Assembly (NCBI RefSeq): GCF_030160075.1
Contig: NZ_BSNQ01000003.1
Span: 986,625 to 1,050,624, forward strand
Reading direction: 5' to 3'
Source of the DNA: Dyella lipolytica
Lineage (GTDB): Bacteria; Pseudomonadota; Gammaproteobacteria; Xanthomonadales; Rhodanobacteraceae
Length of the DNA stretch: 64,000 bases
Each line of letters starts with the position of its first letter. The stretch's first letter is position 1. Under the pieces are notes generated by a model. It was not told where the DNA came from. It made no database searches and worked only from the letters and a program-made list of their open reading frames with translations. Position numbers and translations under genes: made by a program. Positions 1-64,000 of the stretch are shown one piece after another.

Positions 1-459
1 GGCCGACGTCCAGATCGGCCCGTCGGTGATGAAGATGCGATCCTCTTCCATCTTCACCTTGGGAAAACTGTTCTGCAGTTGTCGCGCCAACAACCAATGC
101 GTGGTGGCGCGGCGGCCATCAAGCAGACCGGCTTCGGCGAGAACAAAGGCGCCGGTGCAGATCGCCGCGACGCGGCGCGACCATTGCGGTGCTTCGCGCA
201 CGAAGTCGAGCAGCGCCGGCGTCGTCTCCGGCACGCCCACGCCACCGGCAACCAGCAAGGTATCGAACGACTGCCGCTCGAGGGGCCGCGTTTCCATGCT
301 CATGCCGAGCGAACTGGCGATCGGACCGCCCGTTTCGGAGTAATAGCCGACGTCGTACACGGCGTCGTCCACCGTGATGTTGGCGAATTCGAACGCGGAC
401 GCGGCGGCCAGGCACATGACCTGGAAGCCTGGGAAAACCACGAATCCGACGCGTTGCAT
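1..459 (-). CDS. GlxA-family transcriptional regulator, N-terminal part (truncated by window edge)
   Basis: The minus-strand frame opens with ATG at 459 and runs off the left edge, so 153 residues are visible. They form the DJ-1/PfpI-like amidase-type domain found at the N terminus of GlxA-type AraC-family regulators. The visible signature is ICTGAFVLAEAGLLDGRRA followed by TTHW, around residues 104-126, which is highly typical of the family. The C-terminal AraC helix-turn-helix domain would lie outside the window. The gene is divergent from the short-chain dehydrogenase starting at 582, with about 120 bp between them. This layout usually means the regulator controls its neighbour, but that is inference. 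The effector molecule is unknown. Confidence 0.85.
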   Translation of the reverse strand, partial: MQRVGFVVFPGFQVMCLAAASAFEFANITVDDAVYDVGYYSETGGPIASSLGMSMETRPLERQSFDTLLVAGGVGVPETTPALLDFVREAPQWSRRVAAICTGAFVLAEAGLLDGRRATTHWLLARQLQNSFPKVKMEEDRIFITDGPIWTSA

Positions 460-581
460 GGCAGCCTCCGGTAGATGACCTAAAAGGTGGCATCTACGAC
501 ATTTAAGTCTAGGTGCGGCCCGCGTACAACTATCTCAAGGCATCGACATACCGCCGGTGCTTCCTCATCGGAGATAGCGAC

Positions 582-1382
582 ATGAACACCTCATCCAAGG
601 GCACTGCCCTGATCACCGGCGCTTCCAGCGGCATCGGCGCCATCTACGCCGACCGTCTGGCGCGCCGCGGCTACGACCTTATTTTGGTAGCGCGCAACCG
701 CGAACGTCTTGATCAGCTGGCTCGCCGTTTGTCGGATGCCACGGGCCGCGCCATCCAGGTCTTTCCAGCCGACTTGAACAACGCCGCCGATCTGGCCGCG
801 GTGGAAAATCTTCTGCGTACCGACAAGAGCATCACGACGCTGGTCAACAACGCCGGCTTCGGCGCCGCCACGCCGCTGCTGCAATCTGACGTGGCGAAGA
901 TGGACGAGATGATTTCGCTCAACGTGAGCGCACTCACCCGCCTCACCTACGCTGCTGCGCCCGGCCTCGTGGAACGCGGCCATGGCGCGATCATCAACAT
1001 CGCATCGATCGTGGCCATCGCACCGGAACTTCTCAACGGCGTGTACTCGGGAAGCAAGGCATTCGTGCTCGCTTTTACCCAGTCGCTTCATCACGAACTT
1101 GCAGACAAAGGCGTGCGTGTGCAGGCGGTGCTTCCCGGCGCCACGGCTACGGAATTTTGGGATGTCGCAGGCGTACCGATAAGCCATCTGCCTGCGCAGA
1201 TTGTGATGCCCGCTGAAGACATGGTGGATGCCGCGTTGGCCGGACTCGATCAGGGCGAACTGGTGACGATTCCGGCGCTGCCCGAAGCAGCCGACTGGCA
1301 GGCATACGAAGATGCGCGGCAGAAGATGTCGCCCAATCTCTCGCGTTCGCAACCGGCGGCACGCTATCGCATCGCCGGTTGA
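582..1382 (+). CDS. Short-chain dehydrogenase/reductase (SDR family)
   Basis: A 266-residue protein with the classical SDR layout. It has the NAD(P)-binding TGASSGIG motif near residues 12-19, the NNAG motif near residue 87, and the catalytic YxxxK pair at Tyr155 and Lys159. An upstream in-frame start at 513 would add 23 residues, but ATG 582 places the cofactor motif at the usual distance from the N terminus and was preferred. The basic residues after the first strand (ARNRERL) suggest NADP(H) preference. The substrate cannot be read from sequence. It is divergent from the GlxA-type regulator and probably controlled by it. It is not obviously part of the exopolysaccharide genes that follow. 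Confidence 0.9.
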   Translation: MNTSSKGTALITGASSGIGAIYADRLARRGYDLILVARNRERLDQLARRLSDATGRAIQVFPADLNNAADLAAVENLLRTDKSITTLVNNAGFGAATPLLQSDVAKMDEMISLNVSALTRLTYAAAPGLVERGHGAIINIASIVAIAPELLNGVYSGSKAFVLAFTQSLHHELADKGVRVQAVLPGATATEFWDVAGVPISHLPAQIVMPAEDMVDAALAGLDQGELVTIPALPEAADWQAYEDARQKMSPNLSRSQPAARYRIAG

Positions 1383-1454
1383 TCGCTTTATATTATTGAA
1401 TTATATGTGATTATTAAGAGGCCTGATGGGTGGCAGAGTTCAGTAGGGAGCGAC

Positions 1455-1483
1455 ATGACACACGGCCTGCGGCCCTGTGTCAT
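1455..1483 (+). terminator. Imperfect stem-loop in the gap after the SDR gene
   Basis: A 13-bp stem (12 of 13 positions paired) with a three-base loop lies about 70 bp downstream of the SDR stop. No clear T-run follows, so it is only a possible terminator or mRNA 3' structure. The rest of the gap from 1383 to 1656 has an AT-rich stretch at about 1386-1420 and no recognisable gene. Confidence 0.35.
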
Positions 1484-1656
1484 CCTTGAATAACAGCCAT
1501 GGCTCAAAGTAAGTTGCCGCGCTGTGAGGGGAAAACCGTGCGCTCTGTCCTTGGCTCCACTATGCCTACTGTCAATGGCGGGATTCACTAGCTGCATCTA
1601 TCCAACGTCGTTGCGTCGGCATTTGCTGTCCATGTTTTCCGACAAGGAATGCAACC

Positions 1657-2667
1657 ATGAAGGTATTGGTTACCGGTACCGCCGGATTCATCGGGTCCCA
1701 TGTCGCCACCCGTCTGCTTGACCGCGGCGACGAAGTGATCGGCGTCGACAATCTCAACGACTATTACGATGTGACGTTGAAGAAGGCGCGCCTGGCGCGT
1801 TTCGCCGAACGTCCCAACTACACGCACATTCACGCGGACTTGGCAGACCGGCCGGCGATCGAGCGCGCTTTTGCCACCCATAAGCCGCAGCGCGTTATCA
1901 ACCTCGCTGCGCAAGCCGGTGTCCGTTACGCCGCCGAAAACCCGCATGTGTATGTAAGCAGTAATGTCACCGGTTTTCTGCACATCCTGGAGGGATGCCG
2001 CCACCACGGCGTGGAGCATCTGGTGTTTGCCTCCACCAGTTCGGTTTACGGTGCCAATACGTTGATGCCTTTTTCCGAGCATCGATCCACCGAACACCCG
2101 CTTACGCTTTACGCGGCGAGCAAGAAGGCCAATGAGCAGATGGCGCATAGTTACGCGCATCTCTATGGCATTCCGAGTACCGGTTTGCGCTTCTTCACGG
2201 TGTATGGCCCCTGGGGACGCCCTGACATGGCGTTATTTCTGTTTACCAAGGCCATGCTCGCTGGCGAGCCGATCAAGGTGTTCAACCACGGCAGGCACAA
2301 GCGCAGCTTTACCTATGTGGACGACATCGCCGAGGGTGTCGTACGTACGCTGGACGTTGTTCCTAAAAAGGTCGCGAATTGGAATGGCAACGCGCCCGAT
2401 CCCGCCACCAGTGGCGTGGCACCCTACTCTCTCTACAACATCGGCAACGAGCAGCCTGTGGAGCTGCTGCGTTACATCGAAGTGCTGGAAGAATGTCTCG
2501 GGCGCAAGGCGCAGATGCAAATGTTGCCGCTGCAGGCCGGCGACGTGCCGGATACCGAGGCGGACGTTTCCGGACTGGTCAACGCGGTCGGATATCGTCC
2601 GCAAGTTTCGGTTGAAACAGGCGTCGCCAATTTTGTGCGTTGGTACCGCGAGTACTACCACGTGTGA
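1657..2667 (+). CDS. UDP-glucuronate 4-epimerase-like NAD-dependent epimerase
   Basis: A 336-residue extended SDR with the N-terminal [12 protein letters not shown]-binding motif at residues 7-15 and the catalytic Tyr152/Lys156 pair in YAASK. The segment [16 protein letters not shown] after the second strand is characteristic of the CapI/LpsL-type UDP-glucuronate 4-epimerases, and the length is typical. The expected reaction is UDP-glucuronate to UDP-galacturonate in the cytoplasm, supplying an acidic sugar for polysaccharide. AAGGA lies just ahead of ATG 1657. It precedes several EPS-related genes on the same strand, so a precursor-supply role in the EPS pathway is the natural reading. A UDP-glucose dehydrogenase is not in this window. 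A related UDP-hexose 4-epimerase activity cannot be fully excluded. Confidence 0.85.
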
Positions 2668-2738
2668 TGTTGCCGACGCATCGCCATTGAGCTTGATAGC
2701 AGTCGTCAAGCTTGACGCGATCGATTAGGGGGCACGAG

Positions 2739-4457
2739 GTGATCATCGACTATCGTAACGGACCCACTCCCACCGACCTGGATACGCAGCTGTGCATCAT
2801 CGGTGCAGGCGCCGCTGGCATTGCCATCGCGCAAGCCTTCGTCGGTACGTCGATCGACGTGTGCATCGTTGAAAGCGGAGGTCGAGCCGGTGCGCACGAC
2901 ATCCAGGCGCTCTATCACGGCGAATCCGTCGGAACTCCGCACTTCAACCCGGGCATGTCGCGTATGCGCGTGTTCGGCGGCAGCTGCAATCTGTGGGGCG
3001 GCGGTTGCATTCCGCTGAGCGAAATGGACATGAGCCATCGGGACTGGGTCCCACATAGTGGCTGGCCACTCTCGTATGCCGAACTCGTGCCGTATTACGA
3101 AAGGGCGCAGTCGTTCTGCCAGATTGAATCGCATGCGTTCGAGGAAGGTTCGTTCCTCACCCCGCCGTCGCGAACACCGCATTCCTTCGACGACACGACG
3201 CTGATCAATCGGATCTTTGCGCGCAGCCCCGTGCTTTTTGGCGAAGCGTACGAAGCTGAGCTTGCAAAGGCCCCGAACATCAAACTCCTGCTGCACGCCA
3301 ATCTGCTCGAGCTGGAGTCTGTTCCCTCGGGAATGTCCATTCACAGTGCGCGCATTGGTTCGCTCGACGGCCGTCGAGGCACGATTCGCGCGCAGCACTT
3401 CGTGCTTGCCTGCGGCGCGATCGAAAACGCCAGGCTGCTGCTGCTGTCGAACTCGGTCGCGCGGAACGGGCTGGGCAACGACCGCGATCTGGTCGGCCGC
3501 TTCTTTATGGATCATCCGGCGGGCAAGCTCGGTACGCTCTACGCGCAGAACCACGAGCACGTAACGCGGCCCTACGATCGCAACGGCGGCAAAGGTCCGG
3601 CACCGGTATTTCCCGAGTTGTGTCTGTCGGACGAAAGCCAGCGTGCACATCGCCTTTTGAATGCACGCGTCCGTCCGGTGCCTGTGGAAGGCCCCGTTCC
3701 CGATGGTCTTCACGCCCTGCGCAAACTGCGGGCAGCATTGCGGCCACCGGTGCAGGACGAAGGTTCGGTCGTGGAGAAACAGATCACTGACGCACTGAAG
3801 ATCGGCGCGTGGCGCAACAAGAATGCGGTACCCGAAACGCCCGAGAGTATCGGCAAGCTCGCCTTGAAACTTGGCCTCAGTGTGGGAGACATCGCCCAGG
3901 CCGCCTGGCGCAAATGGGCGGGTAAGCCGGTGACGGAAAGCTCCCACGTCGACCTGGTCGGGTATTTCGAGCAGGCGCCCAATCCAAACAGTCGTGTCAC
4001 CTTGTCGGACGTGCACGATGCCCTGGGACAGCGGAAGGTCCGTGTCGATTGGCAGCTCACGTCGCTGGACCAGCGTACCTATCGCACCGCCGCGATGCTC
4101 TTCAACACGAGGATTGCCGCCGCGTGTCAGGGACGTTATGAGCCCGAACCGTGGCTGCTTGAGGGAGACCGCGCAGTCCCGGGTGTTCGCACCACAGCGC
4201 ACCACCTCGGTACGACCCGGATGGCTGACGATCCCCATCAGGGTGTCGTCGATCGGCACTGTCGCGTACACGGCATCGCCAACTTGCATATCGCCGGCGG
4301 CTCGGTTTTCCCGACCGGAGGCTGGGCATTTCCCACCTTCACCATCGTCGCCCTGAGCCTGCGGCTTGCCGAGCAGCTGCGCGTGCTGCTCGACAAAGCA
4401 GAACAAAGCGTACGCACCACGTCGCAACACGGAAACGTTGCGCACAATGCAGAGTAG
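2739..4457 (+). CDS. GMC-family FAD-dependent oxidoreductase
   Basis: A protein of about 572 residues. It has the FAD dinucleotide-binding motif IIGAGAAG near residue 20, a MDHP segment near residue 257, and the C-terminal GMC signature HHLGTTRM near residue 487, followed by GWAFPTFTIVAL. GTG 2739 was chosen as start because AGGGGG sits six bases upstream; TTG 2712 is an in-frame alternative without such a site. GMC enzymes oxidise alcohols of sugars, sterols or other small molecules. The three-base gap to the phosphopantetheinyl transferase gene suggests co-transcription and a possible tailoring role for the EPS or the NRPS/PKS product. The substrate is not predictable from this sequence. 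Confidence 0.85.
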   Translation: MIIDYRNGPTPTDLDTQLCIIGAGAAGIAIAQAFVGTSIDVCIVESGGRAGAHDIQALYHGESVGTPHFNPGMSRMRVFGGSCNLWGGGCIPLSEMDMSHRDWVPHSGWPLSYAELVPYYERAQSFCQIESHAFEEGSFLTPPSRTPHSFDDTTLINRIFARSPVLFGEAYEAELAKAPNIKLLLHANLLELESVPSGMSIHSARIGSLDGRRGTIRAQHFVLACGAIENARLLLLSNSVARNGLGNDRDLVGRFFMDHPAGKLGTLYAQNHEHVTRPYDRNGGKGPAPVFPELCLSDESQRAHRLLNARVRPVPVEGPVPDGLHALRKLRAALRPPVQDEGSVVEKQITDALKIGAWRNKNAVPETPESIGKLALKLGLSVGDIAQAAWRKWAGKPVTESSHVDLVGYFEQAPNPNSRVTLSDVHDALGQRKVRVDWQLTSLDQRTYRTAAMLFNTRIAAACQGRYEPEPWLLEGDRAVPGVRTTAHHLGTTRMADDPHQGVVDRHCRVHGIANLHIAGGSVFPTGGWAFPTFTIVALSLRLAEQLRVLLDKAEQSVRTTSQHGNVAHNAE

Positions 4458-4460
4458 AGA

Positions 4461-5219
4461 ATGGTGAGCAATCACCGCATAGCAACAACGGATTTCGCAG
4501 AAACTGCCCGATACGCTTTGGCGTGTTCCGGGTTTGGCCGCCCTGCTGCAGACGAAGCACGCATTGTGCTGTTCGATAGTGCCGCATGGGCCGCGTACGC
4601 TCATATGGCCGATGAATGGCTCGATGCAAACGAGCGCGCGCGTGCGGCACGTTTTCACTTCGAACGCGACTATCTCGCTTACGTTATGGCGCACGCTATA
4701 TGGCGCATAGCGCTGAGCGTATGTCTCGGCACGGAAACCGATCGTGTGCCGCTAACGCATACGTCTAATGGACAACCGCAGTTGCCAGGAACTAGCCTGT
4801 CCACCAGCCTCAGCCATAGCGGCAACTACGTAGCGATGGCTATCTGTGGTGCGCCGACAGTCGGCATCGACATAGAGCAGTCGCCGCCGCGGATCGTGCT
4901 GGATGATCTGCTTACCACGATATGCACTCCAGCCGAAGCGGCCGCCCTGCAAGAACTGCCACCAGCGGCTCGTACACAAACACTGCTGACGTTATGGACG
5001 CGCAAGGAAGCGCTACTCAAGGCGTTCGGCGTCGGGCTGGCTCAAGCGCCCGCCACGCTGTCGGCCATGTCGGACGAGCCGGTCGCGCCACCCGCTCAAG
5101 CGGTCGGCCCATGGCCGTGCCGCGTACGTACCCTGGAAGTACCGTTCGATTGCGTCGGTGCATTGGCCGCTCCGGTCGCGGTCGTGGCATGCAACCTGCA
5201 TTATCTTTCGGTAGCGTAA
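4461..5219 (+). CDS. 4'-phosphopantetheinyl transferase, Sfp type
   Basis: A 252-residue protein of the Sfp/Gsp superfamily. The Mg-binding motif VGIDIE is near residue 133 and the second signature WTRKEALLKAFGVGL near residue 178, with SLSHSG ahead of the first. Such enzymes transfer phosphopantetheine from CoA to a conserved serine of carrier-protein domains. It lies about 8 kb upstream of the hybrid PKS/NRPS genes, which contain four carrier domains needing exactly this activation (GGDSL, LGLDSL and two GGHSL). A dedicated activator is therefore likely. Its length and motif order are normal and nothing looks broken. Confidence 0.93.
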   Translation: MVSNHRIATTDFAETARYALACSGFGRPAADEARIVLFDSAAWAAYAHMADEWLDANERARAARFHFERDYLAYVMAHAIWRIALSVCLGTETDRVPLTHTSNGQPQLPGTSLSTSLSHSGNYVAMAICGAPTVGIDIEQSPPRIVLDDLLTTICTPAEAAALQELPPAARTQTLLTLWTRKEALLKAFGVGLAQAPATLSAMSDEPVAPPAQAVGPWPCRVRTLEVPFDCVGALAAPVAVVACNLHYLSVA

Positions 5220-5242
5220 GTGGTAATTCTTCAGCGAATACG

Positions 5243-5266
5243 GCCCGCGCCAGATGCGGCGCGGGC
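5243..5266 (+). terminator. GC-rich hairpin downstream of the phosphopantetheinyl transferase
   Basis: A perfect 9-bp stem (5243-5251 with 5258-5266) with a six-base loop lies 23 bases after the stop. There is no T-run after it, so termination is plausible but not proven. Two TTGACA hexamers at 5315-5320 and 5339-5344 follow and may mark a promoter for the sugar transferase gene, although no good -10 box accompanies them. Confidence 0.45.
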
Positions 5267-5421
5267 TGAGAAGGCTTGCCCCGAAGCGCACACCTGTAAC
5301 ACTGTTTCATAAAGTTGACAGTCGGTTTCGTGGTGTGCTTGACACGTCGACAACACGAAATAACGGGCGTAGCCTAGATCTCTGCCGTAAGGAATGACGG
5401 CATTGGGGAGGGGGATATCGG

Positions 5422-6822
5422 ATGCTTCGCTTTTCGCGGCCCAAGACGGTCCATCGGATCGCCCTGCTCGGCTTTGGCGAGTTGCTGGTTCTTGCCGGCT
5501 CGCTGAATCTTGCCACTCACATACGTTACTTCCGATATCCGGAAGAACTGGTGCAATTCTCCTATCGGATGCCGGAGCGGTCTTTCATATTCGCCGTAGC
5601 CATGTTGTTGAGCATGGCGGCGCTCGGTTTATACGACACGCATATGCGCACCAACTGGTTCGGCGTGTTGGCGCATCAGGTCGTCGCATTCATCGTTGGC
5701 ACGGTTTTTCTGAGCGTTGGCTACTACGTGCTGCCGCAGGCCTACGTTGGCCGCGGCGTGATGACGATAGCGCTGCTGCTCGGTTTCGTGGGGGTAACCG
5801 CATTTCGCACGGTATTTCTGCGCCTTTGCGACATCAAAGCGCTCAAGCGCCGCGTGCTCATCCTCGGTGCCGGCGAACGTGCGTCCCAGTTCCACTTCCG
5901 CATGCGTCGGCGTTCGGATCGTCGCAACTTCTGCCTGGTGGGTTACGTGCCGCGGCCGAACGAAATCGTCGCTGTGCCGTTCGACCAACTGATCCATGGC
6001 GATCAGCCTCTGCACGCGGTCATACAGGTCCAGCAGGTGGACGAAATTGTGGTGGGTGTCGACGACCGGCGCGGCAGCCTGCCGATGGACGACTTGCTCG
6101 AATGCAAGCAGCTGGGTGTTCCCGTCACCGACCTTGCGACATTTTTCGAGCGCGAGTCGGGCCGTGTGCAGTTGGGATTGGTGGATCCGTCATGGCTGGT
6201 ATTTTCGGCGGGATTCCACGCCACACCGCTGCGCCTGGTCAGCAAGCGCTGTTTCGATCTCGCTGTTGCTGTCGTGATCATCGCGCTCTCCTGGCCGCTT
6301 ATGCTTGGCGTTTGGCTGGCGATTCGCTTGGAGTCCGGTCCCGGACAACCGATCCTCTATCGCCAAGAGCGTGTCGGCGAACACGGCCAAACGTTCTGGA
6401 TGGTGAAATTTCGCAGCATGCGCACCGATGCGGAACGTGACGGCGTAGCACGCTGGGCCAGCAAACAGGACGACCGGGTGACCCGCGTCGGTCGTATTAC
6501 GCGCAAGCTCAGGCTCGATGAATTGCCGCAATTGTGGAACGTACTCACCGGTGACATGAGCATCGTCGGGCCACGTCCTGAGCGCCCGCAATTCGTGAGC
6601 GAATTGGCGACGAAAATCCGCTACTACAACGTGCGCCACTCGCTCAAGCCGGGTCTCACTGGTTGGGCGCAGCTGCTTTACCCCTACGGAGCGTCCGAAC
6701 AGGAAGCCGCCGAGAAGCTCAAATACGACCTGTTCTACGTCAAGAACCACAATCTTGTGCTCGACTTGTTGATCCTGATCCAGACCTTGGAAGTCGTGTT
6801 GTTCGGGCGCGGTGCACGCTAA
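5422..6822 (+). CDS. EPS-priming polyprenyl-phosphate sugar transferase (EpsB_2/exosortase-associated type)
   Basis: A 466-residue membrane protein. Its N-terminal half has several hydrophobic segments (roughly residues 10-30, 48-70, 80-105, 108-130) and a Rossmann-like segment starting LILGAGERA. The C-terminal half is a bacterial sugar transferase domain, with KRCFDLAVAVVIIALSWPLM, then YRQERVGEHG, then LDELPQLWNVLTGDMSIVGP and RPERP. Members transfer sugar-1-phosphate from UDP-sugar to undecaprenyl phosphate and so start repeat-unit synthesis. The N-terminal organisation resembles the sugar transferase family found next to exosortase systems. A strong GGGAGGGGG stretch precedes ATG 5422. 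It should provide the first step for the glycosyltransferases at 27.7-37.2 kb. Confidence 0.9.
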   Translation: MLRFSRPKTVHRIALLGFGELLVLAGSLNLATHIRYFRYPEELVQFSYRMPERSFIFAVAMLLSMAALGLYDTHMRTNWFGVLAHQVVAFIVGTVFLSVGYYVLPQAYVGRGVMTIALLLGFVGVTAFRTVFLRLCDIKALKRRVLILGAGERASQFHFRMRRRSDRRNFCLVGYVPRPNEIVAVPFDQLIHGDQPLHAVIQVQQVDEIVVGVDDRRGSLPMDDLLECKQLGVPVTDLATFFERESGRVQLGLVDPSWLVFSAGFHATPLRLVSKRCFDLAVAVVIIALSWPLMLGVWLAIRLESGPGQPILYRQERVGEHGQTFWMVKFRSMRTDAERDGVARWASKQDDRVTRVGRITRKLRLDELPQLWNVLTGDMSIVGPRPERPQFVSELATKIRYYNVRHSLKPGLTGWAQLLYPYGASEQEAAEKLKYDLFYVKNHNLVLDLLILIQTLEVVLFGRGAR

Positions 6823-6843
6823 CTGACATCGAGCGCTGCAGAC

Positions 6844-9288
6844 ATGCACAACTCGACCCATGCTGGCCGATTTCACCTTCTACGCATCAATAATCGCATT
6901 GCCCTCGCGTTGTTCGCTTTGATAGCGACGGCGGCATATGCCACTGCTTTGCAACAGCCCGCCGCGCCCGCGCAGCCGACAGCCCCTGCATTGCATTTGG
7001 CAGCGCATCCACGTCTCTTGCTCGACGCGGCGACGTTGGCCCTGCTCCGTCAAAACGCGGCAGCGAAAACGCCGGCATGGCGTGAGCTTAGAAATTCCTG
7101 CGACACCTATCTTGGTGGCACGGTCAACGATCCTCATGGCGATGCTTACCCGAACCATCCGAATCTTGGTGCGGGCTATCAGGGCGACACCTACTTCTCC
7201 GCCTTGCTCGACGAAGGCATGTGCTACCAAGTGCTCAAGGCAAGCAATTCGAAGGCGGCGGCAGAGTATGGCGCCAAGGCCGTCGATATCCTGATGAAGA
7301 TGTCCACGCCCTTCGCGCATGCCGCCGGCAATCGTGGCTGGAATCCGTGCACCGACGATGGCTATGGCATTCGCTTCTACGGCGTCGGCTTCGGGCTGGG
7401 TTATGACTGGGTATACGAACTGCTGACGCCGGACCAGCGTCACCAGGTCTACACCACGGCGAATGCATGGCTCAACGCGTGGGAAACGCCCTCCCCCTTC
7501 GGCTGCGCCAACTTCGAATACCGACATCCGCAAAGCAACTACTTCGCCGGTTACTTCCACGCCAAGGCCGTCATTGCGCTGGCCACCTACGACGAAAATC
7601 CAGTCGCGCCGGCGCAATGGACGGATTGGCTGCAAGACCAGTTCGATCGTCGCGTGCTGCCGTATTACACAGCGCATTTGTCCGGCGGCGGTTGGCCGGA
7701 AGGATTTGGAAGCTACGCCACGCTGGGCATCCTCAACATGAGCCTCCCTGCGCGCGAAGTGAAGACCGCAACCGGAATCGATCTGGTGCATGCCGCAACG
7801 CCGTACTCGTTTCCGCTCGACAGCGCCGACTACCTGATGCATTTCACCTGGCCGTCGCGAGCCTACGTCGACGATCGCGACACCAATCACGCAACAGGAT
7901 CGCCACCGCCGCCGGGAACGGCGCAGACAGGCCTGGCGGTGCAGATCCTCGGTGAGCTCAACTACTGGCATTCGCCGACAGTCGGCGGTTTTCATACCTA
8001 TCTCAACGACATCAGGAAGGCCACAACCGATTTCCAAGCCGCCGATGCGTGGCTGACGTTTCTGGATAACGATCCACGAGCCCCGACCGTGCCGCTGGAC
8101 ACGTTGCCGCTGTCTTATCTCGCACCGGGCATGGGTGCCGTAGCGGCACGCTCCGACTGGACCACGCACGCCAGCTGGATGTCACTCCGTGCCGGCCCGT
8201 ACATCAACAACCCTGGCCAGGGCGAGGAAGGTTTCGACCAGGGCGGTCTTGCGTTAGTGCGCGGCGCGACTCCGCTGCTGGTCAACGCTTCGGGCTGGCT
8301 GGTGCACGAGCCCAAAGGCAGTGCCGACGAAGATCGCGCCTATGCCGACCTTTTCGCGGACTTCAACGGAACGCTGTACCGCGGTAACCGACAGCTCTAC
8401 AACATCTACTACGTGCGCAACATGCACGACAGCAGCGTACTCGATCGTTTCGGCCAGGCCGCCTACACCAGGGAAGACGACAAGGTTCGTACAGGAATCG
8501 CTTCCTACGAGGACGGTTCCGACTATGTCTACGTGCTGGCCACCCATCTCGAAGACATGTATCGCGCTTTCAGGCACGGGCCTGGCGTAGCCGCCTGGTC
8601 GCGCGAGATCGTGTATCTGCGGCCGAACCGTTTCGTGGTGTACGACCGCACCCGCAAAGGCGCGCCTTCATTCGATCAATACTTGGCCTTCCATTTCCCG
8701 GCGAATCTGCTTGCCGTCGCTACCACCGGCAGCGGCAAACGCCTGGACGTGAGTGACAACGGCGAATACGTTGGTGCCATGTTGCTCGTGCTGCCACAGA
8801 GCGCAGCGACAACGACCGTGCCGTTGTATCCAGACGACAAGCTCACCAAGGTTTGGCAAGTTCAAGTGCGCCCTGCCGACGCCGCCATCGAGCAACGCTG
8901 GCTTACCGTATTCGACTTGTCACCTACGGCGACCGCAGTAGCTGCGGCGAGTCCGGTCGCGATCACGCAAGGCGCGGCCATCGGTGTGCGGTTGGCTGCC
9001 GACGACGGTAACAGCGTCGTGATCAGCAGCCAGCTCGAACCCGGCGCACCCATCGCCGGAACCATCGCCTACGACATACCTGCCACCGCCGCGCACCACG
9101 TCATCGTGGAACTGGCACCGGATCGGCACTACGCCATCAACGTGTCCAAGCGCGGCGAGTTGCAACACATCAGCGTGAGTCCGGATGGACCTTACACGGC
9201 GAGTAACAAAGGCGTGCTCGATTTCGACGTGAGTGCATCCGGCACGGTGTGCCAACGAAGTGTCTCGTCTCATTCGCACTGCATATGA
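6844..9288 (+). CDS. Secreted heparinase II/III-like polysaccharide lyase candidate
   Basis: An 814-residue protein with a signal-peptide-like hydrophobic segment at about residues 17-38, ending near an Ala-rich site. The mature part begins with a helical region rich in Trp, Tyr and Asp of the alpha/alpha-toroid kind seen in heparinase II/III and alginate lyases. The second half, after about residue 420, looks like the beta-sandwich typical of heparinase II/III proteins (DQGGLALVRGATPLLVNASG; later FVVYDRT). It starts 21 bases after the priming transferase, so the two are probably co-transcribed. A periplasmic lyase inside an EPS operon usually trims or clears mislocalised polymer. Together with the upstream uronate epimerase this points to a uronic-acid-containing polysaccharide. 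The exact lyase family is not certain. Confidence 0.7.
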   Translation: MHNSTHAGRFHLLRINNRIALALFALIATAAYATALQQPAAPAQPTAPALHLAAHPRLLLDAATLALLRQNAAAKTPAWRELRNSCDTYLGGTVNDPHGDAYPNHPNLGAGYQGDTYFSALLDEGMCYQVLKASNSKAAAEYGAKAVDILMKMSTPFAHAAGNRGWNPCTDDGYGIRFYGVGFGLGYDWVYELLTPDQRHQVYTTANAWLNAWETPSPFGCANFEYRHPQSNYFAGYFHAKAVIALATYDENPVAPAQWTDWLQDQFDRRVLPYYTAHLSGGGWPEGFGSYATLGILNMSLPAREVKTATGIDLVHAATPYSFPLDSADYLMHFTWPSRAYVDDRDTNHATGSPPPPGTAQTGLAVQILGELNYWHSPTVGGFHTYLNDIRKATTDFQAADAWLTFLDNDPRAPTVPLDTLPLSYLAPGMGAVAARSDWTTHASWMSLRAGPYINNPGQGEEGFDQGGLALVRGATPLLVNASGWLVHEPKGSADEDRAYADLFADFNGTLYRGNRQLYNIYYVRNMHDSSVLDRFGQAAYTREDDKVRTGIASYEDGSDYVYVLATHLEDMYRAFRHGPGVAAWSREIVYLRPNRFVVYDRTRKGAPSFDQYLAFHFPANLLAVATTGSGKRLDVSDNGEYVGAMLLVLPQSAATTTVPLYPDDKLTKVWQVQVRPADAAIEQRWLTVFDLSPTATAVAAASPVAITQGAAIGVRLAADDGNSVVISSQLEPGAPIAGTIAYDIPATAAHHVIVELAPDRHYAINVSKRGELQHISVSPDGPYTASNKGVLDFDVSASGTVCQRSVSSHSHCI

Positions 9289-9354
9289 AGACACCACAAC
9301 GTTGATGCCCTACCCAGCGGAGCATCGTTGCTCGCACGGAAACCAAAGGCCTAC

Positions 9355-10035
9355 TCAATGATGAGGGCTAGGAGGCGTGTCCACCGATACCTCAAGTGGA
9401 TGGAGCGGCGAGCTATACCAATCCACCACCTGGCCATGCTCGAAGCGAACCCAGGACGGACCGTATTCCCAGCGATCGTCTTCGATGAGGTCCGGATCAC
9501 CCTCGATGGCGTGTACGTTTTCGGGCGACATGCCGAGTGTAAGCATGGGCGTGTTTTCGGGAGATGTAGATGTCGTATCGGGTTCGCTCGTTTTGGGCGA
9601 CGCCACGTTTGCGTTTTGCGATAGAGAGCCGACGTTCCACAACAAAACGCACACCGCCGCAACCGCCAGTGCGATCATCAATCTGGCACGCACCTGCTTG
9701 CGCAGACCGCGCAATGCGAGTGGCGGATGCACTGCACGAACCCCCGAATCGATCGGCGCGCGCGATGTAGGCGCCGCTGCACCGGGCAATCGTCCGTAGC
9801 GACGATGGAATTCCATGGCAGCGTTGTATTGCGTGGTGATGCGTTGCACCCACTTGGTGGCCTGCGCGTTCAAGCGGCTATTGGCGATGCGGTCGGGATG
9901 CATCATCGCTATCTTGCGCCGATAGGCTTGCTTGAACTCGCTCAGTTCACAGCCGGGGTTCAACCCCAGGATTCTGTACAGATCGAGAAAGTCGGTTTCC
10001 CTGGACACGCCCGTTTCCTCACCGCGCGACATCAA
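9355..10035 (-). CDS. Membrane-anchored J-domain (DnaJ-like) protein
   Basis: A 226-residue protein with an N-terminal J domain carrying the diagnostic HPD tripeptide at residues 46-48 and the preceding YRRKIAMM helix. A Pro/Ala-rich linker follows. One transmembrane helix lies at about 118-136, and a C-terminal domain holds a WEYGPSWVRFEHGQV segment that resembles the small beta-rich SmpA/OmlA-like motif. The J domain should face the cytoplasm and stimulate a DnaK-type chaperone, with the C-terminal part in the periplasm. It lies on the opposite strand to the EPS genes and is followed upstream by the cupin gene at 10115-11146. Its client is unknown. A variable N-terminal start (MM pair) is possible. 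Confidence 0.75.
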   Translation of the reverse strand: MMSRGEETGVSRETDFLDLYRILGLNPGCELSEFKQAYRRKIAMMHPDRIANSRLNAQATKWVQRITTQYNAAMEFHRRYGRLPGAAAPTSRAPIDSGVRAVHPPLALRGLRKQVRARLMIALAVAAVCVLLWNVGSLSQNANVASPKTSEPDTTSTSPENTPMLTLGMSPENVHAIEGDPDLIEDDRWEYGPSWVRFEHGQVVDWYSSPLHPLEVSVDTPPSPHH

Positions 10036-10114
10036 CTGGACCTGCGCTACCCCAATTCATCGCAGGACATCGAAACCCTGTACAGCAAGACCAGCGTACG
10101 TCAATCGGGCGGCT

Positions 10115-11146
10115 TCAACGTACCTTCCACTCATTTACCCGCCATGCACTCGAATCGCCTGCATCGGTATAGACAACGGGCGCGAGTCGAGCACGTCGGG
10201 CGGTTACTCCTTTGGGCGCGGCGTCATGTCGAGGTACTGGGCGTTCGAGTGCCGACAGGAAAGCGCCAAGTCCAGTCAGATATACCCGCTTCGCTAGGCG
10301 TTTGAGCACGCTCCCGCCACTGCTTGGTGCGCAAAGTTCATCGACATAACCGCGCCAGTTCGTCGCATCGAGCATGTTCTGGCAGATCGAGATCGACGGC
10401 GAAAGTGTCCGTGCGGTGTGCCACCACCGGGAAGGTACAAAAATCATGTCGCCCGGATGCAACACCGTGTAGTACTGAGTTGCTTTAGCGAACAGCGGAT
10501 ATCGTTCGAAGTCGGGATTCCGTATATCGGGGATCTGCGATTGATTCGGCATGTCCGGCTTGGGATACAGGTACGGCGAATCCTCTGGCGCGTACATGAC
10601 AAACGCCTTGTCGCCGTAGATCTCGGTGATCGTGGCATGGGCGTTCTCACCGTCGTAATGCATCACCGGGAATCGGCCACCGATGCCGCCGATCAGCAAT
10701 TTGAGATAGCCGTCCGGCCGTCTCCACGGTCTGGGCATGAGCGGACTGGCCAGACGCCGCGGAAACGCATAGCTGTTCAAAGGCTCGAGATCCGGCAGCA
10801 GTTCCGGTAGATGAGGACCGATGAACAGCCGATACATGTAAGGTCCTGGCGCATCTTCTTGCGACGCCAATATGGCATCGATGAAGTCGGCGAACGTCAT
10901 CTGTTGGCCATAACCGATGTCAACCAGCCTGGGTCCAAACCGATCCCGGAAGAAAGACGGCGTCCAGTCGCGCATGGCGGCGCATGCCTGCATCGCACCG
11001 ACCACCACCACCGGCCGGTTCTGCGCCACATACTCGCGCAGGAATGCGCTATAGCCGAGTTCAGCGGCATCACGCCGCTCAACCACAACCGGCGTGCCGG
11101 CTTGCGCCGCCACAGGTGCCATGGCTTCGAGTAAAGGACTGTTCAA
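10115..11146 (-). CDS. Cupin_8/JmjC-like Fe(II) 2-oxoglutarate oxygenase candidate
   Basis: A 343-residue protein of the cupin-like/JmjC type. The metal-binding facial triad is visible as HYD at His163 and Asp165, and a distal His243 in RWWHTA after LHPGDMIFVPS. The N-terminal half has the RPVVVVGAM segment typical of this family (fih/JmjC start). Such proteins hydroxylate amino-acid side chains in peptides or small molecules. It is divergent from a second HxD-type cupin at 11382 and lies 2.5 kb upstream of the NRPS/PKS genes, so a role in hydroxylating the assembly-line product is a reasonable guess. Protein hydroxylation is equally possible. Confidence 0.75.
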   Translation of the reverse strand: MNSPLLEAMAPVAAQAGTPVVVERRDAAELGYSAFLREYVAQNRPVVVVGAMQACAAMRDWTPSFFRDRFGPRLVDIGYGQQMTFADFIDAILASQEDAPGPYMYRLFIGPHLPELLPDLEPLNSYAFPRRLASPLMPRPWRRPDGYLKLLIGGIGGRFPVMHYDGENAHATITEIYGDKAFVMYAPEDSPYLYPKPDMPNQSQIPDIRNPDFERYPLFAKATQYYTVLHPGDMIFVPSRWWHTARTLSPSISICQNMLDATNWRGYVDELCAPSSGGSVLKRLAKRVYLTGLGAFLSALERPVPRHDAAPKGVTARRARLAPVVYTDAGDSSAWRVNEWKVR

Positions 11147-11381
11147 GCGGATCCCCCCGCAAGAAACGCAAAAGTCTATCGGGCGACGATCAATATCGCG
11201 TTGCCGACGCGGATTAAGCTACGCCGAGCACAAAGTAGCGTCAATCAAACGCAGACGGGAAACCCGACTTTCCCGACATAGCTGGATGGAACAGCAAGAT
11301 GATGCGACACCCCATTCTCGTGTAACGTATCGTCGTCTGCCCAAGCCGACATCGGGGCATGCTGTCCGTTACGGAGGCAGT

Positions 11382-12284
11382 ATGAGCGATACCATGACTC
11401 CCCTTATCCAGCAGGACTGGAATGCGTTCCATCCCTGGCGCGTTGGAGCGGTTCGGCACCGGGTCTTTGAAGACCCCCTGCTGCAAATGGATTCCCTGCT
11501 AGCGCTGGGCCGACGTCTCGAAGCGGCGGGCCAGCTGCTCGGGATCGATAAGGCATCCACCGCCGGCACGACATTCACGACCAGCAGGGCGGATGTCGAA
11601 GGCCTGGAAAAGATCGGCGAAAACAAAGGCTGGGCGATTCTTCGCTACGTGCAGAACGATCCGATTTATCGCAAGCTCGTCGATGGCGTGCTCGACTCGG
11701 TCCGGCCGCAACTGGAACAGAAAGACCCCGGCATGCACTATCGCGCCGGTTTCATTTTCGTTTCTGCGCAGCATTCGGTCACACCGTTCCATTTCGATGT
11801 GGAACACAACTTCATCTTGCAGATGCACGGGCGCAAACGGCTTTACGTCTGGGATCCGGATGACCTCGTCGTCGCCAGCGAACAGGCCCGCAATCGTTTT
11901 CACTACGACCGCAATCGCGACCTGCTGGTATGGCGCGAAGAATTTCGCGAACGCGCTCACGTGTTCGATCTGGAACCCGGCCAGGGCGCGTACATGCCAT
12001 CGACCAGTCCGCACATGGTCGAAACCGGGCCCGGTCTGTCGATCACCATGAGCTTTACCTATTTCACTCGCGGCACCCGGCGCGATGCGTTGTTGCACAA
12101 GCTGCACTACATGGCGCAACGCGCCCATATCGAGATGCCGGCCGTGGGTCGTCACCCCCACCTCGATGATCTCACCGAGGGTGCCGCTACCGCCGCCGCC
12201 GGCGTTCGGCGGCTAGTGCGGCGGCTGACAGGACACCCGATAAGCCGCACCGATCCGCCTTACGCAGGGGTTATCCAGAGTTAG
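11382..12284 (+). CDS. Second cupin/JmjC-like oxygenase candidate
   Basis: A 300-residue protein. ATG 11382 was chosen because GGAGG lies just upstream; the open frame extends back to 11094 but that part overlaps the divergent neighbour. The metal triad is HFD at His137/Asp139 and His211 in SPHMVET, with GRKRLYVWDP between them, as in JmjC/cupin_8 oxygenases. It shares the fold class with the product of 10115-11146 but not close sequence. The 234-bp gap between the two divergent start codons should hold both promoters. As for its neighbour, it could modify an amino-acid residue of the NRPS product, but the sequence alone cannot show this. Confidence 0.75.
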   Translation: MSDTMTPLIQQDWNAFHPWRVGAVRHRVFEDPLLQMDSLLALGRRLEAAGQLLGIDKASTAGTTFTTSRADVEGLEKIGENKGWAILRYVQNDPIYRKLVDGVLDSVRPQLEQKDPGMHYRAGFIFVSAQHSVTPFHFDVEHNFILQMHGRKRLYVWDPDDLVVASEQARNRFHYDRNRDLLVWREEFRERAHVFDLEPGQGAYMPSTSPHMVETGPGLSITMSFTYFTRGTRRDALLHKLHYMAQRAHIEMPAVGRHPHLDDLTEGAATAAAGVRRLVRRLTGHPISRTDPPYAGVIQS

Positions 12285-12470
12285 CGGTTCGCTCGCGTCG
12301 ATTTCTGCTGTAACTACCTGCCGCCGCGGGCCTGGAAGTACGAACAAATATTTTATATATCAATATCTTATGCCATGTCTTCCGATGCCATTGCGGCGCA
12401 CCTCGGGAAGATGCATGCTGTGCCAACTGCGTCACTGAATTTTTGGTGAAAGTCAGTTAGGGGGAGGGGC

Positions 12471-13424
12471 ATGGCGATACCTCGCGTTCGTCGATCCTGG
12501 CACGCTTTTTTGCGCCGGCGCACGGTCTGTGCGCCCAGCGGAAACGGTGGCGTGCGCACCTTGGGTTTCCGCTTCCTCTCGCCTGCTTCCCGTCATGCGA
12601 TGACGTCGGTGCGCATGCGCCAGGTCATTTTTGTCGCTCTGCTGGCTCCCTTCGCCAAAGGCGTAAACGCCGACGTGCCCCAACGTGCGGAACCGGCACC
12701 GATTCCGATGCTCGGCGTGCACACCCTGCTTGTACAAACCGAGGGGGCTGGTGCAACGCCCGCCGTAACAGCGCCGCTCGACACGCAACCCAGCGGCAGT
12801 GCGCTGCTCGTTCTCAACGGCGGTTACACGAGTAATGCAGACGGCCCGACCGACAACCACGACAACACTTGGTCGCAGTTGGGCCGGAGCGTTGTCTTCG
12901 GTGGTTACGGTGGCCGCTTCAACGTCAAAGCCTACCTCGCGCTACCGGCGCGAGGCGGCAGCGATCACACGATAAGCATCGTCAAGCACGGTAACGAGGC
13001 CGGCGAAATATCGGTGCCAGTTATCGAAATCAGGAACGCGGGCGTGTTGCAGGACGTAGCGCAGAACTATCCATCCCCGAACCTAGCCGGGAAGTACTAC
13101 GACAAGCTGGCGCGCGCCTTGGGACGATCGGGTCATTCGCCCACCGACGGCCCGACGCTGACCAGCGGCGACGTGACGACAACAGGCCCTGCCCTGCTGA
13201 TAGCAGTGTGGTGGGGTGATGCAACGGTTTATCACATGACGGCCGTACCCGATAACGGCTTTGCGGTCATCGACAGTTTTCTCGACCTACCGCCCAACAG
13301 CGGCGTGCAGTGCGCCGTTGCTTATAGGCAGGTCGCCAGCGCAGGGGTTTACCACGTCAGCTGGACCGGAACACCGGCCCAGGGGGCGATTTTGTGGCTG
13401 TTCGCGTTCCAATCCAGGCATTGA
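12471..13424 (+). CDS. Unknown exported protein preceding the PKS gene
   Basis: A 317-residue protein of no family I can name. An exceptionally strong purine-rich site (AGGGGGAGGGG) directly precedes ATG 12471. The likely signal segment VIFVALLAPFAKGVNA only begins near residue 50, so an internal start at ATG 12600 (MTSVRMRQ) would give a normal Sec signal peptide. The mature part is rich in beta-prone segments and Gly/Asn/Thr, with SALLVLNGGY, VVFGGYGGRFNVKAY and a C-terminal GAILWLFAFQ strand, which suggests a single extracellular beta-sandwich domain. It is preceded by an AT-rich stretch (about 12345-12372) and followed 239 bp later by the PKS gene in the same direction. Function unknown. 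Confidence 0.65.
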   Translation: MAIPRVRRSWHAFLRRRTVCAPSGNGGVRTLGFRFLSPASRHAMTSVRMRQVIFVALLAPFAKGVNADVPQRAEPAPIPMLGVHTLLVQTEGAGATPAVTAPLDTQPSGSALLVLNGGYTSNADGPTDNHDNTWSQLGRSVVFGGYGGRFNVKAYLALPARGGSDHTISIVKHGNEAGEISVPVIEIRNAGVLQDVAQNYPSPNLAGKYYDKLARALGRSGHSPTDGPTLTSGDVTTTGPALLIAVWWGDATVYHMTAVPDNGFAVIDSFLDLPPNSGVQCAVAYRQVASAGVYHVSWTGTPAQGAILWLFAFQSRH

Positions 13425-13609
13425 TGTAACTCATGCCGCCCACCCGGACCGGGCGCAACGCCACCGCAACATGCAAGGAACATTGTAAGAGGCCTGGACG
13501 GCCGAACTGCAATTGAAAACCCGGATTGACGGGACGGACGACGACGCTATCAGGGGTGCTCGTTTCCTCCAAAACGGCTAAGGGAAGCCGTGGATTCGTA
13601 CGCGCGAAT

Positions 13610-13631
13610 GTCGCTGCGGTAACGCAGCGGC
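13610..13631 (+). other. GNRA-capped hairpin in the PKS leader
   Basis: A 7-bp perfect stem (13612-13618 with 13623-13629) closed by the tetraloop GTAA, extendable by a wobble pair and a G-C pair, ends about 33 bases before the chosen PKS start. GUAA is a GNRA-type loop and would be stable in the transcript. It may be a leader structure or chance; the upstream 13425-13609 sequence shows nothing else I can name. Confidence 0.35.
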
Positions 13632-13663
13632 ACTCGCCGATTCAATGGAATGGGGAGAGTACG

Positions 13664-16600
13664 TTGAGCGCAAATCACACCTCAACTTCGAGTGCCGAGG
13701 GCATGCGCCTGCTCGAAGTGCTGCCGCATCGGGCGCGTGCACAGTCGCATGGCTGGCACCGTCGCAGCTATGCGCTGGACACCACCCTTGCCTCCGCATT
13801 GGCCGGATTGGCAGCGTCGTCATCGCATGTTCTTTGCGCTGCATTGGGCCTAGTCGAAGCGCATCTCACCGGCGTCGATGCAGTGGCGTTGACGCTGCAG
13901 GATGCCGCAGGCACCAGGCAAGCCACGGTAGAGGTCGCTTCTGAAGGCACGCCTGCAAGCTGGATCGACACGTGTTCCGATGCGCTGATCCACTGCAACG
14001 ACGCTCCGCAGCCGAGCGCATGGTGCGCGCACGACAGAGGCGCCAGACCCGTTAAACCGACACATGCCGCATCGATCTGGCATCTGCACTGCGCTGGCGA
14101 CTCACGACTTGAAGTGGCATTCGACGCGCCGCTCGACGCAGACGACGTCGACCTGCTCGCCCATTGCGTGCTGCGCGCACTAGCAGCGCTGGTAGTCCTG
14201 CCTGGTGAATCGCTCGACGCATTCAGTCTTATCGACGACAACGAGCGACTGCAGTTGCTGGTGGGGTGGAACGCCACTGCGATACCGCGCCGACAAGCGG
14301 ATACGGTGCACGGCCTGTTCCATGCCATCGCTACCGCGCATCCGGACGCCATCGCCGTCAGCATGGGCAGCGCTAGTTTGAGTTATGCCGGGCTCGATCG
14401 GCGCGCGAATACGATCGCAACGCACCTGCGCGAAGCAGGCGTTACGGCTGGCGCGATCGTTGGCGTGATGCAGGCGCGTTCGATCGACACCATCGCCGCG
14501 ATCCTCGGCGTGCTCAAAGCCGGCGCGGCTTACCTGCCGCTTGATGCCACGCACCCCACGGAACGTCTTGCATTTGCGTTGAACGACGCGGGTGCCAGCG
14601 TCGTGCTGGGCCACTTCACGGACTGCATACCGGCGTTGCCGGCATCGGTTGCACGCCTCGCTTACGACGACATGCGGGACACCTCGCATGCCGGCCAGGA
14701 TGAAAGCGCACTACGCGCGATTGACGGCGACGCGCTTGCCTATGTGATGTACACGTCCGGTTCGACCGGAACGCCGAAAGGCGTAGCAATTCGTCATCGT
14801 TCGATCATCCGCCTCGTCTGCGGCGTCGATTACGTCGGACTGAGACCGGAGACGCGCATGCTGCACGCCGCGCCGCTGGGCTTCGACGCATCGACGCTGG
14901 AGATTTGGGGGCCCCTGCTCAACGGCGGCCGCGTCGTCATCCACGACGAACCGGTGCCGACCGGCGCCGGTCTTGCACGCACCATCGCCGACCAGGGCGT
15001 TACCACTGCGTGGCTCACCGCGGCGCTGTTCAACGCCGTGGTCGACGAGAACCCGCTCCAACTCGGCGGTCTGCGCGAATTGTTCACCGGCGGCGAAGCC
15101 TTGTCGGTCGAGCACGTGCGACGCGCGCTCGCTGCGTTGCCCGACACCACGATCAGCAATGGCTATGGTCCCACCGAGTGCACGACGTTTACCTGTACGT
15201 GGCGCATCCCCCGCGACCTCGACGCCGATGCGCTATCGATTCCGATTGGACGTCCGATCGCCGATACCTGCGTGTACGTGCTCAACCCGCGACGCCAACC
15301 CGTGCCCGTCGGCGTGATCGGCGAGTTGTACATCGGCGGCGCTGGTGTGGCGCGCGGTTATCTGCAGCGTCCGGAGCTGGATGCCGAACGCTTCGTCGAC
15401 AATCCATTCGGCGCGCCGGGCGAACGCCTCTACCGCAGCGGCGACCTGGTGCGTTACAGGCCGGACGGCGCCATCGAATTTGTCGGCCGCGTCGACTCGC
15501 AAGTGAAGATCCGCGGTTTCCGCATCGAACTTGGCGAGATCGAGGCAGCATTGCAACGTCACCCCTCGGTGCGCGCTTGCGCCGTACTCGCGCGTGCGGA
15601 TCGACCCGGCGACAAGCGCCTCGTGGCCTACTACGTCGCCGCATCGCCTGTCGGCGCACCCACGTTGCGCGCCCATCTGGCGACGATCCTGCCCGAATTC
15701 ATGGTTCCGGCGAGTTATCTGCAGCTCGATGCGTTACCGGTGACCGCCAACGGCAAACTCGATCGCCGCGCCCTGCCCGCACCGGATCGCAGCCGGCCGG
15801 AGCTCGCCGTGGCATATGCGCCGCCGACCAATCCGTTGGAGCAACAGATTTGCGATGCAATGGCGCACCTGCTCGATCTCGAACAAGTGGGTCGCGACGA
15901 CAACTTCTTTGCGCTGGGCGGCGATTCGCTGCGCGCGCTGCGCCTGATCGAGCAAATCCGCAGCCAGGGCCTCGGCCTTATCGCTGCAGTCACACTGTTC
16001 CGCGACCCGACGCCCGCCACGCTGGCGCGCGCACTTAGCGGCGACGAACGACCGTCGATCGAGCCGAGCCGCATCGCACGCAGTCGCCACGATCACGACG
16101 AACCGATCGCGATCGTGGCGATGTCAGGACGCTTTCCAGGCGCTGCCGACGTCGAGGGGTTCTGGCGCAATCTGTGTGAAGGACGCGAGTCGATTACACG
16201 CTTCGAACTCAGCGACCTCGATCCCAGCATTCCCGCCGCGTTGCGCAACGATCCCGCTTACGTGCCTGCGCGTGGCGTGATCGACGATGTCGAACTGTTC
16301 GACGCCGCGTTCTTCGGTATCAGTCCGCGCGAGGCGGAGCTGATGGATCCGCAACAGCGGCTGTTCCTGGAGCTGTGCTGGGAATGCCTGGAGCGCGCCG
16401 GTCATGCAGCCGATGCACAGAGCAGCCCGGTCGGCGTGTTCGGCGGCATGTACAACGCCAGCTACTTCCAGCATCACGTGAGTGCACATCCCGATCGGGT
16501 GGACATGATCGGCGCATTCCAAGTGATGCTGGACAACGAGAAGGATTACATCGCGCCGCGCGTCGCACACAAACTCAACCTCACCGGACCCACGGTGAGC

Positions 16601-19600
16601 GTGCACACCGCCTGCTCCACGTCGCTGGTCGCGATCTGCCAGGCGATGCTGAGCCTGCGCGGCGGCCAATGCGACATGGCGTTGGCAGGTGGCGTGGCAG
16701 TGACCTGCCCTCCACGCAGCGGCTATCTGTTTCAGGACGGCGCGATGTTGTCGCCGGACGGGCACACGCGGACGTTCGACGCCGATGCCAAGGGCACGGT
16801 GTTCAGCGACGGCGCTGCGGTGGTGCTGCTCAAACGACTGTCCGATGCGCAGGCCGACGGCAATACGATCTACGCGTTGATCCGCGGCGGCGCCGTCAAC
16901 AACGACGGCGGCGTCAGGGCGAACTTCATGTCGCCGACCAGCGCAGGACAGGCTGCCGTGATTGCGATGGCGCATGCCGATGCGGGAGTCGATGCGCGCA
17001 GCATCTCCTACGTGGAAGCGCACGGCACGGCGACGCCGATCGGCGATCCGATCGAACTCGAAGGTCTTACCCACGCCTTCCGTCGCAGCACCCACGATGT
17101 GGGTTTCTGCCGCATCGGTTCGCTGAAAAGCAATGTCGGCCATCTGGTGATCGCCGCCGGCGCCGCGGGCGTCATCAAGACGGCGTTGTCGCTTGCGGAA
17201 CGCCAGCTGCCACCGAGCCTGCATTTCCGCGCGCCCAATCCGGTCATCGACTTCGCCAGTTCGCCGTTCGTGGTCAACGACCGCCTGTGCGAATGGCAGG
17301 CCGAGGGGACGCGGCGCGCAGGCGTCAGTTCGTTCGGCGTAGGCGGCACCAACGCACACATCGTGATGGAAGAAGCGCCGGCGCCACCGGCATCGGAGCC
17401 CGCTGTCGGGCCGCAAACGCTGATTCTTTCGGCACGCACGGCAAGTGCGCTTGGCGCCATGGCCACGCGTCTTGCCGATCATCTTGGCGCGCAGCCGGAA
17501 CTCAATCTTGCCGATGTCGTCTGGACGCTGGCGATCGGGCGAAAGACGTTTGCGCATCGCCTTGCCGTGGTCGCCGATGACGCGCGTACTGCCATGACGC
17601 AACTCACCAATGCGCAGACAACCGCCGCCATCGCGCGCAGCCGGCCGGCGCAAGCCAGCGACGTGGTATTCCTGTTCCCCGGCCAGGGCGCTCAATATGC
17701 CGGCATGGGGCGCGACCTCTACGCGAGCGAACCCGCGTTCCGCGCCGCATTCGACGCCTGCGCCGACTTGCTGCGTGCGGAGTTGGGTTTCGACCTGCGC
17801 GAGTTGGTGTTTACCGGCGATGCCGAAGCTTTGCTGCCCACAGCCGTGATGCAGCCGGCCACCTTTGCGATCGAATACGCGCTGGCGCAACTGTGGATGA
17901 GCTTCGGGCTCGTGCCCGCGGCGATGATCGGACACAGCGTCGGTGAATTCGTTGCAGCCACGCTGGCCGGCGTGTTTGAGCTGCGCGACGCATTGCACCT
18001 CGTTGCACGTCGCGGTGCGCTGATGCAGCAATTGCCTGGAGGCAGCATGCTATCAGTGCGTCTGCCGCTGGCAACCTTGCAGACGCGCTTGCCGGACGAC
18101 GTGCAGCTGGCCGCGGAAAACGCGCCCAATGCCTGTGTCGTCGCCGGTCCACATGAAGCGATCGCACGCTTCCAGGCGGCGCTGGAAGCGGAAGACGTCG
18201 CGTGTCGCGCATTGAAAACCTCGCATGCATTCCACTCGGCGATGATGGAGCCGGCGCTCGCGCCGTTCCGCGCCGAGGTTGCCAACGTGGCGCGTGCCGA
18301 GCCGAAGCTTCCGCTGGTATCGACAGCAACCGGTGACTGGCTGACCGCCGAGCAAGCGGTTTCCACCGACTACTGGGTGGACCACCTGCGCCGGCCGGTG
18401 CGATTTGCGGTCGCGCTCGGGCACGCACTTCCTGCGCCGTCGCGCGTACTGCTCGAAGTGGGGCCACGCGGCAGCCTCACTGCACTGGCACGTCAGCAGC
18501 TCGGTACGCAGCACAGTCACGTCGTCGCCGTGTCGTCGCTCGCCGATGCACCGGCATCGGAGTGTTCCACGTTTGCGCTCGCCGTCGGTCAGCTGTGGTG
18601 CCACGGCGTCGCGATCGATCCGGCGCGCTTCGATCGGCGCCAACGTCGCCGGCGCGTGCGACTGCCGACGTATCCATTCGAACGCCAGCGCTGCTGGGTC
18701 GAGGCCGCGCCTGCCGGCGCCGCCCTGCCCGCTCCCGCTGAAATAACTGAGACGGTGGCGGCTGCCACGTGCACCGAGGAGACAAGTATGTCCATTGCCC
18801 AAGCACCCCGCGCCGATCGGCACACGCGCCTGATCGCCCAGCTCAAGAGCATCTTCGAGGACGTGGCAGGCGTCGACCTGGTCGATGCCGACGTGCATGC
18901 CAACTTTATCGAGCTCGGCCTCGACAGCCTGATGCTGACCCAGCTTGCGCTGCACCTGTCCAAGGTGTTTCCGGTCGCGATCACGTTCCGCCAATTGATG
19001 GTCGACGATGCCAGCCTCGACCGGCTCGCCGCCATGCTCGATGCGCACATGCCGCCCGAGGCGCCACCCGTGGCCGCACCTGCGCCGGTAGTGGCGGCGT
19101 CCGTTGCGCCGTTGTCAAACTCGCCGTTGCCAACGGCACCGGCAGCTGTCATCGGGAATGTCGTCATGGGGGACGCTGTCATGGGAAACGATTATGTGCG
19201 GCAGGTGATCGAGCAGCAGATGCAACTGATGTCGCAGCAATTGACATTGCTCGCCGGCGGAGTCGCTGCGCCGCAGCCGCAGCCGCAGCCCCTGCCCTCA
19301 CCGGCCATGGCTGTCGCTGCGCCGACGCCAGCCAAACCTGCCGAAGCGGTTAGCGACGAAGAAGCTGCGCTCGCCCATACCCGTTACGACGTCAAGAAGG
19401 CATTCGGTGCGATTGCGCGCATCGACACGGCCGCCCGGTTCGAACTCTCGCCGCACCAGCAAGCCAGGCTCGACAGTTTCATTCAGCGCTACGTCGCCCG
19501 CACACGCAAATCGAAGGACTACACGCAAGCAGAGCGTCCGCACATGGCCGATCCGCGCGTGGTCAACGGCTTCCGTCCGCTGCTCAAGGAGATCACCTAT

Positions 19601-20932
19601 CAGCTAGTGGTGGGGCGTTCCAAAGGTGCGCATCTGTGGGATCTGGATGGCAACGAATACGTCGACGCACTGAATGGTTTCGGCATGAGTCTGTTCGGCT
19701 GGCAGCCGGACTTTGTGCTCGAAGCGGTGCGGCGCCAGCTTGACCTTGGCTACGAGATCGGCCCGCAGCATCCACTTTCCGGAGAGGTGGCGCGGTTGGT
19801 CTGCGAACTGACGGGACACGATCGCGCGGCGTTATGCAACACCGGCTCGGAAGCCGTGCTCGGCGCCTTGCGCATTGCGCGCACCGTCACTGGACGCAGC
19901 ACTGTGGTGCTGTTCACCGGCGCCTATCACGGCATCATCGATGAAATGCTGGTTCGCGGCACCAAGAAGCTGCGTGCTGTGCCCGCCGCGCCGGGCATTT
20001 TGCGCAACACGGCGGAGAACGTGTTGGTGCTCGACTACGGCACGCCGGAGTCGCTGGAGATCATCCGCTCCCGCGCGAACGAACTGGCCGCCGTGTTGAT
20101 CGAGCCGGTGCAAAGTCGTCGCCCGGATTTCCAGCCCGTGGATTTCCTCAAGGACGTGCGCAAGATCACCACCGAGTCCGGTGCGCTATGCATCTTCGAC
20201 GAGATCGTTACAGGCTTCCGCACGCATCCAGGCGGCACGCAGGCGTTGTTCGGCATCAAGGCCGACGTTGCCACGTACGGCAAGGTGGTCGGCGGCGGTT
20301 ATCCGATCGGCGTGATCGCAGGTAAGCGCGAGTACATGGACGCGCTCGATGGCGGCGCCTGGCAGTACGGCGACGACTCGGTACCGACGGTAGGCGTCAC
20401 CTACTTCGCCGGTACCTTCGTACGCCACCCGCTCGCGCTCGCGGCCGCCAAAGCGTCGCTTGAGTACATGAAAGCACAAGGCCCCACGCTGCAGGAGCGA
20501 CTCAGCGCACGCACTTCAGCGCTGGCCGACGAACTCAATGCATTCTGCCGCGAGGCAGGCGCGCCGATCGCGATCAAGCAATTCGGTTCCGTGTGGAAAA
20601 CCCAGTTCCTCGAGGATCACCCGCTGCAAGATCTGCTGTTCGCGATGATCCGCAGCCGCGGCGTGCACATTCTCGACAACTTCCCCTGCTTCATGACGAC
20701 GGCGCACAGCGAAGCCGACGTGCAACGCATCGCACAGGCTTACAAGGAATCGGTGAGCGAACTGCTGGAAAGCGAATTCATGCCGCGCCACGCCGCCACT
20801 GTGCGCACCGTGATGGAAGCGAGCCACCCGCCCGTGCCAGGCGCGCGGCTGGGACGCGAACCGGATGGACGCCCGTGCTGGTTCGTGCCGAACCCGGAGC
20901 AACCCGGTAAATATATGAAGGTGAGCGCATGA
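13664..20932 (+). CDS. Hybrid NRPS/PKS synthetase: A-PCP-KS-AT-ACP-aminotransferase
   Basis: About 2422 residues from TTG 13664, which has GGGGAG six bases upstream (an earlier TTG at 13526 lacks one). Domains in order: an unassigned N-terminal region of about 220 residues; adenylation about 225-705 (YTSGSTGTPKG near 362, NGKLDRRAL near 695); PCP with GGDSL near 750; KS about 812-1240 with the active Cys in TACSTS near 983, EAHGTA and KSNVGH; AT about 1335-1620 with GHSVGE and AFHS, the malonyl-type signature; ACP with LGLDSL near 1751; and a class-III PLP aminotransferase about 1930-2390 with the Lys in YGKVVGGGYPIG. There is no KR, DH or ER. The inferred chemistry is loading of an amino acid, one malonate extension, then transamination of the beta-ketone. 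By-eye A-domain code positions read D A L W F G G T F K, close to valine-type codes. Confidence 0.93.
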   Translation: MSANHTSTSSAEGMRLLEVLPHRARAQSHGWHRRSYALDTTLASALAGLAASSSHVLCAALGLVEAHLTGVDAVALTLQDAAGTRQATVEVASEGTPASWIDTCSDALIHCNDAPQPSAWCAHDRGARPVKPTHAASIWHLHCAGDSRLEVAFDAPLDADDVDLLAHCVLRALAALVVLPGESLDAFSLIDDNERLQLLVGWNATAIPRRQADTVHGLFHAIATAHPDAIAVSMGSASLSYAGLDRRANTIATHLREAGVTAGAIVGVMQARSIDTIAAILGVLKAGAAYLPLDATHPTERLAFALNDAGASVVLGHFTDCIPALPASVARLAYDDMRDTSHAGQDESALRAIDGDALAYVMYTSGSTGTPKGVAIRHRSIIRLVCGVDYVGLRPETRMLHAAPLGFDASTLEIWGPLLNGGRVVIHDEPVPTGAGLARTIADQGVTTAWLTAALFNAVVDENPLQLGGLRELFTGGEALSVEHVRRALAALPDTTISNGYGPTECTTFTCTWRIPRDLDADALSIPIGRPIADTCVYVLNPRRQPVPVGVIGELYIGGAGVARGYLQRPELDAERFVDNPFGAPGERLYRSGDLVRYRPDGAIEFVGRVDSQVKIRGFRIELGEIEAALQRHPSVRACAVLARADRPGDKRLVAYYVAASPVGAPTLRAHLATILPEFMVPASYLQLDALPVTANGKLDRRALPAPDRSRPELAVAYAPPTNPLEQQICDAMAHLLDLEQVGRDDNFFALGGDSLRALRLIEQIRSQGLGLIAAVTLFRDPTPATLARALSGDERPSIEPSRIARSRHDHDEPIAIVAMSGRFPGAADVEGFWRNLCEGRESITRFELSDLDPSIPAALRNDPAYVPARGVIDDVELFDAAFFGISPREAELMDPQQRLFLELCWECLERAGHAADAQSSPVGVFGGMYNASYFQHHVSAHPDRVDMIGAFQVMLDNEKDYIAPRVAHKLNLTGPTVSVHTACSTSLVAICQAMLSLRGGQCDMALAGGVAVTCPPRSGYLFQDGAMLSPDGHTRTFDADAKGTVFSDGAAVVLLKRLSDAQADGNTIYALIRGGAVNNDGGVRANFMSPTSAGQAAVIAMAHADAGVDARSISYVEAHGTATPIGDPIELEGLTHAFRRSTHDVGFCRIGSLKSNVGHLVIAAGAAGVIKTALSLAERQLPPSLHFRAPNPVIDFASSPFVVNDRLCEWQAEGTRRAGVSSFGVGGTNAHIVMEEAPAPPASEPAVGPQTLILSARTASALGAMATRLADHLGAQPELNLADVVWTLAIGRKTFAHRLAVVADDARTAMTQLTNAQTTAAIARSRPAQASDVVFLFPGQGAQYAGMGRDLYASEPAFRAAFDACADLLRAELGFDLRELVFTGDAEALLPTAVMQPATFAIEYALAQLWMSFGLVPAAMIGHSVGEFVAATLAGVFELRDALHLVARRGALMQQLPGGSMLSVRLPLATLQTRLPDDVQLAAENAPNACVVAGPHEAIARFQAALEAEDVACRALKTSHAFHSAMMEPALAPFRAEVANVARAEPKLPLVSTATGDWLTAEQAVSTDYWVDHLRRPVRFAVALGHALPAPSRVLLEVGPRGSLTALARQQLGTQHSHVVAVSSLADAPASECSTFALAVGQLWCHGVAIDPARFDRRQRRRRVRLPTYPFERQRCWVEAAPAGAALPAPAEITETVAAATCTEETSMSIAQAPRADRHTRLIAQLKSIFEDVAGVDLVDADVHANFIELGLDSLMLTQLALHLSKVFPVAITFRQLMVDDASLDRLAAMLDAHMPPEAPPVAAPAPVVAASVAPLSNSPLPTAPAAVIGNVVMGDAVMGNDYVRQVIEQQMQLMSQQLTLLAGGVAAPQPQPQPLPSPAMAVAAPTPAKPAEAVSDEEAALAHTRYDVKKAFGAIARIDTAARFELSPHQQARLDSFIQRYVARTRKSKDYTQAERPHMADPRVVNGFRPLLKEITYQLVVGRSKGAHLWDLDGNEYVDALNGFGMSLFGWQPDFVLEAVRRQLDLGYEIGPQHPLSGEVARLVCELTGHDRAALCNTGSEAVLGALRIARTVTGRSTVVLFTGAYHGIIDEMLVRGTKKLRAVPAAPGILRNTAENVLVLDYGTPESLEIIRSRANELAAVLIEPVQSRRPDFQPVDFLKDVRKITTESGALCIFDEIVTGFRTHPGGTQALFGIKADVATYGKVVGGGYPIGVIAGKREYMDALDGGAWQYGDDSVPTVGVTYFAGTFVRHPLALAAAKASLEYMKAQGPTLQERLSARTSALADELNAFCREAGAPIAIKQFGSVWKTQFLEDHPLQDLLFAMIRSRGVHILDNFPCFMTTAHSEADVQRIAQAYKESVSELLESEFMPRHAATVRTVMEASHPPVPGARLGREPDGRPCWFVPNPEQPGKYMKVSA

Positions 20933-23900
20933 GTACGGACACATCACAGCGGCCGGTGCTGACGGCCGTCGATTACGATCCCTTTGCCACCGCTGCGCTG
21001 ACCCGCGTAGTGCCCAGCACCGAGCCGCAGCGCGAGATCTGGTTGGCGGCCAGCATCAGTCCCGAGGCATCGCTGGCCTATAACGAATCGGTATCGTTGC
21101 GTTTCAACGGCATGCTGAACAGCGATGCCCTGCGGGCCGCCGTGCAGGAGCTGGTCGATCGCCACGATGCATTGCGCGCAAGCTTCGGCCCGGAGGGTGA
21201 CACGTTCTGCGTCAACGAACAGTTGACGCTCGAATTGCCTTTGCGCGATCTCTCCGCGGACGATGCCGCAGCCCGCACCAGCGCGCTCGCCAACTGTTTG
21301 CGTGAAGCAGTGGAAACACCGTTCGTACTCGAGCAGGCTCCCCTGTTTCGAGCCGAGCTATTGCGTCTGGCCAGCGACGATCACGTGCTTGTACTCACCG
21401 CGCACCATCTGGTCTGCGACGGCTGGTCATGGTGGGTGCTGGTGCACGAACTGTCTTCGCTGTACGCCGCGCGCACCGGCGAATCGGTGCGACCGTTGCC
21501 GACGCCCGAATCGTTCGCCGACTATGCACTGGCCCAAGCCAGCCAGGGCGATCAGCGCGCCTTCGCCACGGATGAAGCGTATTGGCTGTCCCGCTACGCC
21601 GACAGTATCCCGGTGCTGGACTTGCCGACCGATCGCAGTCGTCCGGCGCAACGCACATTCGCTTCCAAGCGCGAGGACCATGTTTTCGACACGGCGCTGC
21701 TAGATGCCATCAAAGGCATGGGCGCGCGACGCGGCGTCAGCCTGTTCGCCACGCTGTTGGGTAGCTTCGCCACGCTCATGACCCGGCTGTCCGGTCAGCA
21801 TGAAGCGGTGATCGGCATTCCCACGGCGGCACAAGCGAGCACCGGTGACGGACAGCTGGTCGGCCATTGCGTGAGCTTGCTGCCTTTGCGCTGCGCAGCG
21901 GATCCCGCCGCGCCATTCGCGCAGTTGCTCAAAGATACCCAGGCCACGCTGCTGGAAGCGCTGGAGCACCAGCACTACACCTTCGGCAGTCTGCTGAAAC
22001 GACTGGGCGTCCGACGCGAGCCGAGCCGCCTGCCGCTGGTCAGCGTGCTGTTCAACATCGACCAGGCGCTGGATCACGAAGCAGCGGCATTTCAGGGCGC
22101 ACACCTTACGTTCGCGAGCAATCCGCGCCACTACGAGAACTTCGAACTGTCGGTCAACGCAGTGCAGGAGCACGGCCAGCTTCGATTGGAATGCCAGTAC
22201 AACAGCGACCTGTTCGATGCGGCCACGGTACGCCGCTGGTTGCAGGCCTACGAAACCCTGCTGCGCGCTGCCGTCGCACAAACGGACGCCGCACTCGGCG
22301 AACTGCCCTTGGTCGACGAAGCCGGCCGACGTGAACTGGCAGGGTGGCAACCTGCCCCCACGCCGTTCGACGTAGATCGTCGCGCGCACGAGTTCTTCGA
22401 AGCGCAATGCGATCGCGCACCCGAGCGCACCGCCGTCCGCGCCGGCGACAGCACGCTCACTTATGCGCAACTGGACGAACGCGCGAATCGCATCGCGCGC
22501 TTGTTGCGCAGCCGCGGCGTACGCAGCGGCGCGCTGGTCGGCATTGCGCTGGAGCGCGGTATCGACATGCTCGCCGCGTTGCTTGGCGTACTCAAGACGG
22601 GTGCCGGCTATGTGCCGCTCGACCCGGCTTTTCCGGAAGAACGGCTCGCTTTCATGGTGAGCGACGCGAGTCTGGCGGCCTTGGTCACTGAGCAAGCGCA
22701 CGCCGCCCGCTTCGATCTGCGCGGACGCCCGGTGCTGGCGCTCGACCAGCTCGTCGCGGAACTGGCAGCGCAACCGGCGACGCGCCTTGCCACCGACACC
22801 GATGCCGTCGCGCCCGACGCGGTGGCTTACGTGATCTACACATCCGGCTCGACCGGGCGCCCCAAGGGCGTGCAGGTACCGCATCGAGCGACCGCGAACT
22901 TTCTCACCACGACGCAGCGCGAGCCAGGCATGCGTGCCGACGACCGCTTGGTCGCGGTGACGACGCTTTCGTTCGACATCGCCTTCATGGAATTGATGCT
23001 GCCGCTGGCCGTAGGCGCCGAAGTGATCGTGGCGAGTCGGGAACAAGTGCGCGATGGCGTGCTACTCCGCAAGCTGGTCGAAACCAGCGGCGCCACCTAC
23101 TTGCAGGCCACGCCTGCCGGGTGGCGGCTGTTGCTCGATGCGGGCTGGCAGGGACATCCGGGTTTTCGCGCCGTCAGCGGCGGCGAACCTTTGTCGCTGG
23201 CGTTGGCCGAGGCATTGCTCGCGCGTTGCGGTGAAGTCTGGAACGGTTATGGCCCCACCGAGGCGACGGTGTACGCGACGTTCTGGCGGGTCGAGAACCC
23301 GCGCGCCGGCATCGTGATCGGCCGCCCGGTGGCGAACACCACCGTGTGGGTGCTCGATCCGCAGCGTCAGCTGTGCCCGGCGGGTGTGCCTGGCGAATTG
23401 TGGATCGGCGGCGCCGGCGTTGCGCTCGGATATCTCAATCGACCGGAGTTGAGCGCCGAACGCTTCGTCCGCGATCCCTATGCCGATGCGTCACACGCAC
23501 GGTTATATCGCACCGGCGACCGTGGCCGCTGGCTCGCTAACGGCACGCTGGAACACCAGGGACGTCTGGACTTCCAGGTGAAGTTGCGCGGCTTCCGCAT
23601 CGAACCCGGCGAAATCGAAGCGAACCTGGCCGCAAAACCGGAAGTAGCACACGCCGTGGTCATCGTGCGCGAAGACCGGCCCGGCGACGCGCGCCTGGTG
23701 GCCTATCTGGTCGCGCGCGCCGGCATGACGGTGGACGAGACAGGCTTGCGCGTGCACTTGCGCCAGGTGCTGCCGGAATACATGGTGCCGCAGCATTTCA
23801 TCGTGCTCGATGCCATGCCCTTGCTGCCCAACGGCAAGATCGGCCGCGCGCGGCTGCCCGCGCCCGCCGATGCGTTGCCACAGCAAGACGCTGCCGCAGT

Positions 23901-26900
23901 GCACACCGCGCCACGCGACGAACTGGAACGTCAGGTAAGCGACGCGATGGCAGTGGTGCTCGGCGCCGCCGGCCTAGGAGTCGACGACAACTTCTTCGAT
24001 CGTGGCGGTCATTCGCTGCTCGCGGCCCAGCTCACCGCGCGGCTCAATCGCGAGCTTAGCCTCAACCTGCCCTTGGCCGCGCTGTTCGAAGCGCCGACCG
24101 TCGCACAACTCGCGGAACGCATTCGTGGCGTGCAAGCCACCGACACACAGCGTCCACTGCCGAAGATTGCGCGCCTGCCCGATCGTCAGCGAGCACCCTT
24201 GTCCATCTTGCAACAGCGCATGCTTTACCTCGAGCAAATGCGCGGTGAGCGTACCGCCTACAACACTCCCTCGGCACATCGCTTGCGCGGCCCGATGAAC
24301 GAGCAGTTGTTCGAGCGTGCCTTGCAGGACGTGGTGCGGCGTCAGGCGGTGTTGCGCACATCCATCGAAACCGAAGGCGACGAACCGCAACAGCGCATCC
24401 ACGATACCGTCGACGTGACGCTGCTGCCGGTCGAAGATCTTTCCGCCATCCCGGCCGAAACACGCGAAGCCGAACTCAAACGCCGGCTCGAACAGTTGAT
24501 CGACGAGCCGTTCGACTTGTCGCGCGCTCCCCTCTTTCGTACGCGGCTGTTCCGGCTGGGTGCGGAAGAGCATGTGTTTTTCTTTGTCACCCATCACATC
24601 ATCTGGGACGGCTGGTCGTTCGACCTGCTGTATCAGGAGATGTCGGACACCTACGCCGCACTGCTGAATGGCGAGACCGCGCCGCGACCCGAGCTGGACG
24701 TGCAATACGGCGACTTCGCGGCATGGCATCGCGCGTGGCTGCGTGACGACGAGTTGAACCGGCGTCTAGTGTTCTGGAAACAGCATCTGCAGGGCGAGAT
24801 CGAGCCGCTGGAACTGCCGACGGATCATCCGCGCCCGCTGCGCATGTCCGGCAACGGTGCCACCGAATGGCTGCAACTACCCAACGCCACCGCCGATGCC
24901 ATCCATGCGCTCGGCAAGCAGGCCGAGGCGACGCCGTTCATGGTGCTGCTTGCGATCTACTTCGTGTTCCTGCATCGCCAGACCGGGCAGCACGACATCA
25001 TCGTCGGCACGCCGGTGCGCGGCCGCGAAGTGCCCGAGCTCGAGCCGGTGATGGGTTATTTCGTCAACGCCTTGCCGTTGCGCATGAAGGTGGATCCCAC
25101 CCTGTCCTTTGTGAATTTCCTGCGCCAGTTGCGTGCCAGCGTGGTCGCTGCCTTTTCCTATCCCGAAGTGCCGTTCGACCAACTGGTGCAGGAACTGCAC
25201 CTACCGCGCGACGCCAGCCGGCCGCCGTTGTACCAGGCGATGTTTTCCTTCCAGGACGTACGCGGTCGCAACCGCACCTGGGGCCAGTTGCGCCACGAAC
25301 GCCTGCCGGTGTTCCAGCATGGCGCAGCGGACGATATCGGCGTGTGGTTCGTCGAACACGGTCTGGGGATGTCTGGCGGCCTCACCTACAACACCGACAT
25401 TTTCGATGCGTCGACCGCGGCGCGCCTGCGCGAGCGCTACCTCGCTCTGCTGTCGGCGGCGCTGCAGGATCCGCAACAGCCCGTCGCGCAATTGGCGCTG
25501 CTACCAGCGGCCGAGCTTGAGCTGCTCAACCGCTGGAACGCCACCGAGGTTGCCGGCATCGCCGACGGTTGCGTGCATGCCCTGGTCGAGGCGCAAACGC
25601 GACGCACGCCGGACCGCGTGGCGCTGCGCTGCGACGAACAAACCCTCAGCTACGCCCAACTCGACGCCTACGCCAACCGCATCGCTCATGCGCTGCGCGC
25701 ACAGGGCATCGGTCGAGGTGCGCTGGTCGGCATCGCGCTCGACCGCGGCTTCGGCCTGGTCGCAGCCGTACTCGGTGCGCTGAAAGCCGGCGCCGGGTAT
25801 GTGCCGCTCGATCCGGCCTTCCCACGCGACCGGCTCACCTTGATGGTCGAGGACGCAGACATCGGCGTGCTGATCACCGAACACCGTTTCGCCGACCGTT
25901 TCGTCATCGGTCAGCGTGCCGTGCTGTGGCTGGACGAATCCGCTTCGCTCGATGCGCTGCCTGCCTCACCGCTCGCGCCGGATACGCAGAGCGCGACGCC
26001 GACATCGGTGGCCTACGTGATCTACACCTCCGGTTCGACCGGACGTCCGAAAGGCGTGGCGATTCCGCACCGCGCCGTGCGCAACTTCCTCGCGAGCATG
26101 TGCGAACGACCGGGATTGCGCGAGGACGACCGGCTGGTCTCGGTAACCACCTTGTCGTTCGACATCGCGGTGCTCGAGCTGTTCGGGCCGCTCGGCATCG
26201 GTGCCGAAGTCGTGCTGGCACGGCGCGAGGAAGTGATGGATGGCGAATCGCTGATGGGGCTGCTCGCATCGAGCAAGGCCACCGTGATGCAGGCGACACC
26301 GGCCACCTGGCGTGTGCTGCTGAAGGCGGGTTGGCAAGGCTCGCCCGGCTTCCGGGCGCTGTGCGGCGGCGAGGCGCTGGCGCTGGACCTGGCCGTCGAA
26401 CTTTGCGCACGCTGCGCCGAGGTATGGAACATGTATGGCCCCACCGAGACGACGGTGTGGTCGACCTGCTGGCAGGTGGAACATCCGGAACGCGGTCTTT
26501 CGATCGGCACGCCGATCGCCAACACCACGGTGTGGATCCTCGATGCGCAAGGCCAACGTTGCCCGATCGGCGTGCCCGGCGAGATCTGGATCGGCGGCGA
26601 CGGCGTCGCGCTCGGTTACCTTCATCGGCCCGAACTCACGGCCGAGCGTTTCGTTGACGATCCGTTTGCGTCGACGCCGGGTGCGCGGATGTATCGCACC
26701 GGTGACCGCGGCCGCTGGCTTGCCAACGGCACGCTCGAACATCTCGGCCGCCTGGACTTCCAGATCAAGCTGCGCGGTTTCCGCATCGAACCCAGCGAGA
26801 TCGAAATGGTGGCACGCGTGGAGCCTGCGGTGAGCGATTGCGTCGCCGTGACTTGGGATGTCACGCCGCAGGATCGACGTCTTGTCCTGTATGCCGTGTC

Positions 26901-27396
26901 CATGGAATCCGAAGACACCCTGTTCCCGCGCTTGCGTGCCCAGCTGTCGGCGCAATTGCCGGGTTACATGCAGCCGCAGCACCTGGTGCTTCTGCCTGCG
27001 CTGCCGCAAACGCCCAACGGTAAAGTCGATCGTAAGGCGTTGCCGCCGCCGGTGGTCAAGATAGCGCCCGCTACCGACGCACGTTCCCGCGGTCCGGTGC
27101 CGCCGCCCATCGACGATCCGCGACAGCGCTATCTGGCCGGCATCTGGTGCGAGCTCATCGGTGTGCAGGACGTGCGTCCGGCGGACAACTTCTTCGATGC
27201 CGGTGGTCATTCGCTCTTGGCGATCGACATGGCAGCGCGCGTGCGTCGGGAAACCGGTGTGCGTCTGAACCTGCTCAGCATCGCCACCGGTACGCTCGCC
27301 ACGCTTGCCAGCGAATTGCCGGAGAGCATCGCTGACAAGCCTGCGCGACCGACTACGTTGGGCGGCCGTCTGCGCCGTTTGTTCGAACCACGCTGA
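20929..27396 (+). CDS. Dimodular NRPS: C-A-PCP-C-A-PCP, no thioesterase
   Basis: A 2155-residue protein whose ATG overlaps the stop of the PKS gene (ATGA), so the two are translationally coupled. C1 about 25-440 has the HHLVCDG active motif near 158; A1 about 465-980 (YTSGSTGRPKG near 637); PCP1 with GGHSLLA near 1022; C2 about 1085-1520 with HHIIWDG near 1222; A2 about 1545-2045; PCP2 with GGHSLLA near 2092. The protein stops about 60 residues after the last PCP, with no thioesterase, reductase or terminal C domain. C1 should form the amide on the aminated polyketide unit. By-eye specificity positions read D I M Q V G G V Y K for A1 (not assignable) and D I L Q L G M V W K for A2 (resembling glycine-type codes). 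The two modules share long near-identical stretches, which indicates module duplication. Confidence 0.93.
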   Translation: MSTDTSQRPVLTAVDYDPFATAALTRVVPSTEPQREIWLAASISPEASLAYNESVSLRFNGMLNSDALRAAVQELVDRHDALRASFGPEGDTFCVNEQLTLELPLRDLSADDAAARTSALANCLREAVETPFVLEQAPLFRAELLRLASDDHVLVLTAHHLVCDGWSWWVLVHELSSLYAARTGESVRPLPTPESFADYALAQASQGDQRAFATDEAYWLSRYADSIPVLDLPTDRSRPAQRTFASKREDHVFDTALLDAIKGMGARRGVSLFATLLGSFATLMTRLSGQHEAVIGIPTAAQASTGDGQLVGHCVSLLPLRCAADPAAPFAQLLKDTQATLLEALEHQHYTFGSLLKRLGVRREPSRLPLVSVLFNIDQALDHEAAAFQGAHLTFASNPRHYENFELSVNAVQEHGQLRLECQYNSDLFDAATVRRWLQAYETLLRAAVAQTDAALGELPLVDEAGRRELAGWQPAPTPFDVDRRAHEFFEAQCDRAPERTAVRAGDSTLTYAQLDERANRIARLLRSRGVRSGALVGIALERGIDMLAALLGVLKTGAGYVPLDPAFPEERLAFMVSDASLAALVTEQAHAARFDLRGRPVLALDQLVAELAAQPATRLATDTDAVAPDAVAYVIYTSGSTGRPKGVQVPHRATANFLTTTQREPGMRADDRLVAVTTLSFDIAFMELMLPLAVGAEVIVASREQVRDGVLLRKLVETSGATYLQATPAGWRLLLDAGWQGHPGFRAVSGGEPLSLALAEALLARCGEVWNGYGPTEATVYATFWRVENPRAGIVIGRPVANTTVWVLDPQRQLCPAGVPGELWIGGAGVALGYLNRPELSAERFVRDPYADASHARLYRTGDRGRWLANGTLEHQGRLDFQVKLRGFRIEPGEIEANLAAKPEVAHAVVIVREDRPGDARLVAYLVARAGMTVDETGLRVHLRQVLPEYMVPQHFIVLDAMPLLPNGKIGRARLPAPADALPQQDAAAVHTAPRDELERQVSDAMAVVLGAAGLGVDDNFFDRGGHSLLAAQLTARLNRELSLNLPLAALFEAPTVAQLAERIRGVQATDTQRPLPKIARLPDRQRAPLSILQQRMLYLEQMRGERTAYNTPSAHRLRGPMNEQLFERALQDVVRRQAVLRTSIETEGDEPQQRIHDTVDVTLLPVEDLSAIPAETREAELKRRLEQLIDEPFDLSRAPLFRTRLFRLGAEEHVFFFVTHHIIWDGWSFDLLYQEMSDTYAALLNGETAPRPELDVQYGDFAAWHRAWLRDDELNRRLVFWKQHLQGEIEPLELPTDHPRPLRMSGNGATEWLQLPNATADAIHALGKQAEATPFMVLLAIYFVFLHRQTGQHDIIVGTPVRGREVPELEPVMGYFVNALPLRMKVDPTLSFVNFLRQLRASVVAAFSYPEVPFDQLVQELHLPRDASRPPLYQAMFSFQDVRGRNRTWGQLRHERLPVFQHGAADDIGVWFVEHGLGMSGGLTYNTDIFDASTAARLRERYLALLSAALQDPQQPVAQLALLPAAELELLNRWNATEVAGIADGCVHALVEAQTRRTPDRVALRCDEQTLSYAQLDAYANRIAHALRAQGIGRGALVGIALDRGFGLVAAVLGALKAGAGYVPLDPAFPRDRLTLMVEDADIGVLITEHRFADRFVIGQRAVLWLDESASLDALPASPLAPDTQSATPTSVAYVIYTSGSTGRPKGVAIPHRAVRNFLASMCERPGLREDDRLVSVTTLSFDIAVLELFGPLGIGAEVVLARREEVMDGESLMGLLASSKATVMQATPATWRVLLKAGWQGSPGFRALCGGEALALDLAVELCARCAEVWNMYGPTETTVWSTCWQVEHPERGLSIGTPIANTTVWILDAQGQRCPIGVPGEIWIGGDGVALGYLHRPELTAERFVDDPFASTPGARMYRTGDRGRWLANGTLEHLGRLDFQIKLRGFRIEPSEIEMVARVEPAVSDCVAVTWDVTPQDRRLVLYAVSMESEDTLFPRLRAQLSAQLPGYMQPQHLVLLPALPQTPNGKVDRKALPPPVVKIAPATDARSRGPVPPPIDDPRQRYLAGIWCELIGVQDVRPADNFFDAGGHSLLAIDMAARVRRETGVRLNLLSIATGTLATLASELPESIADKPARPTTLGGRLRRLFEPR

Positions 27397-27402
27397 GATA
27401 AG

Positions 27403-27667
27403 AGCCTGTCCTCATCGTTCGCGTGGCCCGCGCCGGGATCTGTTTGCACGCAAGACCAGGAAGAACGAGTGAAGTGTATGCCGATACATGAGCGAGTGAT
27501 GACGCAGGATTGCGGGCAAACAGACCCGGCCCTTCGGGTTGTCGCTGAGTGGCCGCCATGCGGCAGCGCGCGGCTTGGCCTGACAGCCAGTCAGGCGCTG
27601 CGCCACGCACTACCACCTGACGGCCACTCAGCGACAACGCGGGCTACGCGAACGATGAGGACAGGCT
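27403..27667 (+). repeat. 265-bp nested inverted-repeat element (MITE-like or structured RNA)
   Basis: The outer arms 27403-27432 and 27638-27667 are complementary at 29 of 30 positions. Directly inside them, 27433-27453 pairs with 27510-27529 (one bulge, one mismatch) and 27538-27555 pairs perfectly with 27621-27638. A further 7-bp hairpin sits at 27578-27596. The element therefore folds as a three-way junction on paper. It encodes no plausible protein, fills the whole gap between the NRPS stop and the glycosyltransferase operon, and ends about 10 bp before the next start codon. No clear target-site duplication flanks it. Confidence 0.85.
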
Positions 27668-27677
27668 CCGAGCAGCC

Positions 27678-28829
27678 ATGGCAGGCCTTCAGCATATGAT
27701 GACCACAGTGGCGCAACTCGCGTTCTGGATCAGCGCGCTGCTGCTGCTGCATGCGTTTGCCGGATACCCGGCATGCATGGTGTGGATCGCACGCCGGCGC
27801 CCGCGCCCGGTGCGCAAGCAGCCGGTTACACCAACGGTGACGGTGGTGATCGCCATCTATGACGGCGCTGCGCATATTCGCGACAAGTTGGCGAGTCTGC
27901 GCGCACTGGATTATCCCGCCGATCGCATCGAGATCGTCATTGCCTGCGACGGGTGTCGCGACACGAGCGCCGAATTGTGCCGGTGGCTGGACGATCCAGG
28001 CGTGCGCGTGCTCGAGTTCGACGAACGTCGCGGCAAGGCGGCCTGCCTGAATGACGCTATCGCCGTGGCCGAAGGCGAGATCTTGCTGATGACCGATGTG
28101 CGACAGCGACTGGATGTGCACGCATTGCGCGAACTCGTGGCCAACTTCGCCGACCCCGAGGTGGGCGCGGTCAGCGGCGAGCTTCGCTTCGAGGATCCGC
28201 AAACCGGCTTCGCGCGCGGGGTGGACACGTATTGGCGCTACGAAACACTGATCCGCCACGCCGAAAGCCGTTCCGGCTCCACCATCGGCGTAAGCGGTGC
28301 TCTTTATGCGATGCGCCGTGCTTTATTCCTGCCGTTGCCGCTGGGCACCGTGCTCGACGACGTCCTGATTCCGATGCGTGTCGCGAAAGCTGGGAAGCGC
28401 GTAATTTTCGAACCGCTGGCAGTGGCGTGGGATCGCCTTTCGCTGCATCCGGCCGAGGAGCGCCGGCGCAAGATCCGCACGCTCGCCGGCAATTTTCAGT
28501 TGATGCAGCTGGCGCCGTGGCTGCTCGCGCCCTGGCGCAATCCGCTGTGGTTCCGTTTCGTCAGTCACAAGGCATTGCGTCTGCTTGCACCGTGGCTGTT
28601 GGCGCTATTTATGCTTGCCATCATCGTGCTGGCGTCGCGTCACGCGTTTTATGCGTTCGCGCTGTGCGCGTTGTTCGGTGGCGCCTTGCTTGTTGCGCTG
28701 ACGCGCATGTTGCGCATGGGTGAACGCTGGCTGCCGGTGCGTGCTGCCGTGGCGTTCTTTTATCTCAATCTGTTTGCCGCACAAGCGCTCGTTGCCTTCG
28801 CCCGTAACCGGAGATTGCATCTGTGGTAA
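27678..28829 (+). CDS. Family 2 glycosyltransferase, membrane-bound
   Basis: A 383-residue protein with an N-terminal hydrophobic helix (about residues 10-35), a GT-A domain starting TVVIAIYDGAAHI, the IACDG segment, a LLMTDV segment at the place of the usual DxD motif, and KAGKRVIFEP. Two or three hydrophobic helices (about 290-370) follow. This is the topology of processive-type or EPS-associated GT2 enzymes that work at the inner membrane with a polyprenyl-linked acceptor. ATG 27678 begins just after the inverted-repeat element; ATG 27696 is an alternative and neither has a strong ribosome-binding site. It is the first gene of a nine-gene overlapping EPS operon. The sugar donor is unknown. 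Confidence 0.87.
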   Translation: MAGLQHMMTTVAQLAFWISALLLLHAFAGYPACMVWIARRRPRPVRKQPVTPTVTVVIAIYDGAAHIRDKLASLRALDYPADRIEIVIACDGCRDTSAELCRWLDDPGVRVLEFDERRGKAACLNDAIAVAEGEILLMTDVRQRLDVHALRELVANFADPEVGAVSGELRFEDPQTGFARGVDTYWRYETLIRHAESRSGSTIGVSGALYAMRRALFLPLPLGTVLDDVLIPMRVAKAGKRVIFEPLAVAWDRLSLHPAEERRRKIRTLAGNFQLMQLAPWLLAPWRNPLWFRFVSHKALRLLAPWLLALFMLAIIVLASRHAFYAFALCALFGGALLVALTRMLRMGERWLPVRAAVAFFYLNLFAAQALVAFARNRRLHLW

Positions 28830-30169
28830 CTGGAAAAGCCATGTCTCCGGCGGTGCTGCAGGTCGCACCGCATCGCTACGCGGCCGCCCGGCCCGGCGGT
28901 GCGATGTTTGTCCTCAGCCTGGTTTATCTGATGCTTACCATCATCCGGCCGCAGGACTACATGCCGGCGCTCACGGGCATCCCGTTGCTGCCGGTGGTCT
29001 TGCTGCTGGCATTCCTGCTCTGGCTCGGATCCAACACCAAGGTCTTCGCGGGACCACAGTTCCTGCTGTTGCTGTTGTTCCTGTTGGCACTGATGGTGTC
29101 GGATGCCGCGAACGGCTGGGTGGGCGGTGCGCTGGTGCAATTGAAGACATTCGGACCGATCGTGATTGCGTTCTTTGTGCTCGCATCGGCGATCGCTGCC
29201 AGCCCGCGGCGGGTAGTGGTGGCGTTCTTCGTGTTCGTGCTGTGTTCGATCGTGCTGGCGTTGCATGGATGGAACCAGACGCGCGTCGGGGTCGGCTGGA
29301 CCGGTACGCCGTTGTCGCTGGACGGTCGCATCCAGTATGTGGGCATCTTCAACGATCCGAACGACCTTGGACTGCTTTTCGCCACCGCCTTTCCGATGGC
29401 TGTCTATCTCAGCGGCCGGGGTGGCTTTCTGCGGCGCGTGATCTGGCTTGCCGGCGCGGCGCTGTTGCTCTATGGCATCTTCCTCACCAATTCGCGCGGC
29501 GCGATGCTGGCGGTCGTCGCGATCGGCGCGGTGTACCTATGGCGCCGCCGCGGCCTGGTCACAGCACTGGTGTTGAGTGGCGTGGGCCTGGTCGGGATGA
29601 TGATGATGCCATCGCGCTTGCAGCAGCTCGATGTCAGCGAATCGTCTGCCTTCGGTCGCGTCGACGCATGGTACGAAGGCCTTCACATGTTTCTGGCCAA
29701 GCCGCTGTTCGGCGTGGGCGCCGGTAACTTCACCGACTACAACGAGCTGACTGCGCATAATTCGCTGATACTGGTGCTCGCCGAGACAGGATTTTTCGGT
29801 TACATCATCTGGCTTGCTTTCGTTGGCTATGGTTTTTGGATGATGCTGACGATCCTGCGGCAAGCACCGCCGCCGAGCGACGACGCCGAACAGGCAAAAG
29901 CGTGGCAAGTCGAGCGTGGGCTCGCTTTCACACTGCTGCTATCACTCACTGGTCTATTTACGGCGGCGTTCTTCCTCAGCCGCAGTTACACCGTGCTGCT
30001 ATATCTGGTGGCCGCACTGGTGGTCGGTGAGTACGCCGGCGCACGGCAACGCTTTCCCGACTTGCCGCATTTTCGCCTGGCCGATGGTTGGTGGCGCTGG
30101 TTGCCGATCGCCATGATCAGCATTGCGGCGCTGTTCGTGATGGTCGCCTTGTTGCTGCACAGCGCATGA
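28823..30169 (+). CDS. O-antigen ligase/Wzy-like polymerase, exosortase-EPS type
   Basis: A 448-residue polytopic protein with about ten to twelve hydrophobic segments and the large periplasmic loop typical of Wzy/WaaL proteins. The Wzy_C-like region has GIFNDPNDLGLL, TNSRGAML and, after a loop, FGVGAGNFTDYN with HNSLILVLAETG. Such proteins either polymerise repeat units or ligate glycan onto a lipid or protein. GTG 28823 overlaps the GT2 stop; ATG 28841 is an alternative start. The gene sits directly ahead of a flippase, so polymerase is the more likely role. The family resembles the O-ligase-like protein of exosortase-associated EPS loci. Confidence 0.85.
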   Translation: MVTGKAMSPAVLQVAPHRYAAARPGGAMFVLSLVYLMLTIIRPQDYMPALTGIPLLPVVLLLAFLLWLGSNTKVFAGPQFLLLLLFLLALMVSDAANGWVGGALVQLKTFGPIVIAFFVLASAIAASPRRVVVAFFVFVLCSIVLALHGWNQTRVGVGWTGTPLSLDGRIQYVGIFNDPNDLGLLFATAFPMAVYLSGRGGFLRRVIWLAGAALLLYGIFLTNSRGAMLAVVAIGAVYLWRRRGLVTALVLSGVGLVGMMMMPSRLQQLDVSESSAFGRVDAWYEGLHMFLAKPLFGVGAGNFTDYNELTAHNSLILVLAETGFFGYIIWLAFVGYGFWMMLTILRQAPPPSDDAEQAKAWQVERGLAFTLLLSLTGLFTAAFFLSRSYTVLLYLVAALVVGEYAGARQRFPDLPHFRLADGWWRWLPIAMISIAALFVMVALLLHSA

Positions 30170-31716
30170 GTACTCGTTCCCACGCGCTACGCAACACGAT
30201 CTTCGCCTCGATCGGGATCTATACCGAGTATTTCCTCGGCATGGTCGCCGCCATCATGACCGCGCGCCATTTGGGACCCGGGTACTACGGTATCTACGGC
30301 CTTTTCATCTGGTTCGCTGCGGTCGGTGTTGTCGTCACCAATTCGGGGATCACGACCGGCGTGATCAAGTTCGTCGCCGAGTTGCGAGGCGGGGATCAAC
30401 CGGCGCTGATCGTGCCCGTGCTGACTTACCTGCGCCGTGTGCAGGCGTGGCATCTGGTGGTCGTGCTGGGCTGCGGAGTTATCCTCTTCTTCGTCGCGGC
30501 CGGCCGCTGGGCGCCCGACCTGCATGGAATCGAATTCGCTTTGCTTGCCCTTGCCGTAGGCTTGCGCGCGCCGTACATGTTCAATATCGCAATCACCAAG
30601 GGCTTCGAGGCATTCGACGCGACGGCCAGGATCGCCATGCTGGGCGCGCCGCTGAATCTGGTGCTGGTGGCGCTTGCCGTGCTGTTGCATGGGCCGCTGT
30701 TGTGGTTTGTGGTGGTGTATGCGACATCCAGCGTGGTGTTCTTTCTGGCGTCCCGTCACTACGCCACGCGGCTGCTCGCATCGATGCCGGCATCCGCGCC
30801 CCTGCCTGCCGCCTTGATCAAGCGGGTGCGCCGCCATCTGCGCCTGGTATCAGCCACCGTCATCATCGGATTCGTGATTGCCAGCGGCATCGAGGTGTTG
30901 TTCCTCAATCTCTACAACAGCGCCGCTTCTGCGGGCTATTTCAAGGTGGCCTACCAGATGGCCGAGGGCATCAGCCTGCTGGTGCCGGGTGTGTTCAGCG
31001 CCGTGCTGCTGCCGATGATGGCCAGTGCGCTCAGCCAGGGACGCGCACTGGCCGGTCGTCGTTTCGTGGCCGCGACGAATTATCTGGTCCTGCTAGCGGC
31101 GCCGATGGTGGCATTCGGCGTGAGCTTCGCCGGTCCGCTGATCGGTGTGCTGTATGGACACGCGTATGCGGCGGCGGTACCGGTGTTCGCGCTATTCCTC
31201 ACGTCCTTCGCCATCAGTACCGTGTCGCAGGCGGCCACCAGCCTGCTGGTCAGTGCCGACCGCCAGCACACCATCCTGACGATGACGATTGCTTTCGGCG
31301 TGTTGAAGATCGTGCTGGATGTGGTGCTGATTTCGCATTTCGGCCTGGCCGGTGCGACGGCGGCCGTGGTCACCGGATCGCTGATCAACTCGACGATCTA
31401 TATAGCGATCGCGATGCGTGTCGGTGGTGTGAGTCTCGATAGCGAACGGCTACTGCGCATTGTGCTGGCGGCGATGCTGGCGGCGGCTCTTGCATGGGTC
31501 ACCCGGCTGCTACCGATGCTGCCGCTGTGGCACCTTCTGGCCGGGTTCGTCGTGGTGAGCACGACCTATCTCGCGTTGACGCTGCTGTTCCGCTGCTGGA
31601 GCAAGGGTGATATCAAACAATTGCAAGGGTTGCATCAGCAGCTCGCGGCGGGGCGGCCGATGGTCGTCGGCCGCGTGCTTGGCTGGGCGGCGCTGCGCGC
31701 GGGACAGGATCCATGA
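30166..31716 (+). CDS. Polysaccharide flippase, Wzx/MOP superfamily
   Basis: A 516-residue protein with twelve or more hydrophobic segments spread over its whole length. The N-terminal region FASIGIYTEYFLGMVAAIMT followed by ARHLGPGYYGIYGL is typical of polysaccharide transporters of the MOP superfamily, as is the later ADRQHTILTMTIAFGVLKI segment. It should flip the lipid-linked repeat unit across the inner membrane. The start ATG 30166 overlaps the stop of the polymerase (ATGA); an open frame back to 30088 is only overlap. Together with the polymerase and the Wzz/Wza-like genes at 47.7-49.9 kb it completes a Wzx/Wzy-type pathway. Confidence 0.9.
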   Translation: MSTRSHALRNTIFASIGIYTEYFLGMVAAIMTARHLGPGYYGIYGLFIWFAAVGVVVTNSGITTGVIKFVAELRGGDQPALIVPVLTYLRRVQAWHLVVVLGCGVILFFVAAGRWAPDLHGIEFALLALAVGLRAPYMFNIAITKGFEAFDATARIAMLGAPLNLVLVALAVLLHGPLLWFVVVYATSSVVFFLASRHYATRLLASMPASAPLPAALIKRVRRHLRLVSATVIIGFVIASGIEVLFLNLYNSAASAGYFKVAYQMAEGISLLVPGVFSAVLLPMMASALSQGRALAGRRFVAATNYLVLLAAPMVAFGVSFAGPLIGVLYGHAYAAAVPVFALFLTSFAISTVSQAATSLLVSADRQHTILTMTIAFGVLKIVLDVVLISHFGLAGATAAVVTGSLINSTIYIAIAMRVGGVSLDSERLLRIVLAAMLAAALAWVTRLLPMLPLWHLLAGFVVVSTTYLALTLLFRCWSKGDIKQLQGLHQQLAAGRPMVVGRVLGWAALRAGQDP

Positions 31717-33071
31717 TGGCGAACTGGTACGAGCCGGTGTTTCGCGGCGTGCTCTACCCGGCCTACGAGTCGGGGCTGCGCCGGCGCCGCACACTTGCCT
31801 ATCTGGCGGAATACCAGCGCAGCCAGTGGCTTTCCGACGATGAGCTGGCGGCATTGCAATGGCGCCGTCTTAAGGCGCTGCTCGAACATTGCCAGCGCGA
31901 GGTTCCGTATTACCGGCGGCGTTGGCGCGAGCTGAGCATCGCGCCGGAAGACATTCGCAACCTGGATGATTTCGCGCAGCTGCCGGTTCTTACCAAGCAG
32001 GATATCCGCGAGCACTACGACGAACTCAAGGCGGAGTCCCTACGCGACCAGTTGCTGTACAAAGCCACCGGTGGTTCGACTGGCGAACCGCTGCGCTTCG
32101 GCCTTACCCGCGAAAGCAATGACCGGCGTACGGCGGTGATGTGGCGTGGCTACGGTTGGGCCGACGCGCGCATGGGCCGGCGCACGCTGTTCCTGTGGAG
32201 CGGCACGGTCGGCGCTCCGAGCCCGCTGCATCGCCTGAAAGACCGCCTGTACAACGCCGCGTTCGCCCGGCGCATGCTCGACACTTTCCGCATGACCGAG
32301 GCCAACCTGGCCGAATATGCCGATGCCATCGACGCGTATCGCCCCGATGTGATCGTTGGCTACGTCGGGCCGCTGGTGCAGCTCGCGCAGTGGCTGCTGG
32401 CGACGGGGCGGCGCGTATTCCGCCCGCAATCGATCCTGGGTGCCGCCGAGGCGTTGCATGAATTCCAGCGCCGCATCATCGAGCAGGCGTTCGATGCACC
32501 GGCATTCAATACCTACGGCTGTCGCGAGTTCATGTTGATCGCTTCGGAATGCGAAGAGCGCGATGGCCTGCATGTGAACGCCGATCACCTTGTGGTCGAG
32601 CTGCACCAACCAACGCAGGCTGCCGACGGTGCGCATACGGGCAACCTGCTGATCACTGATCTGTTCAACTACGGCATGCCGTTCGTGCGGTACCTCAATG
32701 GAGACCTGGCGACGAGCGAATCGTCACCATGCCGCTGTGGCCGCGCGTTGCCGCGGTTGCGTCGCGTAGAGGGCCGGCAACTGGATGCCATCCGCACGCC
32801 GGCCGGTCATTTGCTGCCTGGCGAATTCTTTCCGCACATGCTGAAGGATGTGCGCGGCCTGACGTCCTACCAGGTCGTGCAAACGAGCCTCGATCGCCTC
32901 GACCTGAGCCTGGTTCGCGGTGACGGCTTCGACGAGCAATCGCTGGCCTATATACGCAACGAGGTAAGCAAGGTGCTCGGCGACAGCATCGCGCTGCATT
33001 GCCATTTCGTCGACGACATTCCGCTCACCTCGAGCGGGAAGCGGCGCGTCACGGTATCGAAGCTGCCATGA
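31713..33071 (+). CDS. CapK/PaaK-like adenylate-forming enzyme
   Basis: A 452-residue protein of the phenylacetate-CoA-ligase-like family often annotated as capsular polysaccharide protein CapK. Visible features are the phosphate-binding loop KATGGSTGEPL near residues 113-123, TYGCRE near 269, and a Cys pair in PCRCGRALPRL near 340. SGKRR near the C terminus contains the lysine of the final subdomain. The start overlaps the flippase stop by four bases. Members activate carboxylic acids as adenylates; the acid and the acceptor are unknown. In an EPS operon it could activate an acyl or amino-acyl group for decoration of the sugar chain, which is of interest because the NRPS next door has no release domain. 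Confidence 0.82.
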   Translation: MMANWYEPVFRGVLYPAYESGLRRRRTLAYLAEYQRSQWLSDDELAALQWRRLKALLEHCQREVPYYRRRWRELSIAPEDIRNLDDFAQLPVLTKQDIREHYDELKAESLRDQLLYKATGGSTGEPLRFGLTRESNDRRTAVMWRGYGWADARMGRRTLFLWSGTVGAPSPLHRLKDRLYNAAFARRMLDTFRMTEANLAEYADAIDAYRPDVIVGYVGPLVQLAQWLLATGRRVFRPQSILGAAEALHEFQRRIIEQAFDAPAFNTYGCREFMLIASECEERDGLHVNADHLVVELHQPTQAADGAHTGNLLITDLFNYGMPFVRYLNGDLATSESSPCRCGRALPRLRRVEGRQLDAIRTPAGHLLPGEFFPHMLKDVRGLTSYQVVQTSLDRLDLSLVRGDGFDEQSLAYIRNEVSKVLGDSIALHCHFVDDIPLTSSGKRRVTVSKLP

Positions 33072-34213
33072 CCTCTGTTGCCGGCCAAGCCGTCCCCATG
33101 AACATCACCCACTTCGTCGAAAGCCTGACCCGCGGCGGCCTTGAACGCATGGTGCTGGAACTGGTGAAAGTCCAGCAGCGCGAGGGGCATCGCTGCCAGG
33201 TCGTGTGTCTGTTCGAAACGGGTTCGCTGGCCCATGAGCTCGATGACATCGGCGTGCCGGTGACGGCCTGCCATAAGCGGCACGGCCTGGATCTTCGCGC
33301 CCTGCGCCGAGCCCGTGGACTGATCCGCGCGCACGGTACCGAGGTTTTGCATACCCACAATGCGGTCGCGCATTACCAGGCCGTGCTATCCAGCTTCGGC
33401 CTCGGCCTGAGACATGTAGTGAACACGCGCCACGGCATGGACAACGGCAGGATCGGCGATCGCCGTGAATGGCTGTACCGCAAGGCGCTATGGCGGACCG
33501 ACGTGGTCGTCAGCGTGTGCGACGCGGCGTACCGCGACGTAACGCAACGTGGCGTCGTGCCGCGACGCCTGGCGCGCGTGGTGCCCAATGGCATCCGGCT
33601 GGAGGGATTTCGCGCGGCTTCCGCGGCCATGCGCGAGCGCCTGCTGCAAAGCCTGGCGTTGCCTCCGCACACGCGCGTGATCGGCAGCGTCGGGCGTTTG
33701 AACTGGGCCAAGGATCAGGCCAGCCTGATCCGAGCGTTCCGTCGTGTCCACCAACAGCTGCCGGATACTGTGCTGGTAGTGGTGGGCGACGGCAACCGAC
33801 GCACCCGGCTGGAACAGTGCGCGCAGGATGAAGGTGTCGCCCATCGAGTGCGTCTCCTCGGCGACCGCGATGATGTGCACGCGTTGCTGCAAGGATTCGA
33901 TCTGTTCGCGCTGTCGTCGCTGAGCGAGGGCTATTCGATCGCGTTGCTGGAAGCGTGCGCCGTGTGCTTGCCGATCGTAGCCACCGACGTCGGCGGCAAT
34001 GGTGAAATCGTACGCGACGGACTCACCGGGCGACTGGTGACACCGGCCGATCCGCAGGCCCTGGCCGATGCGATGCTCGAGTTGCTCAACGATCCGCCGC
34101 GCGCTGCCGAGATGGGCCGGGCGGCGCGTGCATGGCTCGAGCAAAACGGTACGCTTGAAACGATGACGGCGCGTTACGATGCCATCTACCGCGGCGAAGG
34201 ATCATGCGCGTGA
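33068..34213 (+). CDS. Family 4 glycosyltransferase (exosortase-EPS type)
   Basis: A 381-residue GT-B enzyme starting at ATG 33068, which overlaps the previous stop (ATGA). The N-terminal domain begins with the THFVESLTRGGLERMVLEL motif, typical of the GT4 transferases near exosortase systems. The C-terminal domain has GRLNWAKDQ, GDGNRR and the nucleotide-sugar signature FALSSLSEGYSIALLEACA near residues 275-295. It should add a sugar to the lipid-linked repeat unit at the cytoplasmic face. The donor is not known. Confidence 0.88.
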   Translation: MTSVAGQAVPMNITHFVESLTRGGLERMVLELVKVQQREGHRCQVVCLFETGSLAHELDDIGVPVTACHKRHGLDLRALRRARGLIRAHGTEVLHTHNAVAHYQAVLSSFGLGLRHVVNTRHGMDNGRIGDRREWLYRKALWRTDVVVSVCDAAYRDVTQRGVVPRRLARVVPNGIRLEGFRAASAAMRERLLQSLALPPHTRVIGSVGRLNWAKDQASLIRAFRRVHQQLPDTVLVVVGDGNRRTRLEQCAQDEGVAHRVRLLGDRDDVHALLQGFDLFALSSLSEGYSIALLEACAVCLPIVATDVGGNGEIVRDGLTGRLVTPADPQALADAMLELLNDPPRAAEMGRAARAWLEQNGTLETMTARYDAIYRGEGSCA

Positions 34214-35385
34214 AGATCCTGATTCTCACCAACCTGTTCCCGACGCCGTGGGATCCGCAGCGCAGCCCGTTCAACCGGCAGCAGTTCGAGCGCCTGGGGC
34301 AACGGCATGACGTCGAGGTGCTCGCCGCGGTGCCATTCCAGGAACGCTTCACGCGCGCGTACAGTCACGTCGAGATACCGGGGCTGCGCACCGGCCATTT
34401 TGTTTTTGTGTATCCGCCGCGTGTTGGCCGCGCGTTGCATGCCAGCTGCTGGCTGGCGTGCCTGCTGTTGCAGCACGGCCGGCGCCTGCGTGACGAGCAC
34501 TACGACTGCTTGCTTGCCAGCTGGGCCTATCCCGATGCCGTCGCGGTAAGCCGCCTGGCAAAACGCATGGGCATTCCTTATGCCGTGAAAGTGCACGGCA
34601 GCGACCTCAACGAGCAGGCGAACGATCCACCGCGCCGGCGCAAGATTCGCACGGCCTTGCATGGCGCGGGCGCCGTTATCGCAGTCAGCCAGGCGCTGGC
34701 CGACAAGGCGGTTTCGATCGGTGCCGAAGCGAGTCGGGTGCACACGTTGTACAACGGTGTCGACGGCGAACGCTTCATGCCCGGCTCGCGTAGCGATGCG
34801 AGAGCGCGGCTGCAACTTCCAGCTACCGCACGGCTGATGCTGTACGTCGGCAATCTGAAACAGGCCAAGGGTTGCATCGATCTGCTCGAGGCCTTACCGG
34901 CACTCCTCGTCGAGCAACCCGACGCACGGTTGATCTATGTGGGAGATGGCCCGTGCCGCGAGTTGTTGTCGCAGCGTTGCGCTGCGCTTGGCTTGCAGCA
35001 GCACGTCGAGCTGCGCGGAGCCATTCCGCATGCCGCGCTCGGCGACTGGTTCCGTGCGGCCGACCTGTTGTGCCTACCTAGCCACAATGAAGGCGTGCCC
35101 AATGTGGTATTGGAAGCCATGGCCTGTGGCATTCCTGTCGTGGCGACGCGTGTCGGCGGCATTCCCGAAGTGGTTCCCGGCTACGCCGGCATCCTGGTAG
35201 CGCCGCGCGAGACGTCGGCGCTCGCCGCCGCCTTGCGCGAAGCCTGCCAACGCGACTGGGACAGCAAGCGCATCGCCCTGCACGGCGGAAGCTTCCGCTG
35301 GGACGACAATATCGACCGGCTGGACACTATCCTGCAGAGCGTCGCCACCGAATCACCTGCGTTCGATACGGGTGCGATGGCATGA
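34204..35385 (+). CDS. Family 4 glycosyltransferase
   Basis: A 393-residue GT-B protein overlapping the previous gene by ten bases. The N-terminal part starts KILILTNLFPTPWDPQRSPF and contains VKVHGSDLN. The C-terminal part has GNLKQAKG, GDGPCR and the E-x7-E-type donor-site segment PSHNEGVPNVVLEAMACGIP. These are standard features of GT4 retaining transferases. It belongs to the same overlapping operon, so one sugar addition in repeat-unit assembly is the likely task. The acceptor specificity cannot be read. Confidence 0.9.
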   Translation: MRVKILILTNLFPTPWDPQRSPFNRQQFERLGQRHDVEVLAAVPFQERFTRAYSHVEIPGLRTGHFVFVYPPRVGRALHASCWLACLLLQHGRRLRDEHYDCLLASWAYPDAVAVSRLAKRMGIPYAVKVHGSDLNEQANDPPRRRKIRTALHGAGAVIAVSQALADKAVSIGAEASRVHTLYNGVDGERFMPGSRSDARARLQLPATARLMLYVGNLKQAKGCIDLLEALPALLVEQPDARLIYVGDGPCRELLSQRCAALGLQQHVELRGAIPHAALGDWFRAADLLCLPSHNEGVPNVVLEAMACGIPVVATRVGGIPEVVPGYAGILVAPRETSALAAALREACQRDWDSKRIALHGGSFRWDDNIDRLDTILQSVATESPAFDTGAMA

Positions 35386-36023
35386 AGCTCCGACCGACGA
35401 AGTCGCAATTGCTACGCCTCTTCCCGGACGCGCTGGTGCTAACCCGCGGACCGCAGCGCGGCGGTGTCGTCTATCTCAGTTTCGACGACGGGCCGCATCC
35501 GGAGCACACGCCTCGCCTGCTCGACCTGCTTGCAGCGCACGGCTCGCACGCCAGTTTCTTTCTCGTCGGTCAGCGCATCGAACAACATCCGCGGCTGGTC
35601 GAACGCATCGTGGCCGAGGGGCACACCTTGGGCAATCATTCCTATAGTCATCCGCTGTTCAATGCACTGAGTCTTCGTCAGCAGCTGAGCGAGATCGAAC
35701 GCACCGATCAACTGCTGCAGGCGTTCGACGGTCATGCGCGCCATCGCTTCCGGCCGCCACGCGGCAGCCTGTCGTTGCCGCTGCTGCTGCATTTTGCCCG
35801 CCACGGACGCGGCATGGCCTATTGGTCGTACAACAGTCTCGATTACCAACCCCGTTCGACCGACGAGCTGGTCCGCCACCTGCGCAGCGAACCGCCGCGA
35901 GCGGGCGACATCATTCTGTTGCACGACGACAACGGCCGTGCCTGCGAGGTGCTGGGCACCTTGCTGCCGGAATGGATGGCGACGGGACGCCGATCCGAAG
36001 CCTTACCGCCGGAGCGCGCATGA
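35382..36023 (+). CDS. Polysaccharide deacetylase, NodB type
   Basis: A 213-residue protein consisting of a single NodB homology domain. Motif 1 is SFDDGPHPEHT near residues 33-43, with the catalytic and metal Asp pair at 35-36. Motif 2 is NHSYSHP near residues 85-91, with the metal-binding His86 and His90. RPPRG near residue 126 forms motif 3, and LLHDDN near the C terminus provides the last His. It has no signal peptide, so it may act in the cytoplasm on a lipid-linked or nucleotide-linked N-acetyl sugar. Its start overlaps the preceding GT4 stop by four bases. Confidence 0.9.
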   Translation: MKLRPTKSQLLRLFPDALVLTRGPQRGGVVYLSFDDGPHPEHTPRLLDLLAAHGSHASFFLVGQRIEQHPRLVERIVAEGHTLGNHSYSHPLFNALSLRQQLSEIERTDQLLQAFDGHARHRFRPPRGSLSLPLLLHFARHGRGMAYWSYNSLDYQPRSTDELVRHLRSEPPRAGDIILLHDDNGRACEVLGTLLPEWMATGRRSEALPPERA

Positions 36024-37186
36024 GGATCCTCTATCACCACCGCACGCGCGGAAGACATGTCGAAGGCGTGCATATACGCGGCATCGTCGGCGCATTGCGC
36101 GGGCTTGGTCACGAGGTGACAGTATTGTCCTTCCCTGGCGCCGATCCGGAACACGAACACTCGACGCCGACCGGTGCGCCAGTCCACGGCATCGGTGGTT
36201 TGGTGACGCGATTACCCGGCGTACTTTTTGAGTTTTTCGAGGTGGCCTACAACTTGGTCGTGCTGCTGCGCCTGCCGCGCGCGTTGCGACGCACAAGGGC
36301 CCAATTGGTCTACGAGCGCTACTCCCTCTTCATGTTTGCCAGCATCTGGCTGACACGGCAACGCGGTATTCCGATCATTCTGGAGATCAACGATTCGGCA
36401 CTGGTCGAGCGTGTGCGACCGCTGTGGATGAAGCGCCCTGCCCGCCGCATCGAGGCGTGGTGCCTGCGCCATGCCACCGGTCTGGTTTTCATATCGCGGC
36501 AATTCCAGCAGCAAGCGGAAGCCGCGTACGGTGCGATCGCGCCGTCGGTGGTATCGCCCAATGCCGCGGACATAAGCTGTTTCGACCCTGCACGTTTCAA
36601 CGGCGGTCCGTTGCGCAGGGAGCGAGGGATCGGCGGGCAAGTCGTGTGCGGTTATGTCGGCGCTTTTGCGCATTGGCATGGCACTGCAGAATTTGCGGCC
36701 AGGATCACGATGCGCCTGCGCGAACAACCGCAATTGACCCTCTTGCTGGTCGGCGATGGCCGGGACCTGCCAGCGGTGCGCGCCCAGGTCAGCGAGCGCG
36801 GCCTTGGCGACCGGGTCATCCTGCCTGGCCGCGTGGCACATACCGATATCGCCTCATGGATCGCGTGCATGGATTACGCCGTGCTGCCCGACTCCAACCA
36901 GTACGGGTCGCCCATGAAGGTTTTTGAATTCATGGCGATGGGCGTGGCGGTGGTCGCGCCCGATTACGAGCCGTTGACCGAAGTGGTTACCGATGGCCGC
37001 ACCGGCTGGCTGTTTCCACGCGGTGATGTCGACGCCTGCGTGGACAAAGTGCTGGCCCTGGCCGACGACCTTGCGCAATGTGCGCGCGTCGGTCAGACGG
37101 CACGCGACTACATCGTGGGCGAACGTCAGTGGCGCAACAATGCGGAGCAGTTGCTGACATTGGTTCCGTCCTCGGTGTCGCACTGA
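36020..37186 (+). CDS. Family 4 glycosyltransferase
   Basis: A 388-residue GT4 enzyme whose ATG at 36020 overlaps the deacetylase stop. The N terminus reads MRILYHHRTRGRHVEGVHI, and the middle has a VVSPNAADISCF segment that is typical of the family's NGVD region. The donor-site segment PDSNQYGSPMKVFEFMAMG near residues 290-310 is the variant common in exosortase-associated glycosyltransferases. This is the third GT4 in the operon. Counting the priming transferase and the GT2, the locus can assemble a repeat unit of about five sugars, if each enzyme adds one. Confidence 0.88.
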   Translation: MRILYHHRTRGRHVEGVHIRGIVGALRGLGHEVTVLSFPGADPEHEHSTPTGAPVHGIGGLVTRLPGVLFEFFEVAYNLVVLLRLPRALRRTRAQLVYERYSLFMFASIWLTRQRGIPIILEINDSALVERVRPLWMKRPARRIEAWCLRHATGLVFISRQFQQQAEAAYGAIAPSVVSPNAADISCFDPARFNGGPLRRERGIGGQVVCGYVGAFAHWHGTAEFAARITMRLREQPQLTLLLVGDGRDLPAVRAQVSERGLGDRVILPGRVAHTDIASWIACMDYAVLPDSNQYGSPMKVFEFMAMGVAVVAPDYEPLTEVVTDGRTGWLFPRGDVDACVDKVLALADDLAQCARVGQTARDYIVGERQWRNNAEQLLTLVPSSVSH

Positions 37187-38349
37187 TGGGCACGCTGATA
37201 CTCATCATTGTTGTCGTGCTGCTGTTGCTTGTAGTAGCGGTGCTGATGTTGGGGATTCGCGCCCGCAACATGCAGATCTGGTTGGGCAGCTATCTGCGCC
37301 GACGCCGGCCGCGACCTTCCGTCGCCCCGGTGCACGTGATGTTCTGCTTCGTCGATCATTTCGAACCGGCCTGGGGCCGCGCCAACCTCGACACCCAACG
37401 CCGTCGCGTCGACCGCTGGTGCAGCGACTACCGCAAAGTCGCCGCGGCGCACCGCGATGCCGATGGCCGGCCGCCACAGCACACGTTCTTTTATCCCGAA
37501 GAAGAGTACTTGGAAGAACATCTGCAGAAGCTCGCCGCGCTCTGCGCGGATGGGTACGGCGAGATCGAAATCCACCTGCACCACGACAACGACACGGCCG
37601 AGAATTTCAGTGCCACCATCAGCCGCTTCAACACTTTGTTGCATGAGCGACATGGTGCGTTGTCTCGCGATCCCCACACCGGCCAGCTGCGCTTCGGTTT
37701 CATCCACGGCAACTGGAGCCTGGACAATTCACGCAAGGACGGCCGCTGGTGCGGCATCAACAACGAATTGATCCTGCTGCGCAAACTCGGCTGCTATGCC
37801 GACTTCACCCTGCCCTCCGCGCCGAGCGACACGCAGACGCGCATGATCAACGCGATCTACTACGCCACGGATGATCCGCTGCGACCGAAATCCCATAACA
37901 CCGGCGAACCGGTACGCGTTGGCGGACACGCCAGCGGCGACCTGATGATCGTGCAGGGACCGCTCGGCCTGAACTGGCGCGAACGCCGCATGGGCGTGAT
38001 GCCGCGCATCGAAAACGCCGACGTGCGCCGCGCCTGCCCGCCGACACCGGCGCGCGTGGACGCTTGGGTACGCACCGGCGTTCATGTCGAAGGACGCCCC
38101 GAATGGGTGTTCGTGAAAGTGCACACCCACGGTACCCAGGAGCACGACATGGATACGCTACTGGGCGAATCTACCCATGCCATGCACACCCATCTCGAAA
38201 AAACCTACAACGACGGCCGCCGCTACGTGCTGCATTACGTGACCGCGCGGGAGATGTACAACATCATCAAGGCTGCGGAAGCGGGCGAGCGTGGCGATCC
38301 TGGTATGTGGCGCGATTACGAACTGCCACCGCCGTCGTATATCACCTGA
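37186..38349 (+). CDS. Membrane-anchored deacetylase-like protein of unknown specificity
   Basis: A 387-residue protein starting at ATG 37186, which shares one base with the previous stop. One N-terminal transmembrane helix (about residues 2-24) is followed by a basic stretch and a soluble domain. Several histidine- and aspartate-rich segments, CFVDHFEPAWG, HLHHDNDTAENF and FGFIHGNWSLDNS, resemble the layout of NodB-like carbohydrate esterases but lack the canonical SFDDGP motif. HTHGTQEHD near residue 320 adds further possible metal ligands. It is the last gene of the plus-strand EPS operon. I regard a sugar deacetylase or related metal hydrolase as likely, but the family is not one I can name. 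Confidence 0.65.
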   Translation: MGTLILIIVVVLLLLVVAVLMLGIRARNMQIWLGSYLRRRRPRPSVAPVHVMFCFVDHFEPAWGRANLDTQRRRVDRWCSDYRKVAAAHRDADGRPPQHTFFYPEEEYLEEHLQKLAALCADGYGEIEIHLHHDNDTAENFSATISRFNTLLHERHGALSRDPHTGQLRFGFIHGNWSLDNSRKDGRWCGINNELILLRKLGCYADFTLPSAPSDTQTRMINAIYYATDDPLRPKSHNTGEPVRVGGHASGDLMIVQGPLGLNWRERRMGVMPRIENADVRRACPPTPARVDAWVRTGVHVEGRPEWVFVKVHTHGTQEHDMDTLLGESTHAMHTHLEKTYNDGRRYVLHYVTAREMYNIIKAAEAGERGDPGMWRDYELPPPSYIT

Positions 38350-38425
38350 ATGCAGTAAGGCTTCGCGGCGGCCAATTGGTTTCATTGGGTTGTCTTCTTT
38401 TCGTGTCCAACAGCGCGTGGAGGGT

Positions 38426-39784
38426 TTATCGCCGACCATGACCGCCGGAGCTACCCATGTTCGGCGCGCTTTGTTGTTGGGCCATCTGCGCGTTGAGCTG
38501 GGCTTGTTGCGTCCACTGATGGTCAAAAGCTTGAACCTGCTGCATAGTCTGCTGAATCGGCGGAGCCGCAACGCTGTTATCCACCATTGCAGGAAGCCCC
38601 GGGCCATCCGGTCTAAGCACCATTCCCTTTCTGGCGATATGGATGTCACCCAATCGCCCCGGCTTGATCCCTGACATGTGACACGCTGCAGTCATTTGTG
38701 CCAAACGATTTTCGGAAGCATCAGGGATGCGTTCTTTCAATTCGGCGTACAAACCGTGATCGGGGTGACACGGGTTGGCAAACGGATTGGACATCGGTGC
38801 GTTGGCTGTAGATGAGGTATTCGCGCGAGGATCGCCTTGTGTGGGAGCGCGATCGGCAGGGTCGAATGCGCCAATTCGAATGTGGTTGTTACCTTCTAGC
38901 TCCCGCGCCAATGCCGGGATGTGGTTGAGCAACTGACGCTGACTGTGAATTGCTTCAAGTGTGTTCGTACCAGCGATGCCGTCTTTGCGCAAGCCGTTAT
39001 CACCCTGGAAGGCACGGACAGCGGCTTCGGTGCTACGACCAAAGAGTCCATCGGGTTGCAAAGTTTGGCCTCGGTTATCGGTATATCCCAACGCCGCTAA
39101 GTCGACTTGCAATGCGCGGACGACTTCTCCACGAACCCCATTGTGGAGTGCAACTAGTGAACGTTGGGGATTGACTTGTGTTTGCGATGGTCCCGAGTCG
39201 GTGACTGCCTGCCACGCCGCATCCGACGTTAAGCCGCGGTCGACACTAGCCTTGTACTGAGCTCGCATCTGATTCAATGCGTCAGCAGATTGCTCCAACG
39301 TAATGCTCGATTTGTTGGGTGGAGGATAGTGGCTATGCCCACTATTGTCGGGATCGCCAAAACTTCCCCATTCTTTCGCCATATCTCGTTGCGCATCCTC
39401 TAAGCTCACGCCTGGCTTGCCAATGATGTAGCCACGGACATCTGGACGCTTGTCAACAATTAGATAATCAGAAAAAATTTTGTCTTGCAGTTCCGGTGTA
39501 AATAGCTGATTGCGATCCAGGTTCAACTTGTTGATTGCGTCATCCATTGTTTTCGGAATGACCTGATACTTGCCTACAGCAAGCAGTCTTTTCGGGTCAT
39601 CGTGCCCGAGATGCTGCATATCCTGCACTTGTCCTAGCGTGAGGCTAGAAAAATCGATGGGCTCGTTTGCTGGCCGGACACGTGGCTTGCCTTGCGCATC
39701 GATATACGTGCCGCGATTGTAGGCATTATAACCATCGACTCCGGATTCACCGTGCGAGATCAGGTCCAACAACGGATTGCTCAT
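38426..39784 (-). CDS. T4SS antibacterial effector: muramidase-like domain, PG-binding domain and XVIPCD
   Basis: A 452-residue protein from ATG 39784, which has GGAG six bases upstream; an ATG 12 bases earlier has its purine stretch too close. The N-terminal domain (about 1-130) starts LLDLISHGESGVDGYNAYN, with Glu13 as likely catalytic acid of a lysozyme-like fold, and LLAVGKYQVIPKTM. A PG_binding_1 domain spans about 215-275 (DGLFGRSTEAAVRAFQ). The C-terminal region from about 331 begins NPFANPCHPDHGLY and ends in a Gln-rich tail, matching the XVIPCD secretion domain recognised by VirD4 in Xanthomonas-type T4SS. Neighbours are a matching periplasmic inhibitor and virD4. GC content is visibly lower than in the flanking EPS genes, which points to transfer. 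Confidence 0.85.
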   Translation of the reverse strand: MSNPLLDLISHGESGVDGYNAYNRGTYIDAQGKPRVRPANEPIDFSSLTLGQVQDMQHLGHDDPKRLLAVGKYQVIPKTMDDAINKLNLDRNQLFTPELQDKIFSDYLIVDKRPDVRGYIIGKPGVSLEDAQRDMAKEWGSFGDPDNSGHSHYPPPNKSSITLEQSADALNQMRAQYKASVDRGLTSDAAWQAVTDSGPSQTQVNPQRSLVALHNGVRGEVVRALQVDLAALGYTDNRGQTLQPDGLFGRSTEAAVRAFQGDNGLRKDGIAGTNTLEAIHSQRQLLNHIPALARELEGNNHIRIGAFDPADRAPTQGDPRANTSSTANAPMSNPFANPCHPDHGLYAELKERIPDASENRLAQMTAACHMSGIKPGRLGDIHIARKGMVLRPDGPGLPAMVDNSVAAPPIQQTMQQVQAFDHQWTQQAQLNAQMAQQQSAPNMGSSGGHGRR

Positions 39785-39812
39785 AAAGGTCTCCATTCCT
39801 TTGAACTGTTAT

Positions 39813-40739
39813 TCAGTGAGAAGCTGTCGGAGTAACCGTCCAGCCGGTAACTAAAATTCGTGACTCTCCTCCATGAACATTCCAATCATCAGTATCTCCA
39901 TACGTGCCTACCTCCAGATTTTTGTTGCTGCTCGCATTGTGGAACCGAGTTAAGCAAACCCCGTCACTACCGCATGAACTCAACTCAGGTATTACGTCGC
40001 ATGCTTTGCATGTGGCGTCTGGATGGGTTGCGCACGACGTTTTGTAATCTCCGCCGACCACATTAGCCTTACATTGCCTGTCCACCACAGGTGCCCAACC
40101 TTGAGCAAGGAGCGCCTTATGGAAGTCTGCGTAAGCCATGCCTTCCTTCAGCCCATCGCCGAGCGATGTCGATGACACTGTTGTGCTCGATGTTGCCGAT
40201 GCGGTGGCCACGTTGCTCCCAACATTCGTCGGAACGGGTGCAGCAGCAGACTGTGGCACAACTTGGCTGTCCGAAATATGCGCTTCGCTTGCGGCTACCG
40301 AAAATATTGTCTGTGCAACCGGCCGTCTTAGACGTGCGTCCAGTGCGGTAGCTTGTTTTGCAGTTTCGCCTAGAAAACAGCTGGCTGAATCTATACGTTG
40401 TCCCTGCCCACCATCCGGAGCAAGTGCACAATGAGAGTCACGATAGGCGATCCATTTTTTTTCCTTTTCGCGCAGCCCGGCCTGTTCGCTCACGTTCAGT
40501 TTGGCCATCAATGACATGTACGCCTTATTCAAGCGTTTATCTTGATAAGCGTGCTCCGTATCAATGCAGTCCAGCATTTTGAATGTCGCGGCGCCGGATG
40601 CGTCGATGCATTTGTCATAGGAAGGTCTCAACCCCATGGGATCTACAATGCCCTGATCCGATGCATCTACTGAAGTATTGGCACACGCTAACAGCAAGCA
40701 ACACAGCGCGAATAAACAAGAAAAATTCGAGCCTTCCAT
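39813..40739 (-). CDS. Periplasmic immunity lipoprotein with LprI-like (DUF1311) lysozyme-inhibitor domain
   Basis: A 308-residue protein with a lipoprotein signal: a hydrophobic N terminus ending in the lipobox LLAC, with the modified Cys near residue 19. The next region, about residues 40-125, has the LprI/DUF1311 pattern: Cys pairs, then LNKAYMSLMAKLNVSEQAGL and KKWIAYRDSHCAL. LprI proteins inhibit lysozyme. A Ser/Thr/Ala-rich linker follows, and a C-terminal Cys-rich domain (about 195-305) that I cannot name, with several CxxC-like pairs. It ends 28 bases before the effector gene on the same strand, so an effector/immunity pair is the clear reading: it should protect the periplasm from the muramidase-like neighbour. 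Confidence 0.85.
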   Translation of the reverse strand: MEGSNFSCLFALCCLLLACANTSVDASDQGIVDPMGLRPSYDKCIDASGAATFKMLDCIDTEHAYQDKRLNKAYMSLMAKLNVSEQAGLREKEKKWIAYRDSHCALAPDGGQGQRIDSASCFLGETAKQATALDARLRRPVAQTIFSVAASEAHISDSQVVPQSAAAPVPTNVGSNVATASATSSTTVSSTSLGDGLKEGMAYADFHKALLAQGWAPVVDRQCKANVVGGDYKTSCATHPDATCKACDVIPELSSCGSDGVCLTRFHNASSNKNLEVGTYGDTDDWNVHGGESRILVTGWTVTPTASH

Positions 40740-40860
40740 CGCTTTCCTATATTAACTAAGTTGTTTAATGGGCGAGTGTCGCGGCAGACAAAACACCCCC
40801 AACCGAAGCTCAACTTGCTACATACCCACCCTCTCATCCCATCCCGAGCAGCGGCAAACA

Positions 40861-42606
40861 CTAACCCACGACTAAGCCCTCCTCACGCGTCGTCTTCTTT
40901 ACGGGTATGCCTTGTAGCGCTAACTGCTTCACTTCCACCGGTGGTCGAATGCGCTTCTTGAAGTAGTCGCTCTTGAAATACCAATTCTTCTTGCATCGGA
41001 TCGGCGGGCAGCCTTCGTAAAAGATGATTTGATCATCGTTCGACAGCCCCTTCAGCTCCTGCGGCAGCATCAGTGGGCGACGCTCTTCGGTGTGGGTGTA
41101 GGAGGTTCCGCCCTGGCTAGTTGTGCGGTTGCGACGGCGCACGGTGGTGTCGCCCATCGCTTTGGAATAGTCCTCCGCGTCCTGCTGCTCGCGCGGAGTG
41201 AAGACAATACTGGCGGCATGGTTGGTGACGTAATTCTGCGCCGCGTCCGCGCCGTAAGTGGAACGTAACTGTGAATTGCTCTGGATGATCGTCAAATCGC
41301 GTACCCAGTAGCCGGCGGTGATCGATATACGTTCGGACAGGACGCCCACGCGGCCCATTGCGGTGAACTCGTCCATCAGCAGCAGCACCTGGTGCTTGAT
41401 CGTTTTGTCCTCTTGCGGTGTCACCTTCAGATTCTGGCCCACCACCATAGAAAAGAAGATGTTTAGCAGCTTGCTCGACTCGCCCAGTTTGGCTGGCGGG
41501 ATCACCACAAAAATGGTGGTTGGTCGCTTACGCAAGGTGGCCACATCGAAATCGCTAGCATTGGTGGCGGCCGCCAAGATTGGGCTGATGAATTGCTGCA
41601 ATGGCTCTTGCATGGAGGCAATCACGGAGGAGAAGGTTTCTCCGGCTAATCCGACCAGGCCGGAGAGCGCCGTGCGTGTTGGTTCGCTGATAAAGCTTCG
41701 ATCGCTCAACCACTGTTTGATCACCTCTTTGGGGTCACCACCGTCACCGTCGCCGCTGGATAGCCGATAGATGCGCTCAAAGCTTGGGAAGGCTGCGTCG
41801 GTGTTAGGGTCGAGGGGGATATCGCGTTGAATCATCGCGTCCCAGTTCTCGTACAAGAGCGAGGCAAATCCGAAAAACGCCGTGCGGGACTGGGCGGTCC
41901 AGAACGGGTCTTTGTTGGGATCGTCAGGGTAGAGGATGGCACCGATAGTCTGGATTTCACTGACGCGCACCCGCGGATCGCGCGACACGCACAAGAACGG
42001 ATTGAAGCGGTGGGTGCGGCCGTCTTCGGCGTAGGGTGCAAACTTGTAAATGACCTGCCCTTCGGCTTGCCGGTGGCCGCTCGCTACTTGATACAACTCG
42101 CCCTTCAGATCCATGACAACCATGGAGTGTTGATAGGTCAGCAATACGGGAATGGCGATGCTGGTTGTTTTGCCCGTGCGAGTGGGCGCCGTCATGATGA
42201 TGTGCTGCAGTCCCCCGAGATAAAGGAAGTGGCGACCATGCTTGCCGATAATCACTCCCTCGGGGGTTTGCTTGAGCAGCCCGGCCTTGGCCAGGTCGGC
42301 GCGGTTAGCGAAGCGAGCATCACCGTGGAACGCCGTGCTGCGCGGCTTGAGAATCAAGACAGCGAGGATGGTCCACAGGAGCAGCGGCACGCCGAAACCG
42401 ATGGCGCCTGCAAGTTTGATCTTGCCGGCATACGGCACGTACGTTGGCATATCGATAACGTGGTAGTAGGCCCAGTAAGTGTTCCACGTCAGCGGGACAT
42501 GATGCAGGCCGAGCAAGAGCAATGATAGGAAGCCAGCCAGATAGAGTCCGGCAAACAGGGCTGGCACGAGCAATGATGTGGCAAGCAGTCCCTTGGACTT
42601 ACTCAT
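40861..42606 (-). CDS. virD4: VirD4/TraG-type coupling ATPase of a type IV secretion system
   Basis: A 581-residue protein with two N-terminal transmembrane helices (about residues 8-33 and 45-68). The Walker A motif TAPTRTGKTTS is near residue 138, and the Walker B region LLLMDEFTAMGR near residue 410. This is the layout of T4SS coupling proteins that bind effectors and hand them to the secretion channel; in Xanthomonas-type systems they bind the XVIPCD. It is the first gene of a minus-strand trio with the immunity and effector genes (120 bp to the next). No virB gene is in the window, so the channel must be encoded elsewhere, or the coupling gene is an orphan. Confidence 0.92.
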   Translation of the reverse strand: MSKSKGLLATSLLVPALFAGLYLAGFLSLLLLGLHHVPLTWNTYWAYYHVIDMPTYVPYAGKIKLAGAIGFGVPLLLWTILAVLILKPRSTAFHGDARFANRADLAKAGLLKQTPEGVIIGKHGRHFLYLGGLQHIIMTAPTRTGKTTSIAIPVLLTYQHSMVVMDLKGELYQVASGHRQAEGQVIYKFAPYAEDGRTHRFNPFLCVSRDPRVRVSEIQTIGAILYPDDPNKDPFWTAQSRTAFFGFASLLYENWDAMIQRDIPLDPNTDAAFPSFERIYRLSSGDGDGGDPKEVIKQWLSDRSFISEPTRTALSGLVGLAGETFSSVIASMQEPLQQFISPILAAATNASDFDVATLRKRPTTIFVVIPPAKLGESSKLLNIFFSMVVGQNLKVTPQEDKTIKHQVLLLMDEFTAMGRVGVLSERISITAGYWVRDLTIIQSNSQLRSTYGADAAQNYVTNHAASIVFTPREQQDAEDYSKAMGDTTVRRRNRTTSQGGTSYTHTEERRPLMLPQELKGLSNDDQIIFYEGCPPIRCKKNWYFKSDYFKKRIRPPVEVKQLALQGIPVKKTTREEGLVVG

Positions 42607-42744
42607 CCGCGGATCTCCATCGAAGTTTTGGACTTGGATGGATTGTCTTCAGGGGAGGCCGAGGTTCGATGCAGGCCCATGCCGAATTGCGCGGTCACTA
42701 TGGCCCGTGACTATGTATGCCTCTACCTACACGGTAATCTGGGA

Positions 42745-43737
42745 TCAAGCACGCCGATGCGCCAGCTTCTCTTCCCACTGCAACGCAGTCCGCACGATGA
42801 AATCCAGGTCGTCATACCGCGGCTGCCACGCCAGCGCGCGCTTGAGGCGATCGCTGCGTGCGATCAGCATGGCGCAATCGCCGATGCGGCGCGGCTGTTC
42901 GACCACGGTCAGCTGATGGCCGCTGACCCGTTCGACCGCATCGATCACTTCGCGCACGCTGTAGCCGTGTCCGTAGCCACAGTTGAGGGTCAGCGACTCA
43001 CCGCCGGCGCGAAGGTGATCGAGTGCTTGCAGGTGTGCGGCTGCCAGATCCTCGACATGGATGTAATCGCGGATGCAGGTGCCGTCCGGTGTGTTGTAGT
43101 CGGTGCCGAAGATCGAGAGGCTCGCGCGCTTTCCTACTGCATGTTCGCAGGCGACTTTGATCAATAGCGTGGCATTGGGCGCGGAGTGACCGATGCGCCC
43201 CGCGGGGTCGCAACCGGCGACATTGAAGTAGCGCAGAATTACATGCCGCATCGCTCCGGTCGCGGAGATGTCGCGCAGCATGGTTTCCGACATCAACTTG
43301 GATGCCCCATACGGGTTGTGCGGCATCGTCGGCGTGCCCTCGTCGGCGGCGCCGTCCGCCGGCATGCCGTAAACGGCTGCGGTGGAAGAGAAGATGAACT
43401 GGCGCACGCCGGCCTCGGCACACGAGGCCAGCAGGTTGCGCGTCTTGCAGGTGTTGTTGCCGTAATACTTCAATGGATCGCTGACCGATTCGGGCACTAC
43501 GGTGTGTGCGGCGAAATGCAGTACCGCCTCGATGTGATGTGTCGCGAGTACGTTGGCGACCAAGCGTTGGTCGCCGACATCGCCGACCACCAGCTCCGCG
43601 TTGCGCACCGCTTCGCGAAAACCGCTGACCAGATTGTCGATGACTACAACACGCTCCCCTCGCTCGACGAGCTGTTGCACCACGTGGCTGCCGATGTACC
43701 CGGCGCCGCCGGTAACGAGCAAAGTGCCGTGGTTCAT
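42745..43737 (-). CDS. galE: UDP-glucose 4-epimerase
   Basis: A 330-residue extended SDR. ATG 43737 was chosen because it places the TGGAGYIGSH motif at residues 8-17 and overlaps the upstream hydrolase stop (ATGA). FSSTAAVYG, the catalytic YGASK and the substrate-loop segment NVAGCDPAGRIGHS are diagnostic of GalE. It interconverts UDP-glucose and UDP-galactose, supplying an EPS precursor. It is the last gene of the minus-strand EPS operon. UDP-GlcNAc/GalNAc activity is possible in this family. Confidence 0.92.
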   Translation of the reverse strand: MNHGTLLVTGGAGYIGSHVVQQLVERGERVVVIDNLVSGFREAVRNAELVVGDVGDQRLVANVLATHHIEAVLHFAAHTVVPESVSDPLKYYGNNTCKTRNLLASCAEAGVRQFIFSSTAAVYGMPADGAADEGTPTMPHNPYGASKLMSETMLRDISATGAMRHVILRYFNVAGCDPAGRIGHSAPNATLLIKVACEHAVGKRASLSIFGTDYNTPDGTCIRDYIHVEDLAAAHLQALDHLRAGGESLTLNCGYGHGYSVREVIDAVERVSGHQLTVVEQPRRIGDCAMLIARSDRLKRALAWQPRYDDLDFIVRTALQWEEKLAHRRA

Positions 43738-44570
43738 GCGGAAACCCTCAGGCGCTCGACCGGGCGGGAGCAATGGAACGCGCTCTCGTACCAGGTCGAT
43801 ACGGCGTCGATAAGCCGAACGCGATCGGACTCCGCAAAGAACACATGATCGCAATCAGGCCAGAATTCAAACCGCATCTGCGGATCGTCTGCGGCGTTCG
43901 CATACGTGGAGGCGAATTGCCGCGGATCCCTGAAGTAGGCAGCGATGCCGCCCGTGTATAGCGCGAAAACCTTTACACCACGGTCGAGCATGGCACGCAG
44001 CTGCACACGCTCCTCACCCCGCGCGGGCCATTCGCGACCGAACTCCTCGACGGGACGCAAGCGCCTGATGGCAAGCCGCGCGATCGCGGCAAGCGCCCGT
44101 ACTGGCGGCCATCGGAAATGGTCTTTCGCCCAGGCTTGGTAGTACCAGTAGTCGATGCGTGCAAAGCCATCGATCTGCAGCATGCCGACGATGCGTGGAT
44201 CTTGCAGGGCCGCCTTCCACGCCAGGTCGGCGCCAAGACACAGGCCGCCCATCACAAAGGTATTTACGCCAGTGTGGCGTTGGACAGCATCCAGCGCCAT
44301 GGTGACGGCCTGCATGCGCGTGACGGTCGTGTCGGGCGTGGCGTCGCCGATGCCAGGCAGATCGAAGCGGAACGTGGCGATGCCGGCTTTTGCGAGCCGA
44401 CGCGCGAGCCGCACGTGCAGACGGAACGGGCCGCTGCGGGGAATCACTCCGGGGTTCAACAACACCAACACGGGCCCGCTCACGGGGTCCTTGCTGCGTC
44501 GGGTCAACAGTCCGTAGAGCCCGTTGTCTGCGAACGGGACAATCTCGTCGATGAGGCGCGGGTCGCTCAT
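43734..44570 (-). CDS. Alpha/beta hydrolase, exosortase-A-associated hydrolase 1-like, Cys nucleophile
   Basis: A 278-residue protein from ATG 44570, overlapping the upstream hydrolase by four bases. It has the alpha/beta fold segments NPGVIPRSGPFRLH, FRFDLPGIGDA and a C-terminal CDHVFF that would carry the catalytic His. The nucleophile elbow reads GLCLGAD, with Cys111 where most family members have Ser. Paired hydrolases with this order are known next to exosortase-A EPS loci, and Cys elbows occur there. The substrate is unknown. It could act on acyl thioesters, which matters because the assembly line at 13.7-27.4 kb lacks a thioesterase, but nothing here proves that. Confidence 0.78.
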   Translation of the reverse strand: MSDPRLIDEIVPFADNGLYGLLTRRSKDPVSGPVLVLLNPGVIPRSGPFRLHVRLARRLAKAGIATFRFDLPGIGDATPDTTVTRMQAVTMALDAVQRHTGVNTFVMGGLCLGADLAWKAALQDPRIVGMLQIDGFARIDYWYYQAWAKDHFRWPPVRALAAIARLAIRRLRPVEEFGREWPARGEERVQLRAMLDRGVKVFALYTGGIAAYFRDPRQFASTYANAADDPQMRFEFWPDCDHVFFAESDRVRLIDAVSTWYESAFHCSRPVERLRVSA

Positions 44571-45355
44571 GCCAACAGCACGGAGGCCAGCCGGTCGATC
44601 GGCTCGGTCAACGCCTTGGTCAGAAAGGTAGCCCGCACTTTCAGGGTGTCCGCCCATTGGGTTGCACTCTCGGTAAGTTCGATCCGGTAGGTCGCGAACG
44701 TGGCGCGATCCAGTTCGTTTCGGCGACCCAACACACCTAGCGATGTGCCGGGCAACAAATTGGTGGCGGGAAGCTGTGCATCGCGCAGCTCCCGTCGCAG
44801 CGATTCGGGACACGCGCACCCCACTAGTTGGCCGTCATCGCGACTGGTGCTCGGCGCTTTGCAGAACGGCGGGTTCGTCCGCACAGTCCGTTCCGCGGTG
44901 TCGACTCGCTGCAATGCATCGAGATACTCAGCACCATCGGTTAGCGGCTGCCAGATCCAGCAATGGGAGATGGACGGGTCTCTGACTGTCGCCGACCAAG
45001 CGGGCCAACCACCACCGCGAACGGCGAGCAGTCCGACGCTGCCGCCCCCCACGGATTGAGCACGTGCTGCGGCGACGGCGATGGCGATGTCGGTACATGC
45101 ACCCTCGAGGCTGAAGTCGAGATCATCACCGGCCGAGTCGCCCGTGCCGTAATAGTCGAAGCGCAGGCACGCGATGCCGGCAGCAGCCAGGCGTGCTGCG
45201 AGGAGGCCGAACAAGCGATAGCCAAGCACGCGCTCATGGAACAGCGGCGGACAGATGACCAGCGTCATCCCTGCGGGTTCGTTGCAACCATGCCACGTTG
45301 CAAACAGCCGGCGACCGGGTGGTCCGAGCCACTGCGGGACGGACATCACGCTCAC
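44567..45355 (-). CDS. Alpha/beta hydrolase-like protein, exosortase-A-associated hydrolase 2-like, nucleophile missing
   Basis: A 262-residue protein with the hydrolase start LVICPPLFHERVLGYR and the segment LRFDYYGTGDSAGD. The nucleophile elbow reads LAVRGGGWPA, so an Arg stands where the Ser or Cys should be. The exosortase-linked hydrolase 2 group often has such a GxRxG elbow, so this may be a family feature and not damage. The C-terminal half is divergent (CACPESLRRELRD). It overlaps hydrolase 1 by four bases. It may be a partner or substrate-binding subunit of hydrolase 1. There is a 111-bp gap upstream to the outer-membrane protein. Confidence 0.72.
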   Translation of the reverse strand: MSVMSVPQWLGPPGRRLFATWHGCNEPAGMTLVICPPLFHERVLGYRLFGLLAARLAAAGIACLRFDYYGTGDSAGDDLDFSLEGACTDIAIAVAAARAQSVGGGSVGLLAVRGGGWPAWSATVRDPSISHCWIWQPLTDGAEYLDALQRVDTAERTVRTNPPFCKAPSTSRDDGQLVGCACPESLRRELRDAQLPATNLLPGTSLGVLGRRNELDRATFATYRIELTESATQWADTLKVRATFLTKALTEPIDRLASVLLA

Positions 45356-45466
45356 GGCATGCTCCCCATAACACCTGCTCCTTGGCTTGCGATCGAGGGA
45401 TGCAAAGCCTCTATACCGAACCCTCGTCGCTGCATGTATGTGTGGCCGATTCGTTCCATGACGACA

Positions 45467-46765
45467 TCACCGTGTGTACACAACGCCGATATAGATCACG
45501 TTGGATTGATACCCCTGCAGGGGCGTGGAGCTGCTGAGCTGGATGCGGCTCAGCGCCAGACGTATGGCCCAATGCGGCGTTCGCTGATTCAGCAGGCTTA
45601 CTCCGTAGTTGGAGAACTTGTCATGCCGATCGATGACGTCGTAGTTGCGCTTTTCATAGTTCGCGAACGCCGACAGCGTGAGGTCTTCACGAAGCTTGTA
45701 GCTAAGACCTGAGCTGAAGCCGCGGCCGGTCAGGTTGAGCGTGTTGTCCGTGAGATAGTCGAGTTTGCGATACAGCGGCGCCACATTCAGCGTGAAGCGC
45801 TCGGTGTTGAAGGCATAGCTCGCCTGGAGGGTTCGTTCCAGGTACACGTCGGAGTTGACCTCTGTGTCGCCGATATTGATGTTGTTGCCGATGTTGGTGA
45901 AGTACTGGTTCGGCTGCGCCATCAGATCGTCGGCAGCGTCGGCGTATTCGTGTTCGGCAAGGAAAGTGAAGCTATTTCGCGGTGTCGCCTGCCAGTTCAC
46001 CGACAACAAACCGAGCGGCGTCGACTTGGTAGGCCCATGGGTGAAGTCGATCTGAGACCAGCCGAGTGCAACGCCTAGGTCGAGGTTCGTGAGTTTGCGA
46101 TCGTAGCGAGCGAACGCCTGCACGCGATCGTAATTCGGGCTCGATGTATTGTTCTGGAAGTCGACATGCTGATCCTCGACATTCGCCGACAACTGATCGG
46201 TAGGATCAAGATCCTTGAACAAGCGCAGCGCGGCCTGTCCGCGCGAAGAGTTGAAATCGCTGGCTTTCGATGCATAGCTGTTGATATAGCGCAGCTCTCC
46301 CTGTCCGTGCAGCGTTTCGCCAAGGCGGAAATACAGCGTCGGTCCCAACGCAACCACGTTGGTTTGTTGCAGGTTGCTCGGCGCATTGCTGGTCAGCGTC
46401 GAAACCGGCTGCACGCCAGCGTAATCCTGGATGGTCATATCCAGCCGTTGAGGAAGCACCACCCAATTGGCATTCCCGTTCAACTGACCGAACAGCTGGT
46501 TCTTGATGCCCTTGCCGAAGTAGTCGAGATACTCCAGGTCGCCCGCGGCATTCGCCTGCAGGGTCGAGCCAGCTTGCGCAAGGCTAAAGCTGACGCCCGA
46601 ATCCAGGATGTTCTTGCCGATCTGGTTGGTGGCGCTTTCGTTGACGTTGTCGTTGCGCTCCAGTCCGCTATACAAGGTGTAGTCGAACTGCGCAGCCGCA
46701 GCCTTACCCGACGCCAAGCCGAGAATCAGCATGACTGCACCAGCGAGCTTGGTGGGTGACGGCAT
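45467..46765 (-). CDS. Outer-membrane beta-barrel protein of the EPS system
   Basis: A 432-residue protein with a Sec signal peptide (MLILGLASGKAAAAQ, cleaved near residue 25). About sixteen alternating beta-strand segments with polar/aromatic periodicity follow. The N-terminal strand YSGLERNDNVNESATNQ resembles the outer-membrane proteins found in exosortase-associated and other Wzx/Wzy EPS loci, and the C-terminal strand ends in the YIGVVYTR pattern typical of barrels. It should form or support the export pore. It lies between the kinase-like gene and the hydrolases, all on the minus strand, so it is very likely part of the EPS export machinery. Confidence 0.82.
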   Translation of the reverse strand: MPSPTKLAGAVMLILGLASGKAAAAQFDYTLYSGLERNDNVNESATNQIGKNILDSGVSFSLAQAGSTLQANAAGDLEYLDYFGKGIKNQLFGQLNGNANWVVLPQRLDMTIQDYAGVQPVSTLTSNAPSNLQQTNVVALGPTLYFRLGETLHGQGELRYINSYASKASDFNSSRGQAALRLFKDLDPTDQLSANVEDQHVDFQNNTSSPNYDRVQAFARYDRKLTNLDLGVALGWSQIDFTHGPTKSTPLGLLSVNWQATPRNSFTFLAEHEYADAADDLMAQPNQYFTNIGNNINIGDTEVNSDVYLERTLQASYAFNTERFTLNVAPLYRKLDYLTDNTLNLTGRGFSSGLSYKLREDLTLSAFANYEKRNYDVIDRHDKFSNYGVSLLNQRTPHWAIRLALSRIQLSSSTPLQGYQSNVIYIGVVYTR

Positions 46766-46882
46766 GACTCCCCCTTCCCTTTTAGGTTGCTAACGAACCA
46801 TTACGTCCCGATATGCCCACAACCCCCAACGGAATGAATCAAACACGTGTCGTGCCTGATTCACGGCAGACCATCCGTGGCC

Positions 46883-46919
46883 TGCCCTAACAAGGTGTTT
46901 CTCAAAGCCCGTTAGGGCA
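46883..46919 (-). other. Stem-loop at the end of the kinase-like gene
   Basis: A perfect 9-bp inverted repeat (46883-46891 with 46911-46919) and a 19-base loop overlap the stop codon of the kinase-like gene. No T-run follows, so termination is uncertain. It could tune expression of the outer-membrane gene 146 bp downstream. Confidence 0.35.
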
Positions 46920-47700
46920 CGTGATTGAACACCACCCCTGCCAGCTTCCCCGGATCGAAATTGGCAACGGCCTGACTGATGGCTGCCGGCGTGTCGCGGC
47001 CGTAACCGGCCACTACGACGACGAAGTCGGCCAGTTCCGACAAGATCCGCGCATCCGGCGAACCTTTGATCGCCGGACCGTCGAGAAAGAGGTAACGGTC
47101 CACATAACGACAACGCAGCGAATCGAGTACCGCGCGCATGCGGAACGAAGAGAAATACTCGCCGCCGTTTTCACGCGCTGTGCCGGCCGGTATCAGACGC
47201 AGGCGCGGCACGCCGGTGTGGTAGAGGATGTGGGCAATCCCCAGCACCGGATGTTCGAGAAAATCGATCAGCCCACCCTTCGCGGGATCCACGCCAAGCG
47301 CTTTATGCTGGCTCGGATAGCGCAGGTTGCAATCGATCAGCAGACTGGTCTTGGCTTCGTCGAAGGCAAAGGCAGCCGCCATGTTGCGGGCGACGAAACT
47401 GCCGCCCGAACGCGGACTCACGGATACCACCAGGGTGACGAAATTCTGCAAGCCGCCCATCGCGAGCAGGCGCGTGCGGATCTCGCGGAAAGCATCGGAT
47501 TGCTGCCTGACCGATTCCTCGCGGTGAATCAGCCGCCGCTGCTCGAGTTGCAAGGGTGCGAGCGCGTTGATGCCGTCATCCATACGCGCGATGGAGTGAC
47601 TGGACGACGTGCCTGCCGCAGTTACGCCGGCGTGCGGCTTGAAGATGTCTTCAGTATGGTGGGACAACATGCTGTCGCTCTCAGTGCTCTTCATGGTCAT
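46912..47700 (-). CDS. BY-kinase/CpsD-like EPS regulator with degenerate Walker A
   Basis: A 262-residue cytoplasmic protein related to CpsD/Wzc-type tyrosine autokinases. The Walker A' motif is present as LLIDCNLRYPSQH near residues 120-132 and a Walker B-like YLFLDGPAI near 203-211. The Walker A position reads SPRSGGSFVARN, with no GK[ST] lysine, and there is no tyrosine-rich tail. It overlaps the Wzz-like gene by four bases, as co-polymerase and kinase genes usually do. I infer a regulatory partner of the chain-length protein that has probably lost kinase activity. The missing lysine may be a subfamily trait. Confidence 0.8.
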   Translation of the reverse strand: MTMKSTESDSMLSHHTEDIFKPHAGVTAAGTSSSHSIARMDDGINALAPLQLEQRRLIHREESVRQQSDAFREIRTRLLAMGGLQNFVTLVVSVSPRSGGSFVARNMAAAFAFDEAKTSLLIDCNLRYPSQHKALGVDPAKGGLIDFLEHPVLGIAHILYHTGVPRLRLIPAGTARENGGEYFSSFRMRAVLDSLRCRYVDRYLFLDGPAIKGSPDARILSELADFVVVVAGYGRDTPAAISQAVANFDPGKLAGVVFNHVP

Positions 47701-49241
47701 GACCTCATCCGTAGCCAGAACAGCAACAGATAGACGATCGCGACACCGGCGACGAGCAGCGATAGCATGGTGACTTCCACGCGCTCGCGGCGACGATCCC
47801 GCGGCGTCGGATAGAACGGTATCGTCGCCAGTACCGGCAGGCCGGTCGTGTGCTCGAGCTGTTGCACCGAGCGTACCCTCGGGTCGAACCGCACGATGCC
47901 CAACAACAATCCCAACGGGATGGCGAGCGCTAGCGCGATCCCCGACAGCGCAAAATGCATGAAGCGCAAACCCGATGGCGTAAGCGGCATTACTGCAGGG
48001 TTCTGTATATAGAACATCAATCCGCGGTGCTCGGCATCCAGATTCATCGAGACGCGCGCGTTTTCCCGTCGCTTGAGCAAATCCTGGTAGACGTCGCGGT
48101 TGACGTTGTAGTCGCGGGTCAGCTCGGAGGTGACGTTTTCGGAATTGGCGATGCGTTGGCTGCGCGCCAGCTCCGACTGCAACATCGTCTGGCTGGCACC
48201 GATACCTGCGCTAGTTGCGGCGATGTCGCCGCGCACCGTCACCAGCTGGTCCTTCAACTGCTGATACACCGGATTCATCTGTACGCTGTCATCCAGCGGC
48301 ATCGGCGTGCCTGCCTGACGCGACGCCTGCTTGCGTTGATCGTCAATCGCCACTTGCTGCTTGAGATCCTGGATCTGATGCCGCAGTCGAATCACATCGG
48401 GATACTGGTCGGTATAGGTCAGCAACAACTTATCGAGTTGGCCTTGCAGGTCGGCCAGCTGGGTCTCATAGATGCCGCTCGTCGTCTGCACGGCATTGAC
48501 CTCGGACTCGCCGTTGAGCTGCGATGCCAGCGAAGCCGCCTGCGAGCGTTTTTCCATCAATTGCATCTGTGCGGTTTCGATCTGCGAACGCAGTTGGTTG
48601 ATGCGCTCGCTGGTCTCGCTGCTGTTGCCCGGTCGCGCGTCGGCGTCGGCGTCCCGGAAGGCCTTTAGCTTGTTCTCCGCATCAGTCAGCTTTTGCCGAT
48701 AGACATTGACCTGGCTATCGATGAATTCGAACGCATCACGGCTTTCGCGTTGCTTCGAGGCCAGGCTTTCGCTGATAAACAGCTGGGCAAACTGCCGGGT
48801 GACGTCGAACGCCCGCTTCGGATCGGAATCGGAGTAACTGATGGTGATCAGGTTGTCGCGCGCAATCTGCACCTTGGTGCGCGCCTTGATCCCCTCGATG
48901 AGACGATCCTGTTCAACCGGACTGGGATGCGCGGCCAACCAACCGCCGCTTGCCAGCACCTGATCCATCACCCTACGACTGAAGATCACGTCGCGCGCAA
49001 TCCCGGCACGGGTCAGGTTCTCGGTCGGTGAAGCAGCCCCTTCCATCAGCGGCGTGATGATGCTGCTCCCTTGCGCCAAGATGGTCGTGGACGCCTCGTA
49101 TTTCTTGGGCCAGAGCAAACCCATGACCAGCGCGGCCAGCGCGATCACGGCGAATACCAGGCCGAACGCAATGCGATGCCGCCGGGCTTCACCCAGCACT
49201 ACTGGCACCATGTCCCCTAACGGAGCGATTTCTCCATTCAT
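47697..49241 (-). CDS. Wzz/GumC-like chain-length determinant (polysaccharide co-polymerase)
   Basis: A 514-residue protein with an N-terminal transmembrane helix (about residues 25-45) after the typical Wzz start. A long periplasmic coiled-coil region covers about residues 150-400 (many heptads, e.g. RINQLRSQIETAQMQL). Two more hydrophobic helices are near 425-450 and 492-511, with the Pro-rich segment NPAVMPLTPSG before the first. The chain-length determinant of exosortase-type EPS loci has this size. It is 35 bases downstream of the export lipoprotein and overlaps the kinase-like gene. It sets polymer length with the Wzy-like protein. Confidence 0.88.
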   Translation of the reverse strand: MNGEIAPLGDMVPVVLGEARRHRIAFGLVFAVIALAALVMGLLWPKKYEASTTILAQGSSIITPLMEGAASPTENLTRAGIARDVIFSRRVMDQVLASGGWLAAHPSPVEQDRLIEGIKARTKVQIARDNLITISYSDSDPKRAFDVTRQFAQLFISESLASKQRESRDAFEFIDSQVNVYRQKLTDAENKLKAFRDADADARPGNSSETSERINQLRSQIETAQMQLMEKRSQAASLASQLNGESEVNAVQTTSGIYETQLADLQGQLDKLLLTYTDQYPDVIRLRHQIQDLKQQVAIDDQRKQASRQAGTPMPLDDSVQMNPVYQQLKDQLVTVRGDIAATSAGIGASQTMLQSELARSQRIANSENVTSELTRDYNVNRDVYQDLLKRRENARVSMNLDAEHRGLMFYIQNPAVMPLTPSGLRFMHFALSGIALALAIPLGLLLGIVRFDPRVRSVQQLEHTTGLPVLATIPFYPTPRDRRRERVEVTMLSLLVAGVAIVYLLLFWLRMRS

Positions 49242-49276
49242 GACACCCCTACCCCCCTAGCCATTTTCCGTGGCGT

Positions 49277-49897
49277 TCAGAACGTACGTTGCGGCACCGT
49301 GATCACGTCACCTGGCTGCACCGGATAGTTCGTCATTAACTCACCCTGTTGCAGAATCTTGTCTAGTCGTACGGCATAAGACGTGGTGTCTTTGCCGCCC
49401 TTGCGATACAGCACGGTGCGGTCAGGAGCCGCATAGACCGTCGTGCCGCCAGCCGCCAATACCGCGTCGAGAATGGTCATTCCCTGCCGATAAGGAAGGG
49501 AAACCGGCGTGTGTACCGCCCCCGTCACGCGCACGCGCGATAAGTATTCGTTGCTGCGCAATTCGATCAGGATCACTGCCACCTGCGGGTCGCGCACGTA
49601 GGACTGCAATTTATCCTTGATCTCGGCAGCGACCTGCTCGGGCGTCTTGCCACCGGCCACGACGTCGCCGATCAGTGGCACGGTGATCTGACCGTCCGGT
49701 CTGACTGGCACGCTCACGCTCAGGTCCGGGTTGTGCCAGACCGTCACTTGCAGCTGATCGTCGACACCTATGTGATAGGCCGCTACCGCCTGGGCATTAG
49801 GGTCGATCTCGGGCGCTGTGCGAGAACCCGGGTCGGTTGCACAGGCAGTAATGAATAGAGCGAGACACACCATGAGAAGACGACCCATGATCTTCAT
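49277..49897 (-). CDS. Polysaccharide export lipoprotein, Wza type
   Basis: A 206-residue protein beginning at ATG 49897, chosen because the signal peptide then starts immediately (MKIMGRLLMVCLALFI) and ends in the lipobox ITAC near residue 20. The Poly_export domain follows: YHIGVDDQLQVTVWHNPDL, then PVRPDGQITVPLIGDVVAGG, and a SLBB-like segment with RVRVTGAVHTPVSLPY. It should form the outer-membrane export channel. It is first in the minus-strand EPS operon, and a perfect CRP-type operator sits 27 bases upstream. The open frame extends back to 50074 but that part has no coding character. Confidence 0.9.
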   Translation of the reverse strand: MKIMGRLLMVCLALFITACATDPGSRTAPEIDPNAQAVAAYHIGVDDQLQVTVWHNPDLSVSVPVRPDGQITVPLIGDVVAGGKTPEQVAAEIKDKLQSYVRDPQVAVILIELRSNEYLSRVRVTGAVHTPVSLPYRQGMTILDAVLAAGGTTVYAAPDRTVLYRKGGKDTTSYAVRLDKILQQGELMTNYPVQPGDVITVPQRTF

Positions 49898-50239
49898 AAA
49901 AGGGCGACGCCTATGTCTGAAATTGTGAAATGGATCACACTTATTCCCCATTGACAAGCTAAGCCTTTTGTAGTCAGAAATCAACGGGACAACCCCCTTT
50001 CCAGGCCTCAAGCTCGGCGGCGAATACGGGCAGGGGTGAGGGTGTAACGCTGCTGATACAGTCACGCAGGCCACCTGGGCGAGCTAGGTCAGTGGGTGTC
50101 ATTGAAGGACCCGTGTGCGGGGGCCGCAGATGCAACGTGGGCGGTTTGTCTGCCGTCGCCACCAAGGGCTGAGTACCGCCCGCGGCTAAGCGCATACATG
50201 TGGGTATGCGGTCATAAACGAACCCTGGGCTCGCTGGCC
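49898..50239 (-). promoter_or_regulatory. Intergenic region upstream of the EPS export operon
   Basis: A 342-bp gap between the start of the Wza-like gene and the stop of mdtI. It holds the CRP-type site at 49924-49939, and presumably the EPS operon promoter near it; no convincing -35/-10 pair was found by eye. No other recognisable gene or RNA is visible in it. Confidence 0.5.
49924..49939. promoter_or_regulatory. Perfect Clp/CRP-type operator
   Basis: The sequence TGTGA-N6-TCACA is present exactly (49924-49928 and 49935-49939), centred about 35 bp before the Wza-like start codon. Clp of Xanthomonadales binds this consensus and controls EPS genes, and c-di-GMP inhibits its binding. I saw no second perfect site in the window. 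Confidence 0.8.
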
Positions 50240-50572
50240 CTACGCGAACTTCATCAGAATCACGCCTGCCATGATCAGCAGCATGCCGAACCAGCCGGAT
50301 GGGCTGACGCGCTCGCGAAATAGCGCAATGCCAAATAGCGTTGTCGCCAACAGTCCTACCCCACCCCAAATGCCATAGGCGACCGAAAGCTCGATCCCCT
50401 TAATGGCGAAACTCAAGGCCGTAAAAGCCGCTAGCGCGCATGCAATCGCTGCAACGCCCGGTATCCACCGCGTAAGACCGTGCGATTGTTTCATCAGCAC
50501 GTTGGCTGCTACCTCCAATGCAATAGCAATGGCGAGGTAGATAGCGTGAATCGGTTCAAAGGTCGGCAACAT
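50240..50572 (-). CDS. mdtI: Small multidrug resistance-family protein, MdtI-like
   Basis: A 110-residue protein with four hydrophobic helices and the SMR Glu in the first helix (ALEVAANVLMK). The segments LSFAIKGIELSVAYGIWGGV match the MdtI-type half of paired SMR transporters. It begins nine bases after the stop of the partner gene and has GAGGTG ahead of its ATG. MdtJI exports spermidine in enteric bacteria; a drug/metabolite exporter role is the safe reading. Confidence 0.75.
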   Translation of the reverse strand: MLPTFEPIHAIYLAIAIALEVAANVLMKQSHGLTRWIPGVAAIACALAAFTALSFAIKGIELSVAYGIWGGVGLLATTLFGIALFRERVSPSGWFGMLLIMAGVILMKFA

Positions 50573-50581
50573 GGGAGCACC

Positions 50582-50911
50582 TCAATCGTGCGATGCGGTG
50601 CCGCGCTCAAGCAGCACGATGCCGACAATCATCAGCACGATGGCGCTGATCTTCATCAGACCGAGGTTCTCGTTGAACAACAGCGCCGCCATCAATGCGA
50701 TCAAAACCAAACCTAGACTTTCCCACGCGCCGTAAGCAACGGTGATAGGGATGCGCTTTACCGCCATCGCCAGAGCCATGTAAGAGACGATCAGCATCAC
50801 ATACATCACGACGAGGCCTAACACTGGCGCGTTGAGCTGTCCCCATTTCATGGCCAGGGTGCCGACGACTTCGGTCAGGATCGCTAGAGCGAGAAAGATC
50901 CAGTAGCGCAT
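50582..50911 (-). CDS. mdtJ: Small multidrug resistance-family protein, MdtJ-like
   Basis: A 109-residue four-helix SMR protein with the Glu of TEVVGTLAMKWGQL in helix one and the segment AVKRIPITVAYGAWESLG, which fits MdtJ. It is the upstream member of the SMR pair. Such pairs work as heterodimers with opposite topology. The gap to the divergent Cache-HAMP gene (50912-51139) should contain its promoter. Confidence 0.75.
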   Translation of the reverse strand: MRYWIFLALAILTEVVGTLAMKWGQLNAPVLGLVVMYVMLIVSYMALAMAVKRIPITVAYGAWESLGLVLIALMAALLFNENLGLMKISAIVLMIVGIVLLERGTASHD

Positions 50912-51139
50912 AAAGATAGGCCGATAGTTACCAATGTGACTTTTTATGGCACACCGATCGCCCGGCGGATAGCCCGTTTCGTGGAGAAGATCAACGCAAT
51001 CGACATATGGCGCTGATATGCTCGCCGTTGTGAGTTGACCGTCCTGTGCTCAACGATCATCCCGTGGCCCATGCTGGTTACAGTTTGATGACACAGAGAG
51101 ACCGGTCGGCCCATCGAAACGTTTCAGGGGGAAAATAGA

Positions 51140-52267
51140 ATGCTTCGACACTCTCTGCGGGTGCGTTTGTTGTTGCCTGTACTGGCATTGGTCCTGGCGG
51201 TCGTCGTCGTGGTTGCGCTTGTGCTTGCCACGATAGAAGCGAATCGCGTGAAAGCCGATGCCGCGGCCTCGATCAAAAGCCAAACTAGCTCACTGCAAAG
51301 TCTTTTAGCCGTAACGCGATCGATCATGCTGGACAGCGTGCACAGCTCGATGCGGCTGCTGCGTCAAGAAAGCGATGTATTAGGCACACCTAGTGCCGGT
51401 TCCGAGATAACGGTATCGGGTCGCCATGCCAACGAACTACTGCTTGGTAACAAACCACAGAGCAATACCTTTCAGCTTGTCGACAGTGTTACATCGACGA
51501 TGGGAGGCACAGCCACCCTCTTCTCGAGTGCGGAAGACGGGTTCGTGCGCGTGTCCACCAATATCAAGAAAGATGACGGGAGCCGCGCCACGGGAACGCA
51601 GCTGGATCCGCATGGACCGGTGATCGCTGAAATTCGCAAAGGCCTGGCCTTCTACGGTGTCGTGGATATTCTCGGCAACCCGTATGTCACTGGTTACGAG
51701 CCGATCTACGACGGAAAGAATCCGAAGCCCATCGGCATTTGGTATGTCGGTTACAAGACAGACCTGCAAGTTCTCGACGATGTCATCAGCGACAGCCACG
51801 TGCTGGATTCGGGTTTCATTGCGTTGTTCGACAGCAAAGGCAAGTTGCGTTTCCATTCGAAAACCGGCGGCACCACTGACCCTGCACTGATAGAAAAAGT
51901 GGCCCAAGAGCAACCGTCGGATTGGAGCGTAGAGAAGGAAGATGTGCCGGGATGGGGCTTTACGCTCGTTTCTGCGTATCCCAAAAGTGACATTGAGAGT
52001 GTGATCGCACGGCAATCCATTTGGATCGGCATCATCGGCTTACTCATCTGCTTCATTCTGCTTGGACTGCAATCCGTCTTGATCTGGACCCGCGTGCTTC
52101 AACCGATCCAACATTTGACCGCCGTCGCCGACGAACTAAGCGTGGGCAAATGGGATCACACCATCGAAGAGGTTAAACTCAAAGACGAAATAGGCACTCT
52201 GGCGAAAGCCATCGCGCGCTTGTCAAACAGCGTACGATTGGCGATGGATCGACTCAACAAACGCTGA
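51140..52267 (+). CDS. Cache-domain and HAMP membrane sensor without an output domain
   Basis: A 375-residue protein with a transmembrane helix at about residues 10-32, a periplasmic region of about 260 residues of the Cache_3-Cache_2 type (IWYVGYKTDLQVLDDVISDS; FIALFDSKGKLRFH), and a second helix at about 298-320. A HAMP domain (RVLQPIQHLTAVADELSVGK) ends the protein with no methyl-accepting, kinase or cyclase domain. This is like a chemoreceptor that stops after HAMP. It lies 49 bases upstream of the DUF4388-like gene in the same direction, which may supply the missing output. The ligand is unknown. Confidence 0.8.
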   Translation: MLRHSLRVRLLLPVLALVLAVVVVVALVLATIEANRVKADAAASIKSQTSSLQSLLAVTRSIMLDSVHSSMRLLRQESDVLGTPSAGSEITVSGRHANELLLGNKPQSNTFQLVDSVTSTMGGTATLFSSAEDGFVRVSTNIKKDDGSRATGTQLDPHGPVIAEIRKGLAFYGVVDILGNPYVTGYEPIYDGKNPKPIGIWYVGYKTDLQVLDDVISDSHVLDSGFIALFDSKGKLRFHSKTGGTTDPALIEKVAQEQPSDWSVEKEDVPGWGFTLVSAYPKSDIESVIARQSIWIGIIGLLICFILLGLQSVLIWTRVLQPIQHLTAVADELSVGKWDHTIEEVKLKDEIGTLAKAIARLSNSVRLAMDRLNKR

Positions 52268-52316
52268 GCCGCCGTACCTACGGCGTCCAGTGTGATAACT
52301 GTCTAGAGAAGCAAGG

Positions 52317-52889
52317 ATGGTCAGTGAATTTCGACCCCTCATCTCAGTCCTGCGCGAGCTGAAAACGCTCGCGCAGAAGAAAGCCTCGGGTTTCTTTTTT
52401 ATTGCCACCGAGAGCAATCACTCGTCTACGATCCGCTTACGCAACGGCCATATCGAGGACGTTGTCTTCAGCAGGTACCGCAATGACGAAGCGGTGCGCT
52501 ACTTGTCCAAAGTGACTACGGCACGCGCGCGATTCCAACCCGGCGCGATCAGCGCCACGGAGAACAAGGTCCCGCTGAGCGAAGCCGCACTGCAGTGGTT
52601 GCTTGGTGGTTTCGAGAGCGGCCCATCCGCACGGCAACCGCAAGAATCCAAGCCCGCTGCATCGGCCACGATAACCACTAAACTCGGTGGTCCAGGTCAA
52701 CGCGAGATCGTGGAGAAGGTTGCGCTGAACTTCTTCGGCCCCATCGCGACGCTGCTTTGCGATGAAGCTTTCTCCGCCTCCAGCGACATCGAGCGAGTGC
52801 TCGCACAAATCGCATCGAACATGCCAACTTCGGAGGAAGCAGAGCGCTTCTTGGCGGAAGCACACGCTACCCTCGTCATTGGAAAGTAA
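52317..52889 (+). CDS. DUF4388-like protein, probable signalling partner of the Cache-HAMP sensor
   Basis: A 190-residue cytoplasmic protein. The N-terminal half (about 1-95) resembles DUF4388/PatA-type domains (GFFFIATESNHSSTIRLRNG; the IEDVVF turn). A Pro/Ser/Ala linker is followed by a C-terminal helical domain (about 125-190) with REIVEKVALNFFGPIATLL and EEAERFLAEAHATL, as found attached to bacterial Ser/Thr kinases and related signalling proteins. It is co-oriented with the sensor. I infer a two-gene signalling unit, but the output is not known. Confidence 0.6.
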   Translation: MVSEFRPLISVLRELKTLAQKKASGFFFIATESNHSSTIRLRNGHIEDVVFSRYRNDEAVRYLSKVTTARARFQPGAISATENKVPLSEAALQWLLGGFESGPSARQPQESKPAASATITTKLGGPGQREIVEKVALNFFGPIATLLCDEAFSASSDIERVLAQIASNMPTSEEAERFLAEAHATLVIGK

Positions 52890-52989
52890 GGCGCATCACG
52901 TCGGCTGGCTTTTCTCTTTACGCAGTCGCTCGTTTATCTCGTTAATCGGCAAACTGGCTATACCTAGGCGACCGACAACGAAACCAAAA

Positions 52990-53012
52990 GGCTCCCGGCG
53001 CAGCCGGGAGCC
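52990..53012 (-). terminator. Rho-independent terminator of the lectin gene
   Basis: A perfect 10-bp GC-rich stem with a 3-base loop, followed on the minus strand by TTTTGGTTT. It starts 12 bases after the lectin stop. On the plus strand it lies about 100 bp after the DUF4388-like gene and could serve both. Confidence 0.8.
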
Positions 53013-53024
53013 CAGTTAAATAAA

Positions 53025-53915
53025 TCAGTCAACTGGAATGTTGATGATATTAGTAGTTCCCATGCACGCATCCGGTGGTCCGTAACATCCGGAAGTAGAA
53101 TTGCTCGAATAAACTTCCGCAGGAGCGTAGGGAGAGGGCGAACTAAACTCGCGAACCGGGATATAAATTACAAAATTGCCGTCCGCCTGCATCGCCCCAT
53201 ATGTAGAGTTCCATTCTGAAATGCTATATGTCGAAGGCGAGGGCGTGGTTGTCCCAAACAGCGTCGTGTAACCCATGCCGTTAGCGCTGTTGGATAATTG
53301 GGCCGCCGTCATGACATAGAAAACGCCGGTCGTATAAAATCCAGCGTAAGCAGCACCCCTATTTGCGGTATTAGTCGCCCAAATAGCTTTTGTTGGGTTG
53401 TAAATGACAACGTTCCCGTCATTCTGATAGATCAGCTTGTATTGGCCTGCGGTGTAATACGTGTTCTGCTTCAAAGCGACGCCTTGGCCAAAAAACACGG
53501 CATCACCTGGCGGCGGATTACTATGATCCGACGTGTTAGAAGCCCAAAGCGGGACATTCGAGAAAACAATCCACTGTCCGTAGTCAGTAATTGCGGCGAA
53601 ACCGGGCCTCTGGTAGGTCGTATTGGATGACCAAATGGCTTTGCCTGTTGCCTGGTTATAAAGAACAAAATTGCCGTCACTCTGCATAACTGCCCAGTCG
53701 GCGCCTTGACCCACAGTATTGGTGGACCAAAGAGCGGTCCCACTGAGCGTATAAACGACGAAATTACCATCCGTCTGCATCTGGGCAAAATACTGCCCGT
53801 TATCCGAGTAAATCCTCTGTCCAGCTTGCAAACCCTGCCCAGGATTGAGCATCCCGGCATAAGCCTGTCCCATGGACAATAGAAACAAACAGAAAAGAAT
53901 ACATAAGTGCTTCAC
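53025..53915 (-). CDS. Secreted bulb-type (mannose-binding) lectin protein
   Basis: A 296-residue protein. GTG 53915 was chosen because AGGGAG lies six bases upstream and a Sec signal peptide (CILFCLFLLSMGQAYA) then begins at once; ATG 53960 is an in-frame alternative. The mature protein has two B_lectin-like domains with four QxDGNxVxY repeats: QTDGNFVVY, QSDGNFVLY, QNDGNVVIY and QADGNFVIY. The pattern is that of monocot-type mannose lectins, found in LlpA bacteriocins and in adhesins. The two-domain layout and size resemble LlpA, some of which carry signal peptides. GC content is clearly lower than in the neighbours. No immunity gene is recognised next to it. Confidence 0.85.
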   Translation of the reverse strand: MKHLCILFCLFLLSMGQAYAGMLNPGQGLQAGQRIYSDNGQYFAQMQTDGNFVVYTLSGTALWSTNTVGQGADWAVMQSDGNFVLYNQATGKAIWSSNTTYQRPGFAAITDYGQWIVFSNVPLWASNTSDHSNPPPGDAVFFGQGVALKQNTYYTAGQYKLIYQNDGNVVIYNPTKAIWATNTANRGAAYAGFYTTGVFYVMTAAQLSNSANGMGYTTLFGTTTPSPSTYSISEWNSTYGAMQADGNFVIYIPVREFSSPSPYAPAEVYSSNSTSGCYGPPDACMGTTNIINIPVD

Positions 53916-54327
53916 TGCTATCTCCCTGACAAAGTTATATTTTGGCTTAAAGCCGTCCATGCAACGAATTCACAGACATGAATTCGCTGCCAACTTAGCG
54001 TAGCATTCTTGCTGCACGAGGAAAAATCGATATTTCGAAAACGTGCTCAATGCAAAGTTCTTGCGACACGCTTACGAAAATATCAGCTTCTCGCAAGCAC
54101 TCGGAATAACTACGCGCGGAGTCCGCCGTAAGTGATGTAACGCACATAAACCTGATTAGGTGTCAGTGCGCGTCAGGAATGCCGATTTTTAGATTGAATA
54201 GCAGATTACTTCAATAAATGACGAACACTTGTGAATGCATGGCTTGCACCAAAGCGCCCGTCGTACTTTGCAATATTCTTTTGGCACGATTTCATTGCTG
54301 TGTCACAGACTATACGGGGGTCAGTAC
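53916..54327. other. Intergenic region, probably divergent promoters
   Basis: This 412-bp, AT-richer stretch separates the divergent lectin and membrane glycosyltransferase genes. It should hold both promoters, but I see no clear consensus boxes, repeats, RNA gene or coding sequence in it. Confidence 0.5.
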
Positions 54328-56250
54328 GTGAATTTTTCCACCCAAGCCCCCGCCCGATGGCAGGCTATTGTCTATGGACTGATTGCATTAATCGCTTGTG
54401 TCGGCGCGTTCGTCGGGCTTTCAGCAAGTGGTTTGTGGATCGACGAACTGTTTTCGGTCCTGGTGATTCATCATCACAACGGCCTTGGTGAGGTTTTCCG
54501 CCTCTCGCTCTCCGATGTCCACCCACCCCTTTACTATTTCTTTTTGTACTGTTGGACCCGTCTAGCGGGCTTCTCAGAATGGGCTTTGCGTTTACCGAGC
54601 GCGGTGTTTGCGGTGCTTGCGGTCGGTGTCTTTGCGATGGGAACGCGGCGCGTACTGAGCCCGGCGGCGATCGCTTTCGCATGTGCAGTAGGCACTGTGT
54701 CTGCGTTCTGGTTCAATCAATCGCAGAACGCGCGAAGCTACGCTCTATGCCTGACCTTCGCCGCGAGCCTGTTGTCGCTCGCCATCGCTTTGCACAGACG
54801 TGTGCGCGTACGCCCCGGTTTTCCCATTGCACATTGGCTGGCACTAAGCCTGCTGGGGCTCGTCGCCAGTCTCACGCATGCGTATTTGTTATTGGCGCTG
54901 GGCATGGTCTTGGCGTTCCTTCTTTTCACTGTGCCGTCGTGGCGATTGCGCGCGGCGCTGGTTGCGACCGGCCTGGTGGTACTCGCATTCAATGTTGCGT
55001 ACTACAGGATGATGGTTCATTCGTCGCAACAGGATTTGCAAAATCTGTGGTTCAGCAACGACCTCGGTTTCTTTTCCACTCAGATTCGACAGGCGGCGAC
55101 CGATCTCATGGCATCGCAGGTCGCGCTGGTGGTGGGACTGCTGCTCGTATTCGCCATTCAACGACGGATTGTCGGCGAGCCGTTCTTTGTTTTCGACGAT
55201 ATCGATACGCGCTGGACAACTGCCCTCGCGGGCTTCGTTCTGATCGGTGTAATCGTTTGCGGTATCGCCGTATCGATGTTGGTAGCGCCGTCGTTTTCGG
55301 ATCGAAACTTACTCGCCTGCTCGCCTTTTGCCTGGTTGCTGATCGCGCGTCTTTACGATGCCGTCGGGCCGCGTGGGTATACGCGCAGCAGCGCTATCGT
55401 CGCCGTGCTCGGCATGATACTGATCGGCTCTTATCTGCTATTGCTGCGTGGGCGTGAGTTGCCGCGCACGGAAAACTGGCGTGAATCGGCTCGGTACGTG
55501 GAGCAGCTTCCAGGATGCGCTAACCAACCGCTACCGGTGATTCTTCCTTATCGCTTCGGCCATGCGACAACGTTCTTCCGTACGCTCGCCGAGCGCGACT
55601 TCTTCGGCTTTTACTTGCCGCAGACAGCTCAGACACAGGCGTATCTGCCGGCAGAATTCGCGGCACGACATCCGGCGGAGGGGTTGCCGCAACTGCTGGC
55701 GTCGCGTGCTGCACACGCCGATAGCGGCGGCTGCACGCTGCTGGCATGGGGCATCCATGATCTGGACGAGGCGTCCGCGCTCAAGATTGCGCTTGATCTG
55801 GCCCGCCAGCCTGGCGTCGCGCCGCGTCGCGTATTGATGCAGGAGTTCACGATCTATCAGCACGGACGGCTGACCTGGCAAAAGGTGCCGGAAGGCTATG
55901 TATTTCTGGCGGTGCCGCCGGCACCGGCCGGTTCGCAGGTTTTGCCACCCCCTGCTCCGCCCATTCCGTTGAATGATCATGACGAAACGGCCCTCGGCGA
56001 CCGCGTAGTCATTGATTATCTGACCAGCTATGCGAGCCCTACTGGCGCGCCTTACCTGCTCGACACCTATTCGATACAGCGCTGGGCCACCGGAAAGGCG
56101 GTTCGCGAGGATTTCCTGACCGTTCATCGCCTGACTTGCGACCCGCCGACCAGCAAGACCAACTGGGATGTTTGGCCGGATCCGGCTTATCCCGGCTGCA
56201 GCGACCGGCCACCGCCGACGTCCGCCGGTAGCATCGATGGAGGGCTATGA
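54328..56250 (+). CDS. GT39/ArnT-like membrane glycosyltransferase candidate
   Basis: A 640-residue polytopic protein with about ten hydrophobic helices in the first 400 residues, then a soluble C-terminal region. The first periplasmic loop LWIDELFSVLVIHHH and the segment DVHPPLYYFFLYCW resemble the donor-site region of GT39/ArnT-type enzymes (the DE or DxH loop). GTG 54328 was chosen as start; the open frame begins at ATG 54235, but that stretch has no ribosome-binding site. It should transfer a sugar from a polyprenyl-phosphate carrier to an acceptor at the periplasmic face, perhaps protein or lipid A. The acceptor is unknown. Confidence 0.7.
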   Translation: MNFSTQAPARWQAIVYGLIALIACVGAFVGLSASGLWIDELFSVLVIHHHNGLGEVFRLSLSDVHPPLYYFFLYCWTRLAGFSEWALRLPSAVFAVLAVGVFAMGTRRVLSPAAIAFACAVGTVSAFWFNQSQNARSYALCLTFAASLLSLAIALHRRVRVRPGFPIAHWLALSLLGLVASLTHAYLLLALGMVLAFLLFTVPSWRLRAALVATGLVVLAFNVAYYRMMVHSSQQDLQNLWFSNDLGFFSTQIRQAATDLMASQVALVVGLLLVFAIQRRIVGEPFFVFDDIDTRWTTALAGFVLIGVIVCGIAVSMLVAPSFSDRNLLACSPFAWLLIARLYDAVGPRGYTRSSAIVAVLGMILIGSYLLLLRGRELPRTENWRESARYVEQLPGCANQPLPVILPYRFGHATTFFRTLAERDFFGFYLPQTAQTQAYLPAEFAARHPAEGLPQLLASRAAHADSGGCTLLAWGIHDLDEASALKIALDLARQPGVAPRRVLMQEFTIYQHGRLTWQKVPEGYVFLAVPPAPAGSQVLPPPAPPIPLNDHDETALGDRVVIDYLTSYASPTGAPYLLDTYSIQRWATGKAVREDFLTVHRLTCDPPTSKTNWDVWPDPAYPGCSDRPPPTSAGSIDGGL

Positions 56251-56294
56251 TGAGGGGCTAATCCGCGCAGACTGCCTTGAGGCGATCTGGACCG

Positions 56295-57167
56295 ATGAAC
56301 GATGCGAAGCAATGCAAAAGCTTGGATATCGGGTCGGCATTAGGGGCGCTGGCGGCCAAGGAGTGCCAGTCGCTGGAACACGCACTGGCGCTCCGCAAAG
56401 GGCGCCATGACGGTATCCACGAAGCGCGAAAATCGAGCCGACGGTTGCGCAGCCTGCTCGCTTTTCTCGAGCCACGATCAGATCGACGGATAGCCTCGCT
56501 CGACAAGACCTTGAAGCAGTTGGTCGATAGCTTTTCCGCGTTGCGAGATGCGCACGTAGCTGCGCGCACCGCGCGACTCCTCGCGGCTACTCACGCAGCC
56601 ACGCTCACTCCATCGCTGATGGATGCGCTCGAACATCGCAGCGCGGCCTTACTGGATGAGGCACTCGAGAATGATCCCCATTGGCGTCGTCGGTCCGCCA
56701 AAGTACGGCGTATCGCCGTCGCCATCGAAGGCTTGCCTTGGCAACAAGTCACTCCGTCCACCGCAAAAAAAGTGCTCAAGCAGCATGTGCAGCGGATGAA
56801 AAAGGTGCGGCAAGCGGCGTTGGAGGAACGCACAACACCTGCTTTCCATCGTTGGCGTCGCCGTGCTCGGCAAGTTCGGTATCAACTCGAATTTCTGCGC
56901 ACGGCTCGCCGCAAGGTCGGTATGAAGAAAAGACGCACGGAGCAATATGAGGCCCGGATAAAGCGTCTGAGTTTGCTCAGCGATCGACTTGGTTGGCGTC
57001 AGGATTTTCAGGTGTTCATGAGCGCACTCGATCAGCTGCCCGCTTCAATCGATATCGTCGCCTTGCGCGCGGCACTGAGCACAAAGTCAGCCACATTGTC
57101 GAAGGTGTCGCCACCCGAACCGGTAACGAAATCCGTCCGCATGTTCATTGCGCACGGCTCCCGATAG
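56295..57167 (+). CDS. CHAD-domain protein
   Basis: A 290-residue, strongly basic, helical protein with the CHAD pattern: HDGIHEARKSSRRLRSLLAF near residues 38-58, RDAHVAARTARL near 85, and FHRWRRRARQVRYQLEFL near 183-200. The conserved His and Arg/Lys residues form the binding surface for polyphosphate. CHAD proteins associate with polyphosphate granules. Starting at ATG 56295 avoids the upstream TTG 56277. It is not linked to its neighbours in any way I can see. Confidence 0.87.
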   Translation: MNDAKQCKSLDIGSALGALAAKECQSLEHALALRKGRHDGIHEARKSSRRLRSLLAFLEPRSDRRIASLDKTLKQLVDSFSALRDAHVAARTARLLAATHAATLTPSLMDALEHRSAALLDEALENDPHWRRRSAKVRRIAVAIEGLPWQQVTPSTAKKVLKQHVQRMKKVRQAALEERTTPAFHRWRRRARQVRYQLEFLRTARRKVGMKKRRTEQYEARIKRLSLLSDRLGWRQDFQVFMSALDQLPASIDIVALRAALSTKSATLSKVSPPEPVTKSVRMFIAHGSR

Positions 57168-57199
57168 CCCATCTGAAAACCTGCGTGCTATGCAACGTA

Positions 57200-57637
57200 T
57201 CAGTGGCACACAAGGACGGGGACATCGCAGCACGTCAGCAATTTGTTCGTTTCGCTACCTAGTAAAAGTCGATCGAGACTGGTGTAGCTGTGCGTTCCCA
57301 TGACGATCAAATCGCAATGCTGTTGTTTGGCCGCACCGACAATGGCGACATAAGGGCGGCGGTCGAACGCATACCCACCATGCGACTCCACGCCGGCCTT
57401 CTTCGCCATCGCCTGAATGTCGGCCAGGTGTAGCTGCGCGCGGGCAACCGACCTTTCCACGTAAGAATCTTCCGCATGCTGAATGACGTCGGAAAAATAA
57501 GCGACCGCCGGAAGAGGCGCGAGGACGTGAAATGCATAGATGCGCGCGCCAAGCTTGCGTGCCAGCTCGACACCGGTTTCTGCGGCATGCATGGCATGCT
57601 CGGACCCATCCGTGGCTATCAGGACATGTGAGAACAT
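57200..57637 (-). CDS. Universal stress protein, UspA family
   Basis: A 145-residue single-domain Usp with HVLIATDGSEHAMHAAETGV at the N terminus and the ATP-binding signature GTHSYTSLDRLLLGSETNKL near the C terminus, followed by CDVPVLVCH. It ends 33 bases from the convergent CHAD gene. The GCxxG-type loop identifies the ATP-binding subclass. Confidence 0.93.
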   Translation of the reverse strand: MFSHVLIATDGSEHAMHAAETGVELARKLGARIYAFHVLAPLPAVAYFSDVIQHAEDSYVERSVARAQLHLADIQAMAKKAGVESHGGYAFDRRPYVAIVGAAKQQHCDLIVMGTHSYTSLDRLLLGSETNKLLTCCDVPVLVCH

Positions 57638-57808
57638 GATGCCTCCTCGGGTCTGCCGACCCTCGCCGAGCGCACCGCACTCACCTTGCCGAGCTCCCTG
57701 TTTGCCACGACAGGTGCGTTGCCTGCCTCGGTGGACTCGCTGTCGATTTTACTCCCGCCGAGAAGCTCAGCGTCGAGGATCGCGGCTGCGTTGCCCCCTA
57801 TGCCAGGG

Positions 57809-58480
57809 CTAACCTGCCGTGGCCAGGGCACGGATATCCGCAGCCTCGAGTACGGCTTTGTCGGCGCCATGTCTGGCAACTGCCAGCATCGCTTGCCCCA
57901 TGATTTCCGTAGTAAGCATGACGTTAGGAAAAAACAGGCGCAGCGGTGTCAGTAGCGGTTTGGTCAAGCTGTACAACAACCGGTAGGAAGCCGTCTTTGA
58001 TCGTATGCCATGCAGGGGCTGGATGGCGCCCGGTCGAAATAGATACGCCGCTTTGAACGGCAGCCGCTGCAAGGTATTTTCGGTACGCCCTTTTACGCGT
58101 GCCCACATGCTGCCTCCTTGCTCCGTGCTGTCGGTCCCCGCCCCGGATACGTAGACAAAAGTCATGCCAGGATTGAGCCGGGCCACGGTCTGGGCGACGG
58201 CTATGGTGAGGTCGTAAGTCAGTCGCGTGTATGCCGCCTCGGTCATGCCGGCAGACGAAATCCCCAGGCAAAAGAAGCAGGCGTCGAAGCCCTTCAAGTC
58301 GGCGGCAACGGAGTCGCCATCGAAAAGGTCGTGCTGCACGATTTCCTTCAACTTTGGATTTGGCTGCCCGGTCGCGGTTCTGCCTACGGTCTGGACAAGG
58401 GCGACGTCCTGCGCGAGCAAGCACTCCCGCAGCACACCTTGTCCAACCATGCCTGTGGCGCCATATATGAGCACGTTCAT
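57809..58480 (-). CDS. NAD(P)-binding protein, atypical SDR (NmrA/HTATIP2-like)
   Basis: A 223-residue protein starting at ATG 58480 (MNVLIYGATGMVGQGVL), with AGGA nearby. The Rossmann motif GATGMVGQG is at residues 7-15, and FVYVSGAGTDSTEQGG plus WARVKGRTE supply the region where the catalytic Ser/Tyr/Lys usually lie, with Lys but no clear Tyr. Such proteins are often redox sensors or oxidoreductases of unknown substrate. It is divergent from the Sir2 gene, which starts 66 bases away. Confidence 0.82.
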   Translation of the reverse strand: MNVLIYGATGMVGQGVLRECLLAQDVALVQTVGRTATGQPNPKLKEIVQHDLFDGDSVAADLKGFDACFFCLGISSAGMTEAAYTRLTYDLTIAVAQTVARLNPGMTFVYVSGAGTDSTEQGGSMWARVKGRTENTLQRLPFKAAYLFRPGAIQPLHGIRSKTASYRLLYSLTKPLLTPLRLFFPNVMLTTEIMGQAMLAVARHGADKAVLEAADIRALATAG

Positions 58481-58546
58481 GAGATTTTCCTGAGCGGAAA
58501 CGATGTCGCCAGCATAATCGAGCAGACCGAGACGCAATAAATAACC

Positions 58547-59875
<1,329 letters not shown>

Positions 59876-59910
59876 TTATCAGACTTTCTTGCAGTGAACA
59901 CCATGACGAA

Positions 59911-59931
59911 TTAGCGCTGGTAGCGCGCTAA
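59911..59931 (-). terminator. Weak hairpin after guaA
   Basis: A 7-bp stem (59911-59917 with 59925-59931) and a 7-base loop lie 14 bases after the guaA stop. The following minus-strand bases are only mildly T-rich, so termination is uncertain. Confidence 0.4.
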
Positions 59932-59944
59932 CTCGATGATTTTA

Positions 59945-61525
59945 TTATTCCCACTCAATGGTGGCGGGGGGCTTGCCGCTTATGTCATAAACGACACGAG
60001 AAACACCGCGTAACTCATTGATAATTCTATTTGAAACGGTACCAAGGAAGTCGTAGGGTAGATGCGCCCAGTGCGCGGTCATGAAGTCGATGGTCTCTAC
60101 GGCACGTAGCGCGATCACCCATTCATACGCACGAGCATCGCCCACCACACCCACCGACTTCACCGGCAGGAACACCGCGAATGCCTGGCTGACCTGGTCG
60201 TACAGATTGGCTTTGCGCAACTCTTCGATGAAGACAGCATCGGCGCGTGCCAACAGTTCGGCGTATTCGGGCTTCACTTCGCCAAGGATGCGCACACCCA
60301 GCCCCGGTCCCGGGAACGGATGGCGATAGACCATATCGCGCGGCAGGCCGAGTTCGACGCCGATGCGGCGTACTTCGTCCTTGAACAGTTCGCGCAACGG
60401 TTCCACCAGCTTGAGCTTCATATGCTCAGGCAGGCCACCGACGTTGTGGTGACTCTTGATGACGTGCGCCTTGCCGGTCTTGCTGCCAGCCGACTCGATC
60501 ACGTCCGGGTAGATCGTGCCCTGGGCCAGCCACTTCACATGACCATTGCCGGATGCGGTGACCTTGGCCGATTCCTCGTCGAAGATCTCCACGAACAGGC
60601 GGCCGATGATCTTGCGCTTGGCTTCCGGGTCGGCCACGCCTTCGAGTGCTTTGAAGTAACGCTCTGCGGCATTGACGCGGATGACCTTGACGCCCATGTG
60701 CTCAGCCATGGTGGCCATCACCTGGTCGCCCTCCTGCCAACGCAGCAGGCCGGTGTCCACGAACACGCAGGTCAGCTGATCGCCGATGGCGCGATGCAGG
60801 AGCGCTGCAACCACCGACGAATCCACACCACCTGACAGACCCAGCAGCACATGATCCTTGCCCACCTGCTCGCGCACGCGCGCGATCTGGTCGTCGATGA
60901 TGTGCGCGGCGGTCCACAGTGTCTGACAGCCGCAGATCTCGGTGACGAAACGCTTGAGCAAGGCATTGCCCTGCTTGGTGTGCGTCACTTCAGGATGGAA
61001 CTGCACGCCGTACCAGCGTTTGGCTTCGTTCGACATCGCGGCGACTGGAATACGATCGGTAGTCGCCGTGATGGTGAAGCCCGGCGGGGCCTTGGCGACA
61101 TGATCGCCGTGACTCATCCACACTTCGAGCGCCTGAGTGGAAGCGTGATCGGTAAGACCGGCAAGCAGGCGATCCGCCACGACGACGTCGACACGTGCAT
61201 GACCGAACTCGCGCGCATCGGCAGCTTCCGTGGCGCCGCCCAGCTGCGCCGCGAGCGTCTGCATGCCATAGCAAATGCCGAGGATCGGCAGGCCTGAATC
61301 GAACACTTGCTGCGGCGCTTTCGGCGCACCGTGCAGTGTGGTCGATTCCGGGCCTCCGGATAGGATGATGCCTTTTGCGCCGAACGCGGCAATTTCGGCA
61401 GGGTTGTGGTCCCAGGCCCAGATTTCGCAATAGACGCCGATCTCGCGGATACGCCGCGCAATCAGCTGGGTGTACTGCGCGCCGAAGTCGAGGATGAGGA
61501 TCTTGTCGCTATGGATGTTGGTCAT
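59945..61525 (-). CDS. guaA: GMP synthase (glutamine-hydrolysing)
   Basis: A 526-residue protein with an N-terminal class I glutamine amidotransferase domain ([11 protein letters not shown]; catalytic Cys in [10 protein letters not shown] near residue 85; the FHPEV segment), the ATP pyrophosphatase motif [16 protein letters not shown] near residues 229-244 and the C-terminal dimerisation domain ending PPATIEWE. It converts XMP to GMP. It lies downstream of guaB in the usual guaBA order, with a hairpin between them. Confidence 0.98.
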
Positions 61526-61570
61526 CGCGGCGAGGTCACAAAATGATGAAGAGATGGCATAAATCCAACC

Positions 61571-61596
61571 GTCATCCCGGCAGAGACCGGGATGAC
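61571..61596. repeat. Perfect hairpin between guaB and guaA
   Basis: A 10-bp perfect stem (61571-61580 with 61587-61596) with a 6-base loop lies in the 94-bp gap of the guaBA operon. No T-run follows. Its GTCATCCCGG arm is of the kind found in intergenic REP-like repeats, so mRNA stabilisation or partial termination are both possible. Confidence 0.55.
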
Positions 61597-61619
61597 GAGC
61601 GCGGGTATGCTACGTGGCG

Positions 61620-63104
<1,485 letters not shown>

Positions 63105-63213
63105 TTATACGCGGGAGCCGGTCAGGGCGCGACTGCTGCCGGATAAAAATCGTGCCAGATGGAGCGTTGAAACCGGGCTGGAATATGCTCGTTTAACTGC
63201 CATTTGGCATGAG

Positions 63214-63237
63214 GCCCTGGGCCCGCATTCCCAGGGC
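63214..63237 (-). terminator. Hairpin downstream of folD
   Basis: A perfect 8-bp stem (63214-63221 with 63230-63237) lies immediately after the folD stop. No T-run follows. The gap up to guaB (63078-63241) contains nothing else I recognise; guaB's promoter should lie there. Confidence 0.5.
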
Positions 63238-63241
63238 GTCG

Positions 63242-64000
63242 CTACTTTCGCGCTTCCGCAGCTTCGAGTGTGTTTTCCATCAGGGTCGCCACGGTCATCG
63301 GGCCAACGCCGCCGGGGACCGGAGTGATCCAGCTCGCGCGCTCGGAAGCCACCTCGAAATCCACGTCGCCAACTAGACGTCCATCGTCCAGCCGATTGAT
63401 GCCGACATCGACCACGACAGCACCTGGCTTGATCCAGTCGCCCTTCACCAGCCCCGGCTTACCTACCGCAACAACCAGGATATCGGCTTGTCGCACATAG
63501 GTTTCAAGGCTGCGCGTAAAGCGATGGCAACAGGTGGTGGTGCAACCGGCGATCAGCAGCTCCAGCGCAAGCGGACGCCCAACGTGATTGGAAACGCCGA
63601 CGACCACGGCGTGCTGGCCACGGACCGGACGATCGGTATGTCCGAGCAGGGTCATCACACCTTTGGGTGTGCACGGCCGCAAACCGAATCGGCGCAGCGC
63701 GAGGCGGCCGACATTAACGGCCTGAAAGCCGTCCACGTCCTTGTCTGGATCGATGCGGTCGACCAGGGCGTCTTCGTCGATATGGTCAGGCAACGGCGAT
63801 TGCACCAGGATGCCGTGCACGGCGGGATCGGCGTTGAGGCGATCGATCAATTCGAACAGTTCCGCCTGCGTAGTCTTGGACGGCAGATCGTAATCGAAGG
63901 AGCGGAAGCCGACCTGATGACAGGCCTTGCGCTTGTTACGCACGTAAACCGAAGACGCCGCGTCGTCACCTACCAGCACGACGGCGAGGCCGGGTTCGAC
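63242..64000 (-). CDS. folD: Methylenetetrahydrofolate dehydrogenase/cyclohydrolase, C-terminal part (cut by window edge)
   Basis: The 252 visible residues run off the right edge; in-frame GTG codons near 63979 are not the start, because [16 protein letters not shown] continues the family's N-terminal strand. The catalytic Lys region [25 protein letters not shown], the NAD(P)-binding [17 protein letters not shown] and the C-terminal [19 protein letters not shown] are all present. It makes 10-formyl-tetrahydrofolate for purine synthesis. About the first 35 residues are missing here. Confidence 0.95.

Follow-up and report, generated by a model that had tools for sequence, protein, structure and literature searches.

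The hybrid NRPS/PKS assembly line found in the window (the whole stretch of 64,000 nucleotides of Dyella lipolytica DNA that was analyzed) lies within an exopolysaccharide (EPS) locus, and the co-occurrence and physical linkage of NRPS/PKS and EPS genes span many genera and extend beyond the family. An EPS-dedicated, EPS-modifying assembly line with off-loading in trans is the best explanation and, in our judgement, a moderately probable one. It draws on the conserved linkage, the near-obligate partnership of NRPS/PKS with the hydrolase abh1, the conserved Cys and Asp-His of this protein, and the joint absence of the entire module from an EPS locus that is complete in other respects; we infer that sugar is the attachment point for the peptide. 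A literature search covering few of the subscription journals returned no account of this system.

Two plus-strand genes encode the assembly line. ORF1 (13526..20932; start at TTG 13526 or later, the alignment to relatives beginning around residue 52) displays the order A-PCP-KS-AT-ACP-aminotransferase behind a degenerate N-terminus, with Pfam matches to AMP-binding (residues 267-613, C-terminal part 671-744), PP-binding, KS (859-1234), AT (1381-1660), PP-binding (1772-1838) and class-III aminotransferase (2026-2383). The KS Cys (TACSTS) and the AT Ser (GHSVGE, with HAFH) are intact, as are, by sequence, the carrier-protein Ser and the aminotransferase Lys (YGKVVGGG). ORF2 (20929..27396) is arranged as C-A-PCP-C-A-PCP plus a basic C-terminal tail; the A-domain codes are DALWFGGTFK in ORF1 and DIMQVGGVYK, then DILQLGMVWK, in ORF2. 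With A, PCP, KS, AT, ACP and C domains and intact active-site motifs, the two proteins form a hybrid NRPS/PKS. A cis release domain is usual, not universal, in such systems and ORF2 has none: as the preliminary description had claimed, Pfam detects no thioesterase (TE), reductase or terminal C domain after the last PCP, where only a short tail follows. The basic tail, overlooked in the preliminary description, comprises the final 18 residues and has a mean net charge of +4.1, the 30 residues preceding it averaging -1.4 (59 relatives in both cases).

ORF1 and ORF2 sit within an XrtA-type Wzx/Wzy EPS locus reaching about 50.1 kb, the priming glycosylphosphotransferase of which (XrtA-type EpsB_2; 5422..6822, plus strand) scores 560 bits against TIGR03013 (cutoff 393). 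The coordinates first given for this gene, for the phosphopantetheinyl transferase (4461-5219) and for a nine-gene run (27678-38349) hold, but the latter, initially presented as a glycosyltransferase operon, does not consist of nine glycosyltransferases. All on the plus strand, it encodes a GT2 glycosyltransferase (27678..28829, PF00535), a Wzy-type polymerase (Wzy_C; 28823..30169, PF04932 1e-16), a Wzx-type flippase (30088..31716, PF13440/PF01943), a PaaK-like AMP-forming ligase (31713..33071, NCBIfam DVU_1553/FlxY-like, below cutoff), three GT4 glycosyltransferases (32999..34213, PF00534; 34204..35385, PF13692/PF00534; 35822..37186, PF13692), a NodB-like polysaccharide deacetylase (35382..36023; PF01522 6e-32; TIGR04243 NodB 1e-29, below cutoff) and a highly conserved EPS-core protein (37078..38349, no family above cutoff), used here as the EPS marker. 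The locus then goes on along the minus strand to 50.1 kb, a part missed by the preliminary description, with a GalE-type epimerase (42745..43854, TIGR01179 above cutoff), two hydrolases, an outer-membrane barrel of PEP-CTERM-locus type (45467..46765; TIGR03016 below cutoff, PF10082), an XrtA-type tyrosine autokinase (46912..47700; TIGR03018 6e-49, below cutoff), an XrtA-type Wzz chain-length determinant (47697..49241; TIGR03007 380 bits, cutoff 279) and an XrtA-type Wza export protein (49277..50074; TIGR03027 202 bits, cutoff 180). Priming transferase, Wzx, Wzy, Wzz-type and Wza-type proteins in a single locus identify a Wzx/Wzy-dependent pathway, and TIGR03013, TIGR03007 and TIGR03027, all above cutoff, place it with the XrtA/PEP-CTERM EPS loci. 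A search of the D. lipolytica genome for an exosortase (PF09721) found none, so the EPS locus is of XrtA type yet not an exosortase system; a link to exosortase was discarded, the sole match in the searched NRPS2-bearing genomes being a weak, stop-interrupted one in G004. No gene was recognized as a glycan acyltransferase of any known family, a point against the EPS-modifying explanation.

Among 198 genomes of the family, NRPS/PKS is present in 83 and the EPS marker in 78; 67 have both, 16 NRPS/PKS alone, 11 the marker alone and 104 neither, all co-occurrence counts taking related genomes as independent. In 61 of the 67 co-occurring pairs both lie on the same contig, 13-40 kb apart, and an EPS gene stands within 10 kb of NRPS/PKS in 53 of 65 named relatives (each represented by 19 kb of DNA or more). 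The preliminary description had proposed a linked pathway, and comparison of gene order in relatives bears this out strongly together with the co-occurrence: the NRPS/PKS-plus-EPS block is conserved, and 12 genomes from several genera share an identical order around NRPS/PKS. NRPS/PKS clusters free of EPS genes, which would speak against linkage, were looked for and none was found. Even where the EPS marker protein is absent, NRPS/PKS still adjoins other EPS genes in nine of ten genomes, and in the tenth its neighbors are glycosyltransferases and, as a separate protein, an A-PCP-thioesterase.

The two minus-strand hydrolases are located 16 kb from NRPS/PKS, on the opposite strand (43.8-45.4 kb). 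The first, abh1 (43764..44534, the conserved core of ORF 43734-44819), has an alpha/beta fold with an invariant Cys and Asp-His; its partner abh2 (44567..45355) is a pseudo-hydrolase, the nucleophile being replaced by Arg. Both are relatives, not members, of the XrtA hydrolase families, abh1 scoring 52.8 bits against TIGR03100 (hydrolase 1, cutoff 168) and abh2 60.6 bits against TIGR03101 (hydrolase 2, cutoff 203). These low scores and the distance from NRPS/PKS count against the EPS-modifying explanation. A sequence search of abh1 against solved structures gave nothing specific, and its fold matches include the thioesterase DcsB. abh1 occurs in 79 of the 83 NRPS/PKS genomes versus 3 of the 115 without NRPS/PKS (112 have neither) and, at the order level, in 50 of 50 NRPS/PKS genomes; among 80 named loci, about 30 have abh2-abh1 immediately behind the terminal PCP. 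The pair is retained where the assembly line lacks the aminotransferase (G029, G320, G360 and G408). This co-occurrence and gene order strongly support the earlier suggestion that a separate enzyme releases the product. The two hydrolases, not noticed in the preliminary description, are strong candidates for the absent release function, abh1 as a putative trans off-loading or acyl-transfer enzyme; the pair probably stands in for the missing release domain and may attach the peptide to the polysaccharide, while abh1 could also merely hydrolyze the thioester.

Further genes track with NRPS/PKS when 14 NRPS-positive loci are compared with 9 NRPS-negative EPS loci. A GMC-family oxidoreductase (2712..4457, plus, PF05199) and a cupin/JmjC-like protein adjoining the NRPS (11094..12284, plus, PF13621 1e-9), a possible hydroxylase of the bound peptide, are each found in 11 of 14 and 0 of 9, respectively; the 4'-phosphopantetheinyl transferase for carrier proteins (4461..5219, plus, PF01648 4e-15) in 7 of 14 and 0 of 9. 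Another cupin/JmjC-like protein, also a possible hydroxylase, is encoded on the minus strand (10115..11146, PF13621 1e-29). A probably secreted beta-sandwich protein of no known family (12471..13424, plus; AF2 pLDDT 87) is accompanied by NRPS/PKS in 60 of the 62 genomes having it, and a fold search with its AF2 model gave no solved-fold match at E of 0.001 or less. Two candidates were rejected as NRPS partners: the PaaK-like ligase, because it belongs to the EPS core and is present in 8 of 9 NRPS-negative loci (13 of 14 NRPS-positive ones), and the EPS-core protein at 37078-38349, present in 9 of 9, with mean identities of 78% in NRPS-positive and 70% in NRPS-negative loci. Sequence searches of the latter and of the protein at 6844 against solved structures gave nothing specific.

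EPS-core genes occur without NRPS in G219 and G019, therefore the peptide is not essential for EPS. In G219 the EPS locus is otherwise complete; it has no NRPS, the abh pair is absent from its usual slot, and the phosphopantetheinyl transferase, cupin, GMC oxidoreductase and 12471-13424 protein are missing too. In place of the abh pair, G062 has an A-PCP-thioesterase protein. Free ACPs and acyl ligases occur in NRPS-less XrtA loci.

From domain order and A-domain codes, ORF1 would load a Val-like amino acid, add one malonyl unit and transaminate at the beta-keto position, which would leave a beta,gamma-diamino acid on the carrier; ORF2 would add one residue (code unassigned) and then a Gly-like one, with the cupin and GMC oxidases probably tailoring the chain. 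abh1, aided by the catalytically dead abh2, would pick up the finished chain in trans, with the basic tail of ORF2 possibly serving as a guide. The acyl group would then pass from the Cys of abh1 to a sugar in the lipid-linked repeat unit, at an amine or hydroxyl perhaps exposed by the NodB-like deacetylase, prior to Wzx flipping and Wzy polymerization. The full proposal, which we find evenly balanced, is that the NRPS/PKS product is a covalent EPS substituent, not a free metabolite, and that the Cys-hydrolase/pseudo-hydrolase pair carries it from the final PCP over to the glycan; by extension, the related "exosortase A-associated hydrolases 1 and 2" would acylate glycans in cooperation with the ACPs and acyl ligases found in XrtA loci.

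The product might instead be a small molecule secreted in free form, for example as a signal or to act on biofilms, which abh1 would hydrolyze off the last PCP; co-regulation for growth on surfaces would then account for the position of the genes beside those for EPS. The NRPS-free EPS loci of G219 and G019, the ordinary A-PCP-TE protein of G062, and the fact that alpha/beta-hydrolases, DcsB included, are often thioesterases agree with this; we consider it unlikely, since the position inside EPS loci is conserved across many genera, apart from the EPS export genes, nothing seen in the module encodes a dedicated exporter, a receptor or resistance, and a Cys rather than Ser nucleophile would suggest transfer over hydrolysis. 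Alternatively, the peptide could cap, prime or anchor the polysaccharide (for example as a terminal group, as an outer-membrane bridge or by joining it to the secreted protein at 12471-13424) instead of decorating each repeat; the near exclusivity of that protein to NRPS/PKS genomes fits, per-repeat decoration is equally compatible with domain and gene content, and we regard a cap or anchor as improbable. Type II thioesterases are common companions of NRPS/PKS, and abh1/abh2, acting in trans, might likewise be editing proteins with release by another route; this is similarly doubtful, given that no other release candidate tracks with NRPS, that the pair is an active/inactive couple and that G062, without it, has a TE-bearing protein. 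Chance clustering of two unrelated loci, raised earlier and compatible with the EPS loci of G219 and G019, is contradicted by the co-occurrence and linkage counts in many genera, also outside the family, and can be dismissed as extremely improbable.

If the EPS-modifying reading is correct, many genera from soil and water (Dyella, Luteibacter, Rhodanobacter, Frateuria, Dokdonella, Lysobacter, Luteimonas and Pseudoxanthomonas) can have slime polysaccharide that bears peptide-polyketide groups, built by assembly lines of the kind that makes antibiotics. It would also account for orphan NRPS/PKS clusters whose free product may never turn up, give relatives of XrtA-associated hydrolases a first testable role, and offer a trans enzyme pair usable for joining peptides to sugars.

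Parts of the system resemble known ones. Transfer of the SyrC, CmaE and CouN7 type relies on Cys alpha/beta-hydrolase chemistry, and abh1, with its alpha/beta-hydrolase fold and Cys nucleophile, is comparable to them in fold and in its putative role. SyrC and CmaE are trans shuttles for carrier-bound acyl groups; with CouN7, the recipient of such a group is a free acceptor (PMC8748450, PMC7966384). These enzymes each handle a single aminoacyl or pyrrolyl unit within small-molecule pathways, whereas abh1 would take over a chain of several units, has a pseudo-enzyme as its partner and belongs to an EPS locus. Nod factor N-acylation (NodB, NodA, NodE/NodF) likewise brings a NodB-like deacetylase together with an acyl chain held on a carrier, within one glycan pathway; however, the deacetylase here is below the NodB cutoff (TIGR04243 103 bits, cutoff 240) and present also without NRPS, the acyl chain comes from NRPS/PKS, and no NodA-like gene was recognized. 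In hybrids of the mycosubtilin/iturin and microcystin type, an ACP followed by an integrated class-III aminotransferase yields a beta-amino acyl chain; ORF1 has the same succession, but the present line has an amino-acid starter, no release domain and a place inside an EPS locus. With XrtA/PEP-CTERM EPS loci, which also comprise an acyl-CoA ligase and an ACP, the present locus has in common the families of its priming transferase, chain-length protein and export protein, all above curated cutoffs, and it contains relatives of hydrolases 1 and 2. It differs in that the D. lipolytica genome has no exosortase, and related XrtA loci (G019, G058) carry stand-alone ligases and ACPs where NRPS/PKS stands here.

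The two synthetase genes form a hybrid NRPS/PKS, ORF1 (13526-20932, +) carrying the Pfam domains A-PCP-KS-AT-ACP-aminotransferase and ORF2 (20929-27396, +) the domains C-A-PCP-C-A-PCP; sequence inspection indicated that the active-site motifs of both are intact. No Pfam family matched the N-terminal 260 residues of ORF1, the end of which resembles by eye a condensation domain's C-terminal portion. The aminotransferase region shares 73-84% identity with its counterpart in eight relatives. As stated in the preliminary description, ORF2 has no release domain, only a short tail following the last PCP. Among 59 relatives the last 18 residues of ORF2 are strongly basic (mean net charge +4.1 vs -1.4 in the preceding 30), with a strict RLRxx[FL]G-type motif at the end in 21 and a looser form in 35.

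The genes for a GMC oxidoreductase (2712-4457, +) and a PPTase (4461-5219, +) lie upstream of the EPS priming transferase (5422-6822, +). Past the assembly line, 27678-38349 encodes in this order GT2, Wzy, Wzx, a PaaK-like ligase, two GT4, a NodB-like deacetylase, a further GT4 and a conserved protein (37078-38349, +), and the minus strand, up to 50.1 kb, GalE, two hydrolases, an OM barrel, a tyrosine autokinase, Wzz and Wza. The priming transferase, Wzz and Wza scored above XrtA/PEP-CTERM family cutoffs, and no exosortase was detected in the window's genome.

In 12 genomes from several genera, ORF2 relatives (49-66% identity) sit in an unchanged gene order; a conserved NRPS/PKS-plus-EPS block was what the preliminary description had named as support for a linked pathway. 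A named-genome scan with the aminotransferase region returned 197 relatives, 80 of which were retained, from Rhodanobacter, Dyella, Luteibacter, Frateuria, Dokdonella, Lysobacter, Luteimonas, Pseudoxanthomonas and some betaproteobacterial MAGs. An EPS gene lies within 10 kb of the assembly line in 53 of the 65 loci having at least 19 kb of sequence; among the others, several have more distant EPS genes (L158, L169, L182, which lies in genome G161, and L172, at ~30-50 kb). Across 198 family genomes, related ones being counted as independent, the NRPS/PKS and the 37078-38349 gene, our EPS-core marker, were both present in 67, the NRPS/PKS alone in 16, the marker alone in 11 and neither in 104; 61 of the 67 pairs share one contig at 13-40 kb spacing. 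An NRPS/PKS cluster free of EPS genes had been named as evidence against linkage; nine of ten NRPS-only genomes inspected have other EPS genes adjoining the assembly line, and in the tenth, G062, its neighbors are two GT2 genes and one for a sulfotransferase.

Comparison of 14 NRPS-containing with 9 NRPS-lacking loci, several of the latter having shorter flanks that weaken the absences, separated genes tracking the NRPS (abh1, abh2, GMC, PPTase, a cupin at 11094-12284, +, and the 12471-13424 protein, +) from an EPS core (glycosyltransferases, Wzx, Wzy, deacetylase, PaaK-like ligase and the 37078 protein). In genome G219 the EPS locus keeps its order but lacks the NRPS/PKS, PPTase, cupin, GMC and 12471 protein, and the abh pair is missing from its usual slot, since GalE is directly followed by the OM barrel; a weak abh-like pair (28-30%) ~22 kb past the EPS genes may be unrelated. 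Free ACPs and acyl ligases are found in NRPS-less XrtA-type loci. The 12471 product, a beta-sandwich protein of no known family, is probably secreted; 60 of the 62 genomes having it also have the NRPS/PKS, and a fold search with its confident AF2 model gave no match at E<=0.001.

The candidate release enzymes are abh1 (43764-44534, -), a Cys alpha/beta-hydrolase, and its pseudo-hydrolase partner abh2 (44567-45355, -), in which Arg replaces the nucleophile. They are related to XrtA 'hydrolase 1' and 'hydrolase 2', respectively, yet fall below those families' cutoffs. The abh1 model has an alpha/beta-hydrolase fold (AF2 pLDDT 85.7). An alignment of 14 sequences showed no variation at the Cys nucleophile and Asp-His of abh1, and their conservation in a larger set was 98%. 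abh1 was found in 79 of 83 NRPS/PKS genomes vs 3 of 115 others; one of these three (G029) carries an assembly line that lacks a close aminotransferase match, and the other two (G169, G221) are assemblies that are fragmented or incomplete. At the order level it is present in 50 of 50 NRPS/PKS genomes, and in three abh1-positive genomes with no aminotransferase match (G320, G360, G408) abh2-abh1 come after assembly lines that lack an aminotransferase. The pair directly follows ORF2 in about 30 of the 80 named loci, and abh1/abh2 HMMs had no match in five NRPS-less EPS loci. G062 lacks the pair, and a separate A-PCP-thioesterase protein (L194:9249-11825) adjoins its NRPS/PKS and may be a non-orthologous substitute for release.

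Our best reading is that abh1 would off-load the chain in trans, with a sugar in the lipid-linked repeat as acceptor; both this acceptor and transfer rather than hydrolysis are our inference. There is precedent in SyrC and CmaE, which carry aminoacyl groups from one carrier to another, and in CouN7, by which an acyl group bound to a carrier is handed to a free substrate (PMC8748450, PMC7966384). The main rival is that the assembly line makes a free secreted peptide. Although all genome counts take related genomes as independent, the pattern recurs in many genera and at the order level. A literature search found no report of such a system, papers beyond its coverage being possible.

The A-domain codes, read with PheA numbering that was checked against 1AMU, are DALWFGGTFK, DIMQVGGVYK and DILQLGMVWK, of which we take the first to be Val-like and the last Gly-like and leave the second unassigned. 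Given one malonyl extension, no KR and the aminotransferase, the chain is predicted from sequence to begin with a 3,4-diamino-5-methylhexanoyl unit. Among relatives the code of the first A domain can be Val-like, Pro-like (DVQFIAHV) or of another kind, most later ones being Gly-like or Ser-like; such strain-to-strain variation would suit a variable surface decoration without proving it.

Wzx (30088-31716, +) is an ortholog of Frateuria and Rhodanobacter Wzx (about 52-65% identity); several same-genus relatives have close to the locus a Wzx-like gene that is only 27-32% identical to it. The NRPS behaves in parallel, with 84-87% identity to other genera against about 73% within its own, which suggests that the locus was exchanged as one unit. 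Between the EPS operons, 38426-42606 (-; GC lower, about 0.55) encodes a PG-binding-domain protein, an LprI-domain protein and a VirD4-like T4SS coupling protein; none of these genes is present at the same locus in 14 relatives, so the segment looks like an insert, possibly with a T4SS effector/immunity pair. Downstream of the priming transferase, 6844-9288 (+) encodes a probably secreted 814-residue protein with no Pfam match, alginate lyase/heparinase-like by eye, which is shared by few relatives and by the NRPS-less G219. A small DnaJ-domain protein (9355-10035, -) is flanked by EPS and NRPS genes, and a B_lectin-domain protein (53025-53960, -) lies in a low-GC stretch (0.52) immediately past the EPS locus.
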